DNA of 38,959 nucleotides from a virus. Both the position numbers and the translations under genes were made by a program. The stretch lies in IMG/VR virus record IMGVR_UViG_3300026097_000047, positions 1 to 38,959 of that record. The stretch is one strand, 5' to 3'. This document shows, piece after piece, positions 1 through 38,959 of this stretch (the first letter of the stretch is position 1; each line of letters begins with the position of its first letter). The notes beneath the pieces are model-generated. The model saw only the letters and a list, made by a program, of their open reading frames with translations, had not been told where the DNA came from and did no database searches.

Positions 1-249
1 GACTTAGGCAACGACTTAGGCAACGGCTTCGGCTACGGCGACGGCGACGGCAACGGCTTCGGCTACGGCTTAGGCAACGGCTTCGGCTACGGCGACGGCG
101 ACGGCAACGGCAGTGGCTACGGCAGTGGTCGCGGCAGTGGTCGCGGCAGTGGTCGCGGCAGTGGTCGCGGCAGCGGCAGTGGTCGCGGCAGTGGTCGCGG
201 CGACGGCGACGGCAACGGCGACGGCTACGGCGACGGCTACGGCGAAGGG
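1..249 (+). repeat. GGC-NNN hexanucleotide low-complexity tract
   Basis: The tract is built from 6-base units GGC+NNN, arranged in longer blocks: one with GGC-TTC-GGC-TAC and GGC-GAC pairs, repeated twice (about 1-108), then six GGC-AGT-GGT-CGC 12-mers (about 121-204), then GGC-GAC/GGC-TAC units. Changing unit order and near-identical blocks suggest growth by slippage or unequal exchange. Confidence 0.85.
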
Positions 250-252
250 TAA
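1..252 (+). CDS. C-terminal fragment of a Gly-rich repeat protein (cut by left edge)
   Basis: Reading frame 1 is open from the first base to TAA at 250-252 (83 codons) with no start, so this is the 3' end of a gene beginning outside the window. The product is almost entirely Gly-X dipeptides, X being Asp, Asn, Tyr, Phe, Ser or Arg. It begins with D-L-G-N units, passes through G-S-G-R repeats and ends in G-D-G-Y units and Glu-Gly. No domain can be named; such tails are usually flexible. The frame agrees with the direction of the downstream genes, and the open frame on the other strand is poly Ala-Val/Ala-Thr, typical of the shadow of such a repeat. It could also be non-coding low-complexity DNA. 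Coding is favoured because codons keep the GGC-NNN pattern through to a stop followed by a normal intergenic gap. Confidence 0.55.
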   Translation, partial: DLGNDLGNGFGYGDGDGNGFGYGLGNGFGYGDGDGNGSGYGSGRGSGRGSGRGSGRGSGSGRGSGRGDGDGNGDGYGDGYGEG

Positions 253-259
253 CAAAACA

Positions 260-283
260 GGCGGCGTTAGTGCCGCCACTAAC
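260..283 (+). promoter_or_regulatory. Dyad copy 1 with overlapping competing inverted repeat
   Basis: GTTAGTG (266-272) and CACTAAC (277-283) form a perfect 7-bp inverted repeat with a 4-base spacer. A second perfect inverted repeat, GGCGGC (260-265) and GCCGCC (272-277) with a 6-base spacer, uses part of the same bases, so as RNA the two stems exclude each other. The pair lies between the Gly-rich gene and the ribosome binding site of the AAA+ gene. The same 7-bp dyad recurs five more times in the rightward arm. It may be an operator or an RNA switch; the sequence does not decide. Confidence 0.6.
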
Positions 284-351
284 AAACGACAAACCAAGGA
301 GAACTTCATGTGGCTACGCCACATGAAACAACGGCTAAGGAGGCCAAACAA

Positions 352-1449
352 ATGAGCAACGCACAAGCAATGTACGCACTGAACCTCGACCAGATCACGG
401 ACCTCATCAAAGCAGGTGGGCACGAGCGCACCACACTGGTCCAAGGTCACATGGGCACAGGCAAAAGTAGTTTGTTGGGGGCATTGACCCGCGACCTACC
501 CAACCACACGGCGTGCTACTTCGACTGCACAACCAAGGACCTCGGCGACATCACGTTGCCTAACATCAACACCACGGGGGCGGACTCACTGCCGTTCGTG
601 ACATACTCAACCAACGAGGAGTTGGGCGCACACATCAACGCACCCATCGTGCTGATGATCGACGAGTATGGCAAAGCCAACCCCGCCGTGAAGAACGCAC
701 TGTTACGTCTCATGTTGGAGCGCAAGATCGGTAGCTACACACTACACCCTGACAGCATAATCTTTGCGACGACTAACCTCGGGGCCGAAGGTGTCGGTGA
801 CCTGTTGCCACCACATGCACGCAACCGGATCACTGTCGTGACTGCACGCAAGCCGAACAACATGGAGTGGATCGAGTGGGGTATCAACAACGGGGTGGAT
901 CACACCCTGCTTGGTTGGTGTAAGGACAATCCACAACTGTTCCTGTCATTCGAGGACGTGCGTGACCCTGACGAGAACCCCTACATCTACCACCCCAAAG
1001 CACAGCGTGCGGCGTTTGTCACACCTCGCTCACTCGAAGCGGCATCCGACTGGCTCAAGCAGCGTGACAAGTTTGACGATCAGACACTGACCGCTGCACT
1101 GATGGGCACAATCGGCGACCGTGGTGCGATGGACCTGATGGCGTTTGTCAAGCTGGCCGACCAGCTGCCGTCACTGCAATCAATCAAGGATGACCCGAAG
1201 AACGCCAAGGTGCCTGACTCTGCCGCAGCCGTTTGCATGGTGGTGTATCGGACGCTCGCATCACTGGAGAAAGACTGGCTCGACGCATGGATGGACTACA
1301 TGCCACGCCTCGACAAAGAAGCGCAGGGTATGTTCGCCAACGGTGTGCGTGCGCCGAAGTATTCCAAGCAGAGCATGGTCATGACCAACAGGAAGTTCAC
1401 GCAGTGGGCGATGGACAACAACTACCTGTTTGCGGCTGATCGGGTGTGA
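352..1449 (+). CDS. MoxR/CobS-like AAA+ ATPase
   Basis: A 365-residue AAA+ ATPase. Walker A is G-H-M-G-T-G-K-S (residues 32-39, Lys38) and Walker B is V-L-M-I-D-E (Asp104, Glu105). A sensor-like F-A-T-T-N follows, then an Arg-containing segment (P-H-A-R-N-R). This order fits the MoxR/RavA/CobS group, ATPases that remodel partner proteins and usually work with a VWA-domain protein; such a protein is encoded at 2138-3379. I chose the ATG at 352 because AAGGAGG lies at 338-344; a GTG at 310 would add 14 residues but has no such site. Phage homologues are often labelled CobS-like after the cobaltochelatase subunit, but nothing here indicates cobalamin synthesis. The target is unknown. Confidence 0.85.
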   Translation: MSNAQAMYALNLDQITDLIKAGGHERTTLVQGHMGTGKSSLLGALTRDLPNHTACYFDCTTKDLGDITLPNINTTGADSLPFVTYSTNEELGAHINAPIVLMIDEYGKANPAVKNALLRLMLERKIGSYTLHPDSIIFATTNLGAEGVGDLLPPHARNRITVVTARKPNNMEWIEWGINNGVDHTLLGWCKDNPQLFLSFEDVRDPDENPYIYHPKAQRAAFVTPRSLEAASDWLKQRDKFDDQTLTAALMGTIGDRGAMDLMAFVKLADQLPSLQSIKDDPKNAKVPDSAAAVCMVVYRTLASLEKDWLDAWMDYMPRLDKEAQGMFANGVRAPKYSKQSMVMTNRKFTQWAMDNNYLFAADRV

Positions 1450-1451
1450 GT

Positions 1452-1655
1452 ATGACACAGATGTTCAAAGTGCGGGCCACAGTGCGCGTGACATATGAAT
1501 ACGAGGTGTGGGGCGACACCATCGAAGAAGTGGTGGAGTTCGTCGAAGATGGCGAAATGGAAGACGAGTGCTCCGAGATCGACAGCTCTTCACCAGTCGT
1601 GACCGAGTACGCAGTAGAAGGACAGATGGGTTGGAAAGAATGGGAGGTAACATGA
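1452..1655 (+). CDS. Small acidic protein, unknown
   Basis: A 67-residue acidic protein with a beta-rich start (alternating V/T/Y residues) followed by an acidic helix rich in Glu and Asp. No family is recognised. The ATG at 1452 follows the ATPase stop by two bases; an in-frame GTG at 1446 overlaps that stop and is an alternative. The stop overlaps the start of the next gene, so translational coupling is likely. The run of small genes between the ATPase and its VWA partner suggests co-expression with that module, but no function can be assigned. Confidence 0.6.
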   Translation: MTQMFKVRATVRVTYEYEVWGDTIEEVVEFVEDGEMEDECSEIDSSSPVVTEYAVEGQMGWKEWEVT

Positions 1656-1822
1656 CTAAAACTTATTACGTCACAGTGGAAGGCATCGCATCGCGGGTGT
1701 TCCGCATAGATGCTGAGAACTCACACCAAGCAGGGGAATGGGCAAAAGCCGATTTCAAAAACGAACTGGACACAGACGTGGCTCAAGTCATCAAAGTCAG
1801 TGAGGAGAAAACAAATGGCTAA
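1652..1822 (+). CDS. Small protein, unknown (56 aa)
   Basis: A 56-residue protein starting M-T-K-T-Y-Y-V-T-V. It begins with a beta-strand-like segment and ends in an amphipathic, Lys/Glu-rich stretch. The start is supported by GGGAGG a few bases upstream and by ATG overlap with the previous stop. Its end overlaps the next start by 8 bases. The pattern 'beta strand, then E-N-S-H-Q-A, then helix' is common in small phage proteins of unknown role. No catalytic residues are visible. Confidence 0.6.
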   Translation: MTKTYYVTVEGIASRVFRIDAENSHQAGEWAKADFKNELDTDVAQVIKVSEEKTNG

Positions 1823-2135
1823 GAAATGGACAGACGCAGACCTCGGCACACTACGCACGATGTATATCGCAGGTATGACTTACAGGGAGATCGCACGGAT
1901 ACTCGAACGGTCACCCTCAGCGTGCCAACAACGCGCACATCATATGGGGCTACCCAAGATGCGCAAGCAGCAGCAACAACAGAATGTTAGTGCGGCACTA
2001 ACACGTCAGGACGAGATGACTAACGCCGACGAAATTTCGTTGGACGTAGTAGTAACACCGCCCACGCCCGAACTGACTACGCAACCCAAACCAAAACCCG
2101 CATGGTGGAAGCGGCTATTAGGTATCGGAGGATAA
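1815..2135 (+). CDS. Myb/SANT- or GcrA-like HTH DNA-binding protein
   Basis: A 106-residue protein. Residues 4-46 begin K-K-W-T-D-A-D-L and carry the pattern 'G-M-T-Y-R-E-I-A-R-I-L-E-R-S-P-S-A', a helix-turn-helix of the type in Myb/SANT-like and GcrA-like proteins, with a C-terminal H-H-M-G-L helix cap. The rest is a Gln run, a low-complexity Thr/Pro/Lys linker and a basic W-W-K-R-L-L tail. The ATG at 1815 is inside the previous gene's last codons. One copy of the dispersed dyad (1986-2002) lies within its coding sequence, in the linker. It may be a DNA-binding regulator, possibly of that dyad; that link is only a guess. Confidence 0.6.
   Translation: MAKKWTDADLGTLRTMYIAGMTYREIARILERSPSACQQRAHHMGLPKMRKQQQQQNVSAALTRQDEMTNADEISLDVVVTPPTPELTTQPKPKPAWWKRLLGIGG
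1986..2002 (+). promoter_or_regulatory. Dyad copy 2 (intragenic)
   Basis: GTTAGTG-CGG-CACTAAC is a perfect 7-bp inverted repeat with a 3-base spacer, extended to 8 bp by flanking T and A. It sits inside the HTH gene, coding V-S-A-A-L-T in the low-complexity linker, where protein constraint should be weak. The exact match to intergenic copies argues for function at the DNA or RNA level. Confidence 0.6.
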
Positions 2136-2137
2136 CA

Positions 2138-3379
2138 ATGCTGAACATAGGTAAACAACTCACACCAGAGCAGCGTGTATCGAAGGCTGTCGTCGACATC
2201 ATGGCGAACCCGAAATACATCGCACTCGCAGGTGTCCTGATGATTGGTGAGCGCAGGGTCGAGACAGACCCTGCCAAATGCCCCACTGCATACACTAATG
2301 GTAAGGACGAGGTGTATGGTGCGGACTTCATCGCGGACCTCAACGACAAGCAGCTACGCTTCCTGATCTTGCACGAGGTGTATCACAAACTTTATCGCCA
2401 CCTCACAACGTGGCAGCACCTGTACAAGCAAGACCCCCAACTTGCGAACATGGCCTGTGACTTTGTGATCAACGTCAAGATCGCCGACGACAACGCGCAG
2501 GATCAGTTCGCTACGATGGATGGCAAGCTGAAGTGTGGTTGCTTCGACGAGAAGTATCGTGGCTGGGACAGTGCTCAGGTGTTCAACGACCTGAAGCAAC
2601 AAGGCCAAGGACAAGGCCAAGGCCAAGGACAAGGCCAAGGCCAAGGCCAAGGACAAGGCGAAGGTGGCCCACAAGGTTTCGACGAGCATGGTTGGGGCGA
2701 AGCCGAGGGTATGACTGCGGACGAGCAGCGTGACCTTGCCCGTGACATCGACGAGGCCATACGTCAGGGTGCGTTGGTTGCAGGTAAGACTGGATCAGGT
2801 GGCGACCGTGACCTCGCCGAATTGCTTGCCCCACAGGTAGACTGGCGCGAGGTGCTGCGTGAGTTTGTGCAGACAACATGTGCTGGCACTGACTATTCAA
2901 CGTGGCGCAGACCGAACCGTCGCTACATCGGTGCGAATGTGTATATGCCGAGCGGCATCAGCGAGAGCGTGGGCGAGTTGATCGTGGCTGTTGATACGTC
3001 AGGCTCTATTGGTCAGCGGGAGTTGAGTGTATTTCTTAGCGAAATAAAATCCATCGCCGAGACTGTTCACCCCGAAGCTATCCGCCTGCTGTACTGGGAC
3101 ACCGCTGTCTGTCGTGACGAGCGGTATGAGGTTAACGAACAAGACGACATCGTTAACTCTACCAAGCCCAAGGGTGGTGGGGGCACGGACGTGCGCTGCG
3201 TCACCGACTACATCACACAGGAACAGATCAGGGCGCAAGCCTGCATCGTGCTGACCGACGGCTATCTGTATGGTGGCTGGGGTCAGTGGAACATGCCTGT
3301 GCTCTGGACAATCATGGACAACAAGAACGCATCACCAGACTGCGGCACCACCGTGCACGTCAAAGGACGAGACATGTAA
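2138..3379 (+). CDS. VWA-domain protein with HExxH motif (DUF2201-like, ViaA/CobT-like partner)
   Basis: A 413-residue protein with two recognisable parts. The N-terminal half contains H-E-V-Y-H (His79-Glu80-x-x-His83), the zinc motif of the putative metallopeptidase region found with DUF2201. The C-terminal half is a von Willebrand factor A-like domain with the metal-site motif D-T-S-G-S (286-290) and a later G-G-G-T-D-V. Between them is a Q-G dipeptide linker (about 154-175). Proteins of this design pair with MoxR-type ATPases, and the ATPase is encoded just upstream. The start at 2138 has GGAGG close by; the upstream in-frame ATG at 2102 lies in the previous gene. Whether the peptidase site is active is unknown. 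Confidence 0.8.
   Translation: MLNIGKQLTPEQRVSKAVVDIMANPKYIALAGVLMIGERRVETDPAKCPTAYTNGKDEVYGADFIADLNDKQLRFLILHEVYHKLYRHLTTWQHLYKQDPQLANMACDFVINVKIADDNAQDQFATMDGKLKCGCFDEKYRGWDSAQVFNDLKQQGQGQGQGQGQGQGQGQGQGEGGPQGFDEHGWGEAEGMTADEQRDLARDIDEAIRQGALVAGKTGSGGDRDLAELLAPQVDWREVLREFVQTTCAGTDYSTWRRPNRRYIGANVYMPSGISESVGELIVAVDTSGSIGQRELSVFLSEIKSIAETVHPEAIRLLYWDTAVCRDERYEVNEQDDIVNSTKPKGGGGTDVRCVTDYITQEQIRAQACIVLTDGYLYGGWGQWNMPVLWTIMDNKNASPDCGTTVHVKGRDM
2594..2662 (+). repeat. Gln-Gly dipeptide-coding repeat
   Basis: CAAGGC/CAAGGA hexamers repeat about ten times and code for alternating Gln-Gly between the HExxH and VWA parts of the VWA-domain protein. It is likely a flexible linker; its length may vary between relatives by slippage. 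Confidence 0.85.
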
Positions 3380-3381
3380 TC

Positions 3382-3398
3382 GTTAGTGGCACACTAAC
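3382..3398 (+). promoter_or_regulatory. Dyad copy 3 (intergenic)
   Basis: GTTAGTG-GCA-CACTAAC begins three bases after the VWA gene stop, just upstream of the next gene's AGGAGAG ribosome binding site. It is a perfect 7-bp dyad with a 3-base spacer, identical in its arms to five other copies. Confidence 0.65.
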
Positions 3399-3416
3399 AA
3401 ACTAGGAGAGAAGAAC

Positions 3417-4448
3417 ATGACACTTACATACACATCATTCACCTGCTTCAAAGAAGTCGAAGCACACTACAACAACATCACACCACTGCGCGGCGAGCAG
3501 AACAAAGGCAAAGACATACGCCCCATCGGGGACCGCAACCGCAAGTGGGAACGCATCGTCAAGATCAGCCCCAACTGCTACGCACTGTCGGATGGCTACC
3601 ACTTTGGTGACCCGCACTTCGGCTCGTGGTATTACGGCGCGGATAAGTTCACACCGACACTCAAACACATGGAGCAGTTTGCGCCTATCGTGTGGCGCAA
3701 GAAGCGTGATGGCACAGAAGAAGTTACACTGCGCAATGGCTGGGGTCAGGGGTACCACAACAGACGCTATGCGTTCCTATATCGACACAGCCCCAAGGGT
3801 ATGTGGTTCCGCAACCGCAACGGCAAACACTTCATCCAAGCAGGACAGAGCGAGTACTACCTCGCCAAGGTGCGCACCGCACCAGAACCTGTTTACAGGG
3901 CGATCATGGACAACACGTCGACGCACTACTGGCAGAAGCGTCTGGGAAGCTGGGTGATGCTGCACGACGACAACTCAGCACTGACATTTACAAATACAGA
4001 CGACGGTTGGCAACTCGTAACTGGGGGTAAGCCTGTGCCTACGCCACCTCGCAATGTCATCAACAAAACGGCCAAGGCGAAATACAAGCAGCACATCGAC
4101 GCGTTCAAAGAGTGGGCGTTCACCATGGCCCCACTGCTGCCTATCAGCGACTATGGGTACGTTCAGGAGCAGAAAAAGGTTGTGAAAGAGTGGATGGAAG
4201 AGAACGGCACCGACACCAGCCGTTACTTGGGCAACCCGCTACCCCACATGGACCTCACGATAAGACGTCAGATTATCGCGTTCGAGACGCACCCGCTGCG
4301 CCTACCCATGGCTGTGTATATGCTGCGAGACATCGAATTCCAGATGGCTACGGACGAGGACGACATACGACTAATCAAGCAACGTGCAAACACATGGATC
4401 AACAACACCATGGGCTTTGTGAAAACAGTACACGGAGAAGAGCAATGA
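3417..4448 (+). CDS. Unknown protein (343 aa)
   Basis: A 343-residue soluble protein with no recognised domain. The N-terminal two-thirds are rich in Tyr, Trp, His and Arg with short beta-like segments (for example G-W-G-Q-G-Y-H-N-R-R-Y). The C-terminal third is more helical, with F-K-E-W-A-F and K-E-W-M-E-E-N. No Walker, metal or nuclease motif stands out. AGGAGAG precedes the ATG at 3417. The stop overlaps the next start (ATGA). Position directly after the AAA+/VWA pair suggests shared expression, perhaps a target or accessory of that module, but this is inference from order alone. Confidence 0.75.
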   Translation: MTLTYTSFTCFKEVEAHYNNITPLRGEQNKGKDIRPIGDRNRKWERIVKISPNCYALSDGYHFGDPHFGSWYYGADKFTPTLKHMEQFAPIVWRKKRDGTEEVTLRNGWGQGYHNRRYAFLYRHSPKGMWFRNRNGKHFIQAGQSEYYLAKVRTAPEPVYRAIMDNTSTHYWQKRLGSWVMLHDDNSALTFTNTDDGWQLVTGGKPVPTPPRNVINKTAKAKYKQHIDAFKEWAFTMAPLLPISDYGYVQEQKKVVKEWMEENGTDTSRYLGNPLPHMDLTIRRQIIAFETHPLRLPMAVYMLRDIEFQMATDEDDIRLIKQRANTWINNTMGFVKTVHGEEQ

Positions 4449-5305
4449 ATATAACATATGTATCAGAACTGATTAAGAACCACGCCGACAATGAGTACAA
4501 CGGGCGCCAGCCCGTGGGCCTGTTGGACTTCTGTTATGACCTTGAGCATACGATACGAGGCGTGCGCACCACACCGAGAGACTGGCGCACTTCGTGGGTA
4601 TACATGCCACATGACGTGCTGCCGATGGGCTGGGTAGGCTTCGGCGACTTCCGTTACTCTGCCAGCGAGAACGTTGATTCTTACGTTGTATACTCACGGT
4701 TCATCGAGAACGCTAAGTATAGCGGCGGGGACTTGATGCGCATGAAGATGTCTACCAACCGCAAGGTGGCACTGCGTAACGCTAAGAAGTTTCTGCGTAG
4801 TTACTCGCCTGTCGAGTTGACCAAAGGCCTGAGCCGCGTGCCCAAAGAGGCAGCGCGAGAGGTAGAGCAGGGGACACGCACAGAGCAGGGCAAGCTATAC
4901 CACAAGCTGTTTGGTATAGGGTACAGGCGGGAGTTACCGGCTGTCGCCAACGAACTGCGGACGCTAATAGATACAGGGCATACGTTCATGGACAAGTCTG
5001 TCGAGACTGACCTACGCGCATACTTTGCTGCTGTTGACGAGCACGCGGCCAAGAAACAGGAACTAGATATGCACTGTGTGATCGCGTCTGAGCGTATGGG
5101 TAAGCAGGTATTCGAGGTTGTAGAGGCTAACAAACTCAAAGGTTGGGGCCCTAAAATATCTGACGAGGTAACACGGTACGACGACACAACACTGCCAGAC
5201 GAGTTGGCAGGCAAGATGGCTGTGCTGTCCATGTGTGCAGTCGAACAATACGTCCCTGATGTAGGTGTGCGTGCGACGGAGAATGTATTCTATGTGGCTC
5301 GGTGA
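4445..5305 (+). CDS. Unknown protein (286 aa) sharing a C-terminal motif with its neighbour
   Basis: A 286-residue protein of unknown function. The N-terminal half has many aromatic residues; the middle is helical and charged, with K-K-F-L-R-S-Y and later A-A-K-K-Q-E. The last 40 residues contain L-P-D-E-L-A-G-K-M-A-V-L-S-M, then V-G-V-R and a final F-Y-V. The next gene ends with an equivalent pattern (L-P-D-W, K-L-A-V-L-S-M, V-G-R-R, Y-W-V), so the two share a C-terminal module. The ATG at 4445 overlaps the previous stop. It is part of the block following the AAA+/VWA genes. Confidence 0.7.
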   Translation: MNITYVSELIKNHADNEYNGRQPVGLLDFCYDLEHTIRGVRTTPRDWRTSWVYMPHDVLPMGWVGFGDFRYSASENVDSYVVYSRFIENAKYSGGDLMRMKMSTNRKVALRNAKKFLRSYSPVELTKGLSRVPKEAAREVEQGTRTEQGKLYHKLFGIGYRRELPAVANELRTLIDTGHTFMDKSVETDLRAYFAAVDEHAAKKQELDMHCVIASERMGKQVFEVVEANKLKGWGPKISDEVTRYDDTTLPDELAGKMAVLSMCAVEQYVPDVGVRATENVFYVAR

Positions 5306-5672
5306 AGAAACGTGGCAAGACACAACGCCAGACGAGTTCCGCAAATACACAGACTTGATCGAAGCTAACGGGTGGCGCAGGTGTACTAAACGAAGTGCCT
5401 ATTGGGTGGATGACCCACAACATCTACCACCCGATGACAACATATACCGTGTTCACATAGTGGCTGACACAGGATACGTTAAGGTGTCATGTATTGGCTT
5501 AGAAAGTGTTGACGCGATAGTGGATGGCACCTATGCTGGGACACACAAGCTACCAGACTGGATGCAGGAGAAGTTGGCTGTGCTCTCAATGATGAGCAGT
5601 AAGCCACCGACCGAACTTGTTGATGGTGTGGGTAGGCGCATCAACAGCGATACCTACTGGGTGTTTTGTTAG
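5292..5672 (+). CDS. Unknown protein (126 aa), C-terminal paralogue of the preceding gene
   Basis: A 126-residue protein starting M-W-L-G-E-E-T-W. Its start overlaps the end of the previous gene; GGAG about ten bases upstream favours ATG 5292 over ATG 5283. Its C terminus repeats the neighbour's pattern L-P-D-x(4-5)-K-(L/M)-A-V-L-S-M, followed by V-G-x-R and an aromatic-aromatic-Val end. This suggests partial duplication of a small domain. The TAG stop (5670-5672) is inside the left arm of dyad copy 4. No enzymatic motif is seen. Confidence 0.65.
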   Translation: MWLGEETWQDTTPDEFRKYTDLIEANGWRRCTKRSAYWVDDPQHLPPDDNIYRVHIVADTGYVKVSCIGLESVDAIVDGTYAGTHKLPDWMQEKLAVLSMMSSKPPTELVDGVGRRINSDTYWVFC

Positions 5673-5684
5673 TGCGTCACTAAC
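5668..5684 (+). promoter_or_regulatory. Dyad copy 4, overlapping a stop codon
   Basis: GTTAGTG-CGT-CACTAAC is a perfect dyad (8 bp with flanking T/A) whose left arm contains the TAG stop of the preceding gene. It is followed after one base by a separate GC-rich hairpin (5686-5699). The intergenic position is upstream of an HTH-protein gene. Confidence 0.65.
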
Positions 5685-5685
5685 A

Positions 5686-5699
5686 GGGGCTTCGGCCCC
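5686..5699 (+). terminator. UUCG-tetraloop hairpin, possible terminator or mRNA end
   Basis: GGGGC-TTCG-GCCCC forms a 5-bp stem closed by the very stable C(UUCG)G tetraloop. No T-run follows, so a classical intrinsic terminator is doubtful. It may stabilise or attenuate the transcript at the boundary between the AAA+/VWA block and the small-gene block. Confidence 0.45.
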
Positions 5700-5736
5700 A
5701 CCCACAATTGAAACCAGTTACCGCGAGGGACTTACT

Positions 5737-6066
5737 GTGCAGAAGTATTGTACATTAGAAGAACGGGCCGCGCAGCTGCGACCCTACCTAGAACAGGGTT
5801 ACACCACGCGTGAGGCAGCAAGAGTGATCGGGTTGTCTATTTCCCAAGCCAATAAAGTTGTGGCAACGGCACGAGCGCGGGGGCTGTTGGCCCGCCGTAA
5901 AGCTGACATTTTGAGGGGCGTCTATACAGGGTCGATCAGAGGTTTGGTCCGCCAGCAGCCCGAGGAACTCCAACGCTGGCTACGGGGCCAGATACCGGAA
6001 GGCGGCACGGTGGCTGAGTTCGCCGTTTCGTGCATGGTGGACGCTTACTATGAGGAGAACCCATGA
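5737..6066 (+). CDS. HTH-domain protein, putative regulator
   Basis: About 109 residues from a GTG at 5737, preceded by GCGAGGGA; the in-frame ATG at 5617 would overlap the previous gene and run through the dyad and hairpin, so it is less likely. Residues about 6-46 include L-E-Q-G-Y-T-T-R-E-A-A-R-V-I-G-L-S and K-V-V-A-T-A-R-A-R-G-L-L, a typical helix-turn-helix of the resolvase/LuxR type ('G-x-T-x-x-E-A-A-x-x-x-G-x-S'). The C-terminal half is unknown. It opens the small-gene block and follows dyad copy 4, so it could be autoregulated there; this is inference. Confidence 0.6.
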   Translation: MQKYCTLEERAAQLRPYLEQGYTTREAARVIGLSISQANKVVATARARGLLARRKADILRGVYTGSIRGLVRQQPEELQRWLRGQIPEGGTVAEFAVSCMVDAYYEENP

Positions 6067-6266
6067 CCACCCAACGCCACGGCAGTCCCTTCGACCGGGG
6101 CCACGCAGACGCCTACTACGGCAGGCCAGAAGATCCGCATTACAAGGACAACGGCCACCGGATCAGCAAAGCAGACATGACGCCCGCTCAGGTGCAAAAG
6201 TATTACGCGGGGTATGAGCAAGCCATAAAATATGGCGACAAAAAGGACTGGGGAGAAGAAGCATGA
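6063..6266 (+). CDS. Small conserved-type phage protein (67 aa)
   Basis: A 67-residue hydrophilic protein. Its N terminus has R-G-H-A-D-A-Y-Y-G-R-P and P-H-Y, and the C terminus has Y-Y-A-G-Y-E-Q-A and K-K-D-W. A pattern of 'RGxxDxYYxR...PH' followed by 'GYxxx...KDW' is, from memory, widespread in small phage proteins without assigned function. ATG at 6063 overlaps the previous stop (ATGA). Confidence 0.65.
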   Translation: MTTQRHGSPFDRGHADAYYGRPEDPHYKDNGHRISKADMTPAQVQKYYAGYEQAIKYGDKKDWGEEA

Positions 6267-6382
6267 GCCTAGAGAAGATACTCGCGGACCATGCATCAAG
6301 CAATAGCTGCCGCAGAACTGAAAAGACAGGACCGATGACCAATAACGGCGCGGGTAGCAGAGGATATAAACATGAACTTTGA
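6263..6382 (+). CDS. Very small ORF (39 aa), possibly decayed
   Basis: ATG at 6263 overlaps the previous stop and has GGGGAG upstream. The frame starts M-S-L-E-K-I-L-A-D-H and then turns into a composition unlike a structured protein, ending TGA at 6380-6382. The +1 frame from 6289 reads A-I-A-A-A-E-L-K-R-Q-D-R, which would continue the helical N terminus better. This hints at a frameshifted small helical protein. Alternatively it is simply a short coupled leader for the next gene. Confidence 0.35.
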   Translation: MSLEKILADHASSNSCRRTEKTGPMTNNGAGSRGYKHEL

Positions 6383-6644
6383 AATTATTTTGACCGTTGT
6401 GGCTGTCGTCTGGTGGTCTATGACCGTTGTCATCTTTGCGGGACTCTGTGCTGACGCAAGCACAACGCTCCGAGACAGAATAACAGCGGCAGTGCTATGG
6501 CCTTTTTTCATCGTTATCGCGTTGCCGGTAATGATCTGGCGCGTCCCATTCAAAACGGTGCGGCAAATGAAAGCTGACATTCGCAATCGCGGGGAGTGGA
6601 ATGACTTTCAACAGTGGCGAAAGGAGCGCAACAAAGATGACTAG
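6372..6644 (+). CDS. Small membrane protein with two transmembrane segments
   Basis: A 90-residue protein. Residues about 5-26 and 38-56 are strongly hydrophobic (I-L-T-V-V-A-V-V-W-W and V-L-W-P-F-F-I-V-I-A-L-P-V), separated by a short polar loop with T-L-R-D-R. A charged C-terminal tail (K-T-V-R-Q-M-K to N-K-D-D) is expected in the cytoplasm. It lies in the early/middle arm, far from the endolysin, so superinfection exclusion or membrane remodelling is as likely as a holin role. No family name is recognised. Confidence 0.65.
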   Translation: MNFEIILTVVAVVWWSMTVVIFAGLCADASTTLRDRITAAVLWPFFIVIALPVMIWRVPFKTVRQMKADIRNRGEWNDFQQWRKERNKDD

Positions 6645-6676
6645 TGCAACATCGACCAGATTGAAGGAGGTGAGTG

Positions 6677-6754
6677 ATGGTTGAAGCCGTCCTGTTTATC
6701 GAGGTGGTAGCGGTTGTAGCAGTCGGCCTATTCGTTTTCCGTAACATCTTCTGA
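6677..6754 (+). CDS. Membrane micropeptide (25 aa)
   Basis: A 25-residue peptide, nearly all hydrophobic (about residues 4-21 rich in Val, Leu, Phe and Ile), ending R-N-I-F. A near-perfect ribosome binding site, AAGGAGGTGAGTG, precedes ATG 6677, which is the main argument that it is translated. It would form a single transmembrane helix with a short positively charged end. It sits between two other membrane ORFs. Confidence 0.5.
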   Translation: MVEAVLFIEVVAVVAVGLFVFRNIF

Positions 6755-6765
6755 AAGGACAACCC

Positions 6766-6906
6766 ATGAAAGACTCAGACGACTTCTTCCGCGGGCTGTG
6801 CGCGCTTGCCAGCATTGGCTTGGCCATCACCGCTATAGTTTCGCCTGACCCGGTGCCTTGGTTGCTGGGTGCAATCCTCGTGTACATGTGGGGGCGGGAA
6901 AATTGA
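6766..6906 (+). CDS. Small membrane protein (46 aa)
   Basis: A 46-residue protein from ATG 6766, preceded by GAAAGGAC. The N terminus is acidic (K-D-S-D-D-F-F). Two short hydrophobic stretches (L-C-A-L-A-S-I-G-L-A-I-T and W-L-L-G-A-I-L-V-Y-M-W) flank S-P-D-P-V-P, suggesting a helical hairpin in the membrane. It ends G-R-E-N. It is the third consecutive small membrane ORF, which supports a real cluster. Confidence 0.5.
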   Translation: MKDSDDFFRGLCALASIGLAITAIVSPDPVPWLLGAILVYMWGREN

Positions 6907-7088
6907 GCAACGGCAGAGAACTCAAGAGCAAGGGCGCGCAGGCTCTTCGGGAGGCGGGCTTTGTACCCCTGCCAAGACTTTGGGTTACGTGGGATCAGCT
7001 TGAGACGATCATCCGCATGGCCGAGGGCAACAAAAACGTAGTGAACGAGATCAGAGGACGTGCAAACAGAGGAGAAAAAGATGAGTGA
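6903..7088 (+). CDS. Small protein, unknown (61 aa, TTG start)
   Basis: The protein begins (M)-S-N-G-R-E-L-K-S-K-G and is basic and helical, with L-R-E-A-G-F-V-P-L-P-R-L-W-V and R-M-A-E-G-N-K. The likely start is TTG at 6903, overlapping the previous stop (TTGA) with a G-rich stretch upstream; a longer frame to 6858 overlaps the membrane gene. The sequence resembles small HTH-like or nucleic acid-binding phage proteins, but no domain is clear. The C-terminal end overlaps the next start. Confidence 0.5.
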   Translation: MSNGRELKSKGAQALREAGFVPLPRLWVTWDQLETIIRMAEGNKNVVNEIRGRANRGEKDE

Positions 7089-7392
7089 GATGACAAGAGA
7101 GCAGGCGTATCGCCGCTGGAAGAAAGGCGAAGACCCGCACAAGCTGGCCAAGGAGAAGGGCGTGACTCGTGAACGAATGCACCACATCCTCAAAAAGATG
7201 GATGCCAGTGTACCGCTTGTAGATCGCATAGAGGAACTGGAAGCCAAGCTGGATGAGGCGGTTTTCGTGCTGCAAATCTGCTGCAACTTCATGGAATATG
7301 GTACATGGCCTGACCGTGATCCAGTGGTTCTCGCGCAAAAAACCATCGCCAAACTGAAAGGACAGGACGATGCTGTGTTACACGGGGACTAG
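7081..7392 (+). CDS. Small HTH and coiled-coil protein
   Basis: A 103-residue protein. Residues 5-37 (T-R-E-Q-A-Y-R-R-W-K-K-G then L-A-K-E-K-G-V-T-R-E-R) look like a simple helix-turn-helix. A coiled-coil-like segment follows (R-I-E-E-L-E-A-K-L-D-E-A). The C-terminal part contains C-C-N-F-M-E-Y-G-T-W-P and a Lys-rich end. ATG 7081 is preceded by GAGGAGAAAAAG. Possibly a small regulator; not assigned. Confidence 0.55.
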   Translation: MSEMTREQAYRRWKKGEDPHKLAKEKGVTRERMHHILKKMDASVPLVDRIEELEAKLDEAVFVLQICCNFMEYGTWPDRDPVVLAQKTIAKLKGQDDAVLHGD

Positions 7393-7573
7393 GAACTCTC
7401 GCATCTACATGAACACCAAGAGCAAGCGAACCGCTTGGCGGGCATACATGAAAGTAAATGATTGGTGGTATGACTTAAGTGGACTCCGTCGTGCATACCG
7501 TGAATTGTTTACGCACTGGGACAATGAACACTACTGGTGTGAAGAAGACGCTTTCTTTGACGACAACCAGTGA
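7370..7573 (+). CDS. Unknown small protein (67 aa)
   Basis: From ATG 7370 (AAAGGACAGG upstream) the product has 67 residues; an in-frame ATG at 7409 would give a shorter 54-residue form. It is rich in Trp, Tyr and Arg in the middle and ends in an acidic segment (W-C-E-E-D-A-F-F-D-D). No domain is recognised. It overlaps the previous gene by 23 bases. Confidence 0.5.
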   Translation: MLCYTGTRNSRIYMNTKSKRTAWRAYMKVNDWWYDLSGLRRAYRELFTHWDNEHYWCEEDAFFDDNQ

Positions 7574-7585
7574 AAGGACAAGACG

Positions 7586-7864
7586 ATGGCAATGACACCG
7601 GAAGCTAAGGTGAAGAAGAAAGTCGTGGCGATACTCAAAGAGATGGGTGCTTACTACTTCTACCCTGTGACAGGTGGGTATGGTCAGAGCGGAGTGCCCG
7701 ACATCGTGGGCTGCCACCAAGGCAGGTTCTTTGGGATTGAGTGCAAGGTAGGCAAGAACAAGCCGACGCCGTTGCAGGAGAAGAACTTAAAGCAGATCGC
7801 CGAAGCGGGAGGGGTATCGCTTGTTATCAACGCGGACAACATCGAAGATGCACGGGAGGTCTAG
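7586..7864 (+). CDS. VRR-NUC (PD-(D/E)xK) nuclease
   Basis: A 92-residue protein that fits the phage VRR-NUC family. N-terminal helix E-A-K-V-K-K-K-V-V-A-I-L is followed by the catalytic region S-G-V-P-D-I-V-G (Asp of the PD motif), F-F-G-I-E-C-K (the E-x-K element), then a helix K-N-L-K-Q-I-A-E-A-G-G. VRR-NUC proteins are stand-alone endonucleases acting on branched or replicating DNA, so a role in recombination or in resolving replication intermediates is likely. Length matches the family (about 90-120 residues). GAAAGGACAAGACG precedes the ATG. Confidence 0.85.
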   Translation: MAMTPEAKVKKKVVAILKEMGAYYFYPVTGGYGQSGVPDIVGCHQGRFFGIECKVGKNKPTPLQEKNLKQIAEAGGVSLVINADNIEDAREV

Positions 7865-7870
7865 GGTATC

Positions 7871-8059
7871 GTGGGAAAGACAGAGTTGCCCCCCGCTCAA
7901 CAGGCAGAGCTGCGGTTCCTCAAACAGCAGGTAGATTTCTGGATGGAAGCCCATGCCAAGAAGGACGCCTCCCCGTCCGCACAACAACGCTACTGGCACG
8001 CCGCGGATGACCTACGCAAGTTTGTCGAGAACCGTCGGAAGGAAGGGTACGACATATGA
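7871..8059 (+). CDS. Small helical protein (62 aa), unknown
   Basis: GTG start at 7871, seven bases after the VRR-NUC stop, with GGAGGTC upstream. The product is predicted helical and charged: A-Q-Q-A-E-L-R-F-L-K-Q-Q-V-D-F-W-M near the N terminus and R-K-F-V-E-N-R-R-K-E near the C terminus. The stop overlaps the next start (ATGA). No known family. Confidence 0.5.
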   Translation: MGKTELPPAQQAELRFLKQQVDFWMEAHAKKDASPSAQQRYWHAADDLRKFVENRRKEGYDI

Positions 8060-8199
8060 AGACACGGGAAGAATACCTGTCACTACAATGGCAATGCACT
8101 CATGCGCTCTCTATGACGCCGAAGTGGTCGCCGTACAGGCTGCTTTGGAAGTTTGGAATTTGGTACGCAAGAAGGAAGATCAATGGACTACGACAGTGA
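8056..8199 (+). CDS. Very small ORF (47 aa), unknown
   Basis: ATG 8056 overlaps the previous stop and GGAAGG is just upstream. The product is basic and Trp-rich (M-K-T-R-E-E-Y-L-S-L-Q-W, later W-S-P-Y-R-L-L-W-K-F). Overlap at both ends with neighbours fits a coupled cluster. Too short to assign. Confidence 0.4.
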   Translation: MKTREEYLSLQWQCTHALSMTPKWSPYRLLWKFGIWYARRKINGLRQ

Positions 8200-8368
8200 C
8201 CCAAGACTGATTAACGTGTCAGGGAAAGTAAAGAAATTAGAGAGAGAATACGATGACATCATCTGGGAAGAAGGTCCGGGTGACCCAAGGCTTGTGACCC
8301 TCACGCGCGAACTCCGGTACTACAAGAAACTGCAAGAGCAAGGGATACTCCATGAACCAGATTTTTAA
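8183..8368 (+). CDS. Small coiled-coil-like protein (61 aa)
   Basis: ATG 8183 with AAGAAGGAAGATC upstream. The sequence has a helical segment G-K-V-K-K-L-E-R-E-Y-D-D and a second one, T-R-E-L-R-Y-Y-K-K-L-Q-E-Q, consistent with a short helical hairpin. It overlaps the previous ORF by 17 bases and the next gene by 17 bases. Function unknown. Confidence 0.5.
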   Translation: MDYDSDPRLINVSGKVKKLEREYDDIIWEEGPGDPRLVTLTRELRYYKKLQEQGILHEPDF

Positions 8369-8843
8369 GCCTGTGGAGGCAACAGAAGAGCGTGTGTGGC
8401 GTTACCTGCTGAAGCACCGCGCCACCGCAACCGCCGAGACTATAGCACTGAACTGCGACGTGCCCGTAGACTACGCACAAACCTGCATGGATCGGATTTC
8501 ATCGCCGAACTGGAGGGAGCCTATCACGGAGGGTCAAAAATTTGACAGTGATAAGCTGCGGTATGAGTTGTTACCTCCCGAACTACTCGAAGAAGTTGCC
8601 CGTGTCCTGACCTTCGGCGCTAAGAAATACGCCGACCGTAACTGGGAGTTGGGTATGAAGTGGTCTCGCCCCTTCGGCGCGCTGATGCGCCATATGTGGG
8701 CGTGGTGGCGTGGTGAGGAAAAAGACCCCGAGACAGGGTACTCACACCTATCTCACGCAGCCTGCTGCATAGCTTTCCTTGTGTCTTACGAGGCTCGCAA
8801 CGTCGGCACAGACGACAGGCCGAAGGAAGTACAAAATGACTAA
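8352..8843 (+). CDS. dATP/dGTP diphosphohydrolase-like protein (DUF5664) with N-terminal winged-helix-like part
   Basis: A 163-residue protein. The C-terminal part, from about residue 63, reads K-F-D-S-D-K-L-R-Y-E-L-L-P-P and then L-T-F-G-A-K-K-Y-A-D-R-N-W, with W-W-R-G-E-E-K-D-P-E-T-G and S-H-L-S-H-A-A-C-C. This is the pattern of the phage DUF5664/dGTP_diPhyd family (MazG-like fold, acidic residues holding metal). Family members act on dATP/dGTP, so it may shape the nucleotide pool. Residues 1-60 are an extra helical segment resembling a small winged helix (A-T-A-E-T-I-A-L-N-C-D-V-P). It is followed by a dCMP deaminase. No PurZ (diaminopurine) gene is visible here. Confidence 0.75.
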   Translation: MNQIFKPVEATEERVWRYLLKHRATATAETIALNCDVPVDYAQTCMDRISSPNWREPITEGQKFDSDKLRYELLPPELLEEVARVLTFGAKKYADRNWELGMKWSRPFGALMRHMWAWWRGEEKDPETGYSHLSHAACCIAFLVSYEARNVGTDDRPKEVQND

Positions 8844-8855
8844 AGGGGCAAGACA

Positions 8856-9302
8856 ATGAATGGGCCGATAGACACACCACACCTACAAAAATGGGCGCTA
8901 GAACTCGCCGAGCATATAGCCAAGTTAAGTAAAGACCCGAGCACGCAGGTCGGCGCGGTTATATTCGACAAGAAACGACGCGTAATATCTACAGGGTACA
9001 ACGGGCTTGCACGGGGGGTATACGACACACCAGAACGCCTTAATAACCGCGAGATAAAGTATAAGATGGTGCTACATGCCGAGAAGAATGCGATCTTGTT
9101 TGCAACAGCGCCACTCGACGGGGCGACGATTGTGGTGACGCACCCCTGCTGCGCTCAGTGTGCTGCTCAGATAGTTCAAGCGGGCATCAAACATGTAGTG
9201 TGGCCCGAACCTGACGACGCGTTCCTCGCCCGATGGGCAGATGACCTATACCTAACGAAGCAACAATTTCGCGAAGCTGCTGTGCGGGTAACGCAGGTAT
9301 GA
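8856..9302 (+). CDS. dCMP deaminase (cytidine/deoxycytidylate deaminase family)
   Basis: A 148-residue zinc deaminase. The catalytic motif H-A-E (His74-Ala-Glu76) and the cysteine pair C99-A-Q-C102 are present, together with T-G-Y-N-G and a D-P-S-T-Q-V-G-A-V-I N-terminal strand. It is expected to convert dCMP to dUMP, feeding dTMP synthesis. The residue before the first zinc Cys, usually Pro, is Cys98 here (H-P-C-C-A-Q-C), a small deviation. AAAGGGGCAAGAC lies before the ATG. It follows the DUF5664 gene, forming a nucleotide-pool pair. Confidence 0.85.
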   Translation: MNGPIDTPHLQKWALELAEHIAKLSKDPSTQVGAVIFDKKRRVISTGYNGLARGVYDTPERLNNREIKYKMVLHAEKNAILFATAPLDGATIVVTHPCCAQCAAQIVQAGIKHVVWPEPDDAFLARWADDLYLTKQQFREAAVRVTQV

Positions 9303-9544
9303 CCATGCGTGACCTACCGAAACAAGTTCATCCACTGCTGCGAAAAGTTCTTAGGGGCCTGCCGAGTACATGGGGAGTGGTGAAGAAAAAGGATCACTAC
9401 TTCCTCGTACACCGAGGGCGCCGCGTAGCGTGTGTGGCTAATAACGCGTCAACGCAAAATGACCAACAGGCCAAGAAGAGCCTGCATACAATCCAGAGAT
9501 ACATGAGAGAGAACAACAATGGACCTGATAACAGTCGACTTTGA
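9299..9544 (+). CDS. Small basic protein (81 aa), weakly HicA-like
   Basis: An 81-residue basic protein. R-K-V-L-R-G-L-P-S-T-W-G-V-V-K-K-K is followed by D-H-Y-F-L-V-H-R-G-R-R-V-A-C-V, which loosely recalls the beta-hairpin of HicA-type double-stranded RNA-binding folds. A helical, polar C terminus follows. No HicB-like partner is nearby, so a toxin role is not supported. ATG 9299 overlaps the deaminase stop; the end overlaps the polymerase start by 26 bases. Confidence 0.55.
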   Translation: MTMRDLPKQVHPLLRKVLRGLPSTWGVVKKKDHYFLVHRGRRVACVANNASTQNDQQAKKSLHTIQRYMRENNNGPDNSRL

Positions 9545-11348
9545 GACCTACTACGCCAAGGACTACTCACTGTCTAAGATGACAACAGAAGCGTATATAC
9601 GTGACCCCCGCTTCGAAGTGATTGGCGTCGCAGTGAAAGTAAACAACGGTGAGACGGAGTGGGCCAGTGGAACACAAGAACAGATCGCTCAGTACCTCGA
9701 TACATTTGACTGGGCTAACAGTATGGTACTCGCCCACAATACTATGTTTGACGGTGCTATCTTGTCTTGGCGTTTTGGTATCCACCCTCGCGCTCTTGCT
9801 GACACTATGCACATGGCCCGTGCTCTTCATGGGGTTGAGACTAGCGCAAGTCTCAAGAAAGTCGCTGAACGATACGGTGTTGGAGCTAAGGGAACGGAAG
9901 TGGTCCGCGCGCTGGGGAAACGGCGATTAGATTTCTCTGACTATGACCTGTCCCTGTATGGTGACTACTGCGTCAACGACGTGAACCTGACGTACACACT
10001 GTTCAGCATCATGGCTAAGAAGTTTCCACGTAAAGAACTCAAGCTGATTGACCTGACCCTGCGTATGTTCACGGAGCCAACGCTGGACTTGGACCTTGGG
10101 CTGCTGGAGATGCACCTCGAAAACGTCAAGGACCGCAAGGACCAGCTGATGGTAGATGCAGGGATCACCGACAAGAAGGACCTGATGTCGAACCCCAAGT
10201 TTGCGGACATGCTGATTGGTTTAGGCGTAACTCCGCCGACCAAGATCAGCCCCACCACAGGCAAGGAGACGTACGCGTTCGCCAAGAACGACGAAGAGTT
10301 TAAGGCGCTGCTAGAGCATGAAGACGACAGGGTACAGGCGCTTGTTGCTGCACGGCTTGGGACAAAATCCACGCTTGAGGAAACACGTACTCAGAGGTTT
10401 ATAGATATATCCAAACGTGGGCTGCTACCCGTACCGGTCCGCTACTACGCGGCGCACACTGGCCGATGGGGCGGGGACGACAAGATCAACCTGCAAAACC
10501 TACCGAGCCGAGGACCGAACGGGAAGGCGCTCAAGAAGGCGATCATCGCCCCCGAAGGGCACACAGTGATCGAGGCTGACTCCGCACAGATTGAAGCCCG
10601 TGTACTGGCGTGGCTAGCCGAGCAGAGTGACCTTGTTAGTGCGTTCACTAACAGAGAGGACGTCTATAAGAAGATGGCGTCTAGTATCTACGGCGTGCCT
10701 GTAGACGAGGTGACCAAGGACCAACGCTTTGTGGGTAAGACTACTATTCTTGGTGCAGGCTACGGCATGGGTGCGCTCAAGTTCCAAGCACAGCTAAAGA
10801 CGTTTGGGTTCGACATGGAGTTGGACGAGGCTCGCAGGGTTATTAACATCTACCGTGACACCAACTGGAAGATCAGTCAGCTATGGCGCAACGCACAGAA
10901 CATGCTCCGCTACATGGCGCAGGGTGACAGGCTCGACTTCGGTCTCGCCGGGGTACTGACTGTCGACCCCGTGAAGAAGGCTGTCATGCTGCCGTCGGGG
11001 CTACCCATGTTCTACCACGACCTCTTTGCCCGCGAGGAAGAGAAGGGACCGCAATACTACTACAAGGTCCGCGCAGGTGAGAAGAAGATATACGGTGGGA
11101 AAGTAGTAGAGAACGTGTGCCAAGCTATCGCCCGTTGCATCATTGGCGAGCAGATGCTAAGAATTGCTAAGGAATACCGCGTGGTGCTAACCGTTCACGA
11201 CTCGATTGTGTGCTGTGTCCCTGACGCCGAAGTCCCCGCTGCACAGGAATGTGTAGAGAAATGGATGCGTTGGGTACCGGACTGGGCCACTGGCCTACCT
11301 GTCGACTGCGAAGCAGGCACCGCCAAATCATATGGAGAATGTGAATGA
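9519..11348 (+). CDS. polA: Family A DNA polymerase with 3'-5' exonuclease (Leu762 type)
   Basis: A 609-residue replicative polymerase. Exonuclease acidic residues are D7 and E9 (D-F-E-T), D78 (in N-T-M-F-D) and D154 (in Y-C-V-N-D), so proofreading looks intact; no 5'-3' exonuclease domain is present. Polymerase motif A is D-S-A-Q-I-E-A-R (D354 catalytic). Motif B is R403-x3-K407-x7-Y415-G. The residue equivalent to E. coli Phe762 is Leu411. Motif C is V-H-D561-S562, where the usual Glu is Ser. Length is normal for a phage enzyme lacking a 5'-3' exonuclease. It likely copies the phage genome with the primase-helicase (15866) and the candidate single-stranded DNA-binding protein (14917). One dyad copy lies inside it. 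Confidence 0.95.
   Translation: MDLITVDFETYYAKDYSLSKMTTEAYIRDPRFEVIGVAVKVNNGETEWASGTQEQIAQYLDTFDWANSMVLAHNTMFDGAILSWRFGIHPRALADTMHMARALHGVETSASLKKVAERYGVGAKGTEVVRALGKRRLDFSDYDLSLYGDYCVNDVNLTYTLFSIMAKKFPRKELKLIDLTLRMFTEPTLDLDLGLLEMHLENVKDRKDQLMVDAGITDKKDLMSNPKFADMLIGLGVTPPTKISPTTGKETYAFAKNDEEFKALLEHEDDRVQALVAARLGTKSTLEETRTQRFIDISKRGLLPVPVRYYAAHTGRWGGDDKINLQNLPSRGPNGKALKKAIIAPEGHTVIEADSAQIEARVLAWLAEQSDLVSAFTNREDVYKKMASSIYGVPVDEVTKDQRFVGKTTILGAGYGMGALKFQAQLKTFGFDMELDEARRVINIYRDTNWKISQLWRNAQNMLRYMAQGDRLDFGLAGVLTVDPVKKAVMLPSGLPMFYHDLFAREEEKGPQYYYKVRAGEKKIYGGKVVENVCQAIARCIIGEQMLRIAKEYRVVLTVHDSIVCCVPDAEVPAAQECVEKWMRWVPDWATGLPVDCEAGTAKSYGECE
10635..10652 (+). promoter_or_regulatory. Dyad copy 5 (inside the polymerase gene)
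   Basis: GTTAGTG-CGTT-CACTAAC is a perfect dyad with a 4-base spacer, extended to 8 bp by flanking T/A. It codes V-S-A-F-T-N in the polymerase, just after motif A. Conservation of a DNA palindrome within an essential coding region is notable. Confidence 0.55.
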
Positions 11349-12028
11349 GCAAACCCGTAGCCGCAGCGCCGTGGTCCTTCAGCAAGATGAAGAACTTCGA
11401 TACGTGCCCCAAGCAGTTTTATCATGTAACTGTGCTAAAAGAGCACCCGTTTGTGGAGACCGAGGCAGTGCGCTACGGTAGCGCCTTCCACAAAGCAGCC
11501 GAGGATTACATCGGTGAGGGCAAGCCACTACCCCCTGCGTTCGACTTCGCCAAGCCTGTTTTGGACTCGCTCAACAGCAAGCGCGGTGACAAGTTAGTCG
11601 AGCGTAAGATGGGGCTGACCGCAGACCTCGAACCGTGCAGCTTCTACGCAAAAGACGTTTGGTTCCGCGGCATTGCTGACTTGCTTATCCTCGACCACAA
11701 TGCCGAAACCGCTTGGGTCATAGACTACAAGACAGGCAAGTCCGCACGCTACGCAGACAAGGGACAGCTAGAGTTGATGGCGCTTACTGTGTTCAAGCAC
11801 TTCCCTGACATCAAGAAGGTGCGCGCTGGCCTGCTGTTTGTGGTGTGTAACGACATAGTGCGTGACACCTACCTCGAAGAGATCACTCCTGATCTGTGGG
11901 GGAAATGGATGGGCAAGTATGGTACAATGGAGAAAGCCTTCGAGACAGGGGTGTGGAACCCGAAGCCTAGCGGCCTGTGCAGACGCCATTGTCCTGTAAC
12001 GGAGTGCCCACACAACGGAGCAAACTGA
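11345..12028 (+). CDS. Cas4/AddB/RecB-like Fe-S nuclease (PD-(D/E)xK)
   Basis: A 227-residue nuclease of the PDDEXK_1/Cas4 group. The catalytic core has F-R-G-I-A-D112 and V-I-D127-Y-K129-T-G-K (D-x-K triad), preceded by R-Y-G-S-A-F-H. One Cys near the N terminus (C21, in D-T-C-P-K-Q-F-Y) and three near the C terminus (C212, C216, C221) are arranged as in Cas4, AddB and Dna2, where they hold a 4Fe-4S cluster. It probably resects or processes DNA ends during replication or recombination. The start overlaps the polymerase stop (ATGA), and the stop overlaps the next start. Confidence 0.85.
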   Translation: MSKPVAAAPWSFSKMKNFDTCPKQFYHVTVLKEHPFVETEAVRYGSAFHKAAEDYIGEGKPLPPAFDFAKPVLDSLNSKRGDKLVERKMGLTADLEPCSFYAKDVWFRGIADLLILDHNAETAWVIDYKTGKSARYADKGQLELMALTVFKHFPDIKKVRAGLLFVVCNDIVRDTYLEEITPDLWGKWMGKYGTMEKAFETGVWNPKPSGLCRRHCPVTECPHNGAN

Positions 12029-12312
12029 TGCCTTACAAAAACAAACCTCGCCCGTACAAGAAAGAGTACGAGCAGCAGAAGAAACGTGGCGAGCACGAGG
12101 ACCGCATGGAGCGACAGCGTGCACGACGCAAGATGGATAAGACCGGTAAGGATGCCAACAAAAACGGTAAGGCTGACAAGCGTGAGGGCAAAGACGTCGC
12201 GCACAAGAAGCCCTTATCACGTGGTGGCTCGAACAAGAACGGCGTGACCGTCCAGAGCCGCAATAAGAACCGAGCCGCGGGTGGCGCGTTAAGTAGCCCG
12301 AGGAAACGTTAG
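12028..12312 (+). CDS. Small very basic HNH-like protein
   Basis: A 94-residue, strongly basic protein rich in Lys and Arg. The C-terminal part reads D-V-A-H-K-K-P-L-S-R-G-G-S-N and then V-Q-S-R-N-K-N-R. This resembles the core of phage HNH endonucleases (D-V-x-H-x-x-P-L-S-x-G-G-x-N...N-R). The full two-histidine metal site is not evident, so nuclease activity is uncertain. A DNA-binding or DNA-nicking role is suggested. The TAG stop (12310-12312) sits in the left arm of dyad copy 6. Confidence 0.6.
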   Translation: MPYKNKPRPYKKEYEQQKKRGEHEDRMERQRARRKMDKTGKDANKNGKADKREGKDVAHKKPLSRGGSNKNGVTVQSRNKNRAAGGALSSPRKR

Positions 12313-12338
12313 TGCACCACTAACACGCGGGAAACCGC
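12308..12338 (+). promoter_or_regulatory. Dyad copy 6 plus GNRA-type hairpin
   Basis: GTTAGTG-CAC-CACTAAC (12308-12324) is a perfect dyad whose left arm contains the previous gene's stop. Two bases later, GCGG-GAAA-CCGC (12327-12338) can form a 4-bp hairpin with a GAAA tetraloop. The region lies just before the ribosome binding site of the SNF2 helicase gene. This parallels copy 4, which is also followed by a small tetraloop hairpin. Confidence 0.55.
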
Positions 12339-12352
12339 TGCGAGGAGAAGAC

Positions 12353-13888
12353 ATGCAGATCATCAACGGTAAGGCGTTGCTTCTAAAGCTACGCAATCCC
12401 AAACGTGTCACTAATAGCATACGCAAGAGCAAGCTGGTGCGTGACAACGAAGTCGTAGTCAACTGGGGTATGGACGAGGTTCAAACCCTACGCGACATGA
12501 ACATTGACGTGCCATCACCCATTACTGGACGTTACGATTGGCCGGGGCGATACAAGCCCTACGACCACCAGAAGAAGACAGCTGAGTTCCTGACACTGAA
12601 CCGCAAGGCGTTCTGCTTCAACGAGCAGGGTACAGGCAAGACAGCATCGGCGATCTGGGCAGCTGACTTCTTGATGAAGCAAGGGGTGATCCGACGTGCG
12701 CTAATCATCTGCCCCCTATCCATTATGGATTCGGCGTGGCGGGATGACCTATTCGAAGTAGCCATGCACCGCACAGTCGATGTGGCCCACGGTGCAGCAG
12801 CCAAGCGCAAGAAGATCATCGACAACGGTGCTGAGTTCGTGGTGATAAACTACGACGGGGTAGAGATCGTCGAGGAGAACATCCGCAACGGTGGGTTCGA
12901 CCTTATCATCGTGGATGAAGCGACACACTACAAGAACGCACAGAGTAAGCGTTGGAAGTGCCTCAATCGCATCGTCGACGAGAACACATGGCTGTGGATG
13001 ATGACGGGTACACCCGCTGCACAGTCCCCCCTCGACGCCTACGGTATAGCTAAGTTAGTCAACCCCGCATCCGTACCGAGGTTCTTTGGCTCGTTCCGCG
13101 ATCAAGTCATGGTCAAGATTACGCAGTTCAAGTGGGCGCCGAAAGAGACAGCGACCCAGACAGTGTATAACGCACTGCAACCTGCCATCAGGTACACCAA
13201 GGAACAGTGTCTCGACCTGCCCGATATGACCTACGTCAAGCGGTTCGTAGAGCTGACACGCCAGCAGAAGAAGTACTACAAGCTGTTGAAGGACCGCCTC
13301 GTCATGGAGGCAGCGGGAGAAGAGATCACTGCGGCCAACGCAGCGGTGGCGATGAACAAACTCCTACAGATCAGCACCGGTGCCATCTATGCCGACTCTG
13401 GCGAGACGTTAGAGTTCGACATCAAGAACCGGTACAACGTACTGAAAGAAGTTATCGACGAGAGCAGCCAGAAGGTGTTGGTGTTCGTGCCGTTCAAGCA
13501 CACAATCGACATCTTGGTGGAGAAGCTACGCAAGGACGGGCACAGTACCGAAGTCATTCGCGGAGACGTGCCTGCAACGAAGCGCACAGAGATATTCAAA
13601 CGCTTCCAAGATACGCCTGACCCCAAGATATTGGTGATCCAGCCCCAATCGGCGGCACATGGTGTGACTTTAACAGCAGCCAACACCGTAGTATGGTGGG
13701 GACCAACGTCGTCGCTGGAGACATACGCGCAGGCGAACGCACGGGTCCACAGGTCAGGACAGAAGCATCCATGCACAGTCGTGCAACTGCAAGGCTCTGC
13801 TATAGAAAAACGTGTATACGCATTACTTGACAATAGAATTGACGTACACACAAAGATGATCGACCTCTACAAAGAAATACTTGACTAG
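12353..13888 (+). CDS. SNF2-family DEAD/DEAH-like helicase/translocase
   Basis: A 511-residue superfamily 2 enzyme. Motif I is N-E-Q-G-T-G-K-T (Lys96); motif II is V-D-E-A-T (Asp188-Glu189); motif III is M-M-T-G-T-P. The C-terminal RecA fold includes Q-S-A-A-H-G-V-T-L-T-A-A and Q-A-N-A-R-V-H-R-S-G-Q (motifs V and VI). These are hallmarks of SNF2-like ATP-driven DNA translocases. The length is short for SNF2 proteins, as is usual in phages. It probably acts in recombination or fork remodelling. ATG 12353 has GAGGAGAAGAC upstream, following dyad copy 6. Confidence 0.9.
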   Translation: MQIINGKALLLKLRNPKRVTNSIRKSKLVRDNEVVVNWGMDEVQTLRDMNIDVPSPITGRYDWPGRYKPYDHQKKTAEFLTLNRKAFCFNEQGTGKTASAIWAADFLMKQGVIRRALIICPLSIMDSAWRDDLFEVAMHRTVDVAHGAAAKRKKIIDNGAEFVVINYDGVEIVEENIRNGGFDLIIVDEATHYKNAQSKRWKCLNRIVDENTWLWMMTGTPAAQSPLDAYGIAKLVNPASVPRFFGSFRDQVMVKITQFKWAPKETATQTVYNALQPAIRYTKEQCLDLPDMTYVKRFVELTRQQKKYYKLLKDRLVMEAAGEEITAANAAVAMNKLLQISTGAIYADSGETLEFDIKNRYNVLKEVIDESSQKVLVFVPFKHTIDILVEKLRKDGHSTEVIRGDVPATKRTEIFKRFQDTPDPKILVIQPQSAAHGVTLTAANTVVWWGPTSSLETYAQANARVHRSGQKHPCTVVQLQGSAIEKRVYALLDNRIDVHTKMIDLYKEILD

Positions 13889-13934
13889 CGTAAGACTAGA
13901 TAGTATCTGTAAGGTCTCAGCAAAGGAGAACATC

Positions 13935-14333
13935 ATGAGCGATGAAACAATTTCTGTCGATAAGCTGACGCGCATATACATCAAGATACGTGACAAGCGT
14001 GCGCAGATGTCTGCCGCGTTTAAGAAAGAAGACGACGAACTCAAGGCACAGCAAGACAAGATAAAGCGAGCATTGTTGGACTACTGCAAAGAGCAGGATG
14101 TCGAGAGCGTGCGCACCAATGCAGGGTTGTTCTACCGCACAGTGAAGAAGCGGTATTGGACTAGCGATTGGGAAGCCATGCACCGGTTTATTCTTGAGCA
14201 CGGGGTGCCCGAGTTCTTGAGTAAAAGCCTTAATCAAACCAGCGTAAAACAGTTCCTCGAAGAGAACCCTGACCTACTCCCGCAGGGGCTGAACGTGGAC
14301 TCTGAGTACGCGATTTCAGTGAGGAAGAAATGA
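13935..14333 (+). CDS. Unknown protein (132 aa), Gp157-like pattern
   Basis: A 132-residue protein from ATG 13935 (AAAGGAG upstream); the longer frame starting 13881 is not preferred. An N-terminal coiled coil (D-K-L-T-R-I-Y-I-K-I-R-D-K-R then D-E-L-K-A-Q-Q-D-K-I) leads to a beta/helix part ending in F-L-E-E-N-P-D-L-L-P-Q-G. This layout resembles small phage proteins annotated as Gp157-like/recombination-associated, but I cannot confirm the family. Its place between the helicase and an HTH gene supports a replication/recombination role. Confidence 0.6.
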   Translation: MSDETISVDKLTRIYIKIRDKRAQMSAAFKKEDDELKAQQDKIKRALLDYCKEQDVESVRTNAGLFYRTVKKRYWTSDWEAMHRFILEHGVPEFLSKSLNQTSVKQFLEENPDLLPQGLNVDSEYAISVRKK

Positions 14334-14650
14334 CTGAAGCAAAAGACAAAAGCCCCTTTGTAACCATCGAGAGCCTAGCACAATACTTTCATGTGTCGGT
14401 CTCCACGATCCGTGCATGGGTACGGCAAGGACACATCCCCGAAGAGACGTACATCAAGTTGGGGAACACATACCGGTTTAACCGTGATCTTGTATCTGAC
14501 GCGCTGACACAAATGCGCAAAGACGACGTAGAGCATGGAGAGGATACCACCGCTGTCGAAGCTACCGGTGCGGTGGGTGTTGTGGGCGTAGCAGCCCAAG
14601 AGCAAGAAGCGCAGCTAGAATTTGATTTCGATGCTGACGAAGACGCGTAA
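14330..14650 (+). CDS. MerR/excisionase-like HTH protein
   Basis: A 106-residue protein. Residues about 11-50 (V-T-I-E-S-L-A-Q-Y-F-H-V-S-V-S-T-I-R-A-W-V then G-N-T-Y-R-F) are a clear HTH_17/MerR-like winged helix of the excisionase type. The rest is an acidic, Ala/Glu/Gly-rich tail ending D-F-D-A-D-E-D-A. No integrase is in the window, so a regulatory role is as likely as excision. ATG overlaps the preceding stop. It is another candidate reader of the dispersed dyad. Confidence 0.7.
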   Translation: MTEAKDKSPFVTIESLAQYFHVSVSTIRAWVRQGHIPEETYIKLGNTYRFNRDLVSDALTQMRKDDVEHGEDTTAVEATGAVGVVGVAAQEQEAQLEFDFDADEDA

Positions 14651-14659
14651 GGAGAGAGC

Positions 14660-14905
14660 ATGACAAAAGGCGAATACCGCGTAGGTATCAACTTCAACCC
14701 GTCGAACGATGACATGGTTGGGCAGATCAAGCGCAAAGCCGCAGACCTGATCGACCTGATTGAGGTCATCGGTATGGATGGTATCGCTCCGGGTGGAATT
14801 GTGACCAACCCGGAAGTAGCGCGCCTTAAGGCGCTGGCGCAGACCGCGATCGAAGAAGCCGCGATGTGGGCTGTCAAAGCCGCAACCAAACCACCCGTAG
14901 CGTAA
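14660..14905 (+). CDS. Probable Acb2/Tad1-family protein (DUF7681; anti-CBASS/anti-Thoeris sponge)
   Basis: An 81-residue protein starting M-T-K-G-E-Y-R-V-G-I. It has a beta-like N terminus with F-N-P-S, a helix (I-K-R-K-A-A-D-L-I-D-L-I), a Gly-rich turn, and a second helix R-L-K-A-L-A-Q-T-A-I-E-E-A-A-M-W followed by A-V-K-A-A-T-K. The E-x-A-x-M-W-A-V-K-A ending, two-helix hairpin and length match, from memory, small phage proteins of the Acb2/Tad1 hairpin family. Characterised members form oligomers that bind cyclic oligonucleotide signals and so block CBASS (and some Thoeris) defence. That activity is not shown here. It sits between an HTH gene and the candidate SSB gene, with AAGGAGAGAGC upstream. 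Confidence 0.65.
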   Translation: MTKGEYRVGINFNPSNDDMVGQIKRKAADLIDLIEVIGMDGIAPGGIVTNPEVARLKALAQTAIEEAAMWAVKAATKPPVA

Positions 14906-14916
14906 GGAGAACGCAC

Positions 14917-15810
14917 ATGAGTGATCTAGAACTCTTTAAGGGCAACAGCCTTGTGAACAGTGACCTGTTCAAATCCCTGCAATCTACCGCAGATAACCTT
15001 GCAGGTGGCGGTGGCGGTATGCGCCGGATCAGCTTCCGTGGGGGCCGCTTCCGTGAGTTGGTTGGTGGTGAACAGGTTAACGTGAACAGCAGCGGTTCTT
15101 TGAACGTTGTTATCTTGGACGCGGCAAAGATTTCGCGTTCCTATTATGCAGGGGTGTACGACCCAGAGAACCCGTCGGGTCCGACGTGCTGGTCTGCAGA
15201 CACTCAGGCCCCATCGCCAGATGTACCAGAAGAGCAGCGCCAAGCGTCTCGCTGTGCTGACTGCCCAATGAACGTAAAGGGGTCAGGGCAAGGTGAAACC
15301 CGTGCCTGCCGCTACGCGCAGCGGATTGCTGTGGCCCTCGAAGGCCAGTACGACAAGGTATACCAAGCGCAGCTGTCAGCTACATCGGTGTTCGGTAAAG
15401 CGGTAGACGGCAAGATGCCAATGCAGGCGTACGCCAACTACTTGAACGCACACAAAGCCCCGCCCTCTGCTGTGGTGACTGAGATGTACTTCGACGAGAA
15501 CAGTGATGTTCCGAAGCTATTCTTCAAGGCAGCACGCCCGTTGTCCGAGGATGAACTGAAAGAAGTTATTGAACTGCGCGAGAACCCTGATGTGCAGAAG
15601 GCCATCACCATGTCTGTAGCCCAGAGCGACAAGGTGGCCGAAAAACCTGCACCCAAGAAGTCCAACAACGTGTTGGAGAAGGCAGCGCCCGCCGAACAAG
15701 ACGATGCGCCTGTAGAAGAACCCGTCAAAAAGGTCAGCAAAAAAGAAGAGGACAAACCCTCTACCGACGACCTTAGTGATCTTGTCGACGCATGGGATGA
15801 CGACGAGTAA
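14917..15810 (+). CDS. Candidate single-stranded DNA-binding protein with acidic tail
   Basis: A 297-residue protein. The N-terminal part contains F-R-G-G-R-F-R-E-L and V-N-S-S-G-S-L-N-V-V-I-L, beta-rich and basic as in OB-fold proteins. Cys-containing segments (C-A-D-C-P and A-C-R-Y) may bind zinc. The C-terminal 60 residues are disordered, Lys/Glu/Pro-rich and end D-D-L-S-D-L-V-D-A-W-D-D-D-E, the acidic, aromatic-containing tail typical of phage SSBs that contact polymerase and helicase. It lies between the probable Acb2-type gene and the primase-helicase. AAGGAGAACGCAC precedes ATG 14917; the upstream ATG at 14866 overlaps the previous gene. Confidence 0.65.
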   Translation: MSDLELFKGNSLVNSDLFKSLQSTADNLAGGGGGMRRISFRGGRFRELVGGEQVNVNSSGSLNVVILDAAKISRSYYAGVYDPENPSGPTCWSADTQAPSPDVPEEQRQASRCADCPMNVKGSGQGETRACRYAQRIAVALEGQYDKVYQAQLSATSVFGKAVDGKMPMQAYANYLNAHKAPPSAVVTEMYFDENSDVPKLFFKAARPLSEDELKEVIELRENPDVQKAITMSVAQSDKVAEKPAPKKSNNVLEKAAPAEQDDAPVEEPVKKVSKKEEDKPSTDDLSDLVDAWDDDE

Positions 15811-15819
15811 TCAGCGGAC

Positions 15820-15852
15820 GCCGTGGCTGTAACAGGCCACGGCACTTCTTCT
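15820..15852 (+). terminator. GC-rich hairpin before the primase-helicase gene
   Basis: GCCGTGGC (15820-15827) and GCCACGGC (15836-15843) form a perfect 8-bp stem with an 8-base loop, followed by ACTTCTTCT. The T-rich tail is interrupted, so it may be a leaky terminator or attenuator that lowers expression of the large downstream primase-helicase relative to the SSB-like protein. Confidence 0.55.
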
Positions 15853-15865
15853 ATGGGCAAGAGCA

Positions 15866-18691
15866 ATGCAAACAAAAAGATTTCTACAAAGCGTGGTGGC
15901 CCGCGAAGGCTGGTACTGCGTATTTGCCGCTAACAAGACAGGGCAGCGTAAACAAAAATTCTACGACAGCATAGACCATGTGATGGATGCTGCGAGGGAC
16001 TTCAACGACAACGGCTACGATACGTACTTTGCACTGGCTACTTTCGGCGAAGCCGGATCACGCAAAAAAGAGGACGCGTTTAAGATGCGCGCGTTCTTCA
16101 TGGACTTAGACTGCGGGCCGAGCAAAGAGTTCCCCACGCAGCTAGATGCTATCAAGGCGCTGCGTAAGTTCTGTAAGACATTAAGCCTACCACGACCAAT
16201 CACTGTCAATTCTGGACGGGGTGTGCACGTATACTGGCCCTTGAGCGAGGACGTCTCCTGCACCGAGTGGGAGCCTGTAGCTGAACGACTCAAGGCGTTG
16301 TGCGCCAAGCACGGGTTCGAGGCCGACCCTTCCGTGACCGCGGATATTGCACGTATCCTGCGCGTACCAGAGACCCACAACCACAAGAGCGACCCGCCCG
16401 CAGAGGTATCCATATTCGGCTTGGATGAAGTCCAGCCGGTAGATTTTGACACGTTCTCTGAGTTGCTTGGCGCTGACCCGATACCAGTTCCTAAGAAATT
16501 TACGCCAATGAGCGGGAGCCATGCGGTGTTAGACGCACTGATGGGGAACAAAGAAAACTACTTCAAAGATATTATGATTAAGACTGGCAAGGGGAAGGGC
16601 TGTGCCCAACTTGCCTACATCTACAAGAACCAGACCACAATGTCGGAACCGCTGTGGCGCGCGGGTCTGTCGATTGCAAAGCACTGCACGGATGCTGACA
16701 AGGCAGCACTGCGTATCTCCGAGGGGCACCCTGACTTCTCCCCTGACGAGATGTACGAGAAGATGGACCGCATCAAAGGACCGTATCTGTGCAGCACGTT
16801 CGACGAATATAACCCCGATGTGTGCACGGGGTGCCCCCTGTGGGGCAAGATCAAGTCTCCTATCTCGTTGGGTGGGCGCACCAAGGAAGCGACGGAAGAA
16901 GACAACGTTATCGAGCTGCAACCTGCGACCGATACCGAAGAGCCAGAGACGTACGTCATACCGACCTACCCCAAGCCGTTCTTTCGTGGGGCTAACGGGG
17001 GTATATACCTGCGCACTGAGAACGCCGACGGCGACATCGAAGACAAGTGTATATACCATAACGACCTATACATTGTACGCCGCGTGACCGATGGCGAACA
17101 GGACATGTTGGTATTCCGCCTGCACCTACCCAAAGACGGCGTGCGTGAGTTTACTGTGCCGCAGATTGCGGTCACGTCGAAGGACGAATTTAGGAAAGCT
17201 ATTGGTGCCAAAGGCGTTACAGCATGGGGCGCTAACTTGGAGGCGTTGATGACATACAGCATTAGGTGGATTGAGGAACTACAGCACGGCGGCGCAGCTG
17301 AAGTGGCGCACGTACAATTCGGTTGGTCTGACGACGAGGGCACCTCGTTCATCCTTGGCGACCGTGAGATATTCCCGGACCGTATCGACTTTAACCCTGC
17401 ATCGACTGCCACTGCGTTTGCCTTCCCGTTCTTCACACCGAAGGGTTCGCTAGAGGGATGGAAAGAGAACGCTGACTTTTTCAACAAGCGTGGCATGGAG
17501 TTGTATCAACTCGTAGTATGCGCCGGGTTCGGCAGTGTGCTGATGCGCACGTCCCACCTGTATGGCTGCTTGCTGCACCTGCATAGTAAGGACTCAGGGC
17601 TTGGCAAAACGACCGCGATGAACATGGCGCTGACCCCGTGGGGCAACCCCGAAGACCTTGTTTTGAAGGAGCGGGACTCGCTTAACTCGCGCATGAACCG
17701 AGCCGAAGTGTACAAAAACCTACCGTTCCCTACGGACGAGATCACCAACACTTCACCCAAGCTGGCGTCTGACACCGCATACGGTATCACGGAAGGCTCC
17801 CAACGTAACCGGATGTCTGGCGGGGCTAACGTAGAGCGCGCGCGTGGTGGAGCATGGCGCTTCTTGGCTATCTCCACGGGGCAGATGAGCCTGATCGAGA
17901 AGATTTCGCTGTACAAAAACGCGCCGAAGGCAGAGGCCCTACGGGTACTAGAGGCACGGGTGGATAAGTTCTTTAGCAGTACAGGCGAAAAGGCCATGAC
18001 TGATGAGTTCTCTAACCGCGCCAAGAAACACTATGGGCAGGCGGGTGTTGTGTTCGTGCAGTACTACATGAACAACAAGGAAGCTGTGGCGCAGATCGAA
18101 GCCAAGGTACGCAAGCGTGTAGATGAAGCGTGCAACATGCAGTCGTCAGAGCGGTTCTGGTCAGAGTACATCACGAAGGCACTGACCGCAGGCATCATAG
18201 CCAACAAGATCGGACTGCTTGCCTACGATATGGCGGAGGTGTTTAAGTTCGCGGTGCAACTTGTTAAGTACAACCAGATGACGGTGCAGGATATGACCGC
18301 CTCGTCGAGCCAGATACTCGCGGACTTCTTTGCCGAGCACAACGGCAACATCCTGTCCATAAAGAGTACGAGCGATCTACGTGGTACGACGCAGGATGGC
18401 ATAGAGTCTCTGGTGATCCCCGAGATGAACCCACGCACGAAGCTGGTGGCACGGTACGAGACCGACACAAAGAAGGCGTTTATCCTAGCCAAACCGTTCA
18501 AGCGTTGGTGTATCGAACAGCAGATAGATTACACAGCCTGCATATCTGATTTGATAAAAGACAAAGGGGCCGTGAAGCGCAAGATGCGTATCACGAAGGG
18601 CACTAACCTGAACCTACCCGCCGCGGATGTACTTGAGGTTAACTTTGAACTAGAGCACGGAGGCAGCGATGAAGGCGATACCGAAGACTGA
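15866..18691 (+). CDS. Primase-polymerase/helicase (AEP primase fused to DUF927-like helicase)
   Basis: A 941-residue fusion. The N-terminal archaeo-eukaryotic primase part shows M-D80-L-D82-C (catalytic acids), N-S-G-R-G-V-H121 (nucleotide-binding His) and R163-I-L-R-V-P-E-T-H-N. A Cys-rich segment, V-C-T-G-C-P-L-W-G (after C-S-T-F), may hold zinc. The C-terminal part has a P-loop, D576-S-G-L-G-K581-T-T, then P-T-D-E (Walker B-like) and an Arg-rich segment R-N-R-M-S-G-G, as in DUF927-type helicases. It would prime and unwind DNA for the family A polymerase. A weak purine stretch (GGGCAAGAG) precedes ATG 15866. The end overlaps the next gene. Confidence 0.85.
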   Translation: MQTKRFLQSVVAREGWYCVFAANKTGQRKQKFYDSIDHVMDAARDFNDNGYDTYFALATFGEAGSRKKEDAFKMRAFFMDLDCGPSKEFPTQLDAIKALRKFCKTLSLPRPITVNSGRGVHVYWPLSEDVSCTEWEPVAERLKALCAKHGFEADPSVTADIARILRVPETHNHKSDPPAEVSIFGLDEVQPVDFDTFSELLGADPIPVPKKFTPMSGSHAVLDALMGNKENYFKDIMIKTGKGKGCAQLAYIYKNQTTMSEPLWRAGLSIAKHCTDADKAALRISEGHPDFSPDEMYEKMDRIKGPYLCSTFDEYNPDVCTGCPLWGKIKSPISLGGRTKEATEEDNVIELQPATDTEEPETYVIPTYPKPFFRGANGGIYLRTENADGDIEDKCIYHNDLYIVRRVTDGEQDMLVFRLHLPKDGVREFTVPQIAVTSKDEFRKAIGAKGVTAWGANLEALMTYSIRWIEELQHGGAAEVAHVQFGWSDDEGTSFILGDREIFPDRIDFNPASTATAFAFPFFTPKGSLEGWKENADFFNKRGMELYQLVVCAGFGSVLMRTSHLYGCLLHLHSKDSGLGKTTAMNMALTPWGNPEDLVLKERDSLNSRMNRAEVYKNLPFPTDEITNTSPKLASDTAYGITEGSQRNRMSGGANVERARGGAWRFLAISTGQMSLIEKISLYKNAPKAEALRVLEARVDKFFSSTGEKAMTDEFSNRAKKHYGQAGVVFVQYYMNNKEAVAQIEAKVRKRVDEACNMQSSERFWSEYITKALTAGIIANKIGLLAYDMAEVFKFAVQLVKYNQMTVQDMTASSSQILADFFAEHNGNILSIKSTSDLRGTTQDGIESLVIPEMNPRTKLVARYETDTKKAFILAKPFKRWCIEQQIDYTACISDLIKDKGAVKRKMRITKGTNLNLPAADVLEVNFELEHGGSDEGDTED

Positions 18692-18893
18692 TGACCTGCA
18701 CCCTGATGGTGTACGTATTGTTGTGGCGTGGGACGCTATGCCTGCAGGGGCGTCAGCTTTCATCCCGTGTATCAACGTCGAAGAAGCCAAGAAGCAGATA
18801 ACTAAAATAGCTAAGAGTAAGGGCTGGACTATGCAGGTTCACCCGCGCATCGAAGATGGTAAATTTGGGGTACGCATGTGGAGGACAGTGTGA
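18669..18893 (+). CDS. Small protein, unknown (74 aa)
   Basis: A 74-residue protein overlapping the primase-helicase end by 23 bases, with ACGGAGGCAGCG upstream of ATG 18669. It has a beta-alpha-beta look (G-V-R-I-V-V-A-W then E-E-A-K-K-Q-I-T-K-I-A and K-F-G-V-R-M-W-R). No function is recognised. It is the last rightward gene before the convergent terminator. Confidence 0.65.
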   Translation: MKAIPKTDDLHPDGVRIVVAWDAMPAGASAFIPCINVEEAKKQITKIAKSKGWTMQVHPRIEDGKFGVRMWRTV

Positions 18894-18946
18894 TAGGATA
18901 CCACCACAACATGTTCTTGCTCTACATGTTCTCCTCTGACTGACCT

Positions 18947-18972
18947 GCCCCCGCCTTGTGCGGGGGCTTTTT
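18947..18972 (+). terminator. Intrinsic terminator at the convergence of the two arms
   Basis: GCCCCCGC (18947-18954), loop CTTGT, GCGGGGGC (18960-18967) and TTTTT (18968-18972) make a strong Rho-independent terminator for the rightward arm. It lies directly before the stop codon of the leftward arm's last gene (18974), so leftward messages would also end with this hairpin, though without a T-run on that strand. Confidence 0.9.
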
Positions 18973-18973
18973 C

Positions 18974-21900
18974 TTAGAAGAGTTGGAATCCTTGGTCCCA
19001 TTCGTTCCGGCTTTCCTCTAGCACCCTGCGCATGTTGGGGCTGAGTGTTACACCATTATACATAGTGGCCGACGTTTCCATGTGCTGCCGCATTGAACGG
19101 CGCAGCGAGTCGCCGTCGATCCGTGCCGTGCGGTGGCGGTTGTTGAACGCACGGATTTTCTTCATGACGCTGTTGCGCTCATCGTAGTCACCCATGCGAG
19201 TAGCCACATAGTACTGGCGCAGGAGTTTGGTGCGCTTGGAGTTTACCGCGCGGTCAATACCCTTTGTCTGCTGGTTCATCTCCTGCGCACGGGTATACTC
19301 TGCGGGGGCGAAGCCGATTGCTTTCGCAGCCAGCTCACCGAATGACAGATCGTCCATGATAGGGTCACCACGACGCGTCAGGATACCTTCGTCACGTGGG
19401 AAGCGGAACACCGCTTGGTAAGCGTTTCTGAGGCCAGAAGGCATCATTGCCTCGAAGCCCCGCTCGATCTCACCTTGTTTCATGTTGTCGATGCCGCGGA
19501 TAATCGAGGAGATCGTACTCCACGCTGGGCCACCTGCGTAATACAGCAGGCTTTCTTCTGGCGACGGGTCACTGTTGAAGCGGTTAGCTTGTAGGATCAG
19601 ACCGGACAGACCAATACGGCTTGACAGGTCAACACCAAGCAGCGCAGTCAGTGGCCCCTTGTATGCACCTTCGCCGATTGCTTTGCGCACCACTGTCTCA
19701 ACGTCGTCTTCTTCCTCGTCGAAGAACAACAGGTCAATCAACTGCATGATCTCCCGTGCGAACGGTAGGCCGACAGCCCCCGCGAGTACAAACGTCGATC
19801 CAACAACCCCACCTAGCTGACGCAGGGCAACATTGCGCATCTCTTTGTCACCTGCAAAGTGTGCGTCCACACCATCACGCGCTGTTTTAAGTAGCGTGTA
19901 GTACATCTGGATGCCGTAGGTCTTATACATAAGCGCCACACGCCCAACGCCTTGTTGGCTGATACGCGGCGCAGTCTCAAGCACGGAGCCACCGTTCATC
20001 ATCTGCGAGTCATACAGCGCCTGCTCCGCGGCCTTCTCCTGCCGCTCTGTTGTCGACAGTGTAGGCTCTGCAGTTTTCAGGCGTTCTAGTTCCAACTGAT
20101 ATGCGGTCATGGCGGTGACCTGACGGTTGAAGACTTCCGCGTTGTGGAAGAACGTAGCACCCACAGACGACACATAGTCAACTGCACTACGCTTACGCCC
20201 TGACGCGTCAAGCCCAAGGGTATCGGCAATCAGGGAGCGGTTGAGGTGTCCACGCTCTGCCATCAACTGCATGAGCGGTTTGATTTCTTCGACTTCCGCG
20301 CGCATCTCTGGGTCGAGTTCGATGTCCTTGCGGATTACATAATCCCCGTTTGCATCCAGTTCGAAGTAGTTGTCGATGCTTGGCATGGCACGGACTTTAA
20401 CACTCTTCTCGTCGCCGGATGGAGCGATCATGTCACTCTTGCGGTTAAACCCACTGCTCGTAAACAATTTAGTTGCGTTACGAATCGCGCGCCCCGCTGC
20501 GCCATAGCCATGACGCCCGGCCAACATAGGGTACACCACCATAGGAAGTTGTGACGTGTTGACCAACGCCGATGAGACGTTGAAACCCAGTGTGAACAAG
20601 AACGCACCGCGGTTTAGGTTCTGCGCCAACGCATCCTTGGGTGGGTTCCGTGCAAACTCTGCACGGGCGTTGATCTCGTCTAGGATGTACTTGTTCTCTT
20701 CCGTCAGCACATCGCGGTTGTCGTCAACGAGGCTTGCCTCAAGTTCGCGGATTTTGGAACTAAACCGCAGGCGTTCCACCTGCCGACCAAGATCAAACGC
20801 TTTGGTTTTGAAAGCGTCAATGGCGTCTTCTTCGTAGCCCTTTGTGCCTTTACGACGCTGCAGGGCCTTAGCAAAAGATGTTTCAGGCAGTGTCTCTACG
20901 AACAACCGCATGAGTTCTTCTTTGACTTTTGGGTCTACGCCGTTGGCGTCGAGGGTACGCAGCGTCTCTTTTACGAACGAACCTTCAGGTGCCCGTGCAT
21001 AGTTGACGTTGCTGATGTTGACGAACGGCTCTACGTTCTTGACGCCCGTGTCGGCTTTGAGGTCCTTCATCGCACGTTCACGGGCGTTCCGGCTTTGGAA
21101 AGCCTCGACGTAGAACTCTCCGTCCGCTGCCGTGTAGGACAGCCAGTAGTCTCCAGAACGTGTCAGTGGGAAGTACGGCTCGATAGTGCCGGTCTCAAAC
21201 AGACGTGCATACACCTGCTTCTTGAGTTTGTCCCGAGACTCGGCACTAAGTTCTTTGGTGTCGTCCAGCTTGCCGAAGATCACGTCACGCATCTTCAGGT
21301 ACTGTTTCTTGTACGAGTCGCGCATCTGGGCATAGATTTTATCCCCGCCAGTAGCCGACAGCGCACGCCAGTCAGCCTGCATGGACTTCCACGCTTTCAG
21401 CTTCTCAGGGTCATCTTTATACGCACTCGCCGGTTTCGACGGGTCAACCTGCTCGATGGTGCTAGTGTACACCACCGTGTCGAGTGTCTTTACTTTGTCT
21501 TTGTTCGCACGTGCCCAGTTAGACACGCTCTTCAGAGTACCTTCGACCTCTTGGTCTGACTTGTTCATCGCACCACGCTGGCGCTCCATAAGATCGAACA
21601 GGGTGTCGGCACCTTTGATACCCGCCTTCTTCGCAGTGTTCACCACCGAGATCATTGGCAAGCTATAGAGCAAGAACTGCTTGGCCTTCGCAGCGGCGTC
21701 ACCTTTAACAAAGTCTATGACTTGGTCGGCGTGTTCTTGCGCAAACTGTTTCGTGGCTGGTGGCGTGCTATCTACAATATCTTTCAGCATGTCTGCTGCA
21801 CGTTTACCCGCATCGCGGGGCGACAACATAAAGAACTCACCGGTTCCGATGTTGCTTGGTGCGGGGGCGAGAATGTTGTCAATGATACCAGTTGCTTGGT

Positions 21901-24900
21901 CTAGTGCGGACTCCGTGGGTTTCACTGGTTTGCCGATAAGCGTACGCAGGAAGTTGGAAATCGCTGCTTTGAACTTAGCAAAAGGAGTTAGGGGGTCACC
22001 CCCGACGCGTAGCCCGGACAACATCCGTTGGAACTCAGGGTTCGAGAACGCCTCTGCCACAAACTCATTCAGGTCAGTGAACCCATATGCAGTGGGCATG
22101 TGGTCTTTAGTTTCGTCAAAGATTTTCTGCAGCTTGCGCGTCAGCGGGTGGCCCTTCTTAGCCAGTGTCGCAACGGTTGCGGCGTGGGCCATCTCATGCA
22201 GAAGCACGTGAGTGTTGAGGCCGAACTTTGTCGAAAGCGCAATGGTATTTGTATCGGTGTCGAAAACCCCGGCTACTTCGGACCCGTCAGGTGCGCGCAG
22301 TGTACCAGCCAGCTCGACCTTGGTATCACCAACCATCTTGGCCAGCTTGGAAGCCACTGCAGCGACTTCGGGATCGTTGCTTGTAGCCGCCAAAGTGCGC
22401 AGCGCAGCGCCGAGATCACCCTTAGTAAGCATACCAACGACGACATTCGACAGCGGTATGCGCGATGCCGGGACGACCATGTTGAACAAACTGCCGCTGG
22501 CCATGAGGCCACGCACCATCGGGTCAGTCTCGTCGATGCCGAGCTTCTCAAGAACTTCGGCGAGGCGCTTATTGTCTGCATCATTGGTCGGGTCGAACCC
22601 ACCCTCAAACGCCTTCTCCAGCTCGCGGCGCTTGGCGACGAGGTCGGTGGACTCGAAGGCTTCGACCGCCTGCATGGCGTTCTTGGACTCTACAGTCTTA
22701 CCCGCGATCCACCGCTTGGTGGCCTCAGACATGTTCTTGCTGGCCCAATCAAGCACTGCTTGGGCTGTTTTCTTACCGTATCCGGGGATTGTACCTTTTT
22801 CGCCGTCGCCGCCAAGGAACGCGGTCTCGCCGGGGGGCATATCGGGCGTACTCTTAAATCTCCCACGACCCGTAACCACATCGTCGATAGCATCCTGCAG
22901 TCCGAGTGCCGGATCGGGATAGTTACCGAGGTACTTCTTAAGCGCACCGATGGTAGCTTTGTTGGCCTTGGTTGATTTGGTGTTAAGAACTTTTAAGATG
23001 GCAGTCTTGTCAGCAACCGTTAACGGGCTTGTGATTGACATATCCAAGTTCTTGACGAACTGGCGCGCTGCTTGGGAGACATTCGCCTCGTACCGGTCCT
23101 TCAGCTGCTTGGTAACTTGCTCGGTGCTGACTTTCGGCTTATCTGTCGGTGAGATTTTCTCACGCGGTGCCAAGGCACGGGACGTCGGCCCGGCCCGCTC
23201 TTCCGGTACAGGCTTTAGGGTCTGGCGGTCAATGACAGGGCGACGCGGTAGCGTCGGCAACACTCCCCGCTGCGTCGCGCCTTCTAGTGGAGTTCGCTGC
23301 GCGCCTGCTGCTGCTGCAGGACGAGGAGTAGCCTCGTCACGTGCTCCCAATCGTCTGCTTCTAGGTGTCGTAGGCTCTGGGGCACCTGCACCTCGACCAG
23401 CCCCCCGTCCGCCGCCTCCCACGCCGCGTCCACGACTTGGAACGCTTGCTCCAGCTCTCTCTGTGACAGGTGTGCTAGCATCGGGGGTCTCCTGAGCTTC
23501 TGCTGCAGGGCGACCTTGCTCTGTGGGTCTCGACGGAACAGCAGGTTCTGTTGCAAGTGGGGTTGGAGTAGCTGTTGTAGGGGTAGCGGCTGTGGGTCTA
23601 CGTCCGCCACGGCGGGGCGCGAACAGGTCTGGTTGTTCTTCTGGGACCCCTTCGAGGCGGCGGCTAATACCCAATTCTGCAGCTTGAGAAGTGCGCGGCT
23701 GGTTTGCAAAAGAAGTAATAATTTTACGCGTTGTAGGGTCATTTAAGTCCTTACCCAGAAGGCGGCGACGTACAGGCGACTGCGGAGCAATCCCCATTTC
23801 GTCGAGCATAGCACGAGTGACGACTTCCCGAGCTGCGGCGGGTTCGGATGCTTGTGTAGGAGCCTGCTGGACCCGGCGCCGAATCCCCTCCATACCCAAC
23901 TGCTCTGGTTCACGCTGCGCGGGCCGCTCTGGGATGCGTGCCTCCATTTCCTCCAGCTGCGTAGCCTCTGGGGGTGAGGTAACAGTCGGCGTAGCTTCGG
24001 GTTCAGGGCGCTCGGCCCGCTGCACATTCACCGCACGCTCGATGGACTGTAGTTCAGCCTGTGTGGGGGCGGTGTCGGCGATACCCTGTGCGGCCAATGC
24101 GTCGCTAAACGCGCGGCCTACACGATTGTAGTTCCGGCTGGGTGTTTTCTCGATAGTATCTTGTAAGATCTTAGTACGCGTAGCTTCAGTGGCCTTGCGA
24201 CGCCGGGTATCTTCCTGCCCACTGATCGTCTCGATGTCTGACTCTGCACGAAGGGCCTGAGCCTGTTGCTGCTGCGCGGCTTCTTCGGCTTCAATAGCGG
24301 CGAGCTGGTCGGCGATGTCTGCGTCTTCACGTGCGGTTTGCTCACGCTGCTGCGCTAGGTCTACGAGGTCACGCTCACGTACGGTCGCAGGTTCTTGTGG
24401 TGTGCCTTCCGCCGGACGCTCTGGAGTAGCAGGTTGTTCGCCCACACGACGGCGCTCTTGCTCTTGCTGCAATGCAAACAAGTCAGGTTGTTCAAACGCG
24501 GCTTCGTCACCCCGCCCTGCGGCACGCAGTGCTTCACGTTCGCGGGCGGCTGCCTGTGCGCGGGCTTCTTCTTCGGGGATTGTGGCTTGCTCTAGCTCAC
24601 GGATCATATCCCGCTGCTCAGGCTCTGGCGCACGTTCGGGGCGCTGGTCGAACAGGTTCAGCTGCCGGTCGTCAGGCCGCTCTGGTGCTCTACCCAAGTC
24701 TTCCTCGGGGAACATCTCACGTTGGTCGCCCATAACTCGCGTGGGGGCTTGCCCAAGGTCTTCGCCTTCAAACAACTCACCCTGCTCTGGCTCTTCTGGA
24801 GTAGTGGCTCCGCGCGACCGCCGACCTACGAGGGCGTCAACGAGGACTTGGATGGTTGCACCGGCCCCACCGCCGAGAGCTGCGGCTTCGCCTGCACCTT

Positions 24901-25750
24901 CAAGCACTGCTTGGTCGATGTTGTATCCACGCTCGATAAGGTTCTGTGCGATACCCGCCGCTGCTTCCTGCGCGGCCTCTTCACCACCAGTGCGCAGTGC
25001 GCTAACTACTCGCTGACGCATACCCTGCACGACCTCTCCGCCGAGATCGCCAGTGAGCTTGCCAAGGACGCGACGTAGCGGCAGCGCTTCTGTAGAGCCG
25101 ACCACCGCACCGAGCCGTGCCGCCCGATTACGCTCTTCTTGAGTGGCGCCAGCTGCGCGGGCACGTTCACTTGCTTCGCCTGCGCCTGCACCTACACCGA
25201 GAGCACTTGCACCGAGCAAACCTGCTATGCCTGCGGCACCCGCCCCTGCACCAAGAGCACCCGCCCCGGCAGTAACAGCTGCACCGGCGCCGATAAACCC
25301 AGCGATAGAGCCGAAGGTCTGCCCAATTTTATATGTAAGGTCGTCCTCGTCACCCCGGTCGGGGCGAACTCTATCCGCAAGTCCTTGAATACGCTCACGT
25401 GCGGCAAGTTCTTTCTCTTCGTCCAGCAGTGTAGCGGCACCCAGTGCCGCAGTCTCGCCAATACCAACAACACCCGCACCGAAACCACCGACTAAGTCGC
25501 CGATAAACCCACTCTCATCGGGTTCGTCAAACATAGCCTCATAGGCTGCACGTTTAGCTGCGACGTCTTCTTGGGCTGCCCGGATACGCCCTTCGCGTGC
25601 GGCAAGACGGTCTCCGTACGGGGTACCCTCATACTGCTGACGACGTGCTTGTTGAGACGCGGCACGGGCAAGGTCTTCTCTGGAGGCCCCTTCGGGTGCT
25701 TCAACGTCGAGTGTAGAACCATCCCGCAGCGTGAGAGTGTATAGGGCCAT
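18974..25750 (-). CDS. Giant virion protein with zincin motif, probably injected with DNA (2258 aa)
   Basis: A 2258-residue protein, last in the late operon. The N terminus (T-L-R-D-G-S-T-L-D-V-E-A-P-E-G-A) is followed by Gly/Ala-rich hydrophobic stretches (about 65-190), which could insert in membranes. Residues about 300-880 are disordered, rich in Glu, Arg, Gln and Pro, with several short Q-x-x-(L/M)-F-like motifs. At 1185-1189 is L-L-H-E-M-A-H, a zincin metallopeptidase signature, with a possible third ligand at Glu1229 or Glu1233. The C-terminal 950 residues are helical and resemble polyvalent-protein/ejection-protein regions. It likely enters the host with the DNA. AAGGTGA precedes ATG 25750. 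Activity is unproven. Confidence 0.75.
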   Translation of the reverse strand: MALYTLTLRDGSTLDVEAPEGASREDLARAASQQARRQQYEGTPYGDRLAAREGRIRAAQEDVAAKRAAYEAMFDEPDESGFIGDLVGGFGAGVVGIGETAALGAATLLDEEKELAARERIQGLADRVRPDRGDEDDLTYKIGQTFGSIAGFIGAGAAVTAGAGALGAGAGAAGIAGLLGASALGVGAGAGEASERARAAGATQEERNRAARLGAVVGSTEALPLRRVLGKLTGDLGGEVVQGMRQRVVSALRTGGEEAAQEAAAGIAQNLIERGYNIDQAVLEGAGEAAALGGGAGATIQVLVDALVGRRSRGATTPEEPEQGELFEGEDLGQAPTRVMGDQREMFPEEDLGRAPERPDDRQLNLFDQRPERAPEPEQRDMIRELEQATIPEEEARAQAAAREREALRAAGRGDEAAFEQPDLFALQQEQERRRVGEQPATPERPAEGTPQEPATVRERDLVDLAQQREQTAREDADIADQLAAIEAEEAAQQQQAQALRAESDIETISGQEDTRRRKATEATRTKILQDTIEKTPSRNYNRVGRAFSDALAAQGIADTAPTQAELQSIERAVNVQRAERPEPEATPTVTSPPEATQLEEMEARIPERPAQREPEQLGMEGIRRRVQQAPTQASEPAAAREVVTRAMLDEMGIAPQSPVRRRLLGKDLNDPTTRKIITSFANQPRTSQAAELGISRRLEGVPEEQPDLFAPRRGGRRPTAATPTTATPTPLATEPAVPSRPTEQGRPAAEAQETPDASTPVTERAGASVPSRGRGVGGGGRGAGRGAGAPEPTTPRSRRLGARDEATPRPAAAAGAQRTPLEGATQRGVLPTLPRRPVIDRQTLKPVPEERAGPTSRALAPREKISPTDKPKVSTEQVTKQLKDRYEANVSQAARQFVKNLDMSITSPLTVADKTAILKVLNTKSTKANKATIGALKKYLGNYPDPALGLQDAIDDVVTGRGRFKSTPDMPPGETAFLGGDGEKGTIPGYGKKTAQAVLDWASKNMSEATKRWIAGKTVESKNAMQAVEAFESTDLVAKRRELEKAFEGGFDPTNDADNKRLAEVLEKLGIDETDPMVRGLMASGSLFNMVVPASRIPLSNVVVGMLTKGDLGAALRTLAATSNDPEVAAVASKLAKMVGDTKVELAGTLRAPDGSEVAGVFDTDTNTIALSTKFGLNTHVLLHEMAHAATVATLAKKGHPLTRKLQKIFDETKDHMPTAYGFTDLNEFVAEAFSNPEFQRMLSGLRVGGDPLTPFAKFKAAISNFLRTLIGKPVKPTESALDQATGIIDNILAPAPSNIGTGEFFMLSPRDAGKRAADMLKDIVDSTPPATKQFAQEHADQVIDFVKGDAAAKAKQFLLYSLPMISVVNTAKKAGIKGADTLFDLMERQRGAMNKSDQEVEGTLKSVSNWARANKDKVKTLDTVVYTSTIEQVDPSKPASAYKDDPEKLKAWKSMQADWRALSATGGDKIYAQMRDSYKKQYLKMRDVIFGKLDDTKELSAESRDKLKKQVYARLFETGTIEPYFPLTRSGDYWLSYTAADGEFYVEAFQSRNARERAMKDLKADTGVKNVEPFVNISNVNYARAPEGSFVKETLRTLDANGVDPKVKEELMRLFVETLPETSFAKALQRRKGTKGYEEDAIDAFKTKAFDLGRQVERLRFSSKIRELEASLVDDNRDVLTEENKYILDEINARAEFARNPPKDALAQNLNRGAFLFTLGFNVSSALVNTSQLPMVVYPMLAGRHGYGAAGRAIRNATKLFTSSGFNRKSDMIAPSGDEKSVKVRAMPSIDNYFELDANGDYVIRKDIELDPEMRAEVEEIKPLMQLMAERGHLNRSLIADTLGLDASGRKRSAVDYVSSVGATFFHNAEVFNRQVTAMTAYQLELERLKTAEPTLSTTERQEKAAEQALYDSQMMNGGSVLETAPRISQQGVGRVALMYKTYGIQMYYTLLKTARDGVDAHFAGDKEMRNVALRQLGGVVGSTFVLAGAVGLPFAREIMQLIDLLFFDEEEDDVETVVRKAIGEGAYKGPLTALLGVDLSSRIGLSGLILQANRFNSDPSPEESLLYYAGGPAWSTISSIIRGIDNMKQGEIERGFEAMMPSGLRNAYQAVFRFPRDEGILTRRGDPIMDDLSFGELAAKAIGFAPAEYTRAQEMNQQTKGIDRAVNSKRTKLLRQYYVATRMGDYDERNSVMKKIRAFNNRHRTARIDGDSLRRSMRQHMETSATMYNGVTLSPNMRRVLEESRNEWDQGFQLF

Positions 25751-25755
25751 GCGGA

Positions 25756-27735
25756 TTATTCACCTTGTTTTTGTACTTCTAGAATATCGTCTGGGTTTAA
25801 CCCCGGCATATTGTCAACACCAGTAAGTGCATAGTACTGCGCCTCTAAGTCTTGCAGCGTGTCTTTCACCCCAAACCTTTCAAGATATTGTGTGGCCCAC
25901 CCATCAGCTTCCGCGGCTACAGTCTCAAACTGTGCCATCGCTGCGTCGTACCCATCGTCTTTTGGGGTCAACATTGAGAGGTTCGCCGCGGCGTCTTCTA
26001 CACCGTAACGTTCCGCTCCTGCCTTATACGCATCTTCTGACTGCTGTAGTAGGTTCTTAGTGGCCGTCAGCACACCATCGACACGGCGACTGAGAGCAAG
26101 CTCTTCGTTACGCGCCTGTTCCACTGCCACTTCGGCTTCGCGAATATCAAGCTCTCGTATTTGAAGCGCGTTGCTATCCTCTTGTTTCTCCCGTTCAAAC
26201 TCACGGTCCGCATCGGCAGTGACTTTTCTAAGCCGTGCGGCGTCCAGTGTAGCAGCGGCGGAGATAGCCGCACGTTTGTTTGCGTTGAAGTCTGCAAACA
26301 TCTGGTTGCCCAAAGACAGCGCAGCGCGACCCATCTCCGAATCTAGCTCCATACCACGTTCGCCAAGCTGGATACGGCTCAACATGCGGTTCCGACGGTT
26401 GCGCTTCTGTTGGTTCTCTAGGTTGATCGACGCAGCAGCACCCCCTGCCATAGCGTACCCGATATTGGTTGCACCGGCGGTGCCGATCAAGAACGCCTGC
26501 AGTTGCTGGCGACGCTCGGCTGCAGGATCGTTAAGTTCTTCGTCGAGTTCAGCCAGTTGCGCTTCGTACTCTGCGTACTTCGCGGCCTTCTCGTCACGGC
26601 CTAGCACGTCTTCACCAATCTTAACGCCGCGCATGAGGGCGTTCTCTGCACCGCCCATGCTACCTGCACCCAAACCTGCAATCCCTGTGCCCGCTGGTGT
26701 CGGCGTTGCCGCGGCTGGTGCTGGCGCTGGTGTAGTTGTTGTCCCTACTGTCGCCTCTTCCGTGGCGGAGGGCCTCGCAGGGGTCGGAGCATCCGGCATA
26801 ACGGACGGTAGCCCTGACCCAGTATCAGCGGTGGGGCGCCTTACAGGCGGGGCGTTTAGCGTGGGGGTGGCTACGTCTTTTGGTAGGTCTTGCGCTGGGC
26901 CGGGGGGTAGCAGGGACTCAATCGAGACAGGGTTGCCCTCTGCATCCACTGGGAGTTGGTTAGCGGCGACCCGCTCACGCGCAGCTGTGTCAGCTGTGTT
27001 GTACTCGAACGGTTCAATAGGTTTACGGGGGTCAGAAAGCCCAGCCGCACGACCTACACGAGAGTTTGCAATCCCAATGCCCAAGTTACCGATGGCTTTT
27101 AGCGGGTCGTTTATATTGTCCAACGCTTGCGCACCGGCCCTCGTCATACGCTGCCCAGCACGCGCCGCCATAGATTGGTCACGAACAGTTTGCAGGATGC
27201 GCTCCCGCTCCGCCGCAGGTAGGCGTTGAAACTCGTCGTAGTTAATTCCTAGCGCCTCGACACGCTCCTTGACGCTACTACCCTGTCCAAGCCCCGGCAT
27301 ACCGCCTACGGAGCCGCCCGGTTGGAAAGCCACAATACCACCGCTAGCCATCATAGGTGTCGGACCCTGTGCAGGAGCAGGAGCAGGGCGATTCTGTGCG
27401 AGTGCGCCAATACCGCCCTTGGCGGCACGCTGTATGTTAACTTGCTGCTGTTGCTGTTTACGTTGCAAAACGCCCTGCGTCTGTTTAGCCAGCTCGTCCT
27501 TAGTCATCTGCATGACTTCTTGCTCGCGTTGCTGTGCAACGGTGCCGGGCTGCTGCTGCATCTGCATCTCGATCTGGCGCTTCGCGGCTTCCTTCTCGGA
27601 CTTGAGTTTCTGCAGGGCAAGCAAGTCTACCAGCTCTTTGTTCTGCTGGTACATCTGCATAAGTTGTTGGGGCTGACCACGATACGCGTCTACTCGGTCA
27701 GAGACCTGCGCGTCGATACCTTTGTTCATGTCCAT
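25756..27735 (-). CDS. Virion structural protein with coiled coils (659 aa)
   Basis: A 659-residue protein. The N terminus (G-I-D-A-Q-V-S-D-R-V-D-A-Y-R) and a Gln-rich coiled coil are, from memory, typical of a virion-associated family in aquatic phages. Residues around 128-141 contain A-S-G-G-I-V-A-F-Q-P-G-G-S-V, a version of a Gly-Gly motif also found in the next two upstream-transcribed structural proteins. The middle is Pro/Ala/Thr-rich and disordered; the C-terminal third has long helical, charged segments (A-D-R-E-F-E-R-E-K-Q). It is probably a tail or internal virion part. The gene ends 5 bases before the giant gene's start. Confidence 0.65.
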   Translation of the reverse strand: MDMNKGIDAQVSDRVDAYRGQPQQLMQMYQQNKELVDLLALQKLKSEKEAAKRQIEMQMQQQPGTVAQQREQEVMQMTKDELAKQTQGVLQRKQQQQQVNIQRAAKGGIGALAQNRPAPAPAQGPTPMMASGGIVAFQPGGSVGGMPGLGQGSSVKERVEALGINYDEFQRLPAAERERILQTVRDQSMAARAGQRMTRAGAQALDNINDPLKAIGNLGIGIANSRVGRAAGLSDPRKPIEPFEYNTADTAARERVAANQLPVDAEGNPVSIESLLPPGPAQDLPKDVATPTLNAPPVRRPTADTGSGLPSVMPDAPTPARPSATEEATVGTTTTPAPAPAAATPTPAGTGIAGLGAGSMGGAENALMRGVKIGEDVLGRDEKAAKYAEYEAQLAELDEELNDPAAERRQQLQAFLIGTAGATNIGYAMAGGAAASINLENQQKRNRRNRMLSRIQLGERGMELDSEMGRAALSLGNQMFADFNANKRAAISAAATLDAARLRKVTADADREFEREKQEDSNALQIRELDIREAEVAVEQARNEELALSRRVDGVLTATKNLLQQSEDAYKAGAERYGVEDAAANLSMLTPKDDGYDAAMAQFETVAAEADGWATQYLERFGVKDTLQDLEAQYYALTGVDNMPGLNPDDILEVQKQGE

Positions 27736-27747
27736 GTGTAGCCCCTA

Positions 27748-28575
27748 TTAGTCGAAAAGCATTTCGTACAGTCTATCTAGGCCACCGGCAGTGGACAGCA
27801 CAGTCGATAGCTGACTTGGTTGCATGTAAGAATAAGACTGTGCACTGATCGGCAAGTCCTGCAGAAGAGACTGCATGTACTGAACCTGCTTGTATGGGAA
27901 GTCTCGCTCTTCTTCAAACTGCGTTTTGTCTGCGGCGATGCCTTCGGCTTCGATCCCACGCTGCGTTGCGCCCATGTCAGCAATCCGCTGCAGGGAGGAG
28001 AGACCATAAACGTTAGCGGCTTCTTGTGCCGCCATCTCACGATCTTGTTGAGTGTTGAACTGCCCCATCGCTTGGTCGTATGCGGTGCGGTACCCTTCGC
28101 CGGTAATGGCAGACAGGTTTTGCAGGAGGTTGCGGTTGGCTTCCGACTCCATGATAGCTTGGCGTGAGCCGCCGTATGCACCGGCACGAGTTAACCGGCC
28201 AGCGTCCTGTACCCGTTGAATTTCGGCTTGGCGGCGTGCTTCAGCAATCTGTGGGTCGAGCGCAGCCTGCAGGTAGGGGTTCATTAACTGCTGTGCGGAT
28301 TCAGCGGTAAACTGCTGCGGTACAAAGGCCCCCATCTGATCTGTGGGGATAGCCAACCCTGCAAGACCTTCGAACGCCTGTGTCTGTAGTTCAGACTGCC
28401 CCGCCGTGAGCGGACCGGTGTAGGCTTCGAATGGTTGGTCGGCGAGCGCCTGACCACGGCCCAGCATGTCAGTAACATACGGCCCAGCCCAGTTAGATAG
28501 AGAGGACTCGCGGCCAGATTCCTTCCCGGCGACCGGGTCTTTCGGCATTGCGAGGTCTGTATTTTCTTCCGCCAT
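27748..28575 (-). CDS. Internal virion/tail-associated protein (275 aa)
   Basis: A 275-residue, mostly helical protein. Recognisable patterns are Y-T-G-P-L-T-A-G-Q-S-E-L-Q, M-N-P-Y-L-Q-A-A-L-D-P-Q and R-A-G-A-Y-G-G-S-R-Q-A-I-M-E-S-E, followed by F-E-E-E-R-D-F-P-Y-K-Q. This set recurs in podovirus-like aquatic phages next to other virion genes, where it is usually called a structural or internal virion protein. GAGGGCGTAAGC lies before ATG 28575. The gene is three bases after the preceding one in the operon. Confidence 0.65.
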   Translation of the reverse strand: MAEENTDLAMPKDPVAGKESGRESSLSNWAGPYVTDMLGRGQALADQPFEAYTGPLTAGQSELQTQAFEGLAGLAIPTDQMGAFVPQQFTAESAQQLMNPYLQAALDPQIAEARRQAEIQRVQDAGRLTRAGAYGGSRQAIMESEANRNLLQNLSAITGEGYRTAYDQAMGQFNTQQDREMAAQEAANVYGLSSLQRIADMGATQRGIEAEGIAADKTQFEEERDFPYKQVQYMQSLLQDLPISAQSYSYMQPSQLSTVLSTAGGLDRLYEMLFD

Positions 28576-28578
28576 AGC

Positions 28579-29508
28579 TTACGCCCTCATCCCCGGCATG
28601 TACTGCGCCGGGTTAATCTGTTTGCCTTGCTTGGGGTTACCCGTGCGCGCTTTCCGAACGTTGTCCATCATCGCGTACAGCTGCATAACACCAGCGTTAG
28701 AGTTGCCGTTACCGAGGTGACTTACAACATCGGCGGGGATTACAAACTCTCCGTCGGAGAGTCGGGCCTCTTGCTGCCCATCAATGTTCGCAGGGACTTT
28801 ATCAGCCATGCCATCGGTGGCGCCGTCGAGGTAGCGCCCACCTGCTAAGTTAGCAATGCCGCCTTGGGCGTATTGTGGGACGAACCCAGATAGCCCCTGC
28901 GTCTGTGTCTCGACTGGCATATTTTGAATGACATTAGCGGGGGCACGAGAAACGATTGGGGAGGTGTTACCTGTGGGCTGCGCCGCAAACTGCAGGGGTG
29001 TAGGGCGGGTTTGCATCGCGGGGTTGGCGACGTTTTGCCCTCGGAGATACTCGGCCTGCTTACCCGCAAGTTGACGCACGATATCAAGCGCCGCCAAACC
29101 CTCTTCGCTAGGGTCTTGAGAGACAACTTCTGTAGCAGTTGTATCCGCGGTGTCTGTGGCGGCGTCCGCTTCTGCTACCGTGTCGCCAGCTGCGTCGTTA
29201 GCAACCGCCGTTTCGAGGGGGGCGTACGGGTCTACATACTGCGTATCGGTGAAGTACCGCTGCCCGCTGCTACCGGGGCGACGGTTAGGATCGTAGGTAT
29301 CAGCTACACGTTCGCGCACCGCCGTGTACCGGGGGACGCTACCTTGATACCCAGTTTGAGGGGCATCGCTGTTAGCAAAACCGGAATTGCTCAAGAAGTA
29401 ACTACCCGCAAGGCTACCAACACCCTGCCAGTTTACGCTGCCAAGCACATCGTTGAAGTTAGTGTCACCACCACCCAACCAGTCCAGAGTGTTGCTCCAA
29501 AAACTCAT
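28579..29508 (-). CDS. Virion-associated protein with C-terminal Gly-Gly motif domain (309 aa)
   Basis: A 309-residue protein. The first 190 residues are low-complexity, Ala/Asp/Thr-rich and contain an acidic stretch. The C-terminal 100 residues form a more conserved-looking domain: Y-A-Q-G-G-I-A-N-L-A, G-R-Y-L-D-G, M-A-D-K-V-P-A-N-I-D-G-Q and L-S-D-G-E-F-V-I-P-A-D-V-V-S-H-L-G. From memory this domain is common in phage virion loci but has no firm function. The ATG overlaps the previous gene's stop (ATGA), and AGGGGAAAAC lies upstream. Confidence 0.65.
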   Translation of the reverse strand: MSFWSNTLDWLGGGDTNFNDVLGSVNWQGVGSLAGSYFLSNSGFANSDAPQTGYQGSVPRYTAVRERVADTYDPNRRPGSSGQRYFTDTQYVDPYAPLETAVANDAAGDTVAEADAATDTADTTATEVVSQDPSEEGLAALDIVRQLAGKQAEYLRGQNVANPAMQTRPTPLQFAAQPTGNTSPIVSRAPANVIQNMPVETQTQGLSGFVPQYAQGGIANLAGGRYLDGATDGMADKVPANIDGQQEARLSDGEFVIPADVVSHLGNGNSNAGVMQLYAMMDNVRKARTGNPKQGKQINPAQYMPGMRA

Positions 29509-32500
29509 CCGTTTTCCCCTATAATAAGTAAGATTTTATCAGTTAAGTCCCCTACTTGTCCACCCTTAGCATAGGGGCGCACGAAAAGCTCCTCCTGCTC
29601 AGGCGTAGCAAAGATACTGCTGAAGTCGTAGAGGTACTCTAACTCCAGCGGGTCAGGCGTTTCGACGTCAACACGTTGCCCCTCCAAATCAGTCTGTGCT
29701 CGCAGGGTACGCGCAAAATCAGATACGTTACGGCGCTGCTGCTGTATTTGGATTTGCTGCTGTATTTGGATTTGCTGCTGTATTTGCTGCTCTTGCTGCT
29801 GCTGAATATCTAGTTGGTTTTGTGCGATCTCCGCCAAAACTTCTGCATAGGGGTCTGTCTCCGCCGTCTCGTCTACGGTCTCGTCGATTATAGTGTCTAC
29901 GTCGTCTACGGTCTCATCGACTACGTCGACTACGTCGTCTGCAGGTTGGTCAACTACTTCATCGACTACGTCGTCTACAGGCTGGTCAACTACCTCATCG
30001 ACTACATCGTCTGCAGGCTGGTCAACTACTTCATCGACTACGTCGTCTACAGGCTGGTCAACTACTTCATCGACTACGTCGTCTGCAGGCTGGTCAACTA
30101 CTTCATCGACTACGTCGTCTGCAGGCTGGTCAACTACTTCATCGACTACGTCGTCTGCAGGCTGGTCAACTACCTCATCGACTACGTCGTCTGCAGGCTG
30201 GTCAACTACCTCATCGACTACGTCGTCTACAGGCTGGTCAACTACCTCATCGACTACGTCGTCTACAGGCTGGTCAACTACTTCATCGACTACGTCGTCT
30301 ACGGTCTCGTCGGGTGTATATTCGGTTATGTAGTCGTCATACCAGTTCGTATTAGAATCTACGTCGTCTGCGGGTTCGTCAACTACCTCATCGACTACGT
30401 CGTCTGCGGGTTCGTCAACTACGTCGTCTGCGGGTTCGTCAACTACTTCATCGACTACGTCGTCTGCAGGTTGGTCAACTACCTCATCGACTTCATCGAC
30501 TTCATCGACTACGTCGTCTGCGGGTTCGTCAACTACCTCATCGACTACGTCGTCTGCAGGCTGGTCAACTACCTCATCGACTACGTCGTCTGCAGGCTGG
30601 TCAACTACCTCATCGACTACGTCGTCTGCAGGCTGGTCAACTACCTCATCGACTACGTCGTCTGCGGGTTGGTCAACTACCTCATCGACTACGTCGTCTG
30701 CAGGCTGGATTATGCGTTCGTCGTACGTGTCACCTGCGTCGTAATCGTATACTTTGCCATACGGAGTAGTAAGCGTGCCGTCGCCGTTGTCGCTCCACCC
30801 CTGCGTACTAATGAGAAGACGTTCTATGGGGTTTATGCCAATGGCGGTATCTACATACTGGCGAGCATCCCGCGAAACTTTGTCCACGTCTTGCTGTCTT
30901 ACAAACTGTGCTACCTCTTCGTCAGTTGGGTCATACCCCATGTCGGCAAACAGTTGGCGGGCTTCATCTTCAGTTACTTGGTTTACGTCAACAAACTGCG
31001 ACAGTTCGTCGAGAATGTCGTTTTCTGCGCCTTGCCGAGTAAACTGCTCGACTTGTTCATCGGTAGGGTCGAAGCCTTGAGCTTGGAACGCCTCACGTAC
31101 TTCCTGCTCGTTGGTAGCCAAGGAGTCAAACTGAGATACAAGATATTCTGTGGCTGCGCTCTTGTCCTCAACACGACCTGCACGCTCGAATATCTCTTCG
31201 TCGCTTAGTTCTAGCCCCTCTGCCTCTGCGTACGCGCGGACTTCGGTTGGGCTGATATAGCGAGATTCAACATAAGTATTGACGTAGGTAGTGACGTCTT
31301 CTCCGGCGCTGTTAAGCACCAAGTTTACGAGTTCTTTGTCAGTTGTAGCAAAGCCGGGGTACTTGGCGAGTTCGTTCATCACCTGCCCGGTGCTGTTGTA
31401 GCTATCGTCGACGGTGCTTAGTAGGTTATTGCGCAAGTTCTCATACGCCGGTCCTTCCGCAAACTCAGTGCCTTCTACAACGCCATCTAAGTAATCAGTC
31501 AAAGCCGTTACGGCTAGCCGGGCGCGCAGGAGTTCAAACCCCGGTTTTTTCGCCTCGTTAATAATCTCATTTGCACGGGGGTCAGTACGAATAATAAGGT
31601 CTGCCAATGTAGAGCCTGTGTATATACCTCCCGCAGTGCCTGCGCCAGCAATCGACCCGAGAGCTGCAGCCTGTGCGACAGTGCCGAGCACGTCGCGGTC
31701 AGGGTCAACTTGCTTCAACACCGTTTCAACAAAGAGTGTGGGTAGACCTTCCTCGATAGACTCCTGTACACCTTCATTCCAAGACACCCGCGCACCGGTG
31801 CTAATCTTTTCTGTGAGCCAGTCGAACGCTTCCGCGGTTGTACCCGCCGAGTCTTTGCCCAAGAACACTTTTTCAAAGTCGTTACCGCCTATGCCGAAGC
31901 TAGCGAGGGTAGTAGCTGCGCTTATGAGGCCCGCGGACTGTGCTAGCTCCATGGCGGCTGCTTTAGCCTCTTCCTCCGACATACCTGCAGCAAGATAAGT
32001 GGCCAGACCCTCGTTGTACGCACTGTCTGCCGCACCGCCGAAAGACTCGGCAAGGTCGAGCGCAGACGAGGTACCGATGCCGACACGCTGTGCGGCTCGA
32101 TCCGACAGTTCTTTACCCATGGCACGGAAGATTCCTTTGGCGCCGACCATGGTGCCCTTAGAGGCAAGAAGCCACGGCAGTTCTTGGATAATCTCCGCCC
32201 CAATAAGTTCGGCGACAAACTGCTCAGGAGCTTCTTGGAACGCGCCCCAAATACTGCCTAGTTTTTCCCACCCTTCGCCTTCCGCGAGCTTCGCGTCAAT
32301 CCGGTCGAGCGCCTCCGCCCATTCTTCAGTCTGTAGCCCCGCACCGAAGTCGATAACGTCGTCAGCAAACTGGCCGACGGGGTTGGAGTTTGGGTCAAAC
32401 CCAAGCGTAATATCCACGAACGCGGTCATGGTGCCGAGCAGTTCACCACCCGCTTTTGCTATTAGCCCGCCGTAGTCTCTAGCGTTATCAACGCCCACCA

Positions 32501-34817
32501 ACGTATCAATAAGCTCAGTTCCGGTTTCTGCCCCTATGCGTTTTGCCGCATCAAAATAACCGGCTTCATCCCACTTGTTGAGAAAATCAACAACATCCTG
32601 ACCAACCCGCGATGCAAGAACAGCTTGGCCCGCCTCGTTTAAACCCGCACCGATCTGTGCCCACGTCCCAGCGTCGGATTCTCTGAGGTCGTCATACGTC
32701 GGGAGTGGTGTAATTTCGATCTGCAGATTGTCTGACAGGCGTTCACCGGTAAGGGCGCTCACCTCCACATATTCGCCGCTATTCAGCCCACCTTCAACAG
32801 GTACGCGTTTGACCAAAGTGTTGAACTGGGGACTCCAATACGGGGTCTCGTAAGTTACCTTGCCCCACTCCAAAAGCCCATCTTGCCGAACCCTTAAACC
32901 CGCTTCGCCCAGAGCAATTTCTTCGTCAGTAACATCTGCCCGCGAAGTGTTTACCAAGTCGTTTTGTGCCTGTCCGGTATACGTTCTTTCTAGTGCGTCG
33001 ATGTCAGACTGGATTAGCGGCTCGCCTTCGATAAAATCTGTCACCCCCGCACGGTTGAGGAGGTCAGCGATTGGCGCGTCGATAGTAGGCGCCACGCCTG
33101 ACTCAAACGCCCTCTTGATAGAGTTGACCGTACTAAGATTAAGCACGGGCGCCCCAACGCCACTAGCCACAAAGTCTTCCGCAATCTCAGCAAGCCCAGT
33201 ATTACGTAGTGCGGTTATATCTCCTCCGGCGCTATCCTCCACCAAATCAACGAGGACCTGACGCTGTACATCATTCAGCTGTGTTAAATCTACCCCAAGA
33301 TATTCTGCGGCGCTGTTTAGTACACCTTGAAACTTCGCACTGTACTCTTCGTTGTACGCCGCTTGGTTGGTAGGCAAGCCCTGCGCTTTGCCTTCAGTCA
33401 GCCAGTGGAAGTACGCATCTTCGTCTGCGTCGAGTCCCGCAATGCGACGGTATTCTGCCTCGTTGAAGTTCGGGTCCATAAACTGCACAAAAGATTTGTC
33501 CAGCTCATTATAGAGGGGCGTCAGCTCCTCGTCAGCTAGCTCGACGGCGGTGGTCAGGTCTGCTTGCAGGACCGTAAATTCGGATTGCGCCTTGTTATAG
33601 TCTGCCTCCAACTTTGGCAGCTCCGCATCAATACGCTCTAGCTCCGCACGGAGGGCGGGGTACTCTTCGTTAAACGGTTTGGATACCGCGTTGTACGCAG
33701 CTACAGCCTTTTCCAACGCTATCGCGTTTTCTTCTGACTCGTTGGCTTCGAAGTTCTGCAGGGCGAGGTCGTACGCGGCTTCGAGTTTGGTTAACCGCTC
33801 TCCCGTGGCGTTTATTTGCCCAGCAATTTCGTTACGCCGCGCAAGGCGCCCGTTGTACGCTTGGACCTTGTCTTCTAGTTCTCTGGCTTTTGCTTCTACC
33901 CGTTGGTAGTCGCCAGTCAACTTGTCCATAGTTTGGGTGACAGCCACACCCGCGGCAGTGGTGTTGAACCAGTCTTTAAATTCTGTGTTGGCGTAGTTGT
34001 TTAGGCTTTCCGCAAGCGCTCCCTCGATGTCACCTCCACCGAATGCCGCTGAGGCTGTACGCTGCACGGCTGAAGTAATCGCCGCAATCTCCCCATCAGC
34101 AAAGTCGGTAGCATCGCCAACAAAGTCTTTAACTACCTTGGTTACAGATTCGGCTTTTAGCGCGGCATTGAGAACAGACTCTGGAGTGACATCTTGCCCA
34201 GATAAAGTACGCGCGATAGAAGAAGTAATGACATTCTTGGCGACATCGGGTAGGGCATCGAACATGCCACTTGTTTGCTCGTCAATGTAGCCATTTATTG
34301 CGGGTAGCGCCGCACTAATACCACCAGTAACGAAGGCTTGCACGGGGTCCTGCCCGTAAACAATAGCGCGCGCCGCGGCACCAGACCCAGTACCGACCGC
34401 CGTGGCAATAACCGCATTCCCAGTAGCCTCAAGTGCGAAGTCACCAGCAAGCTCACCAGCAACATCGCCTACACCCTGCGCCACATAAGAAACAGCGGCG
34501 GCTTTGAGGGCGTCTCCGAGGTCGCCACCTTGAGCTAATGTGCCTGCCCCTTCAATCAGAGGCACAGCCCATGTTTGCCCAGTAGCTATCGCAGCTATTT
34601 TTAGTACCGCTTGCCCTATCTCAGACTCGAATACGTCAACGACAAGGTCACCGACAGGCTTTACGATCTCTTCGTATACCCAATCAGCCGCACCGGTGGT
34701 GTGCGAGAGGACAGCTGCACCAGTACCAATGACGACAGCGGCGCCAACCGCGGCGCCCACGCCTACGGCGGCTGCTCCTGCTCCGACCCCTATAGCTACG
34801 GGTATAAGTACTGGCAT
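29505..34817 (-). CDS. Giant virion protein with acidic 12-residue repeats (1770 aa)
   Basis: A 1770-residue protein. The N terminus (about 3-40) is Ala/Gly/Val-rich and membrane-like. Residues about 290-440 form a coiled coil (many E/A/L/K heptads). Around 460-500 is a segment F-H-W-L-T-E-G-K-A-Q-G-L. Hydrophobic Gly/Ala helices lie near 1040-1140. Then come three degenerate repeats with G-(Y/F/L)-x-(P/L)-(T/S)-D-E-(E/Q). Residues about 1367-1645 are acidic 12-mers (D-D-V-V-D-E-V-V-D-Q-P-A). A Gln-rich helix and a C-terminal Y-A-K-G-G-Q-V follow. It is likely an internal/ejected virion or tape-measure-like protein; this is inferred from size, composition and operon place. Confidence 0.65.
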   Translation of the reverse strand: MPVLIPVAIGVGAGAAAVGVGAAVGAAVVIGTGAAVLSHTTGAADWVYEEIVKPVGDLVVDVFESEIGQAVLKIAAIATGQTWAVPLIEGAGTLAQGGDLGDALKAAAVSYVAQGVGDVAGELAGDFALEATGNAVIATAVGTGSGAAARAIVYGQDPVQAFVTGGISAALPAINGYIDEQTSGMFDALPDVAKNVITSSIARTLSGQDVTPESVLNAALKAESVTKVVKDFVGDATDFADGEIAAITSAVQRTASAAFGGGDIEGALAESLNNYANTEFKDWFNTTAAGVAVTQTMDKLTGDYQRVEAKARELEDKVQAYNGRLARRNEIAGQINATGERLTKLEAAYDLALQNFEANESEENAIALEKAVAAYNAVSKPFNEEYPALRAELERIDAELPKLEADYNKAQSEFTVLQADLTTAVELADEELTPLYNELDKSFVQFMDPNFNEAEYRRIAGLDADEDAYFHWLTEGKAQGLPTNQAAYNEEYSAKFQGVLNSAAEYLGVDLTQLNDVQRQVLVDLVEDSAGGDITALRNTGLAEIAEDFVASGVGAPVLNLSTVNSIKRAFESGVAPTIDAPIADLLNRAGVTDFIEGEPLIQSDIDALERTYTGQAQNDLVNTSRADVTDEEIALGEAGLRVRQDGLLEWGKVTYETPYWSPQFNTLVKRVPVEGGLNSGEYVEVSALTGERLSDNLQIEITPLPTYDDLRESDAGTWAQIGAGLNEAGQAVLASRVGQDVVDFLNKWDEAGYFDAAKRIGAETGTELIDTLVGVDNARDYGGLIAKAGGELLGTMTAFVDITLGFDPNSNPVGQFADDVIDFGAGLQTEEWAEALDRIDAKLAEGEGWEKLGSIWGAFQEAPEQFVAELIGAEIIQELPWLLASKGTMVGAKGIFRAMGKELSDRAAQRVGIGTSSALDLAESFGGAADSAYNEGLATYLAAGMSEEEAKAAAMELAQSAGLISAATTLASFGIGGNDFEKVFLGKDSAGTTAEAFDWLTEKISTGARVSWNEGVQESIEEGLPTLFVETVLKQVDPDRDVLGTVAQAAALGSIAGAGTAGGIYTGSTLADLIIRTDPRANEIINEAKKPGFELLRARLAVTALTDYLDGVVEGTEFAEGPAYENLRNNLLSTVDDSYNSTGQVMNELAKYPGFATTDKELVNLVLNSAGEDVTTYVNTYVESRYISPTEVRAYAEAEGLELSDEEIFERAGRVEDKSAATEYLVSQFDSLATNEQEVREAFQAQGFDPTDEQVEQFTRQGAENDILDELSQFVDVNQVTEDEARQLFADMGYDPTDEEVAQFVRQQDVDKVSRDARQYVDTAIGINPIERLLISTQGWSDNGDGTLTTPYGKVYDYDAGDTYDERIIQPADDVVDEVVDQPADDVVDEVVDQPADDVVDEVVDQPADDVVDEVVDQPADDVVDEVVDEPADDVVDEVDEVDEVVDQPADDVVDEVVDEPADDVVDEPADDVVDEVVDEPADDVDSNTNWYDDYITEYTPDETVDDVVDEVVDQPVDDVVDEVVDQPVDDVVDEVVDQPADDVVDEVVDQPADDVVDEVVDQPADDVVDEVVDQPADDVVDEVVDQPVDDVVDEVVDQPADDVVDEVVDQPVDDVVDEVVDQPADDVVDVVDETVDDVDTIIDETVDETAETDPYAEVLAEIAQNQLDIQQQQEQQIQQQIQIQQQIQIQQQRRNVSDFARTLRAQTDLEGQRVDVETPDPLELEYLYDFSSIFATPEQEELFVRPYAKGGQVGDLTDKILLIIGENG
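29743..29804 (-). repeat. Short Gln/Ile-coding tandem repeat
   Basis: About three copies of an 18-base unit (CTGCTGTATTTGGATTTG on the + strand), followed by CTGCTG-rich sequence. On the coding strand it gives Q-I-Q-I-Q-Q and a Gln run near the end of the giant protein. Slippage-prone; probably a flexible helix. Confidence 0.75.
29884..30717 (-). repeat. 36-bp minisatellite coding acidic 12-residue repeats
   Basis: Around twenty 36-base units code D-D-V-V-D-E-V-V-D-(Q/E)-P-(A/V). They fall in two blocks (about 29884-30311 and 30361-30717) split by a unique segment coding N-T-N-W-Y-D-D-Y. Units in the block nearer the C terminus are almost identical in DNA, suggesting recent expansion or gene conversion; the other block has more Glu/Gln changes and a shortened unit. 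The opposite strand is also open for 464 codons, only because of the period-12 codon pattern. Confidence 0.9.
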
Positions 34818-35291
34818 TTAGAGCCTCCAGAACTCGTCTAGCGAGTCTTTACCAATTTTAATGAACGCTCGGTATCCACCGGTATCTAACCGTACCACAT
34901 CTATTTCGGTATCAGTATCCTTTGTTTTGTTATACCAAAACTGAAACGCTGACAAATACTCTTCTGCGTTGAAGTCTGTACGATAAAATTCGACTTTTTT
35001 CTTCTGTAAGTAGGCTAGGTACTTCAGACCGTTGCGTACAAAATTTTGCGCCGTGTCGAGGTTAAGCGCCCGCCCCTCCATCACATTCTTGTACTTGCCT
35101 TTGCCGCGGTGCCCTATGAACACCGTATTGCCAATCTGCACTTGGTCAGTGTTAGGCAGAGACAACTCACCCGCAAGCGCCGCGATTACCTTACCCACAG
35201 GCTGGTCTGTGTTGTTTAGCTCCGCCGCTGCGGTCATAATGATTTCAGGAGCCGGTAGGGGCGTCTGTTTGCTGTCTACAACGGTAACCAT
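34818..35291 (-). CDS. Unknown protein (157 aa) downstream of the ACP gene
   Basis: A 157-residue protein of mixed alpha/beta character. It contains G-N-T-V-F-I-G-H-R-G-K-G, L-N-L-D-T-A-Q-N-F-V-R-N-G-L-K-Y and, near the end, G-G-Y-R-A-F-I-K-I-G-K-D-S-L. The fold cannot be named; some residues recall GNAT-like acyltransferases, which would fit an acyl carrier neighbour, but I see no clear acetyl-CoA site. ATG overlaps the ACP gene stop (TAATG), so the two are probably co-translated. It lies between the ACP and a giant virion protein. Confidence 0.6.
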   Translation of the reverse strand: MVTVVDSKQTPLPAPEIIMTAAAELNNTDQPVGKVIAALAGELSLPNTDQVQIGNTVFIGHRGKGKYKNVMEGRALNLDTAQNFVRNGLKYLAYLQKKKVEFYRTDFNAEEYLSAFQFWYNKTKDTDTEIDVVRLDTGGYRAFIKIGKDSLDEFWRL

Positions 35292-35572
35292 TATGCGGCC
35301 TCCATAACTTCTTCTATTGACTGCACGTCTTTTGTCTTGTGCTGGTTGACGTAGTCTCGCACCGTACCGACCGTGAACTTGTTCACGTTATCGAACTCCA
35401 AATCGTTCGGGATGCCGTACGCATCGGTCAAAACCGCAAGCACCATAATCATGTCTAGGCTGTCTATGCCGAGGTCTACCGGCTCTTCATCGTAGCTTGT
35501 TGCGTCTTTGGCGTTGTCTCCACGAGACACAGCAGCTTTCGCTGCGGCATTAAATACATCTAAAAAGTTCAT
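35291..35572 (-). CDS. Acyl carrier protein-like protein
   Basis: A 93-residue protein with the acyl carrier signature D-L-G-I-D-S38-L-D-M, where Ser38 is the expected 4'-phosphopantetheine attachment site. It is followed by helix II (I-M-V-L-A-V-L-T-D-A-Y-G-I) and F-T-V-G-T-V-R-D-Y-V, matching helix IV of ACPs. Length and acidity fit the family. No fatty-acid or polyketide enzyme is nearby; the neighbours are virion genes. It would need the host's phosphopantetheinyl transferase. Possible roles are lipid or virion-protein acylation or diversion of host fatty-acid synthesis; none is shown. GGGGGAGAGACT lies before the ATG. Confidence 0.8.
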   Translation of the reverse strand: MNFLDVFNAAAKAAVSRGDNAKDATSYDEEPVDLGIDSLDMIMVLAVLTDAYGIPNDLEFDNVNKFTVGTVRDYVNQHKTKDVQSIEEVMEAA

Positions 35573-35583
35573 AGTCTCTCCCC

Positions 35584-36207
35584 CTACAAGTTGCTGACAA
35601 ACGATACAGCCACAATGGTCGAGGGTATACCGGGGTGCAAGCTAGTAGCTGCTTCAGTGTAGAGCGACAGGGTAGTGTCAGAAGTCGCCCAGTACATCTC
35701 AATGTAATCGTTTGCCAGTAGGTCGATAGAGAAGTTCCAGTACAGTGCACGGGTAGCGTTACCTTTCACCGTCTGCACCTGCCCGCCGTACGGCACGTCG
35801 GTGCCACTCTTGTTGATCCACGTTGTTACGGTGACGTCCGACGAATTTGTATGCGCAGTCTGCATAGTGACTTGGAAGTTGTAGACCCCGTCTGCCGACA
35901 CAGTAATCCGCGTGTCATCTGCACCGGCAATCGAAACACCGTTACCGATATAGGTGTTCTCGAACTCTACTGGATAGCCAGTATCCACTGCTGCTGCTGT
36001 CTGATTAGCGGTGCTGTAGAATAAGCCACGAGGCATGTATAGAAACTTGCCGCCGTCGTCGGTACTCAATAGCGCGCCTAGAGTAGACGTAAGCCGGTTG
36101 AAGAACAGCCGAAAGACGTTGTCCTTCTGGTCCATATACGGGCGGTTGTAGTCCGCCGTGGGTAGCGGAATCGCTGGTGGCTCTGGACGATCTATCTGGT
36201 TAGCCAT
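35584..36207 (-). CDS. Virion protein with jelly-roll-like (C1q/TNF-like) domain
   Basis: A 207-residue protein. The N-terminal 50 residues (P-Y-M-D-Q-K-D-N-V-F-R-L-F-F-N-R-L) look like an attachment helix. The rest is beta-rich, with T-V-S-A-D-G-V-Y-N-F-Q-V-T-M-Q and N-D-Y-I-E-M-Y-W-A-T-S-D spacing typical of C1q/TNF-like jelly rolls found in phage receptor-binding or head decoration proteins. This is a judgement from strand pattern, not proof. The start overlaps the previous gene's stop (TAATG). Confidence 0.6.
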   Translation of the reverse strand: MANQIDRPEPPAIPLPTADYNRPYMDQKDNVFRLFFNRLTSTLGALLSTDDGGKFLYMPRGLFYSTANQTAAAVDTGYPVEFENTYIGNGVSIAGADDTRITVSADGVYNFQVTMQTAHTNSSDVTVTTWINKSGTDVPYGGQVQTVKGNATRALYWNFSIDLLANDYIEMYWATSDTTLSLYTEAATSLHPGIPSTIVAVSFVSNL

Positions 36208-38087
36208 TACCGCCTCCCGTCAGGGCGGATGTCTATTCTCGGTGTGCCCAACTGCCACTGCACCCCTAGTGCGTTGGACTCGATCTTTACTGCCAGCTGC
36301 CGCCCCCGCACGCGGGTGTTTATCTGCCCAGTGTACTGCTCAATAGGCAAAGTGGCCGTGCGAGTCACCGCTGCGTTGTTTACGCCGCCTTCTGACGTAG
36401 GGCTATTGTATCCAGAACCGGAGTTAGCCAGCGGCAAGAGAGTCATAGTAGCTGCAGGGGCGTCAGAAGTAGACCCCGTGAATGTCATATCCGGCAGCAC
36501 CCGCCAGATAAACGAGAACCTGTCGCCGCTATCAATGTCAAACTGCGTAGATGTGATGTACGCGTCTATAGGCACGGGGGTAGCAGTTTCGGCGTCGTCT
36601 AGCCCAACTTCATGGGACACCAAGTTATTGCTGTATGTGGCAGCTACCGGGCTAGAGACTAAATCTGAATCCAGCCATGCAGTGCGGCCCATAGTGCCGT
36701 AGTACCAGATGTTCTGTACATAGTTATACACAACGTACCGGTCGATTGTAGTGGAGTCAGCGGAACAGTAGAACCACCATACCTCGTTATACTGTTCGTT
36801 AGTGCCCGCGTGCACCTGTTGGTACTGCTGCTCGTTAAAGTCGTTGAACACATAACGCTTTACCGCGCATGGGAGTGGCTGTATGCGACCGTCATATATA
36901 TAAAACTTACCAAGCCCCATCCAGAACGATATGCCCGCCGCGTACGCGGTAGCATTTTGCGATGCGATAGAGATATTGGCACCCAGAAGTTGCGTGGTCC
37001 ATACACCACCACCCGCGCCGACATATTGCATAGAGTAGACCGCAGTGTCAGTCCAAACTAGAATTTCCTGCCGCGACTGCAGCGCCGTAACGATTTCGCT
37101 ACCCTTAGAAAGCCGGATGCTGCCAGATTGGTTTGTTGCTGAAGGCGTCCAATTCGTCACATCTTCTTGGTCAGACCAACGTACCAGTAGTGGGTCTTGT
37201 GTAGAACCACCAAGTTCGTTCGCCCCAAAGCAGAACACAAACCGGCTGACGTCTGATACAAGCACATAGTTCTGTACTGTGGGTACGTTAGACGCGCCCC
37301 CCAGCGAGGAAACAAGTACAGCACGGTTGCCTGTACCCGCAGAAGTATCCCAATAGTAGAGCGCGCCCCCACGAGGGCCGAATACAAGGTCCTCACCAAA
37401 ATTACCCTGACTCCACAGGCGTATGGCCTCTAAGTCCGTGGCGTCAGACCCTCCGAAACCCCATGCACCCGTACTCCAAGTAGATGCACCCCACCCACTT
37501 ATAGGTTCAGCGAACTCTGGTCCCGGACTAATCTGATACGCACCTACCGTAGACGCGCCGCCGCCCCCCGTGTCAGAAGCGTTCGCAGTGGCAGTGGCAG
37601 TTATTGTGAATGTGTCTGCGGTAGGTACAGTTACGACTTGGTACTCTTGGTTTAGCACATCGGCGGTAATGTTACCCCCGAGAGAGACCGCACCACTGAA
37701 CGTAACGAAGTCTCCTACATCGGCACCATGCGCGGTATCTGATACTGTGATCGTGGCACTGCCGTCCGTCGCGGAAAAGGTCACATCCCCTGCAGCGGTA
37801 GTCACACGGAGCGGCGTGATGTCGTAATACGCGCCACCTCTATCTATGTAGTATTTGAGGTTTGTGCCTACTGACGTGTACGTCTCTTGGTCTAGCCCTA
37901 CCCATGCCGATAGCGCGCGACATACCCCTTGAAACGTACGGTTTGAAACCCGCGCCCAACCACCAATTTTCTCGGGTAACCCGTCCCGGAACCGAACTTT
38001 GTCCATGTCATACCACCCGCCTTCCGCGGTGTAGGACGTAACTTCTCGGTTGATACCCGGTTTGAATTTTAGCTGCTGGAGAGGCAT
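36207..38087 (-). CDS. Virion connector/stabilisation protein, P22 gp10-like type (626 aa)
   Basis: A 626-residue beta-rich protein. The start L-K-F-K-P-G-I-N-R-E-V-T-S-Y and G-G-W-Y-D-M-D-K-V-R-F-R-D-G-L-P-E-K are typical of a widespread podovirus-like virion family related in pattern to P22 gp10 (tail stabilisation/hub). An insertion of about 90 residues (approx. 95-185) carries Gly/Thr/Ala-rich repeats such as G-D-F-V-T-F-S-G-A, an Ig-like or carbohydrate-contact decoration. The rest has W-x-D-x-A-V-Y-S and W-W-F-Y patterns. It probably forms part of the tail-head junction. Confidence 0.65.
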   Translation of the reverse strand: MPLQQLKFKPGINREVTSYTAEGGWYDMDKVRFRDGLPEKIGGWARVSNRTFQGVCRALSAWVGLDQETYTSVGTNLKYYIDRGGAYYDITPLRVTTAAGDVTFSATDGSATITVSDTAHGADVGDFVTFSGAVSLGGNITADVLNQEYQVVTVPTADTFTITATATANASDTGGGGASTVGAYQISPGPEFAEPISGWGASTWSTGAWGFGGSDATDLEAIRLWSQGNFGEDLVFGPRGGALYYWDTSAGTGNRAVLVSSLGGASNVPTVQNYVLVSDVSRFVFCFGANELGGSTQDPLLVRWSDQEDVTNWTPSATNQSGSIRLSKGSEIVTALQSRQEILVWTDTAVYSMQYVGAGGGVWTTQLLGANISIASQNATAYAAGISFWMGLGKFYIYDGRIQPLPCAVKRYVFNDFNEQQYQQVHAGTNEQYNEVWWFYCSADSTTIDRYVVYNYVQNIWYYGTMGRTAWLDSDLVSSPVAATYSNNLVSHEVGLDDAETATPVPIDAYITSTQFDIDSGDRFSFIWRVLPDMTFTGSTSDAPAATMTLLPLANSGSGYNSPTSEGGVNNAAVTRTATLPIEQYTGQINTRVRGRQLAVKIESNALGVQWQLGTPRIDIRPDGRR

Positions 38088-38096
38088 GGTCGTATC

Positions 38097-38306
38097 CTAC
38101 ATGGAGGCGCCGGAAAGCGGCACTGAAGTGACCGAAATTTGTACACTCTGCTTTAGCTCAAGCGCAGCGCCGCAATCCGTGCACGTGTCAGCCGCAATCT
38201 CGCCTTCGTCTAAGTCATACCCACAGTTTTGACACACGACCTCAACGGTATGTGCACTGCGAATGATGCCAGTACCTAGTGTTTCGGCGTCGAAGGTCTG
38301 TTTCAT
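38097..38306 (-). CDS. Small zinc-ribbon protein (69 aa)
   Basis: A 69-residue protein with two C-x-x-C pairs (C-Q-N-C-G and C-T-D-C-G) 13 residues apart, a classic zinc ribbon. The N terminus has T-G-I-I-R-S-A-H-T-V-E-V-V. A hydrophilic tail follows. Zinc ribbons of this size in virion blocks may bind nucleic acid or serve as assembly adaptors; no partner is evident. GAGGTAAGAT precedes ATG 38306. Confidence 0.7.
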   Translation of the reverse strand: MKQTFDAETLGTGIIRSAHTVEVVCQNCGYDLDEGEIAADTCTDCGAALELKQSVQISVTSVPLSGASM

Positions 38307-38317
38307 ATCTTACCTCA

Positions 38318-38770
38318 TCAATTCAGTTCAAAGTGAGGACCGTCAATAAACGGGCGGCGGCCCTGCGACCTGCGCAGGTCAATATACGAGTTCATCGCTT
38401 GCTCCATGTTGCCATTCCAAGAACGGATGTCAGGGATGTGCCATGCGGCTCCCCAACGCAATTTGACGCCAACATCTCTGGCGGCTTCCGTCATGGCGTC
38501 CGCGATGTCGTCGTACAGGTTAAGCTCCCATGAAACCCGAGGCCCAATGTAGGCGACCAGATCAACGGCGTGGCCCTCAAGATGCTTGGATTTCATGGTT
38601 TTGCTGGCACCTGTCGCCACGAGTTCCTTTTGTTCTGCCACCGTCCTGACGCCGCAAGTCACGCCAAAATCAATTTTGGTCACGGTAATGGCGTGCTTGA
38701 CCACGGCCACCAGAGCCTCGTCAACGCCAGCCAAGTGACTCAAGCTGCGTTTCGATAGTTTGAAAGCCAT
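38318..38770 (-). CDS. M15-family endolysin (L-Ala-D-Glu/D-Ala peptidase type)
   Basis: A 150-residue peptidase. Zinc ligands are H63 and D70 in S-K-H-L-E-G-H-A-V-D-L, and H146 in G-P-H-F-E-L at the C terminus. G-V-T-C-G-V-R-T is the substrate-side strand typical of the family (compare T5 endolysin). It cuts peptide links in host cell wall murein for lysis. I use ATG 38770 with GGAGG eight bases upstream, not the longer frame from 38830. No signal peptide is seen, so a holin-type partner is expected; the overlapping upstream frame may supply it. Confidence 0.9.
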   Translation of the reverse strand: MAFKLSKRSLSHLAGVDEALVAVVKHAITVTKIDFGVTCGVRTVAEQKELVATGASKTMKSKHLEGHAVDLVAYIGPRVSWELNLYDDIADAMTEAARDVGVKLRWGAAWHIPDIRSWNGNMEQAMNSYIDLRRSQGRRPFIDGPHFELN

Positions 38771-38771
38771 G

Positions 38772-38959
38772 TCATTTTCCTCCAAATAAGCTGCGAATGC
38801 CGCGACCAATTTCGCTCGGGCTGGGCGCAAGCCATCCTAGCACAAGAGCGATGATAAGCCAAATTGGAACCCGATCATTGTTGATTGTCACTGCCTCGAC
38901 CTGCTGCGCATCGACCTCTTTCGTGACCACATCGCGACCTGCCGTTGCCCCAGTTTCAG
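38772..38959 (-). CDS. C-terminal fragment of a one-helix membrane protein, holin-like (cut by right edge)
   Basis: The - strand frame is open from the edge (codon from 38957) to TGA at 38774-38772, giving 61 residues without a start. The N-terminal part is soluble (D-V-V-T-K-E-V-D-A-Q-Q-V-E). It is followed by one hydrophobic segment, V-P-I-W-L-I-I-A-L-V-L-G-W-L, and a positive tail (E-I-G-R-G-I-R-S-L-F-G-G-K). It precedes the endolysin gene by one base, which fits a holin or spanin-like lysis protein. The single C-terminal helix is unusual for a classical holin, so the label is tentative. Confidence 0.6.
   Translation of the reverse strand, partial: ETGATAGRDVVTKEVDAQQVEAVTINNDRVPIWLIIALVLGWLAPSPSEIGRGIRSLFGGK

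Follow-up and report, generated by a model that had tools for sequence, protein, structure and literature searches.

A phage acyl carrier protein gene in a virion operon and its association with ketosynthase and predicted GNAT-fold genes

The locus and its acyl carrier protein

The window is the whole of IMG/VR virus record IMGVR_UViG_3300026097_000047 (38,959 nucleotides). An earlier note on this DNA had proposed an acyl carrier protein (ACP) with a D-S-L-D-M phosphopantetheine site at 35291-35572, encoded within the virion operon. The note did not give the strand; the plus-strand reading of 35291-35572 is interrupted by stops, and the ACP reading frame lies on the minus strand. The features of the locus, in the order in which they are read, are as follows.

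36207-38087, minus strand: 626-aa virion protein, PHROG 3287 (head and packaging), whose homologues are annotated “stabilization protein”
35584-36207, minus strand: 207-aa jelly-roll-like virion protein with a weak BclA_C match (E 1.7e-4), the upstream neighbour of the ACP gene
35576-35584, minus strand: Shine-Dalgarno-like GGGGGAGAG, a strong ribosome-binding sequence ahead of the ACP start and abutting the jelly-roll stop codon (direct reading)
35291-35572, minus strand: ACP gene, 93 aa, MNFLDVFNAAAKAAVSRGDNAKDATSYDEEPVDLGIDSLDMIMVLAVLTDAYGIPNDLEFDNVNKFTVGTVRDYVNQHKTKDVQSIEEVMEAA; Ser38 codon at 35459-35461, in the motif GIDSLDM
35289-35293, minus strand: TAATG, in which the ACP stop codon and the ATG of the 157-aa partner have one base in common (direct reading)
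34818-35291, minus strand: 157-aa partner with a predicted GNAT (Gcn5-type acyltransferase) fold (model), in the slot of P22 gp14 and T7 gp13
29505-34817, minus strand: 1770-aa protein directly downstream of the partner, with a hydrophobic, Gly/Ala-rich N-terminus

This gene order bears out the placement of the ACP gene between the 207-aa jelly-roll-like gene and the 157-aa partner gene. Co-translation with the partner, which the note had also proposed, is well founded, since the TAATG shares a base between the stop of one gene and the start of the other.

Taken singly, the window sequence gives weak support for an ACP. It matches Pfam PP-binding (PF00550) with E 0.0037 and 17.9 bits, below the cut-off of 20.8, PHROG 5934 (“acyl carrier protein”) with E 7e-4, and the NCBIfam ACP profile with E 1e-5, which is under the NCBIfam cut-off. 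A profile of 35 phage homologues matches solved ACPs with E 6e-6, and the motif D-S-L-D-M occupies residues 37-41. Across 182 contig-distinct homologues the DSxD signature is present in every one, as DSLD (166), DSMD (13) or DSFD (3). The AlphaFold model (pLDDT 88.8, pTM 0.82) has predicted helices at residues 3-14, 31-34, 38-52 and 68-78, which puts Ser38 at the start of helix II. Nearly all Foldseek and VIA-align matches of this model are carrier proteins or ACPs, the best VIA-align match having a Z score of 8.1 and an rmsd of 2.5 over 74 residues. The Z scores are no higher than 6.5-8.1, which is usual for a helical protein of this small size, and the case for an ACP is therefore made by sequence profile, motif and fold jointly.

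Homologues with 75-88% identity to the window ACP occur in four other viral contigs. In this KS-less lineage (KS, ketosynthase), dN/dS is about 0.07-0.14 where it can be computed (0.07 for the window and L002, 0.11 for L002 and L004, 0.11 for the window and L008), synonymous sites being saturated for the window against L004 and L005; the gene is under strong purifying selection. A chance motif or spurious reading frame at 35291-35572 is ruled out by the profile, the fold, the 75-88% homologues and the dN/dS values. By family and predicted fold, the window gene product is a stand-alone ACP, in agreement with the note. It resembles the AcpP of type II fatty-acid synthesis (FAS; PF00550) in its size, helical fold, profile match and DSLD motif with the serine starting helix II. 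It differs in falling under the Pfam and NCBIfam cut-offs, in a predicted extra C-terminal helix (86-92), and in being phage-encoded, in a virion operon without fabD, fabG or fabI.

No phosphopantetheinyl transferase of the ACPS/Sfp family was detected in any of 31 phage records, in a search that did detect its positive controls. Because all 31 records tested lack such an enzyme, the phage ACP would be primed by the AcpS/Sfp of the host.

Ketosynthase and gene arrangement in related phages

In the phage record collection, MW202545 alone is a full-length relative, and it is the most window-like record outside IMG/VR. Downstream of its stabilisation protein gene come an ACP gene, a gene annotated “3-oxoacyl-ACP synthase”, and a homologue of the 157-aa gene. 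With this KS as query, at least 51 IMG/VR loci were found, and the set was widened by ACP-family and partner-family profile searches. A beta-ketoacyl-ACP synthase gene lies directly behind a homologous ACP gene on at least 172 viral contigs. The only KS genes without a preceding ACP gene are on two contigs that both start inside the KS; wherever the contig reaches, the ACP precedes. The KS gene begins at the ACP stop codon, and the public start, approximately 50 codons further downstream in MW202545, is annotated that much too late (L001:14438-15534; MW202545.1 22437-23533).

The KS family matches FabF-type structures by profile (E 2e-28), and the catalytic Cys, both His and the Lys are kept in each full copy examined. 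Against the full-length equivalog TIGR03150 it scores 99.5 bits, with a cut-off of 493.75, so we regard the phage enzyme as a divergent KS and not as a FabF orthologue. It is like FabF/KAS II in its thiolase-superfamily profile match and Cys-His-His-Lys set. Unlike FabF/KAS II, it is compact (about 370 aa), its first 100 residues are divergent, its C-terminal “GFGG” loop reads “AGMGN”, and the phage proteins form one phage-only clade, separate from the cellular KS included in the tree. The family is matched by phrog_35856 (“unknown function”; L022:7845-8948, L174:6279-7388), which could be renamed. Within the bacterial and archaeal genome collection, a single locus encodes a close relative of the phage KS: L215 (JAGYJQ010000016.1), a 37.6-kb contig of a Balneolaceae MAG. 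The contig probably represents a phage, or a prophage, that was binned together with its host, and it offers a possible host hint.

The note had also remarked that no lipid-synthesis enzymes are near. This holds for the window, where KS, FabZ and FabG-type reductase were not found, and is misleading for the group, since most relatives have a KS directly behind the ACP. No KS occurs elsewhere in the genome of the window or in those of other KS-less relatives (six records). FabG-type reductase was found in none of the phages searched, and FabZ in the record of L208 only; the Balneolaceae genome behind L215 has cellular FabG and FabZ copies of its own. At L208:2773-4632, ACP and KS are followed by FabZ (3-hydroxyacyl-ACP dehydratase, NCBIfam 2.7e-50), ahead of an HTH gene. 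This is the fullest phage fatty-acid module in this analysis; that it is a cellular fab operon is ruled out by the KS tree and by its helicase/HTH/DUF3310-like context, which mark it as phage. The fabG-acpP-fabF set described for Rhodobacteraceae prophages has the cellular fab gene order.

The most frequently recovered arrangement is stabilisation protein-ACP-KS-partner (at least 111 unique contigs), followed by ACP-KS with neither neighbour in view (at least 50), stabilisation protein-partner without ACP and KS (at least 16), the window type, stabilisation protein-ACP-partner (at least 11), and other arrangements (at least 12, most of them cut by contig ends); these counts are lower bounds and not frequencies, the searches having been seeded with ACP, KS and partner proteins. 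The usual position of the KS gene is the slot between the stabilisation protein and partner genes, behind the ACP. The stabilisation protein gene is split into two overlapping frames at L120:1903-3827 (a frameshift or an assembly error). On about 50 contigs the ACP-KS pair lies instead in a replication operon, after a helicase gene and before a small HTH-type gene and DUF3310-like and other early genes, these neighbour names being our reading of the sequences and not the result of family searches. Three replication-type genomes inspected at the virion operon have the partner there, with no ACP-KS pair beside it; two other long replication-type records have no partner, and in one of them (G017) the virion operon is cut short where the contig stops.

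According to the KS tree, the ACP-KS pair switched context at least twice. On the partner tree, ACP presence needs at least five changes, and KS presence likewise at least five. Five of the seven ACP-only loci fall in one supported group (95), and the closest relatives of the window by partner include ACP-only and ACP-less loci as well as one with ACP-KS (L063). Between the window and L063, the stabilisation proteins are 77%, the jelly-roll proteins 75% and the partners 80% identical, compared with only 30% for the ACPs; because the flanks are so much closer than the ACPs, the content of the slot appears to have been swapped rather than merely eroded. L007 has no ACP, and its stabilisation protein, jelly-roll protein and partner are 76%, 81% and 75% identical to those of the window. 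The note had held that absence of the gene from close relatives with an intact operon would refute its proposal. Such a relative exists in L007, and what it demonstrates is that the ACP gene is accessory; it is no argument against the identity of the protein. The ACP/KS module is accessory and mobile.

Isolates carry other cargo in the same region, and for this reason the stretch from stabilisation to ejection genes appears to be an accessory-gene hot spot; in Pelagibacter phage HTVC023P (L269:9136-13178), for example, a glycosyltransferase gene and small genes lie between the stabilisation protein homologue and the ejection-type genes.

The partner and its predicted GNAT fold

The 157-aa protein, to which the note assigned no role, is confidently predicted to have a GNAT acyltransferase fold. 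Its model, built from a 35-member alignment (pLDDT 90.5, pTM 0.85), has the GNAT order of elements, namely two helices, three strands, a helix, a strand, a helix and two strands. The leading Foldseek matches and all VIA-align matches are GNAT acyltransferases, the best of the latter having a Z score of 10.8 and an rmsd of 2.6 over 128 residues. The LuxI-type acyl-homoserine-lactone synthases BjaI and TofI are among the Foldseek matches, but GNATs of all kinds are represented there too, which gives a LuxI-type synthase no preference; a few RNase E chains also appear. At the sequence level, the partner has no match in Pfam, PHROGs, NCBIfam or PADLOC, none of its 35 aligned members matches a Pfam GNAT (Acetyltransf_*) profile, and its profile finds no relative among the sequences of solved structures.

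Three residues of the partner are invariant (N77, D79 and N83) and lie between the strand at 70-77 and the helix at 81-97, a region that, judging from the fold, would be where GNATs bind the pantetheine arm. The canonical pyrophosphate loop for acyl-CoA is not apparent. Since this loop and a Pfam GNAT match are both missing, the partner may be a non-catalytic structural protein with a GNAT fold.

The slot of the partner, just before the ejection proteins, is that of P22 gene 14 (order 10-26-14-7-20-16) and T7 gene 13. Slot and size agree with T7 gp13 and P22 gp14 (DUF2824), whereas sequence homology to T7 gp13, P22 gp14 or CRP-902 gp35 was not detected by hhalign and HMMER with these as single sequences. 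In cobaviruses, a GNAT beside the internal virion proteins has been likened to T7 gp13 (PMC6775973), and in the Roseobacter phage isolate CRP-902 the slot of the partner is occupied by a protein with a Pfam GNAT match (E 3.4e-8).

Possible roles of the module

We tentatively prefer the reading that the window encodes a host-primed ACP belonging to a mobile acyl-chain module, with the GNAT-fold partner as its likeliest user in the virion-operon version. A host phosphopantetheinyl transferase would convert the phage ACP to holo-ACP. The ACP would act within an accessory module with KS (once also with FabZ), placed in either the virion or the replication operon, and the presence of KS and, once, FabZ argues that this module handles growing acyl chains. 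Where KS is present, the phage KS would lengthen the chain held on the ACP, using malonyl groups from the host, and host FabG, FabZ and FabI would complete each cycle; in the KS-less lineage of the window, host fatty-acid enzymes would charge the ACP. In the virion-operon version, the coupled partner would then be the likeliest to use the acyl-ACP, moving the acyl group to an acceptor, possibly a membrane-active ejection protein encoded next to it. Judged from its position, the 1770-aa protein is probably an ejection-type virion protein and a candidate for this acceptor.

Support for this reading comes from the family and fold of the ACP, the gene order ACP-KS-partner and the KS catalytic residues, both conserved, the confidently predicted GNAT fold, the lack of a phage phosphopantetheinyl transferase in the records tested and the purifying selection. 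There is precedent for GNATs that are supplied with acyl groups by carrier proteins (SbzI, SbzC and FeeM; PMC6331615; 8zt4), and 8zt4 is among the structural matches of the ACP model. The logic proposed for the phage partner is that of SbzI/SbzG and FeeM, where the carrier protein serves as acyl donor to a GNAT. Acyl transfer onto a virion protein is plausible. The more specific proposal, in which the ACP (with KS tailoring the chain) feeds a GNAT-fold acyltransferase that lipidates an ejection protein and so aids entry into or crossing of the host envelope, is in our judgement somewhat unlikely. Co-occurrence of ACP and partner carries little weight as evidence, because the whole phage group shares the partner. 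The basic role of the partner is independent of the module, since it also occurs without ACP and KS on at least 16 contigs.

It is quite possible that the ACP, with KS and sometimes FabZ, reprograms host fatty-acid synthesis, shifting its flux or chain length for membrane supply or fluidity; the partner would then be a structural protein that has nothing to do with the adjacent ACP, and the virion operon would be no more than a convenient slot for late expression. The replication-operon copies beside the helicase gene, with at least two moves of context, fit this explanation, as do the addition of FabZ in one phage and the exchange of slot content between flanks that stay 75-80% identical. The position of ACP-KS on about 50 contigs, away from the partner, speaks more for a general role inside the cell than for one tied to the virion; together with the partners that lack ACP and KS, it makes host reprogramming without the partner nearly as likely as the reading we prefer. 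Published phage ACPs have been interpreted in the same way, as auxiliary metabolic genes (PMC11705849, PMC8224337). What such reprogramming leaves unaccounted for is the adjacency and coupling to the GNAT-fold gene, which survive both deep divergence (partners about 25% identical) and loss of KS. A lone ACP, as in the window, is also unlikely to have a large effect on host FAS, given the great abundance of host AcpP.

It is unlikely that the ACP moonlights, serving a virion or host protein as a structural or chaperone-type adaptor and docking through its 4'-phosphopantetheine arm in the manner of mitochondrial ACP in complex I or AcpP with MukBEF. The KS-less lineage does keep the ACP under selection beside a virion gene, and subunit-type ACPs are among the profile and fold matches, but most relatives pair the ACP with an intact KS, and once with FabZ as well, which points to acyl-chain chemistry. 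Interference, with the phage ACP (and KS) titrating host fatty-acid enzymes, phosphopantetheinyl transferase or CoA, or blocking an ACP-dependent host process or defence, is very unlikely: the accessory, mobile distribution is typical for host-interaction genes, but a complete catalytic set in each full KS copy examined is unexpected for a pure decoy, and there was no PADLOC match.

Stand-alone phage ACPs have been reported from Alteromonas phage R22Y, Erythrobacter phage R6L and Rhodobacteraceae prophages, their function being termed unclear or auxiliary metabolic (PMC11705849, PMC5463345, PMC8224337). The window ACP is like these in being phage-encoded and standing alone; those reports, in the portions available, do not mention a virion operon with a phage KS and a GNAT-fold partner. 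Neither a phage ACP-KS pair of this type nor a link between such a pair and a virion-operon protein with a GNAT fold is described in the open-access literature searched. Phage ACPs have been reported singly, as isolated curiosities whose function is unclear. The ACP described here is instead one of two or three genes of an acyl-chain module, the others encoding the ketosynthase and the predicted GNAT-fold protein. Well over a hundred phage contigs from the environment have this module, which is accessory, is exchanged as one piece and occurs in either of two operons. The pairing of ACP with KS in many related viruses suggests that these phages produce or divert acyl chains themselves while they infect. 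The earlier note had guessed at acylation of a virion protein, membrane lipid manipulation or capture of host fatty-acid enzymes; acylation by way of the GNAT-fold partner and fatty-acid manipulation are both plausible and now have concrete components. Why a phage should carry an ACP becomes a testable problem of enzymology, and a possible reason is offered for the recurrence of GNAT-fold proteins beside podovirus ejection proteins.

Two further proteins of the window have unusual features. Acidic repeats of the PADDVVDEVVDQ type form a long array close to the C-terminus of the 1770-aa protein, which has no match in PHROGs. The late operon has at its far end the gene for a 2258-aa protein (18974-25750, minus strand); a match to giant “DarB-like antirestriction” proteins (PHROG 10089) lies in the C-terminal part of this protein.

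Follow-up and report, generated by a model that had tools for sequence, protein, structure and literature searches.

The gene X and its place in the late operon

The DNA considered here, referred to as the window, is the complete stretch of 38,959 nucleotides held in the IMG/VR virus record IMGVR_UViG_3300026097_000047. Towards one end it carries, on the minus strand, a small gene, here called X, which sits between the gene for an acyl carrier protein (ACP) and a very long open reading frame (ORF), and which is proposed to encode an acyl-ACP-dependent acyltransferase. The features of this region, by their positions in the window, are as follows.

29505-34817, minus strand: ORF of 1770 amino acids that begins right after the X stop codon, the proposed acceptor; no PHROG match at 1e-3
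34158-34817, minus strand: first 220 codons of that ORF, an N-terminal domain common to 104 of the 110 distinct ORFs found after X
34818-35291, minus strand: X, 157 amino acids, ATG start, with a predicted GNAT fold and no named family
35043-35063, minus strand: X residues 77-83 at the junction of strand 4 and helix 3, with N77, D79, T80 and N83 invariant in 50 aligned members
35289-35293, minus strand: TAATG, in which the ACP stop codon and the X start codon share one base
35291-35572, minus strand: ACP, 93 amino acids, with a DSL serine and profile matches to ACPs
35459-35461, minus strand: codon of ACP Ser38 within GIDSLD, the 4'-phosphopantetheine site expected by analogy
35584-36207, minus strand: ORF of 207 amino acids preceding the ACP gene, with a weak BclA_C match below cut-off
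36207-38087, minus strand: virion structural protein of 626 amino acids (phrog_3287), relatives of which are annotated as stabilization protein

Is so short an ORF a gene at all? Four relatives at 93-94% identity and two more at 76% and 73% emerged from an initial scan, and a profile search raised the number of relatives to 208. Comparison with the X of locus L002 (loci bearing relatives are numbered from L001) gives a dN/dS of 0.038 at a dS of 0.73, indicative of strong purifying selection; because relatives exist and this ratio is low, X can be taken as a genuine gene and not as a chance ORF. The ACP gene behaves in much the same way in the comparison with L002 (dN/dS 0.062, dS 0.84), its dS being saturated in the comparison with L009 and L010. 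Among the INPHARED phage records one credible match to X was found, in MW202545 (L001), and when viral contigs were scanned with the X of L001 alone, 0 of 19 candidates were confirmed. The X profile also confirmed no relatives among 48 pattern matches in genome contigs, a search made with two narrow patterns, and there is thus weak evidence that the family is confined to phages.

The ACP stop codon and the X start codon share an A, the final base of the one and the first of the other. A sequence-only reading of this DNA had noted that the start of X overlaps the ACP stop and had concluded that the two proteins are probably made in equal amounts. The overlap is real, and amounts to a single base, but equal amounts cannot be read from it; such tight junctions are ordinary in the late operon, where 4 of the 10 junctions between the 11 ORFs chosen lie at -4 to 0 nt, including that between X and the next gene at 0 nt.

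Several other parts of the window deserve a brief description. A protein of 69 amino acids with two CxxC motifs (38097-38306, minus strand) is encoded just before the stabilization protein and has counterparts in L006, L007 and L011. At the opposite end, positions 1-250 form a simple-sequence-like stretch with glycine-rich and arginine-rich repeats in several frames. The plus strand carries an ORF for an AAA-type ATPase (310-1449, with an AAA_16 match below cut-off) and one for a DUF2201 metallopeptidase/VWA-like protein (2102-3379, with both DUF2201 parts above cut-off), a pairing reminiscent of MoxR-VWA systems. Finally, an ORF of 2258 amino acids (18974-25750, minus strand) contains an LPD39 (large polyvalent protein) domain together with a C-terminal match to phrog_10089, which is DarB-like antirestriction.

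The predicted fold and the putative donor site of X

The structure predicted for X from 49 sequences has a mean pLDDT of 94.9 and a pTM of 0.88. Its elements run as helices 14-24 and 32-43, strands 48-53, 56-62 and 70-77, helix 81-97, strand 102-107, helix 111-122 and strands 129-134 and 140-145, an order that in the predicted model corresponds to the a1-a2-b2-b3-b4-a3-b5-a4-b6-b7 arrangement of the GNAT fold. A Foldseek search of the PDB returns nine matches at E <= 0.001, whose titles are those of acetyltransferases and of the acyl-homoserine-lactone synthase BjaI; MesI is also among the PDB fold matches, as are chains of RNase E with E values of 1.2e-3 to 1.7e-3. With VIA-align the top position is taken by RimI (2cnm; Z 10.9, rmsd 2.9, 123 residues aligned) in a ranking headed by protein and small-molecule acetyltransferases, and of 1000 chains compared, 366 reach a Z of 8. 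Among the 50 VIA-align matches listed there is neither an HlyC-type nor a FeeM entry, which is no argument against kinship with either. In BFVD the nearest structures belong to unnamed phage proteins, the best being A0A6J7WZS3 (E 1.7e-13, 25% identity). The predicted structure therefore supports GNAT acyltransferases as the nearest solved folds. The mixed alpha/beta pattern, which had been said to recall acyltransferases loosely, does so at the level of the predicted fold, and the structure prediction and fold search that had been suggested as a check point to an acyl-group type of enzyme, GNAT.

Searches with the sequence give no such placement. X has no convincing match in Pfam, PHROGs, NCBIfam or the sequences of the PDB, and its relatives find nothing convincing in Pfam, PHROGs or PDB sequences. 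The Pfam GNAT (Acetyltransf) families are matched by 0 of 50 X members at E <= 1. For the toxin-activating acyltransferase family (HlyC/CdiC) there is no match in Pfam at E <= 1 (50 members) or among PDB sequences at E <= 10, and for LuxI and FeeM there is none in Pfam at E <= 1, in NCBIfam at E <= 0.1 (with the X of the window) or among PDB sequences at E <= 10. PF11090, which is the T7 gp13 family, and phrog_308 both match T7 gp13 itself and are both absent from the matches listed for X.

A number of weak matches were considered as possible identities for X, including AvrPtoB-E3 (0.084), TraH_2 (0.013, in one of two members), phrog_28036 (0.0097), RpoD (0.038) and similar. All were set aside as chance matches on the grounds that they are partial, have E values near 0.01-0.1 and involve few members. 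A role as a malonyl-ACP decarboxylase, brought to mind by the GNAT domain of MadA, was likewise dropped; in MadA it is the hot-dog domain that acts as decarboxylase, not the GNAT one (PMC8666670).

The region of X that would hold the donor is of particular interest. In the GNAT enzymes that use CoA the pyrophosphate is bound by a Q/R-x-x-G-x-G/A loop, which lies between strand 4 and helix 3. In the predicted model of the window X this loop is reduced to three residues, 78-80. Among 102 distinct X proteins of at least 130 amino acids the pattern is found anywhere in the sequence in six and between strand 4 and helix 3 in none, the nearest instance being that in L208, which falls within strand 4. 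The junction is nonetheless kept. N77, D79, T80 and N83 belong to 12 columns that are invariant across the 50 aligned proteins (drawn from 61 distinct X after partial sequences, near-copies, two stop-containing references, L083 and, by way of precaution, L086 had been dropped). The pattern N.DT..N is present in 93 of the 102 distinct proteins, with the first N replaced by T in seven of the nine others, and a conserved histidine, H61 in the window, follows TVFxx by the strict pattern in 69 of the 102. A donor site that is kept but altered suggests one that would suit 4'-phosphopantetheine as donor, without the nucleotide part of CoA. The same alteration could also mean that the enzyme is dead and that its site has been retained for binding.

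ACP, KAS and the large protein encoded after X

What keeps company with X? The window ACP on its own lies below the Pfam cut-off (17.9 vs 20.8 bits), the ACP of L016 lies above it (22.8) and the ACP of L001 has no match in Pfam or NCBIfam. A profile built from 10 relatives finds 43 PDB sequences at E <= 0.01, and these are named as ACPs or mitochondrial ACP subunits. The serine that is expected to carry the prosthetic group is present, as DSL[DE], in 71 of 71 loci, near-identical loci included. The second companion, a beta-ketoacyl-ACP synthase (KAS), is encoded in relatives only, with no KAS match in the window. All three of the KAS proteins scanned pass the cut-offs of both PF00109 and PF02801; KAS is far below the FabF equivalog cut-off, and its profile finds 92 PDB sequences at E <= 1e-5. 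The Cys motif, HGTGT and K-x3-GH are all intact in 55 of 55 loci, again with near-identical loci counted. The median net charges of X and ACP, at +4.5 and -15 respectively, would suit binding between the two, although they prove nothing.

The three genes are commonly found as a cassette. MW202545, with an X relative at 30% identity, has an ACP-like ORF and KAS upstream of it. Within the X profile set, comprising 80 IMG/VR contigs (the best 80 of 208), 54 have the order ACP-KAS-X, 15 have ACP-X and 11 have X alone; the full tally of 55, 16 and 11 additionally counts L001 and L005, the latter being a second copy of the L010 contig. X alone signifies that ACP and KAS are absent from the stretch fetched, and not from the whole genome; in the eight of these 11 contigs that were inspected X stands at its usual place. 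Approached from KAS (best 80 of 353), 78 loci have ACP before and X after, with the remaining two ending one base past the KAS match, and 38 of the 65 loci L095-L159 carry KAS DNA that is absent from the X-set loci. Approached from ACP (best 80 of 193), 48 loci have ACP-KAS-X, 17 have ACP-X and 15 end at a contig edge, at most 34 bases after KAS or, in L193, after ACP; L207, which belongs to this set, carries KAS. In the best 80 of each set, neither ACP nor KAS is seen without X where the contig extends far enough. Since only the best 80 were retained from the 208 X, 353 KAS and 193 ACP matches, these tallies represent the closer members of each family.

A tree of 103 distinct X proteins (80 from ACP-KAS-X loci, 15 from ACP-X loci and eight from loci with X alone) requires at least 10 changes of state, compared to a mean of 22.1 when the states are shuffled, and places the X of L011, which has no ACP, as sister to that of L016, which has one. 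ACP and KAS are gained or lost while X stays, and ACP is not needed for the retention of X, given both this sister pair and the 11 of 80 contigs in which ACP is lacking. The ACP-X pair of the window is a reduced form of the ACP-KAS-X cassette, and on the tree, which is rooted by midpoint only, KAS was likely lost in the window's lineage. The two-gene acylation system that the sequence-only reading had envisaged is thus right about the strong link between X and ACP and falls short in that the usual state is one of three genes, KAS included. Similarly, the co-occurrence that it had suggested looking for holds in one direction: among the loci kept, ACP is always with X where this can be seen, but X is found without ACP.

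Individual loci show variations on this arrangement. In L005 (7201-8474) an endolysin-like ORF lies immediately before ACP-X, and the fibre-like and stabilization genes found upstream in the window are missing there. In L063 (1890-2742) an ACP of the KAS-associated type is followed by a gap of 73 bases and then X, with no KAS found, which looks like a recent loss of KAS. In L031 (242-2111) the ACP and KAS frames are fragmented, either from decay or from sequencing error.

Can the phage make an acyl chain by itself? A pathway search was made in 27 records, consisting of the window, MW202545 and 25 IMG/VR contigs of more than 34 kb, which may be incomplete. The KAS family is present in 18 of the 27, as a single copy in each, and the corresponding control search found KAS in 14 of 14 genomes. 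A FabG-type reductase is matched in 0 of the 27 records (controls 13 of 14 genomes), and a phosphopantetheinyl transferase likewise in 0 of 27 (controls 10 of 14). Loading of the ACP would then fall to the host, and KAS, acting with no reductase, would yield a 3-oxoacyl chain.

Of the neighbours of X, the gene that follows it is the most constant, more so than ACP. In 180 of 180 rows, repeated contigs included, an ORF starts at -4 to +4 nt from the X stop; the rows represent the window and 179 of the 203 X-bearing loci, the other 24 having less than 330 nt after X, and the ORF taken was the longest that starts at -20 to +120 nt. With two profile rounds, 104 of the 110 distinct ORFs prove to be recognisably related over their N-terminal 220 residues (91 in the first round), and the domain is predicted with low confidence to be helical (mean pLDDT 60.5). 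The ORFs range from 155 to 1999 amino acids as printed, some being clipped by contig ends. A few have weak matches to tape-measure proteins and some have endolysin matches. From its location among late genes the downstream ORF is presumed to be a virion or ejection protein. No lysine that could act as acceptor is invariant, the best two columns having K in 76% and 67%. Within the ORF of the window there is a long run of acidic repeats at about 29820-30830, of the type DVVDEVVDQPAD.

The role of X

What might a GNAT-fold protein do between an ACP and a large late protein? The reading favoured here, with a probability of roughly 0.48 and so just short of even odds, is that X serves in the late operon as an acyltransferase whose donor is acyl-ACP and not CoA, and that its acceptor is a protein, most plausibly the one encoded next. 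In the common cassette the phage would supply its own ACP and KAS, with KAS extending the acyl chain on the ACP. In the lineage of the window, with ACP and without KAS, the ACP would be loaded by host enzymes, and in relatives that also lack ACP X would use a donor from the host. By way of X the acyl group would then pass from ACP to a protein amine, most plausibly one in the large protein encoded immediately after X, and the acylated protein would perhaps be better at binding or entering the host envelope. In its favour are the predicted fold, the missing CoA loop motif beside a conserved cluster, the linkage of X with ACP and KAS and their intact motifs, the fixed gene after X and the purifying selection; the enzyme activity, the donor, the acceptor and the purpose are inferred. 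Against this reading stand the 11 of 80 contigs in which X has no ACP, and the failure of X to match any acyl-ACP enzyme family by sequence. The chance that the altered site is a dead one, the lack of an invariant acceptor lysine, the figure of 69 of 102 for H61, the RNase E fold matches and the absence of a PHROG match for the downstream protein weigh on the same side. A more specific version, in which the phage's own line of acyl transfer places a fatty or 3-oxo-fatty chain on the next-encoded large protein so that it may anchor in or cross the envelope, as a step in virion maturation, is rather unlikely as a whole.

There are known enzymes with which such an activity can be compared. Toxin-activating acyltransferases have a GNAT-like fold. 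Like HlyC, CyaC and CdiC, X is a small gene with an acyltransferase fold that adjoins the gene for a large protein; it differs from them in having no Pfam match to acyltransferase families and in belonging to the late operon of a phage, which supplies an ACP of its own and, in relatives, KAS. In this enzyme family, HlyC/CdiC, acyl-ACP is the donor; CdiC attaches an acyl group to a lysine of CdiA, encoded next to it, and helps to kill target cells, employing a catalytic dyad of H37 and D107 (PMC8510554). Residues of X that might correspond to this dyad are D79, which is invariant in the 50, and the His after TVFxx (69 of 102).

Could X instead have no catalytic role? The main rival reading, possible though rather unlikely, is that X is an assembly factor with a GNAT fold, a positional counterpart of T7 gp13, which would fold or place the large proteins encoded downstream, with ACP as a bound partner and KAS as an accessory. 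By place the two would be alike. T7 gp13, which Pfam describes as a probable scaffold protein, is encoded directly before gene 14, ahead of internal virion genes, and X lies directly before the large ORF, presumed from its place to encode a virion protein. The GNAT protein pc40 of roseophage SIO1, whose gene adjoins those of internal virion proteins, has been compared with gp13 in print and linked to morphogenesis (PMC6775973). Of seven further phage records, retrieved through their stabilization protein, three contain an acetyltransferase-annotated gene after it: gp35 of CRP-902, which precedes a hypothetical protein; UOF80320 of ct7L0027, which comes directly before 'internal virion protein D'; and gp16 of Octadecabacter DB virus 2, which precedes a hypothetical protein and has no Pfam match. 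The retention of X without ACP and KAS and the absence of the CoA loop motif would also fit a protein that has no catalysis to perform. On the other side, no acetyltransferase is annotated at this position in the remaining four records (DSL-LC04, HTVC027P, HTVC023P and Pag-Yong1), and hhalign does not relate X to T7 gp13 or the annotated GNATs of CRP-902 and ct7L0027, a weak comparison since these three were entered as single sequences. Moreover, T7, CRP-902, ct7L0027 and DB virus 2 differ from the X loci in having no neighbouring ACP or KAS annotated, and an assembly factor leaves unexplained why ACP and KAS with intact motifs should accompany X.

LuxI-type and FeeM enzymes have the GNAT fold, which raises the improbable alternative that X makes a small N-acyl molecule from acyl- or beta-ketoacyl-ACP, for use as a signal, surfactant or membrane-active compound. 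BjaI and MesI are indeed among the PDB fold matches of X, and KAS without a reductase (27 records searched, 0 with a FabG-type match) would offer 3-oxoacyl chains. Acyl-ACP is the substrate of LuxI-type and FeeM enzymes (PMC4897644 for part of this), and such an activity would account for ACP and KAS. X has no LuxI or FeeM sequence match, its VIA-align ranking has protein and small-molecule acetyltransferases at its head, and the fixed large-protein gene after X, a further difference from LuxI and FeeM, would go unexplained.

That ACP and KAS are metabolic genes which aid lipid synthesis in the host, with X a mere neighbour, is very improbable and the least likely of these readings because ACP and KAS are not seen apart from X, which always follows them where the contig permits (in the sets kept, best 80 each), and the absence of FabG-type and phosphopantetheinyl transferase matches from all 27 records also speaks against it, even though three Rhodobacteraceae prophages carry acpP, fabF and fabG together and these are discussed as fatty acid synthesis genes (PMC8224337).

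Those prophages resemble the cassette in that ACP and KAS II-type genes occur in phage genomes, and differ from it in their order, fabG-acpP-fabF, and in having the FabG-type gene; the available text of PMC8224337 mentions no X-like protein. What is already known are GNAT-type genes beside internal virion proteins and acpP, fabF and fabG in prophages (the latter in PMC8224337), whereas a search of open-licence PMC papers brought up no description of an ACP-KAS-GNAT cassette in phages. When ACP and KAS genes occur in phages they have been listed as metabolic genes of lipid synthesis (PMC8224337). Their fixed position beside a GNAT-fold protein and one large-protein gene points instead to an acylation module of the late operon. 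If X does modify the protein encoded downstream, acylation would join the known routes by which phages prepare proteins for entry, and a function would be suggested for the unexplained GNAT and gp13-type genes that adjoin internal virion proteins.
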